Below are positions 1 to 64,000 of a stretch of 64,000 nucleotides of DNA, one piece after another. Source of the stretch: Apostichopus japonicus. Its lineage: Eukaryota; Echinodermata; Holothuroidea; Aspidochirotida; Stichopodidae. The position numbers and the translations under genes are program-made. Location of the stretch: NCBI RefSeq assembly GCF_037975245.1, contig NC_092577.1:3493501-3557500 (forward strand), in the 5' to 3' direction. Numbering within the stretch: position 1 is the first letter of the stretch; each line of letters begins with the position of its first letter. Under the pieces are notes generated by a model that was not told where the DNA came from, searched no databases, and worked only from the letters and a program-made list of their open reading frames with translations.

Positions 1-210
1 TATAAATGTGTCACATACTGTATGACATTAATTGCTACAGTACTTACAGTATAAATGAAAATTGTTTGGGAGATGACCGGCTCTTCCAGTCAATGCCCCT
101 CCTTCTCATTCTACCACCCAAATTGCTTAGACGTTTGTTTTTGAGTTCAGATTTGTTTTTCTTGTTAAAAGTCTGAAGGGTGTCTTTTTTTTCCTTCTCC
201 ACTTTGTCAG

Positions 211-3200
211 GTTTATGGTAGAGGGACTGGTGCTGAATGTCGCAAGCTCGTCCAATCATTGAACTTCACCTCTGGAGAGCTGGAGGAACAAGAGAAAGAA
301 AAGGCAGCAATAACTGAGATATCAAACAGAGATGGATTAATTGTGGTAAGCTATCACAGCATTGACATTTTGAGTATGATATATTATGAATATTCATGAT
401 ATACTGTACATAATAATTAAATTATTATCATTTTGCCTTTAATTCTTATCAATTTTCCTTTAATTCTTCCTTTTTGGGGGACATAGTGATCAAAGTTACA
501 AAGAGTTTGGAAAATGCCTCGGTCACTTCCTCACAAAGAGCCCAAATTTATTGTAATATCTATATTTTACAGAACCATGTATTCCTATACATAGAAGTAA
601 AAACTGCTAGGACAGTGTTTAATTATAGCTCTGACTGTCTTGAATGTTGGCATATATCCATTTACACAGTAGACCTACTGGATGAAAGACATGAACTGTT
701 ACAAATTATTGACCTTTGTAAGTCGAATTATTTTCTCTGAAGAGTACTGCAAACTGTTTTTTATGTGAAAAGGTCATGTTGGTGGTTGATCGAAATTATC
801 AGAAGTATCTAATGGATGCTGTCACCCTCCACATTATTTTGTAGACATAAAAGAGGGTGTAATTTGTCTACAAAACAAAAGTACTCACTAAGGGAAATTA
901 TTGGATTGTGTCTTGGGAATGAAAATTCTTGATGAAGTGTGAGTATGAGTGACCATGTCTAATTACTGTAAAATGAATGTTCAATATTGCTGCATATTAT
1001 TTAGATTGCAATCATTGTATAGTTAATACCTCCAAGAGACAGAAGGGAATACCTTGTTTTAAAGGATGGCTACAGCTCTTTTGGGTTTCTAGATATTCAC
1101 CCTAAAAAAATATGTCAAACCTGGAATGCTCTTTTAAGTCTAAACTGGCAATGACAGTTCTGCGGTGCAGACCTTAATATTTATATTAATCTACTGTTTC
1201 TCAAATTCTAACAGCTTGACCAAAACATATTCTTTTAACTTCAACAACTGAGCACACTTGGATGACATACAGCTTGCAAACATGTCATTTGAGGCCATGA
1301 AAGTCTTATGATTTCTGTGTTTTATCTTGGGAACTGATCTAATGGCCTGTGTTGCCTACAAAGTGGTTAAAAGTCTGAACAAGTTGCAAACACAATTAAC
1401 TCAAAAGCACACATTTTTGAACTGTATTCCTTTGGTGTGTGTATTTCTGCTTGGTGAGTACAAGAACCCCATCGAAATTTGTGGATGTCAAAAGTCAAAG
1501 TCTGATAACACCATCACTCAAGAAGTACATCTTTGTTGAACTTCATACTTAATATGTACATCCAGCTTGATGAGTGCAAGAACCCTATTGAAATTGGTAG
1601 AGATCAAAGGTCACAGGAGGTCAGCAGGTGTCTTAAACATAGTAACTCCAGAATTAAAGCTACAATTAATCTGTGAATTCTCCGATGCTATAATTTTCAT
1701 TTGGTGACAGGAGTTGACCAATTTCAGTTCAGTTTACATTTGTGGGGGTAACAAATAACAATATACAATAGTCATCCAGGAAATGAAATCTGCTGCAAAG
1801 AGTTGATAATCTTGTGTTGGGTGATTTAAGCACACTCAAGTGATTTACACTACTGTAGATGGCTTTGGCTTTGGCAGTAAGTTGTGAAAATATTTCATAA
1901 TGTAAGTGCAATGTCATGTAAGCCCAATTGGATGGGTTGGTGGCAGAGCTGACTTTCTAGCTTAAATTGGTGAAAGAAAATATCCAACTGCTCATACCTA
2001 GAACATTTATAGTTGTCTATATTTCACATAGGAAGACTGTGTGTTCTTTCTCGGTATTGAAACATTTTGGACTGAAAATTCTATACTGTAAAATCCTTAC
2101 CAAATCCTTACCAGCTACAAATAAGAGCTGGAAATCTCTGATTGTTTCTGGTTCTCACATAATTCTTGGACAAATTAAGCTCTTTTCCCCTACATTAGTC
2201 TTATAGTGAAAGTTTGAGTAAATTATATGGCAAGGAATCACAAAGCCAAATGGCTTTCTGGTTTTCCTCACTGAATCCCCCCATTTTTGTAAACCCCTTA
2301 CAGTACATCGGTTGGCAACTCTGTGAGACTAATAGTTGCTCTTGTTACACTCAAGTTGATAAGTTTGAAGTAATAGAAAGTTTAAGAAATACCATGACTT
2401 TATTTCTTCCATTTATCTGAATCATTTTTTTGGGCAAAGAGCAAAGAAATGTATGGCTAGAACAGGGTCCGAACCTTCGACCTCAAGGTTGCAGGCCTAG
2501 CACTCTACAGACTTAGTTATTTAGCCCTTAGTTGGTGGGAATCCCTACTGTATATACTGTACTATATAGCCATTTCATTGCTGGTGTAGCAGTCAGGAGC
2601 TACAGTTCCCTGTATACCTTGTAACCAGGCATCATGCCACAGTGTCATTTGATACAATCCAGAGAAACAAACATTATTCTATTAACAGATTGGAGCAGAG
2701 GAAGAAAATGAAGAACAAGAACTAACTTTCGTCTCAAAATGGACAGACTTTATCGATCAACCGGCCGATGCTGCAACAGATGAACCTCAGTCTGAACAGT
2801 TTGATGGAAAGGAAAACAGGCATTTTGTTACAGAGAGACCAGAGGTGAGGAAAGGAGGGAGAACATGGCCGTCAAGAAAGAGGCAGAAAGTTCAGGGCGG
2901 TAGAGGCAGGTCTTACCATGAAGATGAATATGGGAATGACGAACCAGAATTTTTCCATAGCAACAGAGATGTGACAATGCCAGCCTCATGTGAATATTCA
3001 ACGGCGACTTCTAGTAGCAGAATAGGTGGTGTGATACATTCACAAAGAAGTAACAATGGTAGTATAAGAGAATTCAAAGATAGAACAATTACGGAATCAG
3101 AGAACAATAACCATTATCATCGATTACCATCTAACACCAGAAAAAAAAGTTTGGGAGAAAGTACCAAATTGCTCTCTGAAGACAAAATACTAGGCGAACG

Positions 3201-3603
3201 AGAACTTGTCGACCATGGAAATTACAACAAGAAGGACAATAGCTTGTTAAGGAACAAATTTTCAAGTCATACGACTTTTCAAACCGAAGAACAGTGTATC
3301 AGATCAGATCGGAGTGTATCAGATCAGGGTAAGAGAACCCAAATGAAACCACAAGTTATAAAGTATTCCAAAGAACATAGTAAATCATCCAAATGGAGTC
3401 TCTTTCTGGAAACAGAAGAAGAGACCGATCCATGTCAAGAGGCAGGATTCTTGCAGGAGGATCATACTTTGAATGACTCCGGTAATCTGTATTCACAAGA
3501 GGAAAACTTCACTACTGAAAGAGAGGTATCAAGCTGTACGAATGTGGAGAGTATATTTCGTGTTCCAGTTGAGACCGAAAAGGACTATTCTTGGGTGGAT
3601 TGA
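211..3603 (+). CDS. MRNIP: MRNIP homologue (MRN complex-interacting protein), last two exons; 5' end outside window
   Basis: Two exons are visible: 211-345 (after a pyrimidine tract and AG, ending before GTAAGC) and 2689-3603 (after an AG, ending at TGA 3601-3603). Both are in phase 0 and give 45 + 304 residues. The first exon encodes VYGRGTGAECRKLVQSLNF, which matches the conserved region after the N-terminal zinc ribbon of vertebrate MRNIP, known there as AYGEGSGADCRRHVQKLN. Two short SKW-type motifs (SKWTDFID and SSKWSLFLE) match the S-[RK]-W motifs of MRNIP. The rest is low-complexity, acidic and basic, as in the family, with a likely nuclear signal PSRKRQK. Known role: binds the MRE11-RAD50-NBS1 complex, supports ATM signalling and protects stalled forks. 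The zinc ribbon exon(s) must lie left of the window. The identification rests on remembered family sequence, so it is good but not searched. Confidence 0.82.
346..2688 (+). other. Intron of the MRNIP homologue
   Basis: This stretch lies between a GTAAGC donor and an AG acceptor that join in phase. The short open frames inside show no recognisable family. It holds one tRNA-like repeat (separate entry) and otherwise AT-rich unique-looking sequence. Confidence 0.75.
2455..2530 (-). repeat. tRNA-like sequence, probably a SINE head
   Basis: On the minus strand the sequence reads like a tRNA. It has an A-box-like segment with TAACTAAGTCTGTAGAG, a B-box-like GGTTCGGACCC, and ends that can pair over about five bases (GGCTA with TAGCC). 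The anticodon stem does not pair well, so a functional tRNA is unlikely. It sits inside an intron. A decayed tRNA pseudogene is the alternative. Confidence 0.5.
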
Positions 3604-4844
3604 TTGATTGATTTTGATTGATCGATGCTTTCATTGATTGCTCGAGAAAGGAAAGAATGGATATATTGGTGACTGAACATGGTCACACACCCGTGTCTGC
3701 AAAGTTTACAGTTTCAGTTTGTAACAATCTGGTGGTAGAACAGAGGATTATGTATGGAGAGACAAAGTATATCAGGTTCAATATTTACATATTTAGTAAG
3801 TTTAGTCTCACCAAACTGTTCACCTTGAATGATGAATAGTAAAGGATGACTTTTATGCCCAACATTAAATTTTGATATGTTGTGGACCATTCCAAAGCAC
3901 TGCTATCAACTCTCAGCTTGTATTCTTTTTATATCACTTTTAAATTTTTGAGAAATAACTTTTTAAACAGCCAAGGTTCATTACTGAACGTGACTGGACT
4001 GTCAGTTCCACAGATGCAACACAAAAACTCAATGGGCAATCATAATAATTCTATAATATGATATCAAATGATATGCTTACAATGTATGTGTGTGTTACAA
4101 CTTTTTCAGGGCAAGAGATGTTGGATGTCATGCAATAAATGATGCTGTGTTGTGTACATGATGTTAAAAGAAAAATTGTAATAATAATAATTGGTTGACC
4201 TATCCGGGTTTATTCCATTATGAATGGTACAGTTGTATGCACACGATTTTGAAGGTGGGAGGCAAATTCTAGAATACCCCAAAAGATGAAGGTAGTGGGG
4301 ATGGATCTGCATGAAAGAACCAGAGAGGAATGAACGATTTAATAAAGGAGGGTTCAGGCCCTGGGGTCGTTCTATCCGAATCGCAAGAAGGGGGGGGGGG
4401 AGGGGGTAGTGGAGAGGTTGAGATTCTTCTTCAGAAAGAATTTAAAACTTAAACGTCAAATGGTGTATTATGAGGCATATTTAGATTACAAATTAAGTAA
4501 ATAAATGGCTTTAAGAGCAAGGTTGTGGTTGTGAGCTGATAAGTATTCTTGATTGATTTTGTGTGTGTGGTTGAAAGATGGTGAACACCCGTAGCAGTGG
4601 TCTAATTCTTTCCCGGCTGACTGTAAACCCCCTCCCCCACCCCCAAGTACCACTCACATTTCACACGCAACTGGAATGGAATCTGTAGTGCTTCCATCCT
4701 TATGCAAATACTCTATTGCAGTTTGTCAATGACGTGAGTAACGTTTCAAATATTTGTAATATTATCATTGCTGGCGAGACACTGATATTGTGTTCACTGG
4801 CCATCATATAAATCCTCAAGAAAGTGTAATTTGTGTTGAATGAA
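3604..4844. other. Intergenic, no gene seen
   Basis: 3' flank of the MRNIP homologue. It contains a TGATTGATT run directly after the stop codon and a poly-G run near 4389-4402. No coding or mobile signature was recognised. Confidence 0.5.
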
Positions 4845-5775
4845 ATATATTCCAGGAATGGTTCTCAGATAACAAGCTTTCACTTAATGTTAAATGAAGA
4901 CTAACTTCATTTTGTTCAGTAATACTGTTAAGATTTTGTACATAAATGATAAGTTTTCATGCCGGGCCAGTCGTCTACATACGGAAAAATAATGTTAGAT
5001 TTCTCGGGTCCTTATAGATTCTACTTTATCTTGGAAACCGCATATTGAATATGTATATCTTCTAAGGTAGCAAAGGGTGTTGGTATATTATCTAAGCTGA
5101 AACATTGTTTACCAAAGAAAGTTCTTCGTGCTTGTTACCTAACATTTACCTTACACATGCACCTACCCTTGTACTTCTTCAACTCAAATATTGCTTGAAT
5201 GTTTGGTTTGGAACTTATGATACAAACCTAAAAAGGCTTATAATCCTACAAAAGAAAGCAGTCAGGCATATCTCTTCCGCAAACAGCCAGGACCACAACT
5301 TGCTTCATTTACCATTTTCAAACTAACCGTGTTGTTCTTAATCTTATTCTGTCATTGTTCGCCGAGTTCTTTTCTCCTAATGAAAGTATACATACACATA
5401 ACACAAGACAATCAAATCAGTTCCACGTCCCTAACTTCAGATCAAACGTCCATAAACAAAGTTTACTCCGCAGAGCCGATGTGTCATGGAACTCTCCCCT
5501 AACTATCTCAGAAATATACCTCTACAGAACTCCAAGAAACACTTGAGGGAGCGTTATAAACAAATTCTTGTCAAACATGTTCTTCTTGTTGTCGGGTTCC
5601 TGTCTATCTATATATCGATCTATCTATTGTTATTTTGTTTTCAATTAGTTATTTCTTCTTCTTTTTTTTTCTGTACAGGAAGTCGCCTAATTGACAAGCC
5701 TACAAAGGTTTTGTTTTAGGTCACTTCTTCTCGCAACGATGTATGTACAGTGGTGTATTCATAAATAAAATGAAA
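4845..5775 (+). mobile_element. Non-LTR retrotransposon (LINE) 3' remnant, frame-shifted
   Basis: Scattered frames encode the end of a reverse-transcriptase ORF. Around 4855-4900 a frame reads like WFSDNKLSLNV. Around 5015-5060 another reads like DSTLSWKPHIEYV. In 5105-5326 the motif YCLNVWFGTYDTNLKRLIIL is followed by QKKAVRHIS. A segment near 5390-5440 has HTHNTRQSNQFHVP. These are typical of the C-terminal part of jockey/CR1-like LINE polyproteins. Several frame changes and stops are present, so it is dead. The end near 5765-5775 has an AATAAAATG-type tail. Confidence 0.8.
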
Positions 5776-6101
5776 TAGGTGTCGTACCGCTAGTTGTCAT
5801 TAATTATTGACTTTCACATTTAATTTTCACTTTCGAAGCCTCCGTAAGCATAGGTGGAAGTTTTAAACTGGCATATCCTACCCACCACACAGGCTATACA
5901 TCTATTTGTGTACGGATTTTGTTTGTTAACGTCGAAAAAGATGTCCTGTTCGTTTAAGGCACTTGGGAGAATACTCGGGAGGATTGACGTCAACTCTGTA
6001 TGGAATATGTCATCTTCCGACAGCTCGCTAGTAATATACACATTTAGCCAAAGAATTTCTAAAATGTATTGAATCACACAATCTGTACTTTGAACTTTGC
6101 T
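5776..6101. other. Short unassigned stretch
   Basis: Open frames exist on both strands (about 5820-6077) but neither has a recognisable domain or clear splice context. I could not choose between them, so no gene is called. Confidence 0.4.
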
Positions 6102-6841
6102 ATTTCATATAAAGGCATAATAAACGATAGTGACTAAAAGTATGCCAATACAAGCATAATATTAGATGGGTTTAAGTTTCATATAAAGGCAAAAAGACAC
6201 GATGAATGAAAGTTTGCTAATACAAGCACAATATTAGGTGATGGTACATTTCAAATGAAGTCAAAGAGAAACGATGGTGAATGGAAGTATGCCAATACAA
6301 GCACAATATAAGTGATGTAACGTTTCATATGAAAGCAAAAAGAAACGATGAATGAAAGTATGCCAATACAAGCACAATATTAGGTGATATTAGGTTTCAT
6401 ATAAAGGCAAAAAGAAACGATGAATGAAAGTATGCCAATACAAGCACAATATTAAGTGATGTTAGGTTTCATATCAAGGCAAAAAGAAACGATGAATGTA
6501 AGTATGTCAATAGAAGCAAACTATTAGGTGGTGTTAGGTAAGGTTTCATATTAAGGCAAAAGGAAAGGATGATGAATGAAAGTATGCCAATACAAGCTCA
6601 ACATTAGGTGATGTTAGGTTTCATATAAAGGCAAAAGAAACGATGATGAATGAAAGTATGCCAATACAAGCAATCTAGTAAGGTGATGTTAGGTTTCATA
6701 TAAAGGCAAAAGAAACGATGATGAATGAAAGTATGCCAATACAAGCAATCTAGTAAGGTGATGTTAGGTTTCATATCAAGTCAATAGAAACGATGATGAA
6801 TGAAAGTGCAAAAACAAGCACATTATTAGGTAATGTTAGGT
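6102..6841 (+). repeat. Tandem array, about 10 copies of a ~70-75 bp unit
   Basis: Each unit begins with TTTCATATAAAGGC, continues with AAACGATGAATGAAAGTATG and ends with CCAATACAAGCACAATATTAGG. Copies start near 6102, 6176, 6249, 6325, 6395, 6467, 6545, 6620, 6692 and 6769. They differ by small indels such as GATGATG versus GATG, so the array has aged. Confidence 0.9.
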
Positions 6842-7384
6842 CTCTTTTTCGACAATGGTTAACCTTTGGAGTACTTGTACATTACTGTTATTGTGGTATG
6901 CTACCTTTAAATATATTGATCTTAACGGACAAAGTCAGCTGTTGTGTTTACAACATATTGTGCTCTATTTGCCTCATATATCAGAAGCTGCTAAAAGAGA
7001 GTACTGAAATATGTTGATAATCCTGTAATTCTAAAATTAGAGCTATTTCTTCTCTTTATTCTCCCCATTTTGTTTAAAAAGCGTGATGTCTTTGCTTCAT
7101 AACGCCATATACGCAAACAGTGGCGCTATTCTGTTTTCATCTCGATAATTAGCGTTTCACCATTTGTTTGTCTCTCTACATACGATTGAATGTGGTAGCA
7201 GTAAGCTGAACAATGCTAGCATTGATTGATACAAACGTTTCCCACCATGTACCTCACAGAGTTTAACCTTATCAATAATTTGTTGAGATGAAATATGTTT
7301 TGCAACATTCATGACTACAAAAGACACCCAAAGTGGAGACACTTAAAGATTGCTTTTCTTCATAAGGTGCTACAAATCGTGTTG
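6842..7384. other. Intergenic, no gene seen
   Basis: AT-rich sequence between two tandem arrays. Short open frames show no family resemblance. Confidence 0.4.
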
Positions 7385-7945
7385 AAGCTACACTATCTAT
7401 GACGTTGAATCTAGCATGTCAAGTTGAATCTGGAATATAAAGTTAAATTAAGAATACCAAGTTGAATTGAGGATATCAAGTTTGGTCTAGAATATCAAGT
7501 TGGAGCTAGAATATCAAGTAAAATATACAATATAACGTTAAATCTGGAATAGTAAATTAAATGTTGAATTCGCTTTGAATTTGGGATGAGAAGTTGAATA
7601 GGAAGAGTATCAACTTGGAACTGGAGTATCTCGTTGAATCTATAGAGTAAAGCTGGAGGCATTAAGTTGAATCTGGAATATCAAGTTAAAATGTGGTCGA
7701 ATGAGAAGTGCAATATGAACATCAAGTTAAGTTTAGAATATTAAGTTGAATCTAGGATATCAAGTTGATCTTGGAATATCAAATAGAATTTGGAATATCA
7801 AATTGAATCTGGAATATTAAGTGGCAGCTGGAATATCAAGTTGAATCTAGAATATCAAGTTGGATTAAGACTATCAAGATGGATTTAGAATATCAAATGG
7901 AAGCTACAATATCAACTTGGATGTTAGATATCAATTAGGTTATTA
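7385..7945 (+). repeat. Degenerate minisatellite, ~19-20 bp unit (copy 1)
   Basis: Repeats of the form GTTGAATCTGGAATATCAA fill this stretch, with many substitutions. The same repeat family is found at 19440-19990, at the same position relative to a broken TRIM fragment. It therefore marks the left edge of a duplicated block. Confidence 0.85.
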
Positions 7946-8059
7946 CTGGCATGATGTAAAACTGGCAAACTTTAGTTTGATTTCACCAATAGAACGGCTG
8001 GGAATCAAATCCCAATTGAACTTTGTATGTATTGGTCGTTCGGACAATTCATGTTCTAT

Positions 8060-9100
8060 TTATAACTTTATAGTGACAATGAATTAGTTGGAATGTTGTT
8101 CATTGGTAGACTATATTTGAACAGTTTCCGGGTATTATAAGTGGCTATAATTAATATGTCCTCTCCTCCGGCTTCTAATATGGTTGCACAATGAGCTGCT
8201 TCATTCAGTGGTCGTTTCATTCGTAAAGTTGGCCATCTTGACCAAAGTGTACCAGAATATATCTCTTCTGATCGGAGATGAATATCTTCCATAAAATACA
8301 GTATAGATAAAGTCGCGTTTGTCTGTACAGACAATGGGGTGTCCAATCACCTCCATTAAGACATGGTTTTGTGATCCTTCCATGGTGATTGTATATGCTC
8401 TCTTAGTACTTAAATCACATATCACAAGACTACATAGCTATGAACAGTGCTACCATAAGCTCTACTGTATACATCTGGGTAGTGTTATAGTTTGACCATA
8501 ATTCAGGTGATCACAATGTGATTGTTGATTAGATCAGTACAGCACAGAAGCTATACGCACGTCGCTAACCGATCTGCTGGCCAGTTGCTGATGACGTTAC
8601 CCAATATTCCTCTTGGTACATATGAACCATCACGAATGTCATTAATACAGATTTCTTCAAGCTGGCAAACAGTTGCTACTTTGTGACGAGATAGGAAACG
8701 ACAGTACCGGAGAGGTATAATATTTCCCTTGTATAACCAGATCCTGATTTTCTCTGTTCCTCTGTTGTTTCTTATTTGTTATTGACAATGATGTGTCTGT
8801 TAGAACTATATGTGGTACCAATGCATACGATGTTGCAATCCTGTTGAACCATTAACTTTCCAACCCAAAGATTTGATTCCTGTAACTTTAACAACAGACT
8901 TTTTCTGTTGCTAATAGTGAAGATCATTTGGTTTTTATTTCTTTTTACTGCTATATCTATAGCCAATTCATTTAACATTTCGTCCAAGTTTTTTACTTTT
9001 CATATGACAGTGGTAAAAATCAGTAGTGCTTTTACCAGGTTCTGTTACCGTTACTTTCAGTTAGATTCGTGTAATGACATAAATCTCGTTAGGTAATTCA
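8060..9100 (-). pseudogene. TRIM family 3' fragment, frame-shifted (block 1)
   Basis: Minus-strand frames match pieces of the TRIM genes in this window. 8425-8201 contains VCTDKRDFIYTVF, matching VCTGKKEFIYMLW in the gene at 22748. 8346-8068 contains LEAGGEDILIIATYNTRKLFKYSL, read here only as a match to the last propeller blade. 8987-8772 contains a piece resembling the end of the coiled coil (ELAIDIAVKRNK). The pieces sit in different frames, and RING and B-boxes are absent. A close paralogue, broken in the same way, lies at 20180-21120. It belongs to a subtype diverged from the full-length genes. Confidence 0.8.
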
Positions 9101-10925
9101 TGAAGTTTACTTTCGTTGTCACTTAGATTACTCTACTTCAATTAGTGTAAGTCTCTAGTTATTCTAGTTCATTTATTGTTGGTCATGCACATCATGACTT
9201 ACGTTCTCACTGTAAGTGTATGGTTCGCAAACTAGTAAACTGTTAAAAGTGTTACAAACGAACTGTTTCTTGTGCATCACATGAATATGGCACCTTTAAC
9301 ATTCCTTAACCGTTGATATTTCTTCCAGTATGATCCCTCGGGAGTATTCGTTTTACATATTACACACGCAATGATAAACATCATGACATATGTCATGATA
9401 AATTGCTTTAAATCAGACACTGACGATCACCTTCAGATGCAGTTTAATGTAGGGCACAATCACATCCTGAGACGGGAAAGGGGGTGGGGTGCGAGGCAGG
9501 ACTCCATGAAACCAAAGTGTTAGGAATATTCGACAAATGATTCTTGAAAGAATTGGTTACTTAGAAGTGTGAAACATGTTTTTCACTTGCAAAAGTGGGA
9601 AAGGTAAAGAAAAACTGATTTAAGAGATCGTCAGAATAATGTTTATAATGGGTCTTCGTATATGATAGATCAAACCCGAAAAACTAAGTCTGTATGTCAC
9701 AGACATAATACTGACTTTGAAGGTGAAAAGATTACGCTTAAAAAAGGGGGAAAAAACATTAATCAATGATTAAAATCGTAACAGTGTGACTATAGTCTGG
9801 CCAATTTCATACTTCTGTACAACTTTCAGGAATGTGAATTCTGGTTGAACATTATTGTTATGTTATTCGTTGTCAACGAAAAACGCGTACGGTACTTTTA
9901 AAAACCATGTAATTCCAGATAGATTCCAGATTGAAACAAATGTAACTCCATATAGAGCCAGGGAAAGAAAGCCATACAACTCAATCCAACCTGAACCGCA
10001 GTCTCCATACATCCAAACTGACTATAACCGTATGTTCTATAGCAAGAGACCATATTTTAAAGCAACATAGGCAGAGATAACAAGGAAATTTCATTGTTTC
10101 ACTCGTAAGTGACTCAGTTGGGCATGTGTTAATACATAGTGATGTTTTAATGTGTATTGATGAGCATCAAATAACAGTTCGTATGACACAATCTGGTGTC
10201 TCATCTCTACCGAAAATTCAACTTAAATTTTTTAAAGACTAACATTAATTCGCTAGATTGAAGAGGCAATCGATCTGATAAGGGAGTGGGATGGGGCCCC
10301 AGATGAGCTGAACTGCTGTGGCTAGTGCTTCGAAGTAACCCCATCGGTGGGGCACCGTGTAGTGATTTGGTTGGGTTATAGTGTAGTTTTAACTTGAGCC
10401 CAGGGCTGATGATATCCATTATGGCCTGACTCCTCCATCTGTTGCATCCTCACGTAATCCCGCTGTATCAAACATTAACATTTGTTGGTAAAGTAGTACC
10501 AGAATATAAAAACCGTCATTTAATATTAAAATTTCAAGTTATCCAATATCTCACACTTTCCTCTTCTTCTTATTTACTAAAAATAACTTAATATGAGGGT
10601 AACGAAATAATTTGGTGTAAATTGACACAATATATGTATCCACGTGATGACCGCCGCTGTTTTTAGTTTTAGTTCACAAACTAATGGTAAAGTAGCATAT
10701 CAGCTTAAGGTTTAAAAAGAATAAATTTATCAAATTATGGTTGAAATTAAAACATATCCTTCATTGTCCAACTGAGAATTGTTTGAGGAATATATTCATT
10801 ATGTTGGCAAGTAGTCTGCTTACATTCTCCTAATATTAGCTTTGATATAACCTGTCGACATTCAGTGAATTGTATATCATACTTAATCGAGCAGTACTAG
10901 CAACCTATTTGATAGCTTTATTTCA
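9101..10925. other. Duplicated non-coding flank (block 1)
   Basis: The sequence is collinear with 21120-22747: both carry the TCATGACA-rich motif, then an AACGCGTACGGTACTTTT stretch, then a segment with GTCTCATCTCTACCG. A 25-bp scrap of TRIM B-box sequence lies near 9275-9305. Open frames here (for example 9855-10070) recur in the paralogue, but no domain is recognised. Confidence 0.65.
9355..9405. repeat. TCATGACA/CGTCATGA-rich motif, copy 1
   Basis: Several near-palindromic copies of ATCATGACAT and GTCATGATAA lie within 50 bp. The same cluster recurs at 14338, 21236 and 45769, always in duplicated TRIM-block flanks. Confidence 0.7.
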
Positions 10926-12560
10926 CTAACAGACCATACTGTAGGTGTAGACTTTTCCCGTATGATCAGTGGCTATCAGTACTTTCTCCTCCCCGTCTGC
11001 ATCTAATATCATCAAAGATTCAGCATCCTCATCCACTGGTCTTGTCGTTAGCAGTTGTCGGCCATCTTGACTGTACTGTACCAGGATACGTCTCACATGA
11101 CCTGAGATACAGGGGCTCCATAAAATGTACAGTATATGAACTCTATCTGTGCAGACTTTGTAAGGATCCCAGTCACAGCCATCAAGATCTGGCTTGGAAA
11201 ATTCATACATCAGCTTACTCTCTGATCCCTGTATGGATAATGCACAGGCTCCCTTACCCTCATAGTTACAGACGATGAGATTACTTCTATGTACAGTGAT
11301 ATCAGGCACATATTTGATTACATCTGGTAATATTATGGAGTGACAATACTTCAGCTGATCAGTAAAAACATAGATATTTCTGCTATGAGTACCAACAATG
11401 ACGCGTTTGTTGACATGATCAGTCGTTACACACTTCAATCCCAGATTTGCTGGCCAGTGTCCAATGACGTCACCAACATTCTTCGTGACAAATGAACCTT
11501 CACGAAGATCATAAATACCTATTTCACCAGGAGAACAAGCTGTTGCAAGTTTGTGTGGAGATAGAAAACAGCAGTAGACGCACACTAGTTCTGTTGATTT
11601 TATCCGATGCTGAGTTTCTAAATGTCCTCTCTTATTAAGGAGAGTGATGTAGGTAATGTCATCACTACCGCCGTGATGACAATTTTTGGATGTACCACTT
11701 TACAGTTTTTGTGAACCCCTTAACTTTAACTTCAAACTCTTCATGTTCACTAATCGTTCCGTTATGAAATAGATATTTCGTTATGTCACCGATTATAAAA
11801 TCAGACAGGGATTCTATATTTGGGAACTCCTTTTTCATTTGTTTTAGAGGTTTACATGCTTCTCTAATATCAGGAATACACTGAGCATATGCCCACTCGT
11901 CTTTAGATGCAAGAATAGATGAAGTGATGGTTGTAAAGTTCTCGTAACGTTCAATAATCTGCTGACAATGATTTGATACTTTTTGAAGCTCATCCTCCTG
12001 TTGCTTTGTGCGAATGTCAATATCAACTGCCAATTCCTTTAAATTGTCATCTAACCTTTTTAGCCTCTCATCAACTCTTTCCTCACGTTTATCGCATTTC
12101 TCAATAAATGCTAGAGATTCATGATCATATTTTCTTTCTGTTTCCTTTATGATTTCTTCATATTTCTGTTTCACTTCATTCAACTCTTTTTCCTTCCTGA
12201 CCCTTACTTGTAGTTTTTCACCATCCCTTCTGTTGCATTTTCTCTTTCAGTAGTGACTTTTTTCTTATCATCTTTAAGTTTGCACAATAGTTGTTTGTGT
12301 TGGATTTTCAAAGTGTCCGTCTTTTCCGCGGTATTTTCAGACAGCTTTCCTATAATTACTTCAACCTTTCCAGGTAACTCGTACAGTCTAATTTTCTGTA
12401 TGTTTATTTCAGTCAGTTTCGATTCAAGTAGAATTCTTTCATGTCTTGCTAGTTCATTGACCTCATGTAGATCATGCCCTTTGTGTTTGCTGTAGGTACA
12501 CGGCATACAAACCGGTACGTTTCTACATGTGCTACAACACAACTGGGCTTGTTGTTTCAC
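10926..12560 (-). pseudogene. TRIM pseudogene, 5'-truncated and frame-shifted (block 1)
   Basis: The minus strand matches the intact gene at 22748-24934 from the second B-box to the C-terminus, in three frames. 12560-12204 covers B-box 2 (CSTCRNVPVCMPC) and the start of the coiled coil. 12183-11665 covers the coiled coil. 11585-10926 covers the propeller, ending VYTYSMVC. Breaks: a small deletion near 12190-12235, where the intact copy encodes GLMDINNRR, and a loss near 11670-11690, where the intact copy encodes DITSTLDGK. The RING and first B-box are missing; homology stops near 12570, where SINE-like sequence begins. It cannot make a RING ligase. Confidence 0.9.
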
Positions 12561-12589
12561 ATGAATATGCCCTTAATAACAGTTATTCA

Positions 12590-12770
12590 AAGCCATAAAT
12601 ATATATATTTATAGCCATAAATATATATATATATATATAAATATAAATGAAAAACGTAATGAGTTGGAAAATCAAGAACAGTGAAAAAACTTTCAGCCTC
12701 CACCGGGATTCGAACCACGGGCCTCCCGCTCTGTACGCGGACACCCTAACCACTAGGCTATGGACGCTGA
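12590..12770 (-). mobile_element. tRNA-derived SINE with TA-rich tail
   Basis: On the minus strand, 12766-12692 reads as a tRNA-like head: acceptor ends GCGTCCA and TGGAGGC pair with one mismatch, the A box is TAGCCTAGTGGTTAGGGTG, and the B box is GGTTCGAATCCC. A body and a (TA)n tail follow to about 12590. The T-stem has two mismatches and the loop would give an ACA anticodon, so it is read as a SINE, not a gene. It lies at the break point of the TRIM pseudogene. Confidence 0.75.
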
Positions 12771-12987
12771 TTGTATGTCCAGAGGTTCGAAACCGGTAAG
12801 GAAGATCGTAATTCCACTGTAGGCGTTTGTCACCTATATCGAACAATACTAGTTCTGTTTTTGGTGACATATTTTGCCCTACTCTAGAGATCAAACATGA
12901 TGCTATCCAACTCGAAAATCATTTGTGATTCCTAAAGCCGGATCTCGAAAGAGATACTTTGAACAGACTTTATGTTAATGCAATGGG

Positions 12988-13021
<34 letters not shown>

Positions 13022-14062
13022 TTAATATAGTGCATATGCATATTTTTTTATTGAAACCGTTCGGAAGTATTTTGAACATGGGTTCTACACTTCCTATTGT
13101 TTGTAAAAAAGTTACTATTTGATAGATTTTGGTCGCTTGTTTCGTTATTTTGAAAGTATTGGATAAGCAAAACGTTAGGTTTCATGTGATATGCTGCCGT
13201 CCCAAATACATGTATTGTGTGTCAGACCCTAAAGGCTTACCTAAGCATGGTAAAGGTAGGGCTTGACGATTTCTATCATTAATAATGCGGACAAATTGCA
13301 GTAACGTTTAAGTCACCTTCTATTAGACAACATATCGCTATTCTTATTTGCTCCCTATTTAGTGAATATACAGCACTATGCATTTTATGCCTATCGTGTT
13401 TCTTTAATCCCCACAATATGCCTACATAATCCATGTTACAACTTTATGGTGAATCGAAAACTTGATCGATTATATGGGTGCATTTGGTATATACTTGTGG
13501 AAAATTTGATGTAATTTTTTTTTAATCCTCACTCAATTGTTGACAGCTAAGTCAACCAAGAATGCAATTAACGAACATATTATCAGGATACAAATGTATA
13601 TTAATTTCTTACCAACATAACCGGTAATTCCTATACTAAACTAAATGTGTTATTAATACCGTTCAACGCAATATTCCGCAGCATATTGGAGCATTACTGT
13701 TAATGTTAATAATGAGAATATACCCTGTATATATATAGATAGGAATTGTTAGGGTTCGCACTTCGTTGCATTTAAGGTCTCTTAACTAAATGTTAGGAAG
13801 TGAGACGTATAGGACAGTATCGGGAACCATAAGTCGGATTCAGCAACATGAAACGGGTAAATTTAATTATACTTAGCCACTATTTCTGTTACATTAGTTT
13901 GCCATACTCAAATCTTCCTTCGAACAAATGAAATTTTAAAAACGCCAAATTGTAATTTTGTGTCGTTTTAAAACGCCATTCTGATAACCCTGTATTGAAG
14001 ACTACACAATTATGATAAGCGTATTGTTATTACGTTAATACTCCTCGTTGTCTGTGTTCTTA

Positions 14063-14212
14063 CCGTCTTATTCTCCTCAAATCGAAGTCTACAAAGCTGC
14101 ACTGTATATTTCGTATATGGTCAGTCGTGTCCAGTGTATATACCAGTCTTAAAATGGTTCCATGTTTGGTAATCCACACAACTTCATCGTATTGTTTAAT
14201 TTGGGTATGCAT
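14063..14212 (-). other. Exon-like conserved open segment, copy 1
   Basis: The minus strand encodes YDEVVWITKHGTIL and then DHIRN and VDFDLRRIRR. It ends at a strong donor-like GTAAGAAC. The paralogous segment 45490-45641 encodes a protein with mostly conservative changes (YDEVVRINKHGTIL). The style resembles a propeller blade of the TRIM C-terminus (LLNKRGH), but that link is weak. It could be a relic exon of a related gene. No acceptor or neighbouring exon was found. Confidence 0.4.
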
Positions 14213-14337
14213 CACATATTGTAATCGATTCGATCCATATCATATATTTTAGGAACGGGTACTTTCCGCTAAGGATAATATCATATTGATTGCTGTTGCG
14301 AGTCTCACACATGTTCAGTGTGATCACTCATGAGTAT

Positions 14338-14396
14338 ACGTGTTACATATAACACACGTCATAACACACACGTCATGACACAGGTCATGATAAAAC
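14338..14396. repeat. TCATGACA/CGTCATGA-rich motif, copy 2
   Basis: Contains ACACGTCATAACACAC, ACGTCATGACAC and GGTCATGATAA. It is homologous to the clusters at 9355, 21236 and 45769. Confidence 0.7.
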
Positions 14397-14499
14397 GCCC
14401 TGAATTAGACATTAACGATGACGTTCCGATGCAGCTTCACTCGGGGTACGTGTATATCCTGAGATGAGGAGGGAAGAGGGGAAGGTGGGTGGGTGGTGC

Positions 14500-15590
14500 C
14501 AGGGGCGGCGTTTTGTTTCAAATATTGAGGGGGGGGGCAGTTTGTTTGGGTGCAAGGGCGTACTAACCTTTATTCCCCAAATTGTTCGCGCGCCTCTTGA
14601 TATTTATATATTACTATCTAAGCGGAGCGCCACCATCGGTTGGCGCGCAGCGTACAAGAAAATTTATGGTTTTGATAGCCCTCCAGATCACCGGAAATGG
14701 CACTTCTCGGGCTTGAAAATGACCAACCAGATGTACACTTTTGCCTCAGAACCAATTTTCCCCCTATAGTTCTTGTTTCATCAATAACCTTTTTCAAGAT
14801 TGTCACCAGTCACACATCATGTACGACCGTATCACATCTCCTGTGGATCATTGCTTTTGTAGGTAATACTACGTAACGGCCCACAATACCCGTCAGCCCC
14901 ACTTTTCAAGGTTTTAAGCCCATTGTTTGTTCAGAATTTGAATAATAAATTCACTTCAAAACATGCACATAATGTTGAACAAAATATCATCTATGGACAA
15001 TTAATATAGAAAAAAATTTCAACCCCTAACAGACCGGTCAAAATTGCACGAGGGAAGTATGATGAAGAATGTTGGTCACGAAATTTTCGAAAATTTAGAA
15101 ACAGTTAATTTATTGGTGTACAAATATTGAAACTTCTCATAACGGCTACTATAAAACTTCGATATCATGAACTAAAGTACAAAAATATGCTCGATGGTGG
15201 GGGAGCGGTCTCCCCCTTCGCCCCCCTGGCTACGCGCCTGCGGTTAGAAATCTTGTAAGAAATAGGCCAAATGGAAACCCATTGAACCCATATTTATGTG
15301 GATTATATATTTGATTGTATGTACTTACACTCATACACAAGAGATGTACAGACATTATGATAATAATCATGAGTGACAAAATGCGATACGGTCACAGGTC
15401 ACAGACACGACCACGAATGTCGCCAAATCTGATTTGGAAAATTAATCTCACGCATTATCGTCTATTTATAGCCACACAAAAGACTATGCCACCAAATATT
15501 GGGGGGGGGGGATATTATATAATATGTCCCCCACGTAATATATTTGGGGGGGCCATGTCCCCTCGTCACCCCCCATGATCGCAGCCCATG
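14500..15590 (+). mobile_element. hAT-like non-autonomous DNA transposon, probably with a second element nested inside
   Basis: The left end CAGGGGCGGCG and the reverse complement of the right end, CATGGGCTGCG, agree at 9 of 11 bases. An 8-bp duplication flanks it: GGTGGTGC (14492-14499) and GGTGGTAC (15591-15598). The paralogous flank near 45890-45900 reads TTGGTGCTA with no insertion, so it shows the empty site. Inside, about 14553-15241 has its own ends (CAAGGGCGTA and, reversed, CAGGCGCGTA). It shares long sequence in opposite orientation with 51716-52409, including CGCCACCATCGGTTGGCGCG. No transposase is encoded. hAT assignment is from the TSD length and terminal style. Confidence 0.75.
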
Positions 15591-16560
15591 GGTGGTACTG
15601 CATGAGTACGAAGTGATAAGCATAAATCACAAATAATCCCTGAAAGAATCAAGTCATTCACGGCGGTTAACTATAGGGGATGAGAAAGTGGTTTTCATTT
15701 TTCATAAGGGGGGGGGGGGGGGGATCCCGGTGAATGATTATTGATATAGCATACATTTCAATGACAGACGTTAATTGACCCATCAAGTAGTTTGTTCTCT
15801 GACAGAAGACTGACTTTGAAAATGAGAAAATAAGGCTTGAAACAGGAAATCAAATATTAATCAATCAAAGAATCTTACTAGTGTGACTAGTCTGACCAAT
15901 TACATTCTACTTTCAGCAACATTAAATCTGGTGTTTTCACTTTTCATAAAGAGGTGTTCCCGGTGAATGATTATTGATATGGTATACACTTTGATGACAG
16001 ACGTAAATGACACATCAAATATGTTTCTCTGACAGAAGACTGAAGTTGAAAGTGAGAAAATAAGGCTTGAAACAGGAAATCAAACATTAATCAATAAAAG
16101 AATCGTAACAGTGTGACTAGTCTGACCAATTACATTCTACTTTCATCAACATTAAATCTGGTGTTTGCTGTAACTTAAATTGTGTTGCTGTAACTTGTTT
16201 TAGTCAATGGTATACGCGAACGGCGAAAACAAATATCCCCCACGATAGAGCCAGGGCACGGAATCTAGAAAAAGTGACCCCATTCCCTTACATTGAAAGT
16301 GTAACCGTATGGTCTCCATTTTCAGGCCATATTTCAAAACCTGACCAATAAAGCCGCATAAAGCAAATGATGAAAGATCTCGATAAAAAAATTAGAATAT
16401 TATTTAATGATATGCACCCTTTAACAAACTTTATTAGTGACATGTTATTCTCAGAAATAATGAAAAGATACCCTCTCCCTTCACAAAACGTTTTTTCTAC
16501 ATTAGGCCACTCTCAGCTTTTCAGCACAAACAATTGTCATTAGCGTTTGCCTTGCAACAG
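15591..16560. repeat. Duplicated flank with an internal ~210-bp tandem duplication
   Basis: The segment 15724-15932 is repeated at 15955-16165. Both run from CGGTGAATGATTATTGATAT to AACATTAAATCTGGTGTTT. A third, single copy lies at 46024-46233 in block 3. A poly-G run (15708-15723) precedes the first copy. The following part (16200-16560) is collinear with 46255-46612. No gene is recognised. Confidence 0.75.
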
Positions 16561-17834
16561 GTCTGAATACTATTTACTGTTAGGCCAAATGGTTAGAAGT
16601 ATCGCTATATTATTTAACCTTACCTATCATACCATAACGTAGCAGTCCAAATGTACCTCAGAGGTGTGACGGCAATTCTGATGCAGCTGTCATATCCAAA
16701 ACATTCACTAATTTTTCATTGGTTTGGAAATGCAAAATAAACTCAAAATCCTCTTAACGTTGGTCGGTAATTCAACTAACCGGTATTATAGACAACATGT
16801 ATTACCGCACACTTTACAGTAACGTGTAAAAGGAAGCATACTATTGACTCAAGTGCAAGAAGAGAGTGTGGCGCTCTGTACAATTTAGTTAAGTTTGCCA
16901 TTTGTGTAAAACGTTGTCATTAACGTAACGCATTGCGAATATGTCCGGATTATTTTATCTGTCAATACCATTTCTTATTGGAGAAGGGTGCGAGTGAGGA
17001 ATGGCGAAAATTTCAATGGGAAACCATACCATTAGACAGCTTCTAAATTTAAAATGTTATTAGTACTTGAGTTGATTAATTGGGTCAAGATTAGAACTGA
17101 CATACATAAAGTTACTCTAATAAATAAGGTAATGTTATGCCTTGTTGACATCATATGCTCACTTCCAGCTTGACTTACTGTGACCATGACAATCGCAACC
17201 CTACGTACAAGAGCCATCAATGCCCACAAACCTGGAACTATTATTAACTATTTCGAACATCAGTTGAACGTTGGCTAAAGCCAACGGTATCATTTCTTTC
17301 GCAAACGCAATGTACATTGTGACATGGTTATATAACTTCCATTGTGTTTCGTCGCAAACGTGGCATTTCCACCCCCTGATCATGACCCCTCCATGGCCAA
17401 TCCACCCCCTAAATTAAACATGGTAAAACAAAACAGGTTCTCCCTGAAGTCTTAATTTCCTTTATTTGAGTATACTTACTATATCTGCGAGTTTCGCCCC
17501 TGGACCTTCACTCTTGCCTACATTATACCTCGTGTGTATACTGCACTCTTATACAACTACACTGTACAGTTGAAACTATAAAGCAATTTGCCGCTTGATT
17601 GGTGCTTGTTGTATTGTTTATCTCCTTATTGCTTGGTGCGGTCCAAATAATCAATATAATTGTTACTCTTAACTTCTACGTTCATTTCACTTGTGCATAC
17701 TTTTCAATTAAACACTGGCCATTGCTAAAAAGGTCCAGGGTAACCGAACATTTCAAATTTTCAAAAAAAAAGAAAGAAAAGTATTCCCTCATTGTCAACT
17801 CGGAGTCCTGTCTTGGTTTTGTGGATACATGAGG
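16561..17834. other. Intergenic; 16561-17060 duplicated at 26580-27140
   Basis: The first part matches 26580-27140; both contain AGCAGTCCA, GAGGTGTGACG and TTTTCATTGGTTTGGAAAT. The rest (17060-17834) is unassigned. Short open frames show no family. Confidence 0.55.
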
Positions 17835-17934
17835 ATTCTATTTTATTCCATCAATCCATCCATCTGTCCGTCCATCCGTGAGTCCGTCCGTGAATCCGTC
17901 CGTGAGTACGTTCGTCCGTCCGTCCGTCGTCGTC

Positions 17935-17970
<36 letters not shown>

Positions 17971-17971
17971 A

Positions 17972-18060
<89 letters not shown>
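17835..18060 (+). repeat. CCGT/CCAT-type repeat followed by a (GAT)42 microsatellite
   Basis: 17850-17934 is made of imperfect TCCGTCCG and TCCATCCA units. 17935-18060 is 126 bases of GAT triplets with one AAT interruption. The long poly-Asp, poly-Met and poly-Ile open frames over it are a by-product of the triplet repeat. Confidence 0.97.
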
Positions 18061-18229
18061 CACGCTAACGGATCGGGCCTTCATTCAAAAGGGCAGATGC
18101 TGCAACAGAAAATGCACGATCGCCATAGCAAGGTCTAGTTTGAGGACCATGGCAAACTGCAGGTGTATATGGGAGGATGAACGAAACGTTACATAGGAGG
18201 TCCGTTGCATTTGGAGTAAGAAGATTGGT
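18061..18229. other. Unassigned stretch beside the microsatellite
   Basis: No gene or repeat family was recognised. It separates the GAT array from the LINE on the minus strand. Confidence 0.3.
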
Positions 18230-19475
18230 GATTTAACGTGTTACTAGCTCGTTTTTTACTTTATAAGTTGAAAGGAGAATCTCGAATTTGATACGCTGCG
18301 GGACGGAAAGCCAATGCAATGAACGCAGGACGGGAGTGATATGATCAGACTTTTTAGTGAGATTAATTAGTCGAGCAGCATCGTTTTGAATTCTCTGATT
18401 AGAAATATAAAAGATTTTGCTAAGTTAACATACAATCTATTACAATAATAAGGGATAAGATGGCAAGAACAGGTCAGCACAAAGGAACTGCTAAAGAGAG
18501 CAAATATGGGCCCAGTAAGCAATGAAATTAAGAACAGAAGATGGAAATTCATTGGGCACATATTGCGCCAAAACCCTAACAGCGACAGCAACATCAGCAT
18601 GACTCGGGCACCAGAGGGCAGGAGAAAGAGAGGGCGACCAAAAACAACATGGCACAGGACAGTAGACAAAAGAGAGAGAGAGAGGGCTGGTTGGCGATCC
18701 TGGAATGAGGCCAGAAACGCAGCTGCCGACCGAGATGAATGGAGACGCTCTGTTGAGGCCTTATTTGCTTCTAGGCAAGAAGAATACAGATGAGAGATGA
18801 TGCGATTACAATAATCGAGGTGGGATGACACGAAAGCGTGGACCGAACGTTCATTTGATATTTGATCCAAATCCTTCTTGAGTTTGCCAAACTTGGAATT
18901 TTGGAAGTTTTTTAGAATTTGTTGTCTAGGACATTAAGGTCACGTGCATTCTCTGAAGGCGTTATAACACTTGCACAGACAGAAAAGTAAGATAAATGGC
19001 CCGAACGGATACACAGGGTGGTAACATGAAATGAATTTTTTGTATCGTTGAGTAATAAATTGTTACAAGAACACCATTGTTTAATATCAGCGATACAATT
19101 GGCTAAATTTGTAAGAGATTTATCACAATCGTCTTACTTAATTTTAATGATGATATAGTTTGAGTGTCATCGGCGTACATAACATGATGGATTTCTTCGT
19201 GGAGACTAATAACGCGACTTAAAGGTCCAGTATATAGGATAAACTCAAGTGGCTCGAGGACAGAACCTTGTGGAACACCCCATGGAAATAGGTTAGGAGT
19301 CGAACAAGAATCATTTACAGCGATTTTCTGCTTCCGCTCTTGAAGATAAGATTGAAGTACCTTGATCGCGATCCCTTTAATACCGCAGCTGCAATAGTCT
19401 GTTAATGAAGATTTGATGGTCAATCGTATCGGAATTGTACCTGGAATAACAAGTTGAATCTTGAAATTTGCCATG
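18230..19475 (-). mobile_element. CR1-like LINE fragment, frame-shifted and interrupted
   Basis: Minus-strand pieces of reverse transcriptase occur in order. They include DTIDHQIFINRLL (catalytic motif A region, near 19430), SYLQERKQKIAVND, GVPQGSVLEPLEFILYT, and the catalytic YADDTQ (about 19165-19182). Then come VHAFVSSHLDYCNRII (near 18800-18850) and, beyond the insert, QRIQNDAARLINLTKKSDHI and LRSLHWLSVPQRIKFEILL (18240-18420). This is the standard order of the RT and post-RT region of CR1-type LINEs. The break between the last two parts is the insertion at 18450-18804. Confidence 0.88.
18439..18815 (+). mobile_element. 5'-truncated RTE-like LINE nested in the CR1-like LINE, with 11-bp target-site duplication
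   Basis: The insert (18450-18804) encodes, on the plus strand, the C-terminal end of a LINE ORF: RRWKFIGHILRQ, then PEGRRKRGRPKTTWHRTV and a final WRRSVEALF, with stop TGA at 18791-18793. It is flanked by ATTACAATAAT at 18439-18449 and 18805-18815. Only about 11 bases separate the stop from the TSD, so it has almost no 3' UTR. The same ORF family is found on the minus strand at 42498-44421. Confidence 0.88.
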
Positions 19476-19990
19476 AATCTGGAACAGGAAGTTGTATCTA
19501 GAGTATCAATTTGGAACTGGAATATCGCATTGAATCTAAAGTATCCAGTTGGAGCTACAATATTACGTAGAATTTAGAATATCACATCAAATCTGTAATA
19601 TAAAGGAGAATCTAAAATATCACGTAAAATCTGGAACACCAAGTAAAATCTGAAATATCAAGTTCTGTCTAGAATATAAAGTTGAATCTGGAATATAAAG
19701 TTGAATCTGGAATATGAAGTTGAATCTGGAATATGAAGTTGAATATGGAATATGAAGTTGAATCTAGAATATTAAGTTGAAATCTAGGATATCGAGTTGA
19801 TCTTTGAATATCATATTGACTTTGGAATATGAAATTAAATCTGGAATAACACGTTGCAGCTGGAATATCAAGTTAAATCTGCAATATCAAGTTGCAGCTG
19901 GAATATCAAGTTGAATCTGGATTACCGAGTTGGATTAAGAACATCAAGTTGGATTTAGGATATCTCAATGGAACCAGGATATCAAGTTGG
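19440..19990 (+). repeat. Degenerate minisatellite, ~19-20 bp unit (copy 2)
   Basis: Same GTTGAATCTGGAATATxAA family as 7385-7945, including a cleaner run near 19680-19760. It marks the left edge of duplicated block 2. Confidence 0.85.
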
Positions 19991-20179
19991 ATATCAATCA
20001 GGTAAGTACTGGCATGATGTAAAACTGGCAAACTTTAGTTTGATTTCACCAATAGAATGGCTAGGAATAACATCCAAATTGAACTTGATATATGTAGGCC
20101 ATTCGAACAATTCACGTACTATACATTACTTTAATAGTCACAACAAAGTATTTGGAATGTTGGTCATTAATAGACTATA

Positions 20180-21120
20180 TGTGTAAAGGTTCCCCGTATA
20201 ATAAGTGGTTATTAGGCCTATTAATTTCTCCTCTCCGTCGATGATCTTTTGGTTAGTAATGTCGGCTTTTGTATACCAGAATGTCTTTTCTGATCGGGGA
20301 TGAGTGTCCCCAAACAAACATATAACAAAAGTTATAGAAAACAGTTTTTTGTCTGTACAGAGACTGTGGGGTGTCCAGTTTCCTCCTATATAACCTGGTT
20401 TTGTGAGTTTCTACGTTAATGTATTTCTTGATTCTTCCATGGTGATTATCTATCTCTTATTACTTAAGTCACATATCACAAGACTACACGTATGAACAGT
20501 GCTAGCATACCCTCTATACTATATACATCTGGTAGTGTTATAGTGTGACCATAATTCAGATGACAACAATTTGGTTGTTGCTGATCTGTAGCTACACATG
20601 TCGCCAAGCGATCAGCTGGCCAGTTGCTGATGCCGTCACTAATACTCCTCTTACTGCATGAACCATCACGAATGTCATTAAGAAAGATTCCATCTGGCTG
20701 GCAAACAGTTGCTACTGTGTGACGAGATAGGAAACGACAGTACCTGAGAGGTATAATATTTCCCTTGTATAACCAGATCCTGATTTTTCTGTTCCTTTGT
20801 TGGTTCTTATTTGTTGTTGACAGTGATGGGTCTGTTAGAACTATTTGTGGTACCAATGCATACGATGTTGCAATCCCTGTTGAACCATTAATTTTCCAAC
20901 CCAAAGATTTGATTCCTGTAACTTTAACATCAGACTTTTTCTGTTGCTAATAGTGAAGATCATTTGGTTTTTATTTCTTATTACTGCTATATCTATAGCC
21001 AATTCATTTAACATTTCGTCCAAGTTTTTTACTTTTCATATGACAGAGGTATAAATCAGTAGTGCTTTTGCCAGGTTCTGTTACTGTTACTTTCAGTTAG
21101 ATTCGTGTAATGACATCGAT
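20180..21120 (-). pseudogene. TRIM family 3' fragment, frame-shifted (block 2)
   Basis: Paralogue of 8060-9100. The minus-strand frame 20904-20476 contains YCRFLSRHTVATVCQPDGI, then LNDIRDGS and NWPADRLATCVATD, matching the propeller start of the intact TRIMs (YCCFLCPHKLATACTPGEI and NRPANLKVKCITTDP). 21023-20841 matches the end of the coiled coil (ELAIDIAVIRNK). Stops and frame changes break it, and RING and B-boxes are absent. The damage pattern is shared with block 1, so the gene was probably already broken before the block duplicated. Confidence 0.8.
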
Positions 21121-22747
21121 CTCGTTAGGTAATTCATGAAGTTCACTTGCGTTATTACTAAAATTACTCAATTATCTCAATTAGTGTAAGTCTCTGTTAC
21201 TGTATTTCTGATATGATCACTCAGTAGAATACGTTTTACATATAACACACGTCATGACAAACATCATGACATACGTCATGATAAATCGCCTTGAATCAGA
21301 TATTGACGATGACCTACAGATGTAGTTTGATGTAGGGCACAAGCACGTCCTGAGACGGGAGGTGGTGGAGGTGCGAGGCAGGGCTCCAGGAGACCAAAGT
21401 GTTAGTAATATGCGACAAAATCAATATTGAAAGAGTCGGTTATTAGAAGGGTGAAAAAGTATTTTTCTCTTGCAAATGGGGTGCGCGTAGTGGGAAAGGA
21501 AAGAAAACTGATTTGATAGATCGAGATGGATAATGTTTATTAATAGGGTACTCTTCGATGATAGATAAAAGCGAAAATAAAAGTATGTTTGTCGCGGGGA
21601 ATAACACTAAATTTGAAGGTGAGAGGATTACGCTTGAAAAAAAGGAAATAAATTATCATTGAATGATAGAATCGTAATAGTGTGACTAGTCCGGCCAATT
21701 TCATACTACTATACAACTTTCAGGAACCTAAATTCTGGTTAAACCTTATGGTTATGTTAGGCCTACTCGTTGTCAACGAAAACGCGTACGGTACTTTTCA
21801 AACAAATGTAACTCCAGATAGGGCCAGGGCAAGAAAGCCATACAACTTAATCCAACCTGAACCGCAGTCTCCTTACATCGAAACTAACCGTAAGGTCTAC
21901 AGTATGTGAATATATTTCAAACCATCGAAGGCGGAGCTAACAATGAAATTTCATAGCTTCACTCGTGATTGACTGTGTTTGGGGCAATGTGCATTTATAC
22001 ATGTTTTTATGTGTATTGATGAGCATTAAACAACAGTTCTTATGACATAATCTGGTGTCTCATCTCTACCGATAATTCAGCTTAAAACTTTATAGACATG
22101 AATTTTCTAGATTGAAAAAGGCATCAGCTTTGATAAGGGGTTGGGATGGGGCCCTAGATGAGCCTGAATCGCGGTGGCTAGTGCTTTTGAAGTAATCCTA
22201 CCGGTGGGGGACAGTGTAGTGATTTGGTTCGTTTCTGGTGTAGTTTTAACTTGAGCCATGGGCTGATGTATTCCGTTCTGTTGTATCCTCACGTTATCCC
22301 GCTATATCAAACATCAATACTTGTTGATAAAGTAGTACCATATAAAATATAAAAACCGTTATTGAATATTAAAATTGCAATTTATCCAATATCTCACACT
22401 TTCCTCTTCTAAATTACAATAAGTAACCTCATATCAGGGTAACGAAATAATTTGGTGTAAATTCTTACAATATATGTATCCACGTGATGTTTTTAGTTTG
22501 AGTTCACAAACTAACGGTAAACTAGCATATCAGCTGTATGTTTACAAAGAATAAATTTATCAAATTATTGTTCAAATAAAAACATATCGTTCATTGTCCA
22601 ACTGAGAACTGTTAGAGGAATATATACATTATGATTGCAAGTAGTCTGCTTACATTCTCCTAAGTTTAGCCTTGATATAACCTTTCGATATTCTGTGGAA
22701 TGTATATCATACTTAATCGAGCAGTACTAGCAAAACATTTGACAGCT
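21121..22747. other. Duplicated non-coding flank (block 2)
   Basis: Collinear with 9101-10925. Open frames such as 21682-21909 share KPYN-IQPEPQSPYI with the block-1 copy, but no domain is recognised. The 3' flank of the intact TRIM gene begins near 22690. Confidence 0.65.
21236..21286. repeat. TCATGACA/CGTCATGA-rich motif, copy 3
   Basis: Contains ACACGTCATGACA, ACATCATGACAT and ACGTCATGATAA. Homologous to the clusters at 9355, 14338 and 45769. Confidence 0.7.
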
Positions 22748-24934
22748 TTATTTCACTAACAGACCATAGGTGTAAACTTTTCCCGTATGAGCAGTGGCTA
22801 CCAGTAGTTTCTTCTCCCCGTCTGCATCTAATATCGTCAAACATGCAGCATCCTTATCCACTGATCTTGTTGTTAGAAGTTGTCGGCCATCTTGACTGTA
22901 CTGTACCAGGATACATCTCGCCTGACCCGAGATTTGGGCTTTCCATAACATGTATATAAACTCCTTCTTCCCTGTACAGACATTGTAAGGACTCCAGTCA
23001 CTTTCATCAACATCTGGTTTGGAAAATTCATACATCAGCTTACTCTCTGATCCGTCCATGGAGACTGCATAGGCTCCGTCACCATCATAGTCACACACAA
23101 GGAGATTACCTCTATGTAAAGTGATATCATTCACATCTTTAATTACACCTGGTAGTGTCATGGAGTGACAGTACTTCAGCTGATCAGTAAAAACATATAT
23201 ATCTCTGCCCTGACTACCAACAATGATGTGTTTGTTGACAGGATCAGTCGTTATACACTTCACTTTCAGATTTGCTGGCCGGTTTCCAATGACGTGACCA
23301 ACATCCTTCGTGACAAATGATCCTTCACGAATATCATAAATACCGATTTCACCAGGAGTACAAGCTGTTGCAAGTTTGTGTGGACAGAGAAAACAACAGT
23401 AGAGCCACACTAGTTCTGTTGATTTTATCCGATGCTGAGCTTCTAAATGTCCTCTCTTATTAAGGAGAGTGATGTGGTTAATTTCTCTACTACCACCTGT
23501 GATGACAATTTTACCATCCAAGGTACTTGTTATATCATCGATGTACCACTTTGTACAATGTTGGAACCCCTTAACTTTAACTACAGGCTCTTCGTGTTCA
23601 CTAATCGTTACGTTATCAAATAGATATTTCGATATGTCACCGATTATAAAATCAGATAAAGATTCTATATCTGAGAACTCCTTTTTCATTTCTTGTATCA
23701 GAGGTTCACATGCTTCTCTTATATCAGGGATACACTGAGCGTCTGCCCACTCGTCTTTAGATGCAATAATAGATGAAGTGATGGTTGTAAAGTTCTCGTA
23801 ACGTTCAATAATCTGCTGACAATGATTTGATATTTTTTGAAGCTCATCCTTCTGTTGCTTTGTACGAATGTCTATATCTGCTGACAATTCCTTTAAATTG
23901 TCATCTAACCTTTTGAGCTTCCCATTAACTCTTTCCTCTCGTTTATCGCATTTCGCATTGAAATATACAGACTCTTGATCATACTTTCTTTCTGTTTCCT
24001 TTTTGATTTCTTCATATTTCTGTTTCACTTCACTCAACTCTTTTCCCTCCCTGACCCTTATTTGTAGTTTTTCATCATCCCTTCTGTTGTTTATATCCAT
24101 CAAGCCATTTTCTCTTTCAGTAGTGACTTTTTTCTTATCATCTTTGAGTTTGCACAATAGTTGTTTGTGTTGGATTTTCAAAGTTTCCGTCTTTTCCGCG
24201 GTATTTTCAGACAGCTTTCCTATAGATACTTCAATCTTTCCAGGTAACTCGTACAGCCTACTTTTCAGTAGGTTTATTTCAGTCAGTTTCGATTCAAGTA
24301 GAATTCTCTCATTACTTGCTAGTTCATTGACTTCATGTAGGTCATGCCCTTTGTGTTTGCTGTAGGTACACGGCACACAAACCGGTACATTTCTACATGT
24401 GCTACAACACAACTGGGCTTGTTGTTTCACATGAATATGGCACCTTGGGTCTTCCGTAAAGGCTGATAATTCTTCTAAAGTGAGGTTCATGGCTTCTGCG
24501 TTTGCTAATTTCAGTATGTGGGGTTGATGATCTTTAAGCATTCTACTGTCCTTGTGATACTTGTAACATTGTTCACATAAAAAGTCTCCACATTTAAAGC
24601 AATATGCAAACACCTTATTTTTCTTTGAACAGCTAATACATTCCTTTAAGTCTCCGTTATTGACAGACTTTTGCAAGTTTAAGAACTCAAGAACACTCTT
24701 CATGTGAAAGTCAGTCTTGAATCCATCCACTCCTTCCTTGGGTACTTTGCAGACTTGCTTACACATTGGACATTTGATTGTTCCATCATTGCTTGCTTGG
24801 ATGACTGTTTGCAAACATAGACTACAGTATCGGTGAAGACAGGGTAACATTTTTGGTTCGTTAAACTGATCCAAGCAAACAGAACACTGGAAGAAGTTCT
24901 CCTTCATTTCCTTTATAGAGGTTGAGGTAGCCAT
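22748..24934 (-). CDS. TRIM family protein (RING, two B-boxes, coiled coil, beta-propeller-like C-terminus), probable E3 ubiquitin ligase
   Basis: Uninterrupted 728-residue frame. The start MATSTS at 24934 is chosen because the sister gene (47464-49650) starts there with the same length; the frame itself runs on upstream to 25030. RING of C3HC4 type: Cys17, Cys20, Cys32, His34, Cys37, Cys40, Cys55, Cys58. B-box 1 at about 99-140 (CISCSKKNKVFAYCFKCGDF), B-box 2 at about 165-205 (CHIHVKQQAQLCCSTC), coiled coil about 205-400, then repeated beta-blade segments to the end (ITGGS, GIYDIREGS, GRDIYVF, GNLLVCD, GKVYTYGLL). Known role of the class: ubiquitin transfer, often in innate immunity; the target is unknown. 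The coding exon has no intron. An AG (TTACAG) in the 5' flank suggests an intron in the 5' UTR. Confidence 0.93.
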   Translation of the reverse strand: MATSTSIKEMKENFFQCSVCLDQFNEPKMLPCLHRYCSLCLQTVIQASNDGTIKCPMCKQVCKVPKEGVDGFKTDFHMKSVLEFLNLQKSVNNGDLKECISCSKKNKVFAYCFKCGDFLCEQCYKYHKDSRMLKDHQPHILKLANAEAMNLTLEELSAFTEDPRCHIHVKQQAQLCCSTCRNVPVCVPCTYSKHKGHDLHEVNELASNERILLESKLTEINLLKSRLYELPGKIEVSIGKLSENTAEKTETLKIQHKQLLCKLKDDKKKVTTERENGLMDINNRRDDEKLQIRVREGKELSEVKQKYEEIKKETERKYDQESVYFNAKCDKREERVNGKLKRLDDNLKELSADIDIRTKQQKDELQKISNHCQQIIERYENFTTITSSIIASKDEWADAQCIPDIREACEPLIQEMKKEFSDIESLSDFIIGDISKYLFDNVTISEHEEPVVKVKGFQHCTKWYIDDITSTLDGKIVITGGSREINHITLLNKRGHLEAQHRIKSTELVWLYCCFLCPHKLATACTPGEIGIYDIREGSFVTKDVGHVIGNRPANLKVKCITTDPVNKHIIVGSQGRDIYVFTDQLKYCHSMTLPGVIKDVNDITLHRGNLLVCDYDGDGAYAVSMDGSESKLMYEFSKPDVDESDWSPYNVCTGKKEFIYMLWKAQISGQARCILVQYSQDGRQLLTTRSVDKDAACLTILDADGEKKLLVATAHTGKVYTYGLLVK

Positions 24935-25667
24935 GATCCTTGTTGAATATGTGTAGTTGTCAGGCAGATCTGTAAGTATCATTGTTTGAAAAAAAAAGGA
25001 AATGCGAGAATCAAAGATCAAATCAATCACTTTTAATATAATGTTTCCACCCGGTATGAGTTCTCTGCTACTACGGCTATGTTGCTACTTTTTGTGTGTT
25101 AATAGTTCAATACAATATTCTGAAGAATTTTGAAGCAGAGTTTACTGGTTTTCTGTGACGCAACCGGCCATATGTTTGACCAAATCGAGAGAACAAATTC
25201 GCCAACTGAATGAAGTTACTGTCATCTTATGACAATAGAGTTTGTAAATGGGTAGGAAATATGTGGGTCTTAATTCGTTGGGATTTCTCAGCAAAAAGTT
25301 AAGGATTTTCTTTTCTTTTGAAATGTTGCAATGAATTGATCGACACATAGTCCTCAATGCTAGTTATTAAATGATTGTAAACAAGCACATCAACTTATAC
25401 TTTTAAAGTGTATTTTGTGGTAGAAAATTTACGAGAATATAATCAAAATCTGAAAATTCTGCAGCTTCCAGAGATGGCGGTCTCTGAAACACTATTAAGG
25501 GACATGGTTACAAACACATCACATCCACAACAACCAATCCACCCCCCCCTCCCTATCAACACAGAGACCCCCGTGGATACAACATATGTACAAGAATTCC
25601 GTTAGAACGTACCACCCTATTACTACATGAATATTCAGAACAATGTAAAGTACAGCAACAACTGCTC
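24935..25667. other. Upstream flank of the block-2 TRIM gene, duplicated at 49651-50560 and 52410-52500
   Basis: Matches the upstream flank of the TRIM gene at 47464: both carry TGACGCAACCGGCCA and ACTTATACTTTT(A/G)AAGTGTATTT. The match resumes after the transposon in the other copy (GTACCACCCTA at 25607 and 52442). So it also gives the empty site of that transposon. No gene is seen. Confidence 0.75.
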
Positions 25668-26300
25668 CAAATTTTTACTACAAATTTAAATTTACGGAAG
25701 TTTTTAACCAACGATATAGCTACAAAACTGGTATGTTCATTGATAATGCCCAGGCTTGACTACTGTAACTCCCTTTTATTTGGCCTTCCTGAGTCTACGC
25801 TGAAAAAAAAACTTCAAACTGTTCAGAATTTTCTGCCCAGTTAATATCATGTTCATCGCGTCATGATCACATATCTCCAGTACTTCAATCACTCCATTGG
25901 CTTCCAGTAAAACATATTGGTCAATTTATAAGCTCCTCTTCTTAACGTACAAATCACAACACTCCCTTTCCCCTGGTTACATTACAAATTTAATTCCTCA
26001 GTATCATCTTCAACTCCAACTTCGCTCGTCTACAAAGTGTCTTCTTGCCACCAGCCATACCCCAAACACAAAGTTTTATGGAGAAAGAGCCTTCATCTCT
26101 GCTGCACCTCTTCTCTGGAACAATCTACCATCTTCAATTTGCAATGCATCATCGGTTGACTGTTTTAAGCGTCTCTTAAAAACTCATTTATTCCAACAAT
26201 TTGCAGTGATTTGACTTGCATATTTGTGTACTTGTTTAAGCGCTTTGAGGCCTTTGCATAAAGCGCTCTATAAATATTTGCTTATTATTATTATATTATT
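25668..26300 (+). mobile_element. CR1/L2-like LINE 3' end
   Basis: Plus-strand frames encode RLDYCNSLLFGLPESTL, then DHISPVLQSLHWLPV, LLFLTYKSQHSLSPGYI and ERAFISAAPLLWNNLPSSI, and finally FKRLLKTHLFQQF. This is the conserved C-terminal region of CR1/L2-like LINE ORF2. It ends in a short hairpin-like GCGCTTTGAGG...AAGCGCT and a (TTA)n tail at 26270-26300, which is typical of these elements. Frame changes near 25805 and 25915 show it is dead. The left end abuts the duplicated flank. Confidence 0.88.
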
Positions 26301-29300
26301 CCACTTTGACGAGTGGGGTGTATTTAACCTTTGTACCGTATAGGTTGTATTGTATTTGTGTATAATCTCACACAGTTGTTGTACTGAAGGTTTGCGTCAT
26401 GTACGTGGAAAAATTGCAGAATACCCCGTAACTCACACACACAGGGCTGGTTAATAAGGACAATATATTAGTTACAATAGGGACTCATTTTTCATTCAAG
26501 AGGGTATTCTGTAATAAACCTATTAACTTGATAACGATTACAATATAAGCAATATACATTTTGGCAGTTTAATATCCGAGGTGTATCTTGAAACAGGTCT
26601 CAATACTATTGACTGTTAGGCTATATGGTTAGAAGTAACGCTATATTATTTAACCTTACCTATCATACCATAAAGTAGCAGTCCAGAGGTACCTCTGAGG
26701 TGTGACGTCAATTCTGATGAAGCTGTCACATCCATAATATTCACTAAGTTTTCATTGGTTTGGAAATCCAAAATGAGCACAAAGTCCTCTAAAAGTTCGT
26801 TGGTAATCCACCCCAGAACTGGAACTTACTGGTATTATATACAATGTGTATTACTAAACTACACACACTGTGCAGTAACTTGTAACAGGAAGCACACAAA
26901 GTACTCTGGTGCAAGATAGTTTGTGGTGCTATGTACAAATTAAGTTTAGTGTGCTCACCTGTAGAAGGGAGGAAGCCATTTGAGTAGAAAAGTTGTCCTT
27001 AACGAAACGCAATGCGAATATGTCCGGATTATGTATCTGTTCGTACCATTTCGTATTGAGGAAGGATGCGAGTGGAGGAATGGCGAAAATGTTAATAGGA
27101 AACCAAACCATGTGACAGCTTCTAAAATTATAATGTTATTAGTACTCATTTTTATTATTACCTATCTGAAAGTAAATCACGAATTTAACGAATAAACTTA
27201 GATCTACAAAATTTCGAATTTTGGGTCTATTTCCTCCCCTCCGCTGATTTTGTTTTTATGTGATATTATTGCAAGGTTGGAGAATTTGGAAATAGTATAG
27301 TCTTACCATCATGTGCACGATCATTTTTTTAAGGGCAGGGGGGGGGGAGCGCGGCGAGGCCTGGTGCCTCGAGACTTCCCCCTCGGCCCTCTAAACCCCT
27401 TGACATGTAACCATAATTTGTATCACTTTATATAGCATGATTTTGGGGGACACACAATTTAAAAGCGACCTTTCTTGATAACTAGAAAACAGGACAAGCT
27501 ACACGAAACAGGCAACTCTAGATCAAAGTTCTATGTTGTTCATGTTGCTGGTATTGTTTTGTTCCTGTTGTGTTTCAAAAATCAAATACAAGTTCAAAGA
27601 TAGTATAAAAGCCTATGCAAAAAAAGGGAATCGAAACCAAGTGCGGCTATCTAAACAGGATGTTAATCCAAAAATCTCATTTTCGTCCTTGTTATACCGT
27701 ATATCAAGACAGAAATTATTCACAAAACACTGTTGTTGTTACTAAATCGAAATACGCCACGATCATTTGAACCACCATGTCTCTGAGTTACTCGTCCTGC
27801 TTGTCAGTAGGTTGTTGCTACCACCAGGTTTATGACTTCTCTTAACGCCAATCCCAATCCATTAGTTGCTCTAACGCCGCCCCACTCCATCCCTGCCGAA
27901 AAGTCTATGAGTTACCCAGTACACTCATATTCAATTGGGTTCCACCATCTTGCCCATAAATCGAATTATTACCTTTTCCCATGAGTTAGTTTAAGCCCAT
28001 CACACTAGACCCTTCCCAATCGTACCACAACTCCCACTCCCGCCAGCAACATCACTCTCACCGGCACCCCACCGGCACCCAACCTGCACCCCACTCCCAC
28101 CAGCACCAAAGGTTTAGATTCTGTGCGTGCGTAAAGAGTTATAACAAAATTAGATACAGGGTAAAATTTATTAAGAGCTAATATTTAACTGAACTCCGAG
28201 TTGAATATACCGTTTGAACGTTTCTTTGAGTGCTTGTTAACATCCTATGGGAACCTACGGCAACATATGCCTGTCCCACCCCTCCCCCCTCCACCAACGG
28301 GACATAAATCCTTGTTAGGGTTAGTCATATATTACAATCAAAACGCGTGTAACATCAACTAGTATGAATATCATTAATAGACCATTCCATTTTTCTATTA
28401 GGTTAAGAAATATGGAACTTTCCGTCGAACCTTTAAAACAAAACAAATACGAGACTGATATTGCTTGCCAAAGGTTTTTTTTCGGATGGGGCTGGCTTTC
28501 TGGCTATATAATTCGTTGTATACTGAATTTGATAGTATTGTGAAAGGAGTCTGGACTAAACGTTTTGAACTTTTTGCTGGTATAGGGAGTAACACAACAT
28601 GGGGAGGGGGTGCTTGAACAAAACCAAGCGTTAAAATAATAACGAGAGAACGACTGTAGTTTTAAACCTCGTTTCTCATACCAGCAACTGCAAAAGTATA
28701 TATTCCTGCTTTCGTTAATCAGTTACAAAACAATTGGAAATAATAAGCCATAAGCTCGATAGAGATAGGCTATCATATTTACCCATGAGACATTTCTCTT
28801 TTGAGAATTTTCATAAGACACTGTATGCTTATCTCAGCTGTGTGTGCATGTATACTTGGACTGTCATTTGTTAAGGACTGTTTTCCGGTAGGCCATGAAT
28901 GAGACAATTTTTTTTTAATTCACTACGGCGAGAGACATCAGTTTGCACACAAATACCGGCAAATATGGTAGACACGTTTCATCGTCAAACTCTTTCCGCA
29001 CTTGAATCATTGATTATATAGCACTTGATTAATTTCAAGGGTCAGAAGATGCGAACGTGCAAAACAACAGTGAGCATCGCACTCAACTTTTGCGATGTAA
29101 CTAATGGCCCCTTTACGTTTACTATGTGTATACATAGCATAAAAAGCCGAACTCGTCTTAAGATCCATTCCCGGCAATAAATGGGTTTTTATCAAATGAA
29201 GCCTAGTTACACGGAATGTAAGCTACTGCAGCCCCCGGTGACTGACACCTCTACTTAAGCAGCGGCTATAAATGGATCTCCACCAAATAAGGAATGGATT

Positions 29301-29861
29301 ACACAGTCGAGTCAGCGAATTACCAAACGAGGAAACCTTACATCTACCAAGAATTTGTTGTTAATATTTTTCTTTCAGTTATCCTAAAAACTACTATTCA
29401 AGATAACTTAAAATCAATATCAAATCAACTGTAGAATCAGTTTAACTTTACAAATTAAAGGTCGTTTCCATAATAAATGTTATATTAACGTGAATACACC
29501 AGAGAAAAAAATGTTTATTTTTCCACCTAAGTATGTTTTTGCACGTGCTTATCGATGTTGATATTTATTTTACACCTTTCAACTTTCACCTCTTAAAAGG
29601 GAACAGGTCTTATCTTTTAGTGGCTGATAATATCGCCCCTTAAAGAGAAGGGATTCTAAACTTATAGTAGCCAGTTTTTCGTTTTTACGTATAAGTATAT
29701 ACTTAACTCTGTCGCAAATTTTACAAAACTACCAGCCTAAAGGGATGGTGAGAAACGAGGACCCGAGAACAGATTTGGAATGGTTGGCAGGGAGGGGGGA
29801 GGGGAGGGGGGAGGGGTTGCAGGAGTCAGGAGCCATGTTTACTTGTGTATTAATATTGCCG
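26301..29861. other. Long intergenic stretch; 26580-27140 duplicates 16561-17060
   Basis: Apart from the duplicated segment, it holds a poly-G run near 27341-27350, C-rich sequence near 28020-28110 with CCCAC-type motifs, and AT-rich unique sequence. A 70-codon ATG frame at 27533 was considered and rejected. No gene is called. Confidence 0.5.
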
Positions 29862-30064
29862 TTATTGTATGTCTATTAACCTAGAACCAATCTCCTTATT
29901 CTCACTCGCTAGTTATTGTATGTCTATTAACCTAGAACCAATCTGTCTATTCTCACTCGCTAGTTATTGTACGTCTATTAACCTAGAACCAGTCTCCTTA
30001 TTCTCACTCGCTAGTTATAATATGTATATTTACCTAGAAACAATCTCCCAATTCTCACTCGCTT
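29862..30064 (+). repeat. 51-bp minisatellite, 4 copies
   Basis: The unit runs from TTATTGTATGTCTATTAACC through CTAGAACCAATCTCC to TTCTCACTCGCTAG. The first three copies are nearly identical and the fourth is diverged. Because 51 is a multiple of three, an open frame crosses all copies; no protein function is claimed. Confidence 0.95.
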
Positions 30065-30257
30065 TATCAATTAATACTGTTGATTCCTGAATCAGGTTTT
30101 AGGCTTAAAATACGATTTGTCTCTTAAAAAAATGAATAATTTCAGTACTCAACCCAAAACGGTTTTTCTTTATTACGAAACAAAAGATAAAATAAGATGT
30201 ATAAATCAGAGAAGTTTGTTGAGTGAATTCATAACTGAATGGATGAGATTTGCTTTA

Positions 30258-30318
30258 CGCCCACCACCCTTCTTACGCCCACCATCCTCCTTACGCCCAC
30301 CATCCTCACTACGCCCCA
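30258..30318 (+). repeat. ~18-19 bp tandem repeat, about 3.5 copies
   Basis: Units of the form TTACGCCCACCATCCTCC. It lies between the two 51-bp arrays. Confidence 0.85.
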
Positions 30319-30732
30319 CTACTTTGCCCTTCCGTTCGATGCAAAATATGAATGATAAAGATATATGATAATACATATAATATTTTTTCGATTCTTTTAA
30401 TCACAAAACCTAGATGTTCATCTGGTCATGTAAATTTACGTCCAACGCAATACATATTCATTGTTCTTGTTACTCGTTCAAAGAAATCGGAAAATAAACA
30501 GTGACGCGCGCAAAGGGGCATAGGTCCCCCTCCCCCATTCATCCTCTACCCCACCATCGTCAGTCTAGGATATTGTAAATTCAATCAGGAAAGAAAAAGA
30601 CCACGCCTCCGGGCCCAGGACTCCTAATCGGGCGTAGATCGAGGCAGATGTGCAGGTGCTACCCCCCTCCTCTCAACCTCAAAAAGACAATTCAAAATGA
30701 ACTAACAGCCCATTGTGCGTTTAGAACTACCA

Positions 30733-30996
30733 CACTACAGCCAGATACGATGGGGCAGCTTCTCAGGGAGGGTTCAGCAACCCCTCTACGGCCAGATCTG
30801 ATGAGGCAGCCTCCAAGGGAGAGGTCTGCAACCCCTCTACGGCCAGATCTGATGGGGCAGCCTCCCAGAGAGGGATCAGCAACCCCTCTAGGGCTAGATC
30901 TGATGAGGCAGCCTCCTAGAGAGGGATCAGCAGCCCTCTAGAGCTAGATCTGATGTGACAGCTTCCCAGGGAGAGGTCAGCAACCCCTCTATGGCC
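30733..30996 (+). repeat. Second, unrelated 51-bp minisatellite, about 5 copies
   Basis: The unit contains CCAGATCTGATGGGGCAGCC, then TCCCAGGGAGAGGTCAGC and AACCCCTCTACGG. The reading frame through it gives a 17-residue repeat (LRPDLMGQPPREGSATP). Sequence is unlike the array at 29862. No start, splice or neighbouring domain supports a gene. Confidence 0.93.
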
Positions 30997-31492
30997 TCTA
31001 TTCCTTGAAGAAAACTATCTCGTCTTTGCCTAGTTGTTCCTTCTATTCATTGACATATCCCTCTGTTCATTACCCTGGTAGTCTTAATAATCCCTATCTC
31101 TAAGTAAAACACGAAAGGCCCATTCCATTGCACCCAACTCAACCGCCCACCCCCCCCCCCCCCCTCGTTCTCGCCTCCCATGTATTCGTTTACTGGGATC
31201 TGTTCTTTAGCCAAGGAAATGTCAAACTATAATCTTATATAAATGAAAGTATAGTCATTCGTACAGTGTGTCTTACCACATCAATTCAAACCTGTACATA
31301 CAGATTTGGCCCAATATACGTACGTATTGCTCTGTTCAAAATGTAATCAAAGTTATATTGCTTAATAAGATTAGGTTTCACGAGTAAATATATATCTAAC
31401 TTGATACTTTTAGTGTATGTTACGTTCGTTGTTAGTCTGGTCGTGTGTGCCCGTAATCAAGTTATATCATGTATTTCATGTTACATAGGTAC

Positions 31493-31493
<1 letters not shown>
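30997..31493. other. Intergenic, no gene seen
   Basis: Contains a poly-C run at about 31148-31164. Otherwise unassigned. Confidence 0.4.
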
Positions 31494-31555
<62 letters not shown>

Positions 31556-31560
31556 TATAT
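31494..31560. repeat. (TA)n microsatellite
   Basis: About 58 bases of perfect TA, followed by AT-rich palindromic sequence (ATTTAATTAATTAAAT) to about 31640. Confidence 0.97.
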
Positions 31561-31689
31561 CTATAAACATATTTAATTAATTAAATATTTAATTATAATA
31601 TTGTAATTAATATATCTATATACATACATACAAGAGCGAGACAGGACTCAAAGTTAAAAAAATATCATTCATCTATCCATTCATCCGTC

Positions 31690-32055
31690 CGTCCGTCCGT
31701 CCACTTTGTATGAAATTACATATATATAAATTGATCTCCTCTTAGTGTCAACAACGATGCGTTTTTTGACAGGATCAATTGTCACACACTTTACAATCAG
31801 ATCTGCTGGCCAGTTTCTGATGACGTCACCAATATTGATGACGATACGAATATCGTAAATACCGATTTCATTAGGATTGCAAAATGTTGCTCCTTTGTCA
31901 CGAGATACAGAGCAACAGTACCGAGATGTTTCGTGTCTCTCGGCTGATGTTTTCCGATCCTGCATTTGTAATTTTCCTTTTCGATTAAAGCAGCTTTTTG
32001 CGGCCAATTCTATGATTTGCTCAACCTCATTGATCCCACGGTGCCATAACGACAT
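31690..32055 (-). pseudogene. TRIM propeller fragment
   Basis: The minus-strand frame contains RYCCSVSRDKGATFCNPNEI, GIYDIR, NIGDVIRNWPADL and CVTIDPVKKRIVVDTKRRSI. These align with the propeller start of the intact TRIMs (FYCCFLSPHKLATASTPGEI, NVGDVIGNWPANL, CVTTDPVNKHIIVG). Only this part is present, it is followed by a CCGT-type repeat, and the frame ends soon after. It is a relic of a fourth TRIM subtype. Confidence 0.8.
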
Positions 32056-33417
32056 ACATTGCTGCTTATCTATTCAAATCTAACTTCAAATGGTGAAATA
32101 AAAGTCGAAAACTTATAATTTTGAACGTTGTTTATCTCGAAGAGATTTTCCGTTAGGATCGTAATAAACCCCGCCCATAATATGAATATTTAAATTCTAT
32201 GAACGACATATCAATAGACCCTCGCTCTCGACTCTCGACCTAGAGGAATTATAGTTTGCTGGTCTCTGTTCTGAAGTATGGCGTCTTATTAGCACTTCAA
32301 AACAAGCAATGATCTATACGCGAGCGTGTTGCTGCCACAGGCCTCAATCCAACACAACCGAATGTTGGTCCGATGCCTGGCCACTCTCATATCGCGATCA
32401 GTGGTTTCTCAGCACCAAGAGCCAAAAGAGAAGCTATCCTTTTTCAATACTTCAGTAAGTAGGAAGACTCAAAGCTTGATATGTTTCGTCATATGGATGA
32501 CTTTGCTCAATCCAAAAAACGTCAAACGCAACTCCAACAGCAGCCAGCGTTGTAGAATCAACGTCAGCAGTTTGAAGCCGAGAACTATGTCTGTAACAGA
32601 ATGACAGGGACAAAATGAGTAGATCAAGTAAAAAAACAGATACTTTAGACCATAATGTAACAATGTCGATTAAAACGACTATACATCTCTTCTTCCGTCG
32701 ATTGTCACCTGGTCTACGTTTTTTTCTTATGGCCCCAAATCCTTTATTATTCGCACCATTATCCCAAATCATTAGTCTAATATCAACTAAAGACACAATA
32801 TAGTTACCACCTCTGATTGTTTTAATTTTACACTAATATTTGTGCTACTCGGATATGAATCTCTTGGTTCATATTTAATTGACGCCATCTATTTTCTTTG
32901 TTGATCATTGTGATGACAGTGTAACTTGTTTTGCATACGTCGATTATTGATATAAGGGGCGAACAATGATCATTTGACTGCTTATGACCGAAAATGTCCT
33001 GGCACTGGCCTGCATTTAACTTTTCAACAGCTTTTTGTTCGGAACAGCAATGATTTTTTAATGATAAACAACGTTTTCATTTCTTATTATTGGTATGACC
33101 AAAAGGCATTCATTTCGAAATGTGTGAACAATTTCATGACATAGCAAGGCTTTTGACACCAAGTTTTCAATTCACCGGTGGCTTTATAACAACTTAAAAA
33201 CAAACATATTAAACAAAATCTGTACGTACAATACCTTCATAGCAATTGCACCTATACACTTTTTAGACCACGACATTGCAAATTGTGTCGTTGATATTAC
33301 CAGTATGTGGGTATTTCTACAAGACATGTGTATCTTAAAGGATATATAAATTAACACATTGCAAAGTGTATTGCTGTCATGTGCTTAATGCAAGACACAT
33401 TCATAACACTGATTGAC
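32056..33417. other. Intergenic, no gene recognised
   Basis: Open frames on both strands at 32326-32803 have no family resemblance. The rest is AT-rich. Confidence 0.4.
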
Positions 33418-33676
33418 AATTAGAACATTGGTGGACTATTAGAACATTGATGGACTATTAGAACATTGATGGACTATTAGAACATTCATAGACTATTAGA
33501 ACATTCATGGACTATTAGAACATTCATGGACTATTAGAACATTCATGGACTATTAGAACATTCATGGACTATTAGAACATTCATAGACTATTAGAACATT
33601 CATGGACTATTAGAACATTCATGGACTATTAGAACATTCATGGACTATTAGAACATTCATGGACTATTACAACATG
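33418..33676 (+). repeat. 19-bp minisatellite, about 13 copies
   Basis: Nearly perfect copies of GGACTATTAGAACATTCAT; the first few have GAT or GGT instead of CAT. It lies about 100 bp beyond the 3' end of the TRIM gene on the minus strand. Confidence 0.97.
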
Positions 33677-33779
33677 TTTAGAGCCGACAGAAGTTAGAGG
33701 TACGTCGGTAAAACCTTAATCTGATCTCCTTCAATCATCAATCTGCCACGCCATGCTTTTTTTACCCATAACCAAAAAA

Positions 33780-35969
33780 TTACTTAAAACTTACTAAGTT
33801 GTACTGAAATATTTTCCCAGTTTTCCAGGTAGACACTAATAATTTTTCTCCTCTTCTGGTGCTCACCGTAGAAATACACGACGCGTCATCGTGCACATGT
33901 CTTGTTGCAAGTAAACGTTGTCCATCGCGACTGTATTGTACTAATAGGCGTTTAAATGAACTCATAGTAACTGCTGCCCACAACATGTAGATGAATTCAT
34001 TTTGGTCAGTGCATACGCCAATGGGCCAACAATTAGAGCTTTTGGTGTTTGGTTTGGCAAACTGGAACATAACCATGCAAGTCGAGCCCGTAATAGAGAT
34101 AGCGTAAGCTTCCATACCGGTTCTATCACACACTATTAGATTATTGCCGTTTACCGCAATGTCTCTGGGCCATCGAACGGTAGATGGAAGGCTAAGGGCA
34201 TGACTGTAATTCAATTGGTCATCGAAGACGGAAATATCTCGGCTGTCTTTATAACCAATGAATATGTCATTGTTGGCCTCATCAACAGTTACACATGATA
34301 CATCTTGACCAAAAGGCCAAACGCTATCGTTATTCTTTAAGTCCATCTCTGTATATGTGCCATCGCGAATGTCATATAGTCCAATTTCATTATTCCAACA
34401 AACTGTTACGACTTTGAACTTTGTCATAAAATCACAATAACGACATTCAAAAGCTAATTCGGATTCAATCTCGTCTTGTCTCAAAGTTGTACCTTTCAAA
34501 TCGATAACAGTAATGTGTGAATGATCTTGCGAAGACTCACCTGTGACGACAATGGTACCTTCTTCATTGCCAGTGATACCGTTAATGCCCCATTGTTTGG
34601 AGTGAATTCCATCGATATCAACCTCGTCATCAGCAACCTCACTGATGTCAACATGGGACTTTCTATCACAATTCTCAAATTTTGTTATCCTGATTTGCGA
34701 TAATACCTTAAAATCAGGAATCTCCCTGTCCATATCTCGCATCAAACTGTCGATCACAGAGCACATCATTGGTATGCACTGGATGTCAGCCCAATCATTT
34801 CGGATCGTAAGATGTGCGCTTACAGTCGCTTGGATATTGTTAAGCCTGCTATCAATCGAATCCCAAAAATCTGATATAGCTTTCATTTCTTCCTGGTTAC
34901 GCCTTGCATTTATTTCGATTTCTGACACGATACGTTTAAATTCTATCTTGAGGTTAGCAAGTTGATCGAACAGTTTACCTTGTTCTTGGTTATTTTCTGC
35001 TTGCAAAGCTTGAAAGGCGGTTTCTAATTCCTTATTCTCCTTTCCACATATTCTATCATACTCCTCATTCAATTCTTGAACTTGTTTCTTTAAACTGAGT
35101 TTATCTGTTGATATTTTTCCAAGGCTAAGTACATCTTCCATTTGTATCATTCCTCTGTCAAGTTTATCGACTTCATTGTGTATTTTGCCTTTAATAATTT
35201 CCTCCATGCGATCAAATTGGTTTTGAATATGGGTTTTTCGTCTTTCAACGACATGCTTTAACTTTTCTGTTGATTTCGTCATAAACGCACGCTTCTTTTG
35301 AACCCTTTCAATGTGATTCAACAAATTATCCATCTTTTGATTGATTCGATTTCGTTCTTCTGATGCCAAATAGGGTACGTCATTGCAAAGCTCGTGATCG
35401 GCATGCTCCACCAAAGAACATTCTCTACACATAAGATGGTTACCATGACATGTTCTGCAACAAAGTTCTAACATATTTTCGGGATGATCACGGCATCTGG
35501 AAATATCTGTTAGTGCAGCCCAATTTGCATTATTCAACTGTCCCGTTTTTAAGTCGTTCATTGATAGTGTACGATGTCGTGACTTAGATGTTGCTCCATG
35601 ATTATCAAAGCAATTCTGACAAATGAAATCATCACAATTGATGCAGAAAGCACCAGCATTCTCTATATTTCGACATGACAGACATTTCCTTCTTGTATCA
35701 ATAGCTTGCTTTATTCTGTGCAGTTGAAGTATGTTCTTCATACTGATGTCAACAAGGAGTCCCTCTACTCCATTCTCTGGTAGTGCGTGAACTATTCCAC
35801 AATCAGGACATTGTAATTTGTTATCATTTCCATCGATAAGACCCATGAGACAACTGGCACAGTATCGATGAAGACATGATAGAAGCTTTGGTTCCTTTAG
35901 CTCATTGAGACAGATGGAGCATATTAGTAAGCTATCATCTGTTTCTGAGAACGGTAACATGGATGTCAT
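33780..35969 (-). CDS. TRIM family protein, second subfamily (RING, two B-boxes, coiled coil, beta-propeller-like C-terminus)
   Basis: Intact 729-residue frame from ATG at 35969 (preceded on the minus strand by CTGCAAAG, a possible 5' UTR acceptor) to the stop at 33780. RING: Cys17, Cys20, Cys32, His34, Cys37, Cys40, Cys54, Cys57. B-box 1 about residues 93-135 (CLSCRNIENAGAFCINCDDF), B-box 2 about 158-200 (CRDHPENMLELCCRTC). A long coiled coil spans about 205-400. The C-terminus has blade-like segments (GTIVVTGESS, GLYDIRDGT, SRDISVFDDQL, NNLIVCDRTG, KTGKIFQYNL). Same architecture as the genes at 22748 and 47464 but clearly diverged through the whole length, so it is an older paralogue. Probable E3 ubiquitin ligase; the substrate is unknown. 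The promoter side carries a 245-bp direct duplication. Confidence 0.93.
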   Translation of the reverse strand: MTSMLPFSETDDSLLICSICLNELKEPKLLSCLHRYCASCLMGLIDGNDNKLQCPDCGIVHALPENGVEGLLVDISMKNILQLHRIKQAIDTRRKCLSCRNIENAGAFCINCDDFICQNCFDNHGATSKSRHRTLSMNDLKTGQLNNANWAALTDISRCRDHPENMLELCCRTCHGNHLMCRECSLVEHADHELCNDVPYLASEERNRINQKMDNLLNHIERVQKKRAFMTKSTEKLKHVVERRKTHIQNQFDRMEEIIKGKIHNEVDKLDRGMIQMEDVLSLGKISTDKLSLKKQVQELNEEYDRICGKENKELETAFQALQAENNQEQGKLFDQLANLKIEFKRIVSEIEINARRNQEEMKAISDFWDSIDSRLNNIQATVSAHLTIRNDWADIQCIPMMCSVIDSLMRDMDREIPDFKVLSQIRITKFENCDRKSHVDISEVADDEVDIDGIHSKQWGINGITGNEEGTIVVTGESSQDHSHITVIDLKGTTLRQDEIESELAFECRYCDFMTKFKVVTVCWNNEIGLYDIRDGTYTEMDLKNNDSVWPFGQDVSCVTVDEANNDIFIGYKDSRDISVFDDQLNYSHALSLPSTVRWPRDIAVNGNNLIVCDRTGMEAYAISITGSTCMVMFQFAKPNTKSSNCWPIGVCTDQNEFIYMLWAAVTMSSFKRLLVQYSRDGQRLLATRHVHDDASCISTVSTRRGEKLLVSTWKTGKIFQYNLVSFK

Positions 35970-36053
35970 CTTTGCAGACCTGGAATGAGCTGGGTCAGGA
36001 ATGAATGGAAATACACGTATTCAAACTTTATTAATTACCAAGGGATCTCAGTG

Positions 36054-36598
36054 CATAATACGTATACCATGAGATGGAGCATTTTGTATGCCTGCTTGCG
36101 TAATTATTAGTCCAATTTCTGCTTCAAATAAAAGCCAACATGATAATGACGTTGATTAATAATAAGCGAATACGGTGTCTAATCAGTAGGTTAGCGACGC
36201 CTCTCCACACAGTACTAATCACATTCATATCTAATAAAAGGATTAAGTTATTAAGTTCATGGTTTCCTTTTCCATGGGACTAAAATGATTATATCGCTTA
36301 ATACGTATACCATGCGATGGAGCATTTCGTATGCCTGCTTGCGTAATTATTAGTCCAAATTCTGCTTCAAATAAAAGCCAACATGATAATGACGTTACTT
36401 AATAATAAGCGACTAAGGTGTCTTATCAGTAGATTATTAACGCTTCTCCATACAATACTAATCACATTCACAATTTTTTTACAGCAAGTAATTGAAGAGA
36501 TATTTCCATTAGCAGATTGCGGAGACATTTGTGAATATCTAATAAAAGGATAAAGTTCATCGTTTCTTCTTTCATGGGAATAAAATGATTATATCGCT
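36054..36598. repeat. Direct duplication of a ~245-bp segment upstream of the TRIM gene
   Basis: 36054-36298 and 36300-36598 are near-identical: both contain ATACGTATACCATG, GGAGCATTTxGTATGCCTGC and AAAGCCAACATGATAATGAC, and end in AAAATGATTATATCGCT. The second copy has extra sequence near 36475-36535. It lies 85-630 bp upstream of the start codon, so it may include duplicated regulatory sites; that is inference. Confidence 0.85.
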
Positions 36599-38459
36599 AT
36601 ATTAAGGGTGCTTTGCAAAGAACAATCTGTAAGAAGTTGACCTGATTGGAAGATTCCATATAGGTGTTGCTTGTTTAGACTATAGGGACTCTCAATGTTG
36701 ACTTAATACCACCTTGCCTGTCTAGTTTATATTGCTTGAGCTTCATTGACTTACGTGTGTCCTCTTCATTTGATAGATATATGGATGGATGGATGGATTG
36801 ATGGATGGATGAATGGATCGATAGATGGATGGATGATTGGATAGTTAGATATATAAACACGCTATTCTATCGCGTTGCAGCTAGTTAGATCTCTTTAAGA
36901 AGTACTGCTATCACATAAATAGTAGTGTTTTCACATATATGACATGTCTCTCTTACAGTGAAGTTGTTGCAACGGTGAAATAACTCTCTATCTAACCTGT
37001 TGATAGTTCTTAAGCAACAGAAATATTATAAAGAATATGCTTGGTGTTTTCCTTTTTACATTAACCACTATAAGTAAATATTGACCTATCATTCATATTT
37101 TAATATATATTTTTTTCTTATTCTGTTCACTTACATTGAAGCCTTACCTTGACCAAAGTAGGCTTCGTCTACTGCGTAAAGTGTCACTCTGGGACAAGTC
37201 AAACCTTCTGTATTTGTTGTAAGGGAAACATGAAGAGTAGACCTAAGTTAGTTCTACTCCTTAATGACAACGTCAAAGCCAATGGATGTCACAAAGTTAC
37301 GATCTCGCGACACTTCCTTATAGCTCTGTAGCTGGCGACAAGTGGATCGTTTCTTTGATGATAAATTTGAGTTACGCACTTGAACTATCTCAAGTTCAAA
37401 TTGTAAGATATGCAACATCCAACACTTGATTTTAATGGTTAGCAGTTATAGCTACTGAAGAGGCCACAGTGGTTGAAGTAAGCTACTTTAAATGTACTAT
37501 TGTATTACACCGTTACTTGTGATTTAACTATTTAAACACACAATACGAGACATCCCCTTGCGTAAATTTTAACTAAATTTCTGAATATTTCTGGATATTT
37601 GTAGAGATTTCAAATTTAGAGTGTTACCAAAAAATAAAACAATATCCATGAAATATTTAAACAAAATATAAATAAAAGGATTTGAATATATTTACTCCAT
37701 GAGTTGGATTTTCCATGATTTTGTAATTCGTGTTTCTAATTTTGTTTGATGTGTAGTTAACTATTGCAACGTCAAATATTGTTTATTTAATTAAAGGTAT
37801 ATTTTGGCAGACGATGTAACACTAATTAAAATGAAATAATATTCCACACTGTCAGTTAAAAAAAAACCATCATTACATCTTGTTCATGATTCGAGTGATG
37901 AATGATTGAAAATATCCTATTTCGACTGACTAATCGTTCCATATTCACTCAAAAGAATCATAGAATGTGCCCCGTGATGTCATCATTTACAAACGTTCTT
38001 CAAAAGCTTGACTTTCCTATTTCAATTCTCATCTTGGTTTGTCCTTGATTATTTGCTAATTACTCTAAATTCATCATTTTTTAAAAGGCAATATGTTTAA
38101 TATTACTCGTCTCTGTTGATATATGATTTGAATATGATGAAGCGAGACAAAACAATGTTTGCTCAATTCCTGTTACCAGATGCATTCATACAATTTTACA
38201 TATATTATCAAGTCTGCATATAACAAGCCATGTTAGAATTAATTTATAAATCGTTTGGTTAACATACGGGTCATATTGAATACTGAATATCATGGCATGT
38301 ACAGAAGCAACGTCCTAAGGCTTTGTACCAGATTAAAGCAATTCAACGGAAGGATAAACAAGTACAAAGAGCACATATTGCACATCACGCACGCATGTCA
38401 GAAGGTCACCCAGCAGTCACTCTTCTATATGAAACAAACATAATATGTGACCAATATAC
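36599..38459. other. Intergenic; (GGAT)n at 36781-36844
   Basis: The microsatellite is built from GGAT with GAAT and GATC variants. A cysteine-rich open stretch near 37150-37330 is discussed in the findings. The rest is AT-rich and unassigned. Confidence 0.5.
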
Positions 38460-39012
38460 AACCGAGCAATGTCAACAGGTAATAAAAGTTCCTTTTGTTG
38501 GATTCGAATCTCGTGGTGTTTGTCAAGGATACAAGCTAATTCAAACAAACCTGTCTGTAAAGGAATGCTTAAAAAAGAAATATCCCGTAAGCAACGAGAT
38601 ATCTGCGTTCGCCCTAGCTGCAGTGTTAGCAGTGTTGGCAGCCATTTAAAGACAGATCACTGCCTGTTTCCTTGTGGGAAACACTCCAACTCACCATGTT
38701 AATGTCCCCCCCCCCCCCCATTCGCCCTAGCTGCGTGGCTTGTACTGCTGACAGCCCTGCATCTAACATGCAGATCACTGCACTCAGCAGGTGCTATCCA
38801 AGTAATGAAGCGGCAACAGTTATTCCCCCCCCTTACCTCCCACCCCTCCAAGATGTAAGTTAAAGTTGACACAGTACATGTTGCCAATATGAGTATCTAT
38901 AATCTGGCTCTGTGATATGTGTAATCACTCGTGGATGAATGATAAGACGGATATAATGGTTGAAACGGATGAAACGCATGGAACGGATGAAATGAATGAT
39001 ATAAAAGAATGA
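38460..39012. other. Unassigned stretch with possible exon and a small duplication
   Basis: Around 38482-38649 a plus-strand frame contains VPFVGFESRGVCQGYKLI and SVKECLKKKYP and ends in a hydrophobic tail (AFALAAVLAVLAAI). An alternative donor GTAAGC sits at 38588. The phrase TTCGCCCTAGCTGC occurs at about 38610 and 38720, showing a local duplication with a poly-C run between. Coding status is uncertain. Confidence 0.3.
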
Positions 39013-39092
39013 TGAGGATGAAGTGGACGAAGTGAACGAAGTGGACAAAGTGAACGAAGTGGGCGAAGTGGACAAAGTGCACGAAGTGGGTG
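39013..39092 (+). repeat. 9-bp minisatellite, about 9 copies
   Basis: Units of GAAGTGGAC with variants GAAGTGAAC, AAAGTGAAC and GAAGTGGGC. The unit length keeps several frames open; no gene is called. Confidence 0.9.
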
Positions 39093-39982
39093 AATGGATG
39101 AATAGATGGATTAAATTGCCGAATTACAGTCTACAATTCTAGCTGGCAGTGCGATTTCGATTCTTAAACATGAAAACCTTTTGATGTTTTATTTGCTGTC
39201 AATCTTGCATTAAAATGAAGCAACTCCCAATTCGGCGGAGCCAACATTTATTATCAATATCAAATACGACTTAAACATTGAGAAAAAACCCTGTTACGAT
39301 AGATGTTTCATTGCGAAAATTCACCTTTGTTTCCGTCGAATTTTGCAATGTTCGGCTTTACATGCATGATATAACATACGACGCCAATCGTCTGTAATGA
39401 GTGTGAAACGCAACACACAACTGCTGTTAAAACTAGCGCAATGTAATTTTATGACGCTTCATTTAAATCGAACGCAGAATAGTTTGACCTTGAAAGGCTA
39501 ACTAATTGCATTAAAAGAAACAACTTGCAAGAAAAAGTTCGATCATCATCACTTTTATTCACCAATTTCTTTACTTTGCCATCGAATATTGAACACGTTT
39601 TATTATTTTGTAAGCGTCCAATATAACTTATATAAAAAGACGAATTAACCTTATAAATAATGAAATGGCAGACAAAAGTCGCATCTGTGTTCTTCTTTTT
39701 CACCTACCATGAAAGTTATAAGCATGATTTTATGAGAACTTGTGATCAATTAAACTGTTTCCCGCCTTATTTTTATATCAGATTTGGCACTATCATTTCA
39801 CAGATGTTTCACGTAACCTCGAAATAACAATGTTCAGTCGGACATGTGTTATCAATTATACATTATTTAGCAAGTAAATGAGTCAATACCTTTCACACAT
39901 AGGATGCAACAGTTACTTGTTCATAAAGGAAAAAGTTTTTGAGCAGATGATCACTGCCCGTTGACCAACTCAAAAGAAAAGG
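39093..39982. other. Intergenic, upstream of the secreted-peptide gene
   Basis: No coding signal recognised. It presumably contains the promoter region of the gene starting at 40022. Confidence 0.4.
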
Positions 39983-39990
39983 TTATAAAT
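39983..39990 (+). promoter_or_regulatory. TATA-like box
   Basis: TTATAAAT lies 32 bases upstream of the ATG at 40022. This spacing would give a transcription start only a few bases before the ATG, which fits a short secreted-peptide gene. It is a sequence match only. Confidence 0.45.
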
Positions 39991-40021
39991 CAGCCAGAGA
40001 TTAACCGTAATTGATACAAAG

Positions 40022-41377
40022 ATGGCGTCGTTCCATGTGCTTGCCTTATTAGTATTAGTGGTTGGATATGCTAATTCTTACTGTATTGAAGGTAATATTA
40101 ATTCTTGTTTTCGTTTCAACGTCAAGTGAACTTGCTAGAAAACCTAAACGAAAGTAAATCAGCAATATACTGGACAAACTAAAACATTTTCTATGCATTT
40201 AAACCAAACGTAGATGAGGAAGCATTTATTTCAATGTAGTTTTCCATATCTCGTCGCCTAGACACCTTTTTGTTGCATAAACCAGACGGTAGAGGCACGT
40301 CGTCAGAGGCCATTAATTCATTATTTGAATGAAGCCGTGGCTAGTTAATCTGACTATACTTTAATGGCTATGAGACATTAAGATCGACAAATCTATCAAA
40401 ATCTGTTCAGTTCCAGCTGCTTTTAAAAAAGTGTTGGGTATCTCTGTCATGTGAGGTGGATCCAGAATTTTATAAAGAATCCGTTGAAGCCGACTTCCAT
40501 GTAGGTTGTGTAGCATTAAAAGATAATGTTTCAGTCACTCCATGGTGAATGATGAGACATTTTTTATTATGAGTTAGGTCTATTATTAGGTATAAGCTTT
40601 TAGTAGAGTATGTCTAGTACAAACGGTTTTCAATGTCATCATGATGTGCTCCGCTGCTTGTACGAAATTAATCAGTTAATGTATGAAGATATATAGCTAG
40701 GCTAGTACAAAGATATATAGCAAGGCTAGCATAATATGTTGGTTTACCATTATAATATTACACGGGCTTCATACTCTTGTAAGTATGTAGTCATCGTTGG
40801 TTTACTGGAAAAGTTCCACATTGTCTACTATCAGAAAATCCTGCTAAATGAGTAACATCTTGAATTTATTGGAATATCTTTATGAAAGGAAATTGTTGAC
40901 ATATTTCGATGAGACTTCAGGGAAAGAACAGAGTGACACTTGTCAATAGAATTCCTTTGAATTTCATTTTGTAAGGTTTGTAGGCTATCCGAACATTAAG
41001 CGAGGAAGAAAAAGTAATCTGCAAAATTTGGCACTAGCATTGTTTTGAAATACAATTACAAAACTTCGTAAAGGAACTTCTCAAATTAGATTATACAAGC
41101 CAGAAAATTCAAGCCATAACTTATAATACAACATTGTAGTGTAGAATTTACATAGTAATGTAAACAAATATATTTCAATTGCGTAGTAGAATGATCTTGT
41201 GCTTTTACATTTACAACCTTAAATATATTTTCAATAATTCCGATTGTTTCAGTTTACATCGATCCACCAGTTGGCCCGGAGAATGCCCGTTGCCAGCAGG
41301 ATTTTTTCAGCAGTAGCCACCCATGTACAGATTGCTCTTGCAACGAAAGTGGAACAAACTACAAATGTTGTTATTAG
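40022..41377 (+). CDS. Small cysteine-rich secreted peptide, beta-microseminoprotein (PSP94)-like; two exons visible
   Basis: Exon 1 (40022-40091) encodes a 23-residue hydrophobic signal peptide, MASFHVLALLVLVVGYANS then YCIE, with donor GTAATA. Exon 2 starts at 41253 after TTTCAG and joins in phase. It encodes YIDPPVGPENARC, then SSSHPC, TDCSC and KCCY, ending at TAG 41375-41377. The product would be 64 residues, with seven cysteines after the core of the signal. The Cys order, with H-x-C-x2-C-x-C and a final C-C, resembles the N-terminal domain of MSMB/PSP94 (C-x2-C-x-C then C-C). The stop overlaps a strong donor (TA|GTAAGA), and vertebrate MSMB has further exons, so exon 2 may splice on to an exon I did not find. 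Expected to be secreted. In sea cucumbers PSP94-like genes are, from memory, expanded and linked to gut regeneration. Confidence 0.65.
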
Positions 41378-41476
41378 TAAGAAAAATTTAATAAAATATT
41401 ATGCAGTCTTTGTCACATGTGCCTTAGTCATTTGCTTTAATGTTGAAGTTCTTTTCACCGCACTTAACCTCCATTT

Positions 41477-41478
<2 letters not shown>

Positions 41479-41534
<56 letters not shown>
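41479..41534. repeat. (AT)n microsatellite
   Basis: About 56 bases of perfect AT repeat just downstream of exon 2 of the secreted-peptide gene. Confidence 0.97.
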
Positions 41535-41535
<1 letters not shown>

Positions 41536-41599
41536 AATTATCGATCATTATAGTAACTTTAAATAACAGTGTTAATCTAGTTCGGGTAGCCATAAAAAC

Positions 41600-41800
41600 C
41601 GTTCGATTTAAATTGACATATACCGATTTATTTTACTTATCATCGATTTAAATTGGCATATGTCGATTTAAATCGACGATATATCTAATTAAACTGGTAT
41701 ATGCGATTTAAATCGGTAGAAGTCAATTTAAGCTGCTGGAAACTGGTATAAGTCGAAGGAAATTGGTATATGTCGATTTAAATCGGTATAAGTCGATCTC
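41600..41800 (+). repeat. Degenerate ~20-30 bp repeat
   Basis: Variants of TCGATTTAAATCGGTATATG occur about eight times. TCGATTTAAATCG is itself palindromic. It ends at the TRIM pseudogene. Confidence 0.75.
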
Positions 41801-41824
41801 CCACGATTTGAGACTGATGGCCCA

Positions 41825-44470
41825 CCATATACCAGCATAGTCACAGACGAGGAGATTACCTCTATATACAGTGATAACAGTTACATCATTACATCTGGTA
41901 CTGTTATCGAGTGACAGTTATGCAGCTGATCAGTAAATACATAAATATATCTGCTCTCAGTACCAACAATGATGCGTTTTTTGACAGGATCAGTTGTTAC
42001 ACACCTCACGTTCAGATCTGCTGGCCAGTTTACGATGACGTCACCAACATTCGTCTTGTCATATGAACCATCAAGAATATCATAAATACCGATTTCATCA
42101 GGAGTACAAGCTGTTGCAATCTTGTGAGGAGATAGTAAACAACGATACCGATAGATTGCTTGTGTTGATTTTTATCCTATCCTGACTTTCTAAGTTTCCT
42201 TTCCTATTAAGGACATAGATGCGGGAGATAATGTCTTTAGTACCACCCGTGATAACAGAAATACCATCTAAGGTGCTGGTTATATAATCGATGTACCAAG
42301 TTACATGGGTTTTGAACCCCTAAACTTTAACTACAGACTCTTGTGTTCACTAATCGTTACGTTATCAAATAGAAATTTCGTTATATCACCGATTATAAAC
42401 TCAGATAAATATTCTATGTTTGGAGAAATCCTTTTTATTTCTTGTATCAGAGGTTTACGTGCTTCTCTAATATCAGGGAGACAATAAGCGTCTGCCCTTA
42501 ATCTTCTCCGTAACGTCTGTCACATAAGGTCAGGATGCTCTCTTTCCACCCCTGTCGATCTTCTGCAGCTCTTCTCACATCGGACCAGCTTCTCCAGCCA
42601 TTCTTGTCTCTCTCTTTAGTTGCTGTCCTTCTCCAAGTCGTCTTGGGTCTGCCAACCTTCCTCCTTCCTTCTGGTGCCCATTCCATTGCTACTCTTGCAT
42701 GATGTCCTGTCTCCTTCCTCATAATATGACCAATCCAATTCCATCTGCGTCTCCGTATCTCTACACTTATTCTATTTATGCCTGTTTGCTGCATAGTTCT
42801 GTCCAAGGTGTTTTCAGTATTCTTCGTATGTACTTGAACTGAAAAGCATCCAACTTTTGCTCCTCTCTCTTTGTTACTTTCCAAGCTTCGCTTCCATATA
42901 ACAGCACTGATTTTACTAGCGTTTTAAATAGTGTTACTTTTGTCTTTCTGCCTATTGCACCATTTGCCCATATTCTTCCTAGGTTTCTAAATGCACCACG
43001 TTCCTTTCCTAATCTGTTTTTGATGTATTCTGTACCTCCTCCATCTTTACTGACTTTGGCCCCCAGTTATACGAACTCCTCTACGTCTTCCACTTCTATG
43101 TTGTTGATTTTCAGTGGCGCATCTACCCTGTTATTCATTCTCATGTGCTTACATTTCTTCACATTAATATTCAAACCGATTCTTCCTGCCATCTCTTCTA
43201 CTTTCTCTGTCTTTTTCTGGATGTGGTCATGCCTTGCCGATAACAAGGCAATATCGTCCGCAAAATCCAGATCCTCAAGCTGCGTGGTAAATCTCCATCT
43301 GATGCCTCTTCTTTCTCCTGCAAGTACTCTCTTCATCATCCAATCTATTGCTAACAAAAACAGGAACCCGCTCATGACACATCCTTGTTTTATCCCAGAT
43401 GTTACGTGGAAGCACTCAGTTGTTTCACCTTCATCCATAAGTGCGCATTCAACGTTGTCATATAAAGCCTTCACAATTCTAATTATCTTGTCTGGTATCT
43501 GGTACTTAAACTGTTGCGATGTAGAGAGACGAAAGCTTTCTCAAAATCAATAAATTGCACATACAGAGGTGAGTTCCATTCATTTGACTGCTCCAGGATG
43601 TTACGCAGTGTAAAAATCTGCTCTGTTGTACTCCTGTTTGTACGAAAACCAGCTTGTTCTTGTCTCAAAACCTTGTCCACTCCATCCTTTAATCTGTTGA
43701 TGAGCACTCTTCCGAAGATCTTGCTCATAACTGGCAGCAATGTCACGTCTCTCCAGTTGCTGCAATCTGTGAGGTCCATTTTTTTGGGGGGGGGGGATTT
43801 TAACAATTAACCCCTTGTTCCATCTTTTGGGGTTGTCTCCTCTGTCCATATTAAATTAAAGAGGTCTGTTATTCTTTCCACTGTAGCATTTACATCAGCT
43901 TTTAACATTTCAGCTGTTACTTGATCTAAACCTGGGGATTTGCCATTGCCAGTCTTAATCAATGCATCGTGTACTTCCAGCCTTGTAATAACACCTATGT
44001 CGATTTCGACCGCTGCTTCAACACGCTCGTCAGTTTCATGAACCCAGTTCAATGGATCACCTCTGTTTAACACGGCTAAAAATGATCCTTCCATCTATCT
44101 TTTCTAGCCTGCTTGTCTTTAAAAATATTACCATCTATGTCCTTAACAGCAGCAGTAGTGCTCTTTCATATACCTGTCAATTTCCGTGTTATAGCGTAAA
44201 CCTCTTTATAAGCCTTCCATTCTCTGCTGCTCTGCTGCTCTCTCGTCACTTCTAGCACTTCTCTTTACTTCTCTGTCTTTTATTCTGTAATTCTCTCTCC
44301 ATCTCTCTTTGATCCTCTCCGATTTTGTGCTATTAATCTTCATATTAATTTCCCCCCTTTCATCTGCCTCAACCCATGTCTCTGTTGAGATCCAAGGTTT
44401 ACTTACTCTCTTGGTGTATCCTAATATCAGGGAGACACTAAGCGTCTGCCCACTCGTCTTTATATGCATA
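41825..44470 (-). pseudogene. TRIM pseudogene split by a LINE (block 3)
   Basis: 41825-42497 (minus strand) matches the intact TRIM genes from the coiled-coil end to mid-propeller, for example TGATCCTGTCAAAAAACGCA opposite the VTTDPVNK region. Frames are broken by small indels, and the 3' end of the gene is missing. Homology pauses at the LINE and resumes for 18 bases after it (44452-44469, matching the coding for DEWADAQ), then stops at a TA-rich run. RING and B-boxes are lost. It is the block-3 counterpart of the pseudogene at 10926-12560, since both share the same upstream flank. Confidence 0.87.
42498..44421 (-). mobile_element. 5'-truncated RTE-like LINE with 30-bp target-site duplication
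   Basis: Minus-strand pieces run in order from 44421 to 42498. They are KRVSKPWISTETW (linker after the endonuclease), GNGKSPGLDQVTAEML, NWRDVTLLPVMSKIFGRVLI, EQAGFRTNRSTTEQIFTLR, FIDFEKAF, GIKQGCVMSGFLFLLAIDWM, LDFADDIALLSARHD (catalytic motif) and RRRWNWIGHIMRKE, ending GRPKTTWRRT and a stop TAA. The flanking repeat is 42468-42497 and 44422-44451 with one mismatch. The element ends exactly at its stop codon, with no 3' UTR. Several frame changes show it is dead. The clade name is inference from the RT motifs. Confidence 0.9.
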
Positions 44471-44471
44471 A

Positions 44472-44502
<31 letters not shown>

Positions 44503-44537
44503 TATATATATATAAATAGATAATATATATATATATA
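44470..44537. repeat. (TA)n-rich microsatellite
   Basis: TA runs interrupted by AAAA and AAATAGATA. It corresponds in position to the TA runs at 12600-12640 and 12989-13020 in block 1. Confidence 0.9.
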
Positions 44538-45489
44538 ACTAGATAATACTAACCTTTAGGTATTAAAATCTACTAGAAAAACAAAAATGCCGCAGTGAAT
44601 ATGCATATTTACATTGAAACCTTGGGGAAATATTGAACATGGGATCTATACGTTCTTTTGTTTGCAGAATTTTTATTTTCACTGTTTGATAGATTCCGGT
44701 CGCTTTTTTCATTGTTCTGACGGTAACTGTCATTGTGTGTCAGAATCTAAAGACTGACCTAGAGAAAACAAGGCATGGAAAAGGCAAGGCTTGACGACTT
44801 ATACCATTATCTAAAAATAAGCGTGCTTACAAATGTCAATTGTGTTTAGGTCAACTACTATATGCGCTAAAATAGCACTAATGTAATTTGCTCCCTATTT
44901 AGTGGAAAAACAGAGGACGAAAATCTTATCCTTACCTAATTGTTAACAGTCAAATCAACCAAGAATGCAATTAGAGAACATGTTATCAGGATACAAATGT
45001 ATCTTTAAGTTCCAGCCAACGTAACTGGTGACTCCTCCCCTCCTCTATAAACACGTACGATATAGAACATGCCAAATATGTTATCAATACCGTTCAATAC
45101 AATATTCTGCAGAATATTGTTACTTAATTATGTCACAATAGTCCCTCTATATGGATAGGTAATATGTGGGTTCGCAATTCGTTGCAAGTAGGGTCTCCTA
45201 GCTTAATGTTAGGAAGTGAAACTATAGGCCTCTACCGGGAACCATAAGTCGGATTCAGTAACATGAAACGGGTAAATTTAATTATTTTCAGCTACTATTT
45301 CTCTTAAATTAGTATGCCATACTTAAACGTTAAAAAAAAACTGTGTGGGTGGACTGAAATTTTAAAAACGCCAAATTTTAATTTTGTGGAGTTATAAAAC
45401 GCCAAACTAACAACACTGTATTGAAGACTACACAATTATTATAAGCATATTGTAATGATGTTAATCCTCTCCGTTGTCTGTGTTCTAAC

Positions 45490-45641
45490 CGACTTATTCT
45501 CCTCAAATCGAAGGCTACAATGTTGTACTGTACATCTCGCATATAGTCAGTCGTTTCCAGTGTATATATCAGTCCTAAAATGGTTCCATGTTTGTTAATC
45601 CGCACAACTTCATCGTAGTGTTCAATTTGAACATGCATCAC
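45490..45641 (-). other. Exon-like conserved open segment, copy 2
   Basis: The minus strand encodes YDEVVRINKHGTILGLIY, then TTDYMRDV and VAFDLRRISR, and reaches a donor-like GTTAGAAC. The frame is open on past it. The paralogue at 14063-14212 keeps the frame up to its donor. The family is unknown; a propeller blade from a TRIM-like gene is one possibility. Confidence 0.4.
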
Positions 45642-45768
45642 ATATTGTAATCGATTCGATCCATATCATATATTTTAGGAACGGGTACTTTCCGCATATG
45701 GATTATAGCATATTGATTTCTGTTGCGAGTCTCACACTTGTTCAGTGTGATCACTCAGGAGTATACGT

Positions 45769-45826
45769 GTTACATATAACACACGTCATAACACACACGT
45801 CATTACACATGTCATGACAAAACGCC
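45769..45826. repeat. TCATGACA/CGTCATGA-rich motif, copy 4
   Basis: Contains ACACGTCATAACACAC, ACGTCATTACAC and TGTCATGACAAAACG. Homologous to the clusters at 9355, 14338 and 21236. Confidence 0.7.
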
Positions 45827-46612
45827 CTGAATTAGACATTAAACATTTGGGTACGTGTATATCCTGAGATGAGGGGGAAGAGGGGGGGGGGGGGTTGGTG
45901 CTAGGCAAGACTACATGAGTACGAAGTGATAAGCATAAATAACAAATAATTTCCAAAAGAGTTACGTCATTCACGGCGGTTAACTAAAGGGGATGAAAAC
46001 GTGGTTTTCACTTTTCATAAAGGGGTGTTCCAGGTGAATGAGTATTGATATGGTATACACTTTGATGACAGACGTAAATGACACATCAAGTATGTTTGTC
46101 TCTGACAGAAGACTGAATTTGAAAGTGAGAAAATAAGGCTTGAAACAGGAAATCAAACATTAATCAATAAAAGAATCGTAACAGTGTGACTAGTCTGACC
46201 AATTACATGCTACTTTCAGCAACATTAAATCTGAATGACAATTGTGTTGCTGTAACTTGTTTTTGTCAATGGCACACGCGAACGGTAATTTTGAAAACAA
46301 ATCACCCACGATAGAGCCAGGGCACGAAATCTAGAAAAAGTGACCCCATTCCCTCACATCAAAAGTGTAACAGTATGGTCTACATTTTCAGGCCATATAT
46401 TCAAACTCAACCAATACTTGTTAACCGCATAAAGCAATTGATGAAAGATCTCGATAAATAAGTTAGCATATTATTTAATGATATGCACCCATGAACAAAT
46501 TTTATTAGTGACATGTTATTCTCAGCAAAAATGACAACATACCCTTTCTCTTTACAGAAAGTTTTTCTACATTAGGCCAACCTCAGCTTTTCAGCACAAA
46601 CAATTGTTATTA

Positions 46613-47222
46613 GTATAGGCCTATATATGTATACCAATATTGTCTTTGTTGTTTTATCAGTACAAGATCATTTAACACTGGTTATTTCTGAGGAAACTGT
46701 AACGAGATAATGTGTGTTAAAATTTCTTAAAGTGTGTAATACCTACGACCAGTTTCTACTGAGACGGAATTATACAGTATATCATATAAGCACACAAACC
46801 CATGCATAACATATGACTGGACAAATGATATCAGTTGACTGGACTGTAGAGAGAAATTGAGATGCGGATGAAATGCACCATGTTAATTCCCAACTATAGA
46901 CCATGCCCTCTAATCGCCAGGTCGGCAGCTGTTAGAACGCAGCTTCCGCTCACCAGTAATTCATACAATAAAAATGGCCTACCCAAGATTGCATCAGCTA
47001 TGAGTTTGGATTATATCGGCTATCAAACTCAGATTTTCGGCTAAACCTCATCCGTTACTTCTTTTCAGCTTCCATCTGTTGAAAACGATCTAATAGGCAT
47101 ACCGTTAGTATTATTAATCTGTTATTTTTCTTTATCGGTTTTGTTTTTGTTTCTCTCCCCGTCTTCCGGGATCTTTGAATATTTCGAACTGGAAAATAAA
47201 AAAACAAAAAAAAAAAACAAAC
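46613..47222 (+). mobile_element. Probable retroelement insertion with A-rich tail
   Basis: Homology to block 1 stops near 46612, and homology to the block-2 TRIM 3' flank begins near 47223 (CGGTGAACTAGCATATCAGC). The sequence between ends in an A-rich tail (47190-47217). This fits a retroposed insert in plus orientation. The element family was not identified and no TSD was confirmed. Confidence 0.5.
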
Positions 47223-47463
47223 CAACGGTGAACTAGCATATCAGCTTTAGTTTGACAAAGAATAAATGTATCTAATTATGGTTCAAATTAAAACATATCG
47301 TTCATTGTCCAACTGAGAACTGTAAGTTGTTAGAGGAAAAGATTCATTTGTTGGCAAGTAATCTGCTTACATTCTTACAATTTTAGCCTTGATATAACCT
47401 TCGACATTCTGTGGAATGTATATTATACTCAATCCAGCAGTACTGGCAACACAGTTGACAGCT

Positions 47464-49650
47464 TTATTTCACTAACAGACCATACGTGTGGACTTCTTTC
47501 ATATGAGAAGTGGCTATCAGTACTTTCTCCTCCCCGTTTGCATCTAATATCGTCAAGCATACAGTATCCTTATCCACTGATCTTGTTGTTAGAACCTGTC
47601 GGCCATCTTGACTGTACTGTACCAGGATACATCTCACCTGACGTGAAATTTTGGCTTTCCATAACATGTATATGAACTCGTACTTGTCTGTGCAGACTTT
47701 GAGAGGACACCAGTCACATTCATCAACATCTGGTTTGGAAAATCCATACATCAGCTTACTCTCTGATCCCTCCATGGAGACTGCATAGGCTCCCCTACTA
47801 CCATTATCACAGACGAGGAGATTACCTCTATATACAGTGATATCAGTCACAACTTTAATTACATCTGGTAATGTTATGGAGTGACAGTACTTCAGCTGAT
47901 CAGTAAAAACATAGATATCTCTGCTCTCAGTACCAACAATGATGTGTTTGTTGACAGGATCAGTCGTTACACAATTCAAATTCAGATTTGCTGGCCAGTT
48001 TCCAATGACATCACCAACATTCTTCGTGACAAATGAACCTTCACGAATATCATAAATACCGATTTCACCAGGAGTACTAGCTGTTGCAAGTTTGTGTGGA
48101 GATAGAAAACAGCAGTAGAACCACACTTGTTCTGTTGGTTTTATCCGATGCTGAGTCATTACATGTCCTCTCTTATTAAGGAGAGTGATGTGGTTAATGT
48201 CATCACTACCACCTGTGATGACAATTTTACCATCCAAGGTACTTGTTATATCATCGATGTACCACGTTAAATTTCCTATGAACACCTTAACTATAACTAC
48301 AGACTCTTCGTGTTCACTAATCGTTACGTTATCAAATAGATTTTTCGTTATGTCACCGATCGTAAAATCAGATATAGATTCTATATCTAGGAATTCCTTT
48401 TTCATTTCTTGTACCAGAGGTTCACAAGCTTCCCTAATATCAGGTATACACTGAGCATCTATCCACTCGTCTTTTGATGCCAGAATAGATGAAGTCGTGG
48501 TTGTAAAGTTCTCGTAACGTTCAATAATCTGCTGACAATGATTTGATATTTTCTGAAGCTCATCCATATGTTGCTTTGTGCGAATGCCTATATCCACTGA
48601 CAGTTCCTTTAAATTGTCATCTAACTTTTTAAGCTTCCCATCAACTATTCCCTCGCGTTTATCGCATTTCTCATTAAAAACTAGTGATTCATGATCATAT
48701 TTTCTTTCTGTTTCCTTTGTGATTTCTTCATATTTCTGTTTCACTTCACTCAACTCTTTTTCCTCCCTGACCCTTACTTGTAGTTTTTCATCATCCCTTC
48801 TGTAGTTTATGTCCATCAAGCCATTTTCTCTTTCAGTAGTGACTTTTTTCTTATCGTCTTTGAGTTTGCACAATAGTTGTTCGTGTTGGATTTTCAAAGT
48901 TTCCGCCTTTTCCGCGTTATTTTCAGACAGCTTTCCTATAGTTACTTCAACCTTTCCAGGTAACTCGTATAGTCTACTTTTCAATATGTTTATTTCAGTC
49001 AGTTTCGATTCAAGTAAAATTCTTTCATGACTCGCTAGTTCATTGACTTCATGTAGGTCATGCCCTTTGTGTTTGCTGTAGGTACACGGTACACAAACCG
49101 GTACATTTCTACATGTGCTACAACACAACTGGGCTTGTTGTTTCACATGAATATGGCACCTTGGGTCTTCCGTAAAGGCTGATAATTCTTCTAAAGTGAG
49201 GTTCATGGCTTCTGCGTTTGCTAATTTCAGTATGTGTGGTTGATGATCTTTAAGCATTCTACTGTCCTTGTGAAACTTGTAACATTGTTCACATAAAAAG
49301 TCTCCACACTTAAAGCAATATGCAAACACCTTATTTTTCTTTGAACAGCTAATACATTCCTTTAAGTCTCCGTTATTGGCAGACTTTTGCAAGTTTAAGA
49401 ACTCAAGAACACTCTTCATGTGAAAGTCAGTCTTGAATCCATCCACTCCTTTCTTGGGTACTTGGCAGACTTGCTTACACATTGGACATTCGATTGTTCC
49501 ATCATTGCTTGCTTGGATGACTGTTTTCAAACAGAGACTACAGTATCGGTGAAGACAAGGTAACATTTTTGGTTCGTTAAACTGATCCAAGCAAACAGAA
49601 CACAGGAAGAAGTTCTCCTTCAATTCATTTAGAGAGGTTGAGGTAGCCAT
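47464..49650 (-). CDS. TRIM family protein (RING, two B-boxes, coiled coil, beta-propeller-like C-terminus), sister of the gene at 22748
   Basis: Intact 728-residue frame from ATG at 49650. RING ligands Cys17, Cys20, Cys32, His34, Cys37, Cys40, Cys55, Cys58. B-box 1 starts at Cys99, B-box 2 at Cys165. Coiled coil about 205-400, then blade-like repeats (VITGGSDD, GIYDIREGS, SRDIYVF, GNLLVCDN, KEVHTYGLL). By hand count it differs from its sister at about 10 of the first 200 residues but about 60 of the last 275. Probable E3 ubiquitin ligase. The coding exon is intronless; a TTACAG about 45 bases upstream could be the acceptor of a 5' UTR intron, as in the sister. The 3' flank is shared with 22500-22747 up to the retroelement at 46613-47222. 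Confidence 0.94.
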   Translation of the reverse strand: MATSTSLNELKENFFLCSVCLDQFNEPKMLPCLHRYCSLCLKTVIQASNDGTIECPMCKQVCQVPKKGVDGFKTDFHMKSVLEFLNLQKSANNGDLKECISCSKKNKVFAYCFKCGDFLCEQCYKFHKDSRMLKDHQPHILKLANAEAMNLTLEELSAFTEDPRCHIHVKQQAQLCCSTCRNVPVCVPCTYSKHKGHDLHEVNELASHERILLESKLTEINILKSRLYELPGKVEVTIGKLSENNAEKAETLKIQHEQLLCKLKDDKKKVTTERENGLMDINYRRDDEKLQVRVREEKELSEVKQKYEEITKETERKYDHESLVFNEKCDKREGIVDGKLKKLDDNLKELSVDIGIRTKQHMDELQKISNHCQQIIERYENFTTTTSSILASKDEWIDAQCIPDIREACEPLVQEMKKEFLDIESISDFTIGDITKNLFDNVTISEHEESVVIVKVFIGNLTWYIDDITSTLDGKIVITGGSDDINHITLLNKRGHVMTQHRIKPTEQVWFYCCFLSPHKLATASTPGEIGIYDIREGSFVTKNVGDVIGNWPANLNLNCVTTDPVNKHIIVGTESRDIYVFTDQLKYCHSITLPDVIKVVTDITVYRGNLLVCDNGSRGAYAVSMEGSESKLMYGFSKPDVDECDWCPLKVCTDKYEFIYMLWKAKISRQVRCILVQYSQDGRQVLTTRSVDKDTVCLTILDANGEEKVLIATSHMKEVHTYGLLVK

Positions 49651-49905
49651 GATCCTTGTTGGAGATGTGTATTTGTCTGACAGATCTGTAATTAATATTG
49701 TGTGGCAAAAAGAAAGACAAGAATAAAATGCGACAATCGAAAATCAAATCAATCATTTTTAATATCATTTATCCACCCTGTACGAGTACTATGCTATTGC
49801 GCCACATTTTGTTTTCTGTGACGCAACCGGCCACATGTTGGACCAAATCGAGTGCACAAAATTCGCGAACTGAATTTTGTTACTGCAATTTTATGACAAT
49901 TGAGC

Positions 49906-49993
<88 letters not shown>

Positions 49994-50560
49994 CGAGAAT
50001 CAAAAGTCAAATCAATCTTTGTTAATATCATTTATCCATTATGATTTCTATGCTACTACGCCTTCATGGGACATGCTACTACTGTTTGTGTGTTAATAGT
50101 ACAATACAATATTCTGAAGAATATTGAAGCAGAGTTTACTGGTTTTCTGTGATGCAACCGGCCATATGTTTGACCAAGTCGAGTGAACAAATATGGAACT
50201 GAATGAAGTTACTGTTACTTTATAACAATAGAGCCTGTATATGGGTAGGAAATATGTGGATCATAATTCCTTGGGATATCTTAGCAAAAAGTTAAGGATT
50301 TTTTCCTTTTGAAATGTTGCAATGAATTGATCGTCACATAGTCCTGCTAGTTCATAAATGACTGTGAACTAGCACATCAACTTATACTTTTGAAGTGTAT
50401 TTAGTGGTTGAAAATTTACGTTAGAATAATTCAAATCTGAAAATACTGCAGCTTTCAGAGATGGTTGTCTCTGACACGCTAATAAGGGACATGGGTACAA
50501 ACACATTACATCCACAACACCAAATCAACCCCTCCCCCAACTGAGACACTCCATGCATAA
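49651..50560. other. Upstream flank of the TRIM gene with (TA)n expansion and local duplication
   Basis: 49800-49900 and 50100-50240 both match 25090-25260 (TGACGCAACCGGCCA at 49819 and TGATGCAACCGGCCA at 50151). So this flank holds two copies, separated by a TA run. Confidence 0.7.
49909..49988. repeat. (TA)n microsatellite
   Basis: 80 bases of perfect TA. The paralogous position near 25240 has only TGTAAATGGG, so the expansion arose after the duplication. Confidence 0.97.
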
Positions 50561-52409
50561 CAGACGCGTATCCAGGGGGCGTTGGGGGCGCGCGCCCCCC
50601 GGGTAAGAAAAAGAGGAGAGAAAAAAAGAGAAGAAAAAAGGAAAAAAGAGGGGGAAAAAAGAGGAGGAGAGGAAGGAAGGGAAAGAAAAAGAAGAAAGAG
50701 AGAAAAAGGAGAAAAGGAGGGAGTAGAAGAAAAACGCCAAGACACCGGGAAGAGAAAAAGGAACAGTGACATCATAACAGCGCTGATCCCTATTATAAAA
50801 ACAGTGTATAGCCAGTGACGCAGATCGAGGATTTCGGAAGGGGCATACGCCCTACCCTACCCCTTACCGACAACTCCATATTTGACGTTTCCATTTTCCC
50901 TCTCCCACTTATGATCTATATATATACTATATATGGTCTATTATAACGCGTGTGTGTGTATATATACGCCTTAAACAATTGTAGAATTGTGCTATGAAAC
51001 CAACTGTGGCTGGTCTCGAACTCGACCGTGTCGTCGGGAACATGACGCATTTCGGGAAGGGGTCGACCGCCCCCTCCCCCCTTCAGCATATTTTTTTATG
51101 TAATCGCTAGTAATTGCAAAATAGAAAGTGCTTAGATGCAACTTACAAGGCCTGGGAAGTGTCATTTCCAGCGATCTGGGAGGCATTTTCGGCCAAAATT
51201 TGCTTGTACGCTTCGCGCCAACAAATGGCCTGGGTAGTGCCATATCCAGCAATCTGGGAGGCATTCTCGTCCAAAATTTTCTTGTACGCTTTGCGCCAAC
51301 CTATGGTGGCGCTACGCTTAGATAATTTGCCTACAGGCTCCGCCTCTCCATTGGCAAATTCCTCGCTACGCGCCTGTTCGAATTTGTAAAGCAAACAGCA
51401 GATATCACATCATATCAGTGAGCATGAAAATGGCGTTCCAGGATGAATAGCCTCAAAACTGTCCGATTTGCCCGAAAAAAATAACCAAAATTTTCGCGCG
51501 CTCCGCGCGTTCAACATGTTGATGTCAATATCAAATAAGCAAGCATCGGTTATTAAATCGCATGCCATCATGTACCGTACGGTCCGTGAAAGTTGCGCAG
51601 TATACCGCGGGATGCTAATGTAAACAACCAAATGTCTTATGTAGATGGAGAAAAGGCATGGAGGTCCAATTATGTCAAAACTATCTTTTACATTAGTAAT
51701 AGCGAATTAGGGGCTGCAGCCCCCCCCCCCCGCCTCCTACGCCTATGTGTGCAGTGTTCGGTTTCGGAAATATCTGCTATTTTTTCATTTCCTTCAACGA
51801 AGTTTTATAACAGCCGTTATAAGAGGTTTTAATATTTGTACACCAATAAATTAACTGTGTCTGAATTTTCGAAAATTTCTGACCAACATTCTTCATCACA
51901 CTTCCCTCTACTCGTGCAATTTTGACCGGTCTGTTAGGGGTTGAAGGAGGTTTTTCTATATTGGTTGTCCATAGATTAAATTTTGTGCACTTTATGGGTA
52001 TGTTTTGAAGTAAGTTTATTCACGAGAAATGTGAATTTTCAAATTCTGAACAAATAATGGGCTTAAAACCTTCAGAAATGGGGCTTACGGGCTTTTGTGG
52101 GCCGCGACGTAGAATCACCTACAAAAAGCAATGATCCACATGAGATGCGATGAGGTCGAACATGATTTGTAACTGGTGACAACCTTCAAAAAGGTTATGG
52201 ATAGAAAAAAAACTATTGGGAAATACTTCGTTCTCAGGCAAAAAGTGTACATCTGGGTGGTCATTTTCAAGCCCGAGAAGTGACATTTCCGGTGATCTGG
52301 GTGGTATCAAACCAGAAATTTTCTTGTACGCTGCGCGCCAACCGATGGTGGCGCTCCGCTTAGAAAGTAATTCGCGCCCCCCGGTAAGAAAATCCTGGAT
52401 ACGCCCCTG
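50561..52409. mobile_element. Composite terminal-inverted-repeat DNA transposon, non-autonomous
   Basis: The left end CAGACGCGTATCCAGG and the reversed right end CAGGGGCGTATCCAGG agree at 14 of 16 bases. CATAA flanks both sides (50556-50560 and 52410-52414). The paralogous site near 25555-25600 lacks the insert. Inside are a strongly purine-rich stretch (about 50608-50760), a local direct duplication (about 51148-51310, with AATCTGGGAGGCATT and GATCTGGGAGGCATT), and a right part (51716-52409) that is an inverted relative of the element at 14553-15241. No transposase is encoded. The pieces suggest several elements nested together. Confidence 0.72.
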
Positions 52410-52623
52410 CATAAGTTATGCACAATAATTCAGTCAGAACGTACCACCCTACTACAAAATGGATATTCAGTACAATGTTCAGTGCAGCACCCAGTTGGGA
52501 CAATTTGTTCTATACTGTTGTGTCATGTCCCGCTTTCAGAGCACTTGTATTGTCAGTACGAGTAGTATGAATATCATGTTTGTATAAGATCAAGGTTAGG
52601 AACTGATTGTACTGTCAATACCA
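52410..52623. other. Flank between two transposons
   Basis: The first part continues the homology to 25600-25667. No gene. Confidence 0.6.
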
Positions 52624-52907
52624 CACTGCAAAAACTCCGGTGTTAACATTTTGGATTTAGCTTGTCGGTGTTGAATTCAGTGTTGATTTGACACCAAAGA
52701 GAATGCAATCTGACCTTCAACCTCGTTCAGGTAGAAGTTTCAGCCAATCCCTTTCCAAGTTACTCTCCTTACCGCGTAAATACACTAAGTCATAGAAACC
52801 GGGACTCCTAATTGGTCCATAGTAGTGGCAGTAATTATCATATCGACATCGTCGGCGAAGCTGATACAACCGCGCAAAGCAGACGAGGTGCAAACGAAGG
52901 TGGCAAA

Positions 52908-55900
52908 ATGCTAATTGTTCGTTTATTTCGAAATGAAGCAAGGAAGGTTGTGGTATTCAAGGAATTCAGAGATTTGATTGGAACCGGTATGCTTTCTTTT
53001 GGAGATAATCTGTGTATAGCCTATATGTTTAAACTTTCTCGTGAAAGGATAGGCAATCTACGGAGGGAAGGGAAGGTTGCCTTTCATTACTTCATCATAG
53101 GCAGATGCCTAACAGACACCTATTGCGTAACTAAGGCCTAGGCTAATTGTTGCCGAAGGCCTTATACTGCTATAGCCTCTAGAGGCCCAAAGCCTGGGCC
53201 TAGGCCTAGTAGTAGTATTAGATCATGTGTAACGTTATATATCATTGCGTAGGCCTATAGAGCTGGCAGTTTAATTACAACTTGCCCTTGAACAGGGCTG
53301 TGCTTCATTTTATATGTATCACTTTTAAATTAGAGTACTTCTTTCCATTTTACTAATACAATGTGAAATGGAGAGTGGTAGTGATACCATAGGCCTAGGC
53401 TACTTCATACTCCATAGTCTCGAATATAATGCATGTATGATGTAGCCTGTAAATTAGGCCTACAGTTCTATTGCCCACCAACAAAACTAGGCTAAGACTA
53501 GACCAAGGCCCTTAAACTTAAAGTAGCCTCACACTCATCATCACACTGATTATAATGCAGGCAACATAATTTTGAGGTGGGTTCTCAATCGTTTAGTGCT
53601 GCGTTAAGCTGCTGTCGAAAGACATGATAAATAAGTTGCATTGAATCTCTTGCTGGTGAGCATGTCTAATCATCTATGTGTTCACGAATAGACATTTTAT
53701 CATTAGTACTAGCAGGCTTAAATGAAATTGTTACATTGGAAAGCCATAGGGCATCAAATTTCATGCCTAGTAGTTTGCATCCCTCAATAATCCACAAGAA
53801 CATTTTATGCAGATTTAGCCTACACAAAGACCAAATATGTGATAGGCCTTGTATGGTTTCCAATATTACCAATTGATGACAGACTGCATATCTTAGATTA
53901 AAATAATCTATGTAAAGCTTATTTGTTATGTTGGTTTTGGCCAACTTTGGACTGCGAAAGGAAGCATACGTCTAGCGTACATGCTTAGAAAGGCAAAAAA
54001 GTAGATAATTTTGAAGCAGTCCATTGCATATTTACATTGTCAATCTTGATTTCCAAAGGAAAACACGTACTGCAGGTCTATGTGATTTTACTGTAGGCTT
54101 TTTTCTGCAAGGCATGTGTAGGGTGAATGTATTGCAGTCTACATGGTAGTTTTATTACCATTAAATGTTGGCTAATTGCCTCGTTAGGGCAAATTCATAA
54201 TAAATCAGCAGTTGGTCACCATTTGAATGACAAATTCAGACAAATGAAGCCCCAACTCTTTGTCACTATTTTCTGTTTGTATTCACTATCTTGCAAACAC
54301 GCAATTTGCTGAGAAAAATGACTTTGAGTATAAGTTAACGCTCTCTGTGCAGGCCAGCTTAAGGCAATAAATTTAATGATACAAGGTCAAGGGCTGTTAA
54401 ATTTAATGCGTATAGACCTATTATAGGGCTAATTCCTAACAAGATAGACGTAATTAATATATGCATGACTAAATCAAAAGTATGGCACTTGCTGGTTTAT
54501 TCAATTTTCTTTCATATATGATACAGCAAAGAAGAAATTCAAAATTGCTGAAGATGTGATACTTGTGGATAAAGAGGATGGAGCAGAGATTGATGAAGAT
54601 TCTCTTGTACCTCTCCTTGAAATGGAGCCAAACACAGCAATCATGGTGTTAAAGAGAGGTGAAAAGTGGGGTAAGTGGCAAATGAGGAAGCTCCAAACAA
54701 CGCAAAATACTCTGCTGACATGAATAACCAGATGTGTTCCCAATGGTAAAATGTAGGTTAGTGTGTGATGAATGTAAGTTAGTGTGGTGGGATCTCTGAC
54801 AACATTTCCAGGGAATTAGCCTATACCTTTTGTCACAGAGAAGATCCCAGAGGTCCCTGAAAAAAATGACATTTGTTGGTGTTTTCGCCTCGTTTGTTGG
54901 ATAAAACCTCAGACTGGCTCCTTGATCCCCAGCATTTCAAATTGGGAATTTTGTTCAGTTTTCATACCACATTGTGATAGTGTGTAAGCATAGTTTATAC
55001 AGTGGCAGTCACGATCATATGGTCAAGATAACAAGGGTTGAACGTTGAATTTTGACTGCAGTTCATCAGCGTTGTATTGTTTTTTCCATAATTTAGGCGA
55101 TTCCCACACGTAAAACATAGAAGATTTAAAGAAATGTCTCATGTAGTGAGGGTATATATGCAAGTACAGCAAAACAGATAAGGCTTAATTGCAACTAAGG
55201 AGTAGCAGCGCTGCGGCAGTTTTAATGTCTGGTTCTTATGACTAGTTCTGTGAAGTTTTGAAATCAACAGGTTACATTAATTGCCATTTTTTTGCTTAAC
55301 AGCAGATTTTCTTTCCTTTAGTATCTCCAGCAGCTGCAAGGGTTAAAATAGACAGCAATTCAGACACTGATGTAATTTCTGAGGAAGATGATACTCAAGA
55401 TCATGTTAATCTTCCCTTCTGCACCTCCCATGAAAAGATTAAGGGAAACAGAAGCAACAACAAATGAGGCAGCTGAGGTAATCACATTTAAACATTTCTT
55501 TTAATGTTGAGGGCTTTATACCATTCAATGGAAACCTGCAACTTGGCAAAACATTTGCTCCAATTAGCAAGTTTTGCTATCCTCCTTAGCATGTACAGTA
55601 ACAATCTTTGTGAAAATGTATTGTATTCATTGATAATGCTTGAATCCACATTGCTCCCAAAGACTTTTGATATAGCATAAACAACTCAAGAAGCAGCATA
55701 CATTGGTGTTGGATTTGGGGTTTGACATCTTAACTGAACAGAAATGTTACTTTTGAGATGTTTCAAATTTGCTATTAACTTGCAAGATTCTGAACAGTCA
55801 ATAACCTAACAAATTGATGTAGCCTTAAACTTTATGGGTTGAGGTGGAGAGCCCGGGGGGGGGGGGGGGGATGGGTGTCACCAGTGTAAACTATGAATGG

Positions 55901-58900
55901 ATTTGGTGGGAAAATAAGTGGTACTGACGTTTTGATGCTGGGAAGATCTCCTGCAGAAGTGAAGTCTGGATTTGGAATGGTCTTTGGGTATCCAATTTAG
56001 GATTTCAAAGGACATTAGAGAACAATAATACTAATATTAAAATAAAAAGAATGAAGGCCTTTTACTAATTTATGTTACGAAAGCTCTGATTATGAATCTC
56101 TAAAGTTCATTACAACTTTCAAGAATCCTTGTATTTTTTTCCTACACTTTAATAAAGCTCATAAGGGCAGTTCTTCAAAAAAGTGCAAGTGGAGCCACTG
56201 TTTTAGCTGAATACAGAGCCCAAAAGTGTCTCAGCGAAAAGTCCAGGAGATTGTTGGTAAACATTGTAGTTGCTAACATGATGGAAGTACATGGGTAAGT
56301 TTTTTTTTGTAGTTGTAAACATAGAAAATCATGATTGCTGCAATGAAATGTTTAAAACTTTAACATGTCTATGAACATGGATTAATTGACACTTGTTGTA
56401 ACTATGTAAGTGCTCCATTGATGAAACATTTAGATGGTCAACCCATGAAGATAGTTGGAAAATTGGAGTAGCAATTTCTGACTGCCACACTTGTGTCAAT
56501 TTTCAACCAGGCTTGGTATGTTCCCGTTACAGAATTGAATCCCGGTCAAAATTGATGGCAAAATTTTTACCCATTTTTGTGTGCTGACACGAAAACAAAT
56601 CTTGGATCCTTAAAATCTTGGATCCTCACATGCCCAAGCAGAACTTTGCATAATTTTGAACCAATCGTTTTAGCAATGCAGTGGCTAAATTGAGGACTTA
56701 GGGAAAACAAATTCTCAACTTTTGACTTTTGTCTCAAAATTTTGACCTTTTCACCTTACAGTTTGAGTGTTCTTTGTCAAAACTGTAATTTTACTCAGTC
56801 AAAATTGTGGCTTCTTGTCTGGGAATTTTGGCTTTTCAGTACACAATCTTACTATCTCAAACTTTTGGATTTTGGTATCAAACTGTTGCCTTTTCATCCC
56901 AAACAACTGACTAATTTCTATCAATTTTGACTTAATAAGTTATCATAATGACTCGACCTTTCCGTCTAAAAATGTTCACCTATTTATCTTACAACAGAGT
57001 TAGTTTTTGCTAAAATTGGTTCATATGTCATATTTTCAGATAAATTATACCTTACAGTTGTAGGAGATATTTGAAAGCTAGTGTGGTGTAATTGAGACTA
57101 GGAAATCAGAGATCAGACCCTTCAGGATATCAGATCCTGATGTATTACCAGTGTAAATTATGCATATCAGATCCAGATCAGAGTTCCTAATTTAGAGCTT
57201 GAGAGCGACCAGGATTAACTGCAGATCAGTACCACGCTTGAGATCAGTTCCCCCTTTTTTTCTGTAAACAAGGTTGAGTGGTGACCATTCAACAAATTAT
57301 TAGCCAAAGATTCAAGAACATACAGTAGCTGTTCTGTTGACGTGATAGTTTATTAATTCCTATTCTTGATCTCTTGAGGGATCTTAGTAAGTCAGAATAT
57401 CCAATGTTAATACCCCACAGTTCAAGGGGGTGGGGGTGTCTGTTGCTCAGTATCAACCATTGAACACCAGTTATTGCTTTCATTCTAAATATTCTCCACA
57501 GACAATACCATATGCTGAAAGACAGGTTATTGAAATTGTGTACACAAATACTTAGTGGGGCTAACCCCGGCAGTTCGATTTCATGATGTTAGAAACTTTC
57601 CTAGTTCATAACATGTTATATTTCGGAGCTGTGACCAATACAGCAGATAGCTGAGCTCCTTTAAAGACCTTTTCTCTTCTGTGCAGGAGACTTTCAAGGC
57701 CCAGGTTATTAAATTCTGCATTGGTCCATTGTTGTTTTTAAGACATACATAACATTTGAACTGACCAGTATTACAGGTTTATGGCAGATTTGTGGTGAGA
57801 GAAAAGGGCCTTTAAATAATCACTCATTTAATAAGGCAAATATCTAATACACTTATATATATTTTATCCCTACATCTACCATCACAGACGGACTCCACCT
57901 ACGCTCACAAAAAGAAAATATGCAGTTGGTATTGTCAACCTGTTTGAAAACCTTAAAGACCCATGCACACCAACAGATCATGTAAGTAATTAATTTAAAT
58001 AAACTGCAGGAGGACCCAAGACCCCCACCAAGGGTTTTGTGGCTTTAGCACTTGCTGTCATAGGGACATTATTGTAAATTTTGGAACCATACTTCAAAAC
58101 AGTTGTTCTGCAGTATCATAGTTTAACATTAATTGCGGGGAAATAGCATACATGTATAGGAGGGGAAATGGTTTGTCTAATGCAGGGCCATTCAAATTTT
58201 ACATTATAGGCATCATGATCTTTCCAGGGCAAGAGGAGACCTTTTTTTCTCACTTAAAATGTTGGGAAATGCATGATTTGGAACTGGACATTGCCATGGA
58301 AAACATTTCACCCCCCCCCTCTGCAATTCTTCCTCTAGACGCCCATGACTTTAGTAGAAATAGAGAAAGTTGTGGTTAAAGGTCTCTTGTATAAGCGCTG
58401 TAGTTTTGCTAGTTCAAACTAAAATTACTGCCACATACTCATAATTTCTGAGAGTGTTTTTGATGGTAAAGATGTCTTGGAAGCTACTTATGAAAACTCC
58501 TAGCAATTTTTAACCTACAGCTTAACTTGGGAAATGACATTAAGAAGTCTCCAACTGGATAGTGGTACATAAAATGAACCACAGCTAGTACTAGGTACAT
58601 TTCATTATTATTTTCAGGAAGCTTTTTATGATGAAAGAACCAATACAGGATTCCTTGCAGCAAGGATAAAAAACGTCAATAGAGGAGAACGTCGTTCTGA
58701 ACAATCAAACATAACTCCAAAGGACCCTGCCTGCAAACGTGATGGAGGCCCCATGCTTAAAAGGGCATTACCTGCTGTATCTGATAACCTGCAATCTGAA
58801 GATAACACTACAGTAGGTGTAAACTGGATGAAACATACCCCTGCTGTATCTACGGATTCTAAGTTGGTCTTTGAGAAGATGAAAAATACTCTACTAGTGA

Positions 58901-61623
58901 GGAGAAACATGGTCAATGCTATGAATTCAGCAGCGCATATAATAGAGGAATTTCCACAATTCAAGATTACTCCAGGCCTTGTGAGTATGACACAAAGTAT
59001 TCTGACTGGTGTCATGTATGCTATTAGACTGTGGATTGCATGCATTTACAAGTGTGCGGGGGGGGGGGGATATGTCTGTCATGGGGTGAAGAATGGTAGA
59101 TAGTTTCCATTTATGCCTGCATGGTCACTGATGAGTGATCTCCACAGTTCATGAGCAACCTATTCTTGAGCTGCATTCAGAGCTCTACAACAATATCAGC
59201 TGATATATATTAAGAGTCCAAAAAAAATGGACAACCTCATGGCAATAAACAAATGATGTTACTTCAGCAATTTTAGGAACTCCATGAAAGATTTATTTCC
59301 AGCTTTTTGTGTAGAAAAAGTTTTGCCAGCCATAACCAATGCATTCCTGTAATCCTGTAATTTTCTTGCTTGCAGATTGAACAAGACTTCAAATTATTGT
59401 TTCCAGAGGAATACCCAAAGCTACTGGAACAGTGGCCTCTCCTTAAGCAGAAAGTTATTGCTCTTGCAAGAAATAGACTGATAAAGGCGCCACTGCTGAG
59501 CTGCTGGCAACAGTGGACCGTGGACCATGGGAGGATTGGAGTTGGGAAGTAAACAAAGATGCTTCACTTCATCCCCTCACCATCCCCTACATCACCAGTT
59601 GACATGTGCAGAGCTGGTGAAATTGACTTTGTTGCATTACACTCATTACTCAGAGGATGGTGATCAGATGCCATTGTTTATTAGTTGATACTTGTGCAGT
59701 ACCCGCTGACGTGCTGAAGGCCACTTGAAATCTGTCAAGTGGAGTGAAAGCCCATAGTCTGTTCAATTGAAATCATGTGACTGATTTAAAATGCATGAGG
59801 AAATCTCCTTGATCATCTGTAAATATTAAAGCTCACAAAAAATATCCCCCATTAAAATTAAGATAATTCTAAGCTTAACAGAGCAACATCAGCTCAGTTA
59901 TCATGTAGAATACATATGGGGGGTATTAGCTACATCCAAATTATGGAATAAGCATGCCACAGGGAGCTGCATAAAAAAACTATCCAACAGCTAAAATATT
60001 TACAGCTTTCCAATGGCTTAGTAACAGTTTTATTAGAAAGCAAATTATCAATACTTGAGTTACTACCTCAGGTTATTAGGTTATGCATAAAAAGTCTTAA
60101 TCTTCCTCCCCATGTATATTTCTACTTTTGCAGCTTGTGGTTGATAAATTCAAAACAATGAAAAGATTATTTAACTGAACATGAGTGCCATGTCTCTTTA
60201 ATTAATACCTTTTAATTTTAATTTCTTAGGCTGGGACAAAGAGACCGCTACTATACTGCTGGTGCTCTGTCTGTTACCACCTGCAAACCATGGACGTACT
60301 GGAGTGTCAAAATTGCCAGTGATTAAAGCAGTGGACTTTCTCATTCAGTTTGAAAAGGTTTGATAATTTCTGTGTTAGGTGTATTGTGCAGGGAGGATAT
60401 TGGTGAACATAGCACTGCTAGTAGCTCCTTCAAGATCAGCAGTATTGGCCCCAAGTATAGCATGCTGTAATTGTAAAAGTTTGATATGATTATGTAATCA
60501 ATTGACCTGCTACAGGTGCAAACTGATCTATCTGCCTGCACTGCCTTACAGTGATACGAATAGTAGCTATAATGTGCAAACAATTGCCCCGAACAACTTA
60601 ACCCAAGTACCCATGTGCCTTTGCACAACCCAAGTAGTCGTAGGGAGGGGAGAGAAATAGTAAGCTGTACATGTGCTAAGTAGGCCTTCTAAAATGACTT
60701 TTTCTCTACATCAGCCAATGCACTGTGTTTGCAGTGTTATGTCAGGAACCTTAACAGGAGCCAGGCCCTGCAGCAGATTGCAGAGGTCATTTTACAAACC
60801 ATGATAGATTGATTACATAATCACTGAAACTGTTTGGTTATATCCTGCTGTGTTTGGAACCAATATGGGAGATCTAAGTTTAAAGCATTTTGTAATTTCT
60901 CCAAAAGAAAGTGGATACTGTGATATCACTGCCTCTTGCAGACCCTATTGTTAATTTTGTCCTAATTGTGCTACCAATTAAGTCTAACAACTTTGTCTAA
61001 AATGGCCATTTATTTTATGTGGCCAAATGACTGATATTACTTGCAACCAAAAGTCTTATGACTTTTTTTCAGTGGTGTAGTTCCTCCTGTTTCTGAGGCA
61101 CCAAATGTGATGACCATTGTAATTAAAATATTCCTGTGAACAATTCTTCTGCAGTGCAAAGATATGATGGAGCAGTGCACCATAATAACTGTGAGAACTG
61201 TCTGGATCTACTATTGCAAACTTATTGCTCTTTTAGCCAGCCAGTACTGATGGGCTTAAATGCAGAACAGTTTTACCATTACTTGAACTTAAAGATTGCA
61301 TTTTGTAGGTTCAATTTCTTATAATTTATTACTGTGCTGTTGTGTTGTCTGCTTTACAGAGTGGATGTAGTATTGATGCTTTCTTGGAGAACTCCTCAGC
61401 CATGCATCCGTATACAGTATCCTGGGACTTGGACCAACCAAAAGCAGCATATCACAGTACTTACTTCATTATTGTAGACCATCTTGCCTTACCCTGTGCG
61501 GCATATGCTTTAGGGGCATTTGATGCACTATTTAAGAGTCACTATGTGTTTGGCCTCCACTACAGTAAGCATCTCCTTAACTTTTGGACATTTCTTCAAA
61601 CTACAATCTATGGAATACTGTAG
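52908..61623 (+). CDS. CIDE-N domain protein, ORF1 of the EnSpm-like element (about nine exons)
   Basis: Exons inferred from splice sites and phase: 52908-52986, 54527-54670, 55322-55477 (or to 55404), 56158-56294, 57888-57981, 58618-58980, 59376-about 59480, 60230-60357 and 61360-61623. The joined start reads MLIVRLFRNEARKVVVF, then FRDLI, AKKKFKIAEDV, VDKEDGAEIDEDSLV and MVLKRGEKW. This is the CIDE-N pattern (acidic EEDGTEVD-like turn and final G-x-K-W). Later parts: YRAQKCLSEKSRRLLVNIVV, KYAVGIVNLFENLKDP, QDFKLLFPEEYPKLLEQW, TATILLVLCLLPP, and a C-terminal block with DALFKSHYVFGLHYSKHL and LQTTIYGI. Exon 3 needs either a weak donor at 55405 or a 1-base correction near 55415-55420. Exon 7 has two competing frames from about 59476. 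Known: CIDE-N mediates DFF45/DFF40-type pairing. A role here is unknown. Confidence 0.68.
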
Positions 61624-61743
61624 ATATCAATAACACTCATCAGACACCACGTGTGAGGGCACTTCGATCGAAATTGCAAGAATGAGTTGTTTTAAATGCA
61701 AAGCTCATCTTGGTAGTGTACCTACAGTAGGATACTAAGGCAC

Positions 61744-64000
61744 ATGAGATTACATCATGTATTTTATGGTGGGCAGAATCTATTGCTGAAATGTGGCCAG
61801 GGGGCTTGTTGTCAGACGTTTTTCTCATTTAGTGGATTCAGGAAGCAATTAGTTAAGCATGCTCCATTTTCGATACCAGATGGACCTCAGGAATGCATGA
61901 TAAACAATTTGAGGGATAATGATGTTGAACCTATTGAATATGATGATAATGTAGAGGGAGATCAACTTGCTACCTCTGAAATCATTTCCCCTCAGGAACT
62001 TCAGAATCAGGCAGCGGGATTAATATGTAAAATGTCTGCAACCTCAAAGATCTCTCAAAATACTCTAAACCAAATTGCCAACTCAATGGATAATATTATT
62101 GGTGAAATCACAAGTAGTGTGCAAGCTGTTGTTGACAAAACCTTCGAGGAACATGGATTGGAAAAAGATTCGGATGTTTACCATGATATCAAAAAACACA
62201 GAGACAGTCTATCACATCCATTCCAAGAACTAAATTCTGATTTCAAGCGAAGAAAATACTTTAGCCTGCAAGGAATGGTAGAACCTCATGAAATATCATT
62301 GGGAGTACGTATGGAGAGTCGCATTAACAAAGTCACAAGATTGCATGAACAAGTTCCTGTGAATAATACGTTTATATATATACCAATTATTAGAACACTG
62401 GAGCTGCTGCTCAAGCATCCTGATGTTTTGCATTTGTTACTCATGACCACAAAAGTCGTGACCGTGTTATCAGGGATTATTGTGATGCAAACCAATTTCA
62501 GCAAGCCCCTATCTTTCAACAAGATTGCAATGCTCTTCAGTTGCATTTTTTCTATGATGATTTTGAGACAGTGAATCCCTTAGGATCAAAAACTTCTATT
62601 CACAAAATAGGTGCATTCTATTTTGTTTTAAAATATCTACCTCCAAGGTTTAATTCTAGTTTGAATAACATTCACTGTGCTGCCCTTTGCCATACGGAAG
62701 ATATAAACAAATACGGGTTTGATCCAATTCTCAAACACATAGTGGAAGATATAAATTACCTGGCTGAACATGGTATTCTACTTCCAAGTGGACATTACAA
62801 AAAAGGTATCATTACTCAGTTTAGTGCAGACAATCTTGGTGCAAATTCATTATTTGGTTTTGTGGAGAGCTTTTCAGCAAGACATTATTGCCGTCTTTAT
62901 TTGACCAGTCGTGAAGATGCACGACTACTTTACAGCGAAAAAAAAAACATGCAAATGAGAGACAAAGATTCCCACAATTTGCATGTTCAACAGGCAGAAC
63001 AACTTGAAACTGTTCATGTTCAAGGTGTAAAAAGGGGGTCAATTTTAAATAGTTGTGTATCTTTCCATATTCTTCGTAACTTTTCTCTGGATGTGATGCA
63101 TGATCTTCATGAAGGTGTGGTCCAATTTGAAATTAAACTAGTATTATCATATTTAATATCAGATAGAGAGTCACCTCTAATGACACTAGATCTTTTGAAT
63201 AAAGAAATCACAAGTTATGACTACGGATCAACAGAAAAGTCAAACAAGCCCTCCCCAATTAAATTACATGCACATGGCAATTCTATTGGTCAAAAGGCTA
63301 TGCAATCTTGGTGTTTAATTAGACATTTGCCACTTATTATTGGACACCGTTTACAGGAAAGGGACATGCCTTATTTTGAACTGCTGTTGAAGTTACTAGA
63401 TTGTATGGATATAATTTTTTCACCTAAAGTAACTCATGGGTTAATAGCTCAATTGAGAATTTTTATTGAAGAACATCATTCTAAATTCCGTGAGGTATTT
63501 CCAGCTCATTCTCTCATTCCAAAGCATCACTTCATGGTCCATTATCCTACTTGTTTGAGAGAAGTGGGTCCTCTCATCCATGTCTGGTGCATGAGGTATG
63601 AAGCTAAACATGATTATTTCTGTCAAATTGCTGATAATTGTCGAAACTTTAAGAACATATGGAAAACTGTGGTAAAAAGACACCAGATTAATCAAATGTA
63701 AAATTTTAATTCAAAACAGTCATTAGAGACTTTTTATGTGGGACCTGGTGCAGAAACAACTGTATCAAATTTATTATCGGATTGTTTTGACTCTGTTGTC
63801 TCAAAAGTGCCAGATGCTACCCTTCTCACTGAAGTGTTTGATACAAACTGGGTGAAGCTTGGTGGGACTGAATATAAGCGTCACCATATGCTTTGCTATG
63901 ACATGGATGACATGCCATTGTTTGGTCAGGTGAAGCATATACTGATTTATAAGGATATTGTTTATTTTGTGCTTATAGTTTGGAGCACACTGTTTTACAA
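61744..64000 (+). pseudogene. Transposase-like ORF2 of the EnSpm-like element, frame-shifted and with an in-frame stop; runs off the window
   Basis: ATG at 61744. First part (to about 62450): a C2H2-like start (CGQGACCQTFFSFSGFRKQL then VKH), an acidic linker, then a region with YFSLQGMVEP. A single-base frameshift near 62440-62455 moves the frame to the second part. That part has YDDFETVNPLGSK, KIGAFYFVLKYLPPRF, KYGFDPIL, FSADNLGANSLFGFVESFSA, LDVMHDLHEGVV, HSLIPKHHFMVHYP and WCMRYEAKHD. The DD, the SAD, the D-x-x-H in LDVMH and the Glu of RYEAKH fit the catalytic layout known for the CACTA/Mirage/Chapaev group; the residue assignment is inference. TAA at 63699-63701 interrupts it, and the same frame continues (TNWVKLGGTEY, DMPLFGQV) to the window end. 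It resembles multicopy uncharacterised fish and invertebrate proteins. Confidence 0.78.

What the first reader, a model, noticed from the sequence alone, without database searches (positions are those of the whole stretch)
52624..64000. A CIDE-N (apoptotic nuclease-type) domain protein carried as ORF1 of an EnSpm/CACTA-like transposon
Seen: a CACTG terminus, a multi-exon ORF1 whose first two exons join to a CIDE-N-like domain, then about 120 bp later a transposase-like ORF2 on the same strand. CIDE-N is known from DFFA/DFFB and CIDE proteins, where it pairs a DNA-cutting enzyme with its inhibitor. Inference: a transposon that encodes such a domain could use it for self-assembly on DNA (CIDE-N domains can form filaments), to control the transposase, or to interfere with host DNA fragmentation. 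The remaining ORF1 ends in a conserved alpha-helical-looking block of unknown fold. The combination is, as far as I know, not described as a mobile system.
Basis: partly seen in the sequence, partly recalled or inferred. Interest (0 to 1): 0.78.

Follow-up and report, generated by a model that had tools for sequence, protein, structure and literature searches.

The report
Jumping gene carrying cell-death assembly domain
In an unnamed animal genome, a cut-and-paste transposon carries, in its helper protein, a small domain otherwise known from the proteins that shred DNA in dying cells, probably taken from a host gene and perhaps used to chain helper proteins together on the transposon's ends.

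Summary
Exons 1+2 give a significant CIDE-N (Pfam E 4e-11). The window copy is a broken 13.6-kb member of a CACTG-ended EnSpm/CACTA-like family; its right end lies 2.2 kb beyond the window. Ten of ten copies inspected have these termini and a 2-bp TA/CA duplication; three are full length and about 98% identical. In full-length copies C12 and C5, ORF1 (9 exons, 532 aa, CIDE-N first) and ORF2 (824-aa transposase) are open and overlap by 4 nt (ATGA), so they are not 120 bp apart. The rest of ORF1 is an unnamed accessory protein: of 49 transposase matches outside this family, 22 have it within 20 kb, all 22 on the same strand and downstream. Here it lies upstream. CIDE-N was found only in this family (18 of 25 genomic hits) and at six other loci; one of these (C13) splits the domain with a phase-1 intron at the same codon and three more fit it, pointing to capture of host exons. 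Most likely a TnpA-like end-binding accessory protein that oligomerises through a captured CIDE-N; that mechanism is inferred. New variant of a known kind.

The parts
52624..52646 (+). left terminal inverted repeat (CACTGCAAAAACTCCGGTGTTAA...); flank ends in CA, matching the CA after the right end
52624..64000 (+). window part of the 13,597-bp transposon; right end lies 2,220 bp beyond the window (L009:3220)
52640..52690 (+). left subterminal GTGTTRA repeats; 11 of 13 copies of this motif in the full-length element C12 lie in its first or last 350 bp
52908..52986 (+). ORF1 exon 1, first part of CIDE-N; phase-1 splice donor
54527..54670 (+). ORF1 exon 2, second part of CIDE-N
55322..55477 (+). 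ORF1 exon 3, acidic linker (frame broken in this copy)
56158..56294 (+). ORF1 exon 4
57888..57981 (+). ORF1 exon 5
58618..58980 (+). ORF1 exon 6; colinear match in another element family (L042)
59376..59548 (+). ORF1 exon 7 (frame broken in this copy); colinear match in L042
60230..60357 (+). ORF1 exon 8
61360..61685 (+). ORF1 exon 9, conserved C-terminal block (frame broken in this copy); its stop overlaps the ORF2 start by 4 nt
61682..64000 (+). ORF2, transposase (824 aa in intact relatives; broken here; the match continues to window-equivalent about 64160)

Best explanation
This is a degenerate copy of an EnSpm/CACTA-like cut-and-paste transposon that encodes two proteins. Shown: one element unit with inverted CACTG/CAGTG ends, 2-bp target duplications and subterminal GTGTTRA repeats; ORF2, a transposase-like family with many relatives in this genome; ORF1, an accessory protein found near related transposases in this genome; and, in this family alone as far as found, a CIDE-N domain at the ORF1 N-terminus. 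Strongly suggested: CIDE-N was captured as genomic DNA from a host CIDE-N gene, because the intron splitting the domain has the same position and phase. Inferred: ORF1 acts like maize TnpA, binding the subterminal repeats and pairing the ends for ORF2, with CIDE-N adding head-to-tail oligomerisation that raises avidity on the repeat clusters; and ORF2 is translated from a dicistronic mRNA by reinitiation at the ATGA overlap. My estimates: identity 0.93, host capture 0.75, oligomerising end-binding role 0.4, reinitiation 0.35.
For: CIDE-N over the curated cut-off. Ends, 2-bp duplications in 10 of 10 copies, near-identical copies at different places. ORF1 (532 aa) and ORF2 (824 aa) open in C12 and C5 with GT-AG introns. 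ORF2 core aligns with Transposase_21 (E 0.044) and a stretch further on with DUF4218 (E 0.14), both below cut-off, in the order that I recall for plant tnp2 proteins. ORF1 block within 20 kb of 29 of 56 ORF2 matches, 29 of 29 on the same strand. Subterminal GTGTTRA, 11 of 13 in the terminal 350 bp of C12. DREP3 filament residues: charge kept at 6 of 8 mappable positions, including K132 and D167, the two mutated in the paper. Phase-1 intron at the same codon at C13, and borders that fit it at C16 and two C3 loci. Constraint: window versus C12 differ at 94 of 4,056 coding positions and 317 of 7,760 other positions.
Against: No Pfam transposase hit reaches its cut-off. ORF1 has no recognised DNA-binding domain, and binding to GTGTTRA is untested. 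The other families in this genome show no CIDE-N near their ORF1 block, so CIDE-N is not needed by this kind of element in general. A PB1 swap in other families, which I expected, was not found: one PB1 match in the genome at E<=0.001, over 1 Mb from the nearest ORF1 hit. dN/dS of ORF1 between the window copy and C12 is only 0.61, and 1.08-1.17 against the deletion derivatives C22, C18 and C23; the CIDE exons alone carry too few changes to judge. In 27 of 49 other-family transposase rows no ORF1 block was found within 20 kb, though only 150 of 432 ORF1 candidates were scored. Whether those other families have CACTG ends was not tested. No expression data.
Confidence: 0.5

Rival explanations
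1. CIDE-N is a passenger: host exons were captured by accident in a founder element and spread with it, without a role in transposition.
For: CIDE-N was not found near the other ORF1 families; 5 of the 18 family rows carry a stop inside the CIDE-N match; dN/dS of ORF1 against derivatives C22, C18 and C23 is 1.08-1.17, and 0.73-0.98 for their CIDE exons on 4-5 changes each.
Against: In the open full-length copies C12 and C5 it is the first domain of a 532-aa ORF1; window against C12 shows 1 non-synonymous and 2 synonymous changes in 73 CIDE codons, few but not decayed; filament charges mostly kept.
Confidence: 0.28
2. ORF1 uses CIDE-N to bind the host apoptotic nuclease CAD/DFF40 or its inhibitor, either to protect cells in which the element cuts DNA or to exploit host DNA processing.
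For: CIDE domains form homo- and hetero-oligomers (PMC8647176, passages and one section read); the genome has other CIDE-N loci.
Against: No interaction data; likeness to the other CIDE-N loci of the genome is low in the one alignment made.
Confidence: 0.15
3. ORF1 is an inhibitor or chaperone of ORF2, as ICAD is of CAD.
For: Two adjacent genes of one element; tight ATGA coupling.
Against: No CIDE-N was found in ORF2, so CIDE-CIDE pairing between the two is not available.
Confidence: 0.1
4. The CIDE-N match is a chance likeness of a ubiquitin-like fold, or the two exons are not really joined.
For: Single solved CIDE chains are matched only weakly (best E 0.0087); no transcript data.
Against: Profile E 4e-11 over nearly the whole model; splice signals conserved in the four copies aligned; same intron position and phase as the C13 CIDE-N gene.
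Confidence: 0.03

Closest known systems
CACTA/EnSpm transposons (CMC group), including animal TRC elements such as SmTRC1 (PMC1636069, passages read)
   Same: inverted ends, short duplications (2 bp in animal TRC), tnp2-like transposase, internally deleted copies, more than one product
   Different: TRC ends begin CCC; no CIDE-N is mentioned in the passages I saw; here the accessory gene lies before the transposase
Maize Spm TnpA/TnpD pair (described in PMC1636069, passages; TnpA's binding of subterminal repeats recalled)
   Same: two proteins; per the passage, tandem ORFs in one transcript
   Different: no sequence likeness tested; TnpA carries no CIDE-N as far as I recall
CIDE-domain proteins DFF40/DFF45, CIDE-A/B/3, DREP1-4 (PMC8647176, passages and section 3.4 read)
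   Same: N-terminal CIDE-N with the oppositely charged faces mostly kept
   Different: no nuclease or inhibitor domain found; joined to a transposon accessory protein
RAG1-RAG2-like transposons (PMC7204232 and PMC4411706, seen only in a search listing)
   Same: a transposase of the wider CACTA-Transib group with a dedicated second protein in animals
   Different: unrelated accessory protein; convergent genes there, tandem overlapping genes here
Fungal transposons carrying TET/JBP, some of them EnSpm (PMC12730594, passages read)
   Same: a DNA transposon with an extra captured function
   Different: a dioxygenase there, an assembly domain here

Membership tests
CACTA/EnSpm (CMC) DNA transposon | Inverted termini CAC...GTG | tested here: met
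   CACTGCAAAAACTC...GAGTTTTTGCAGTG in 10 of 10 copies with both ends in view
CACTA/EnSpm (CMC) DNA transposon | 2-3 bp target-site duplication | tested here: met
   2 bp in 10 of 10 copies inspected
CACTA/EnSpm (CMC) DNA transposon | clustered subterminal repeats | tested here: met
   11 of 13 GTGTTRA in the terminal 350 bp of C12; no shuffled control run
CACTA/EnSpm (CMC) DNA transposon | DDE transposase of tnp2/Transposase_21 type | tested here: inconclusive
   PF02992 E 0.044, 13.4 bits against 28.6; DUF4218 E 0.14, 12.4 against 27
CACTA/EnSpm (CMC) DNA transposon | C(2)C and H(3-4)H between second D and E | tested here: inconclusive
   A CxxC (YCHLC in C12, YCRLC in C5 and C7) is present in ORF2; catalytic residues placed only by eye against recalled plant motifs
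CIDE-N domain family | Profile match above the curated cut-off | tested here: met
   43.2 bits against 23.5
CIDE-N domain family | Basic and acidic faces for head-to-tail assembly | tested here: inconclusive
   6 of 8 mappable DREP3 positions keep the charge; assembly itself not tested
CAD/ICAD apoptotic nuclease pair | Nuclease or inhibitor domain after CIDE-N | tested here: not met
   No other Pfam family over its cut-off in ORF1 or ORF2
TnpA-like accessory protein | Binds subterminal repeats and is needed for transposition | not testable with these tools
   needs biochemistry

The most novel reading that the evidence does not exclude
A transposon took the polymerising module of the apoptotic DNA-fragmentation machinery from its host and uses a CIDE-N filament of its accessory protein as a synaptic scaffold for transposition, with the gene order rearranged into an overlapping accessory-transposase operon-like unit; the same domain may also tie the element to host CAD/ICAD.
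Probability: 0.25. Interest if true: 0.85.

Novelty: new variant of a known kind. Interest (0 to 1): 0.58.

Why it matters
It links two fields that the papers found here do not connect: CIDE-domain filaments and cut-and-paste transposition. If CIDE-N scaffolds the ends, it gives a genetically simple test of how higher-order assembly helps a DDE transposase. It also shows an animal transposon that appears to have captured host exons with their intron in place, and points to a large, unnamed accessory protein family near CACTA-like transposases. CIDE-N counts in genome annotations may partly count transposons: Hydra is reported as enriched in CIDE-N (PMC7642931, passages), but whether that is this kind of element was not tested.

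Tried and rejected
PB1 as the N-terminal domain of the other ORF1 families (recalled from fish gene predictions): one PB1 match in the genome at E<=0.001 (4 of 4 candidates scored), far from any ORF1 hit, so not supported here. SAM domain: not completed. Family B locus L042 scanned in three forward frames for any Pfam domain up to E 0.1: none. Single-sequence fold of window 62433-63698: mean pLDDT 34.5, not used. ORF2 in viral contigs: no match. Two older relatives of the left end (C1, C7) gave an ORF1 match for exon 1 only, and no ORF2 match, in 9.5 kb each, and were not followed. Paper searches: CIDE-N with transposon (4 papers, of which I looked into the Hydra paper only, by passages); one search asked for 2 of 6 terms and listed 15 of 10,377 papers, none of the 15 holding CIDE-N, so it says little; CIDE domain with transpos- (0 papers). 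The library holds only open-licence papers, and Repbase was not searchable. Seven other paper searches were on neighbouring subjects.
Full report
What was checked. Exons 1+2 of the window joined match PF02017 with E 4.2e-11 (43.2 bits, cut-off 23.5; residues 5-74 of 75, profile 7-75 of 76). No other family reached its cut-off in the nine pieces scanned in that call.

The element. The left 977 bp find 60 matches, with 20 copies besides the window at 88-90% over positions 1-825 or nearly so. Twenty-kb stretches of nine copies, 10 kb of a tenth (C5b), and the window's continuation were compared. Copies C12, C7 and C5 are full length (12,362, 12,386 and 12,400 bp) and 98.0-98.5% identical to C12; the window copy is 13,597 bp. 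The ten copies with both ends in view start CACTGCAAAAACTC and end GAGTTTTTGCAGTG, flanked by a 2-bp repeat: TA in seven, CA in three. C5b shows no clean left end, and its right end was not looked for. Six copies (C16, C3, C22, C18, C23, C2) form a shorter group, 96-99% identical to C16; in the four whose coding content was mapped (C16, C2, C22, C3) no match to ORF1 exons 7-9 or to ORF2 residues 1-763 remains. In C12, 11 of 13 GTGTTRA motifs (both strands) lie in the first or last 350 bp; I ran no shuffled control.

The genes. Aligning the window, C12, C7 and C5 fixed nine exons with GT-AG borders. ORF1 is 532 aa and open in C12 and C5; C7 has one stop. ORF2 is 824 aa, open in C12 and C5 and broken in C7. 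The ORF1 stop and ORF2 start share ATGA, also in the window and, by match coordinates, in the older copy at C9 (L036). The window copy has frame breaks in exons 3, 7 and 9 and in ORF2. ORF2 is related to CACTA transposases by two weak profile matches in the order that I recall for plant tnp2 (Transposase_21 E 0.044 on the core; DUF4218 E 0.14) and has weak C2H2 matches at its N-terminus (E 0.015). All are below the curated cut-offs, so I call the assignment well supported only together with the termini and duplications.

Distribution in the genome. The ORF1 C-terminal block (104 aa of C12) has 150 scored matches of 432 candidates, in many families, several with copies of equal score. ORF2 has 56 matches (55 of 492 candidates scored), mostly about 30-42% identical with long open frames. 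Of the 56, 29 have an ORF1 block within 20 kb, all 29 on the same strand. The 7 rows of the window's own family (C12, C5, C7, the window twice, C9 twice) have it directly upstream. Of the 49 other rows, 22 have it, all 22 downstream by 4.4 to 11.4 kb; 27 have none in the scored list. So the accessory protein is a recurring partner of this transposase, but the order here is reversed. Rows are matches, several are copies of one family, and no family count was made; whether the other families have CACTG ends was not tested. In one other family (L042) the middle of ORF1 is recognisable too, in order: exon 6 (E 0.0011), exon 7 (E 0.0051), exon 9 (1.6e-20).

Where CIDE-N occurs. All 29 first-look candidates for PF02017 were scored; 25 match at E<=1. 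The search goes exon by exon, so short exons can be missed. Eighteen rows are this family; 5 of those 18 carry a stop inside. The other seven rows are six loci: C13 (two exons), C11:17239377, C11:7306662, C16:29538181 and two similar copies on C3. None lies within 100 kb of an ORF1 block listed. I read all six. C13 has the domain split by a phase-1 intron at the codon aligned with the transposon's exon 1-2 border; C16 (first half only) and the two C3 copies (second half only) fit the same border; C11:7306662 ends elsewhere and C11:17239377 is one exon. That these are ordinary host genes is my inference. The shared intron is the main evidence for capture of genomic host exons; the opposite direction is not excluded.

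Does CIDE-N look functional? In DREP3, filaments form between a basic face (K122, K132, K145, K149) and an acidic face (D162, D165, D167, D168, E170), and D167R gives a monomer (PMC8647176, passages and section 3.4 read). Through the HMMER alignment, the transposon keeps K13 (132), K30 (149), D44 (162), E47 (165; the chain has Glu where the paper prints Asp), D49 (167) and E50 (168); it lacks charge at 145 (T26) and 170 (S52); K122 falls outside the alignment. Selection is hard to judge: window against C12 gives dN/dS 0.61 for ORF1 (11.5 synonymous, 24.5 non-synonymous), 0.45 for ORF2, and 0.13 for the CIDE exons on only 3 changes; C5 against C12 gives 0.17 (8 changes) for ORF1 and 0.47 for ORF2, and C7 against C12 gives 0.48 and 0.88; against the deletion derivatives C22, C18 and C23 ORF1 gives 1.08-1.17 and the CIDE exons 0.73-0.98 on 4-5 changes. 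Coding positions differ less than the rest between window and C12 (94 of 4,056 against 317 of 7,760; alignments over 300 bp only).

Mechanism. Maize Spm makes several products, among them TnpA and TnpD, and the TnpD transcript holds both ORFs in tandem (PMC1636069, passages); that TnpA binds subterminal repeats is recalled. By analogy I take ORF1 as the end-binding partner of ORF2, with CIDE-N as an added oligomerisation module. The ATGA overlap suggests one mRNA with reinitiation, but alternative splicing, as in Spm, would do as well. An ICAD-like inhibitor role through CIDE-CIDE pairing is disfavoured because no CIDE-N was found in ORF2. A passenger domain remains the strongest rival.

Novelty. 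The open-licence paper searches made here showed no report of CIDE-N in a transposon (4 papers, listing, plus passages of the Hydra genome paper PMC7642931, which lists CIDE-N among enriched domains; 0 papers). Repbase and other animal genomes could not be searched, so this is not proof. I recall similar ORF1-type proteins in fish gene predictions labelled SAMD3-like; no call tested it.

I lowered one membership row (charged faces) from met to inconclusive, worded the shared intron as one clear locus and three that fit, and added the stops in family rows and the untested ends of the other families.

Noticed in passing
window 61360-61685: The window copy's last ORF1 exon holds two 5-bp insertions relative to its relatives that look like footprints left by excised Tc1/mariner elements (recalled pattern), suggesting that another transposon family was active here.
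   Followed up: no
window 22748-25084, 33780-36020, 47464-49743 (minus strand): Three long open frames of RING/B-box (TRIM-like, by eye) proteins plus fragments at 10926-12246, 20476-20946 and 31681-32073: a local tandem expansion.
   Followed up: no
genome-wide: In 22 of 49 other-family transposase rows the accessory block lies 4.4-11.4 kb downstream, the reverse of the window's order; gene order in these elements seems to have been rearranged at least once.
   Followed up: partly
L016-L027 (copies C16, C3, C23, C18, C2, C22): An internally deleted subfamily (96-99% identical to C16) that kept both ends and ORF1 exons 1-6, apparently amplified on its own; four of the six were mapped for coding content.
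   Followed up: partly
L046, L047 (C3:31096101-31096600 and C3:31072401-31072900): Two similar CIDE-N exons about 24 kb apart in opposite orientation, one with a stop: a duplicated CIDE-N gene or another mobile carrier.
   Followed up: partly
window 18367-19573 and 42498-43540 (minus strand): Reverse-transcriptase-like open-frame fragments, by eye only, probably LINE remnants.
   Followed up: no
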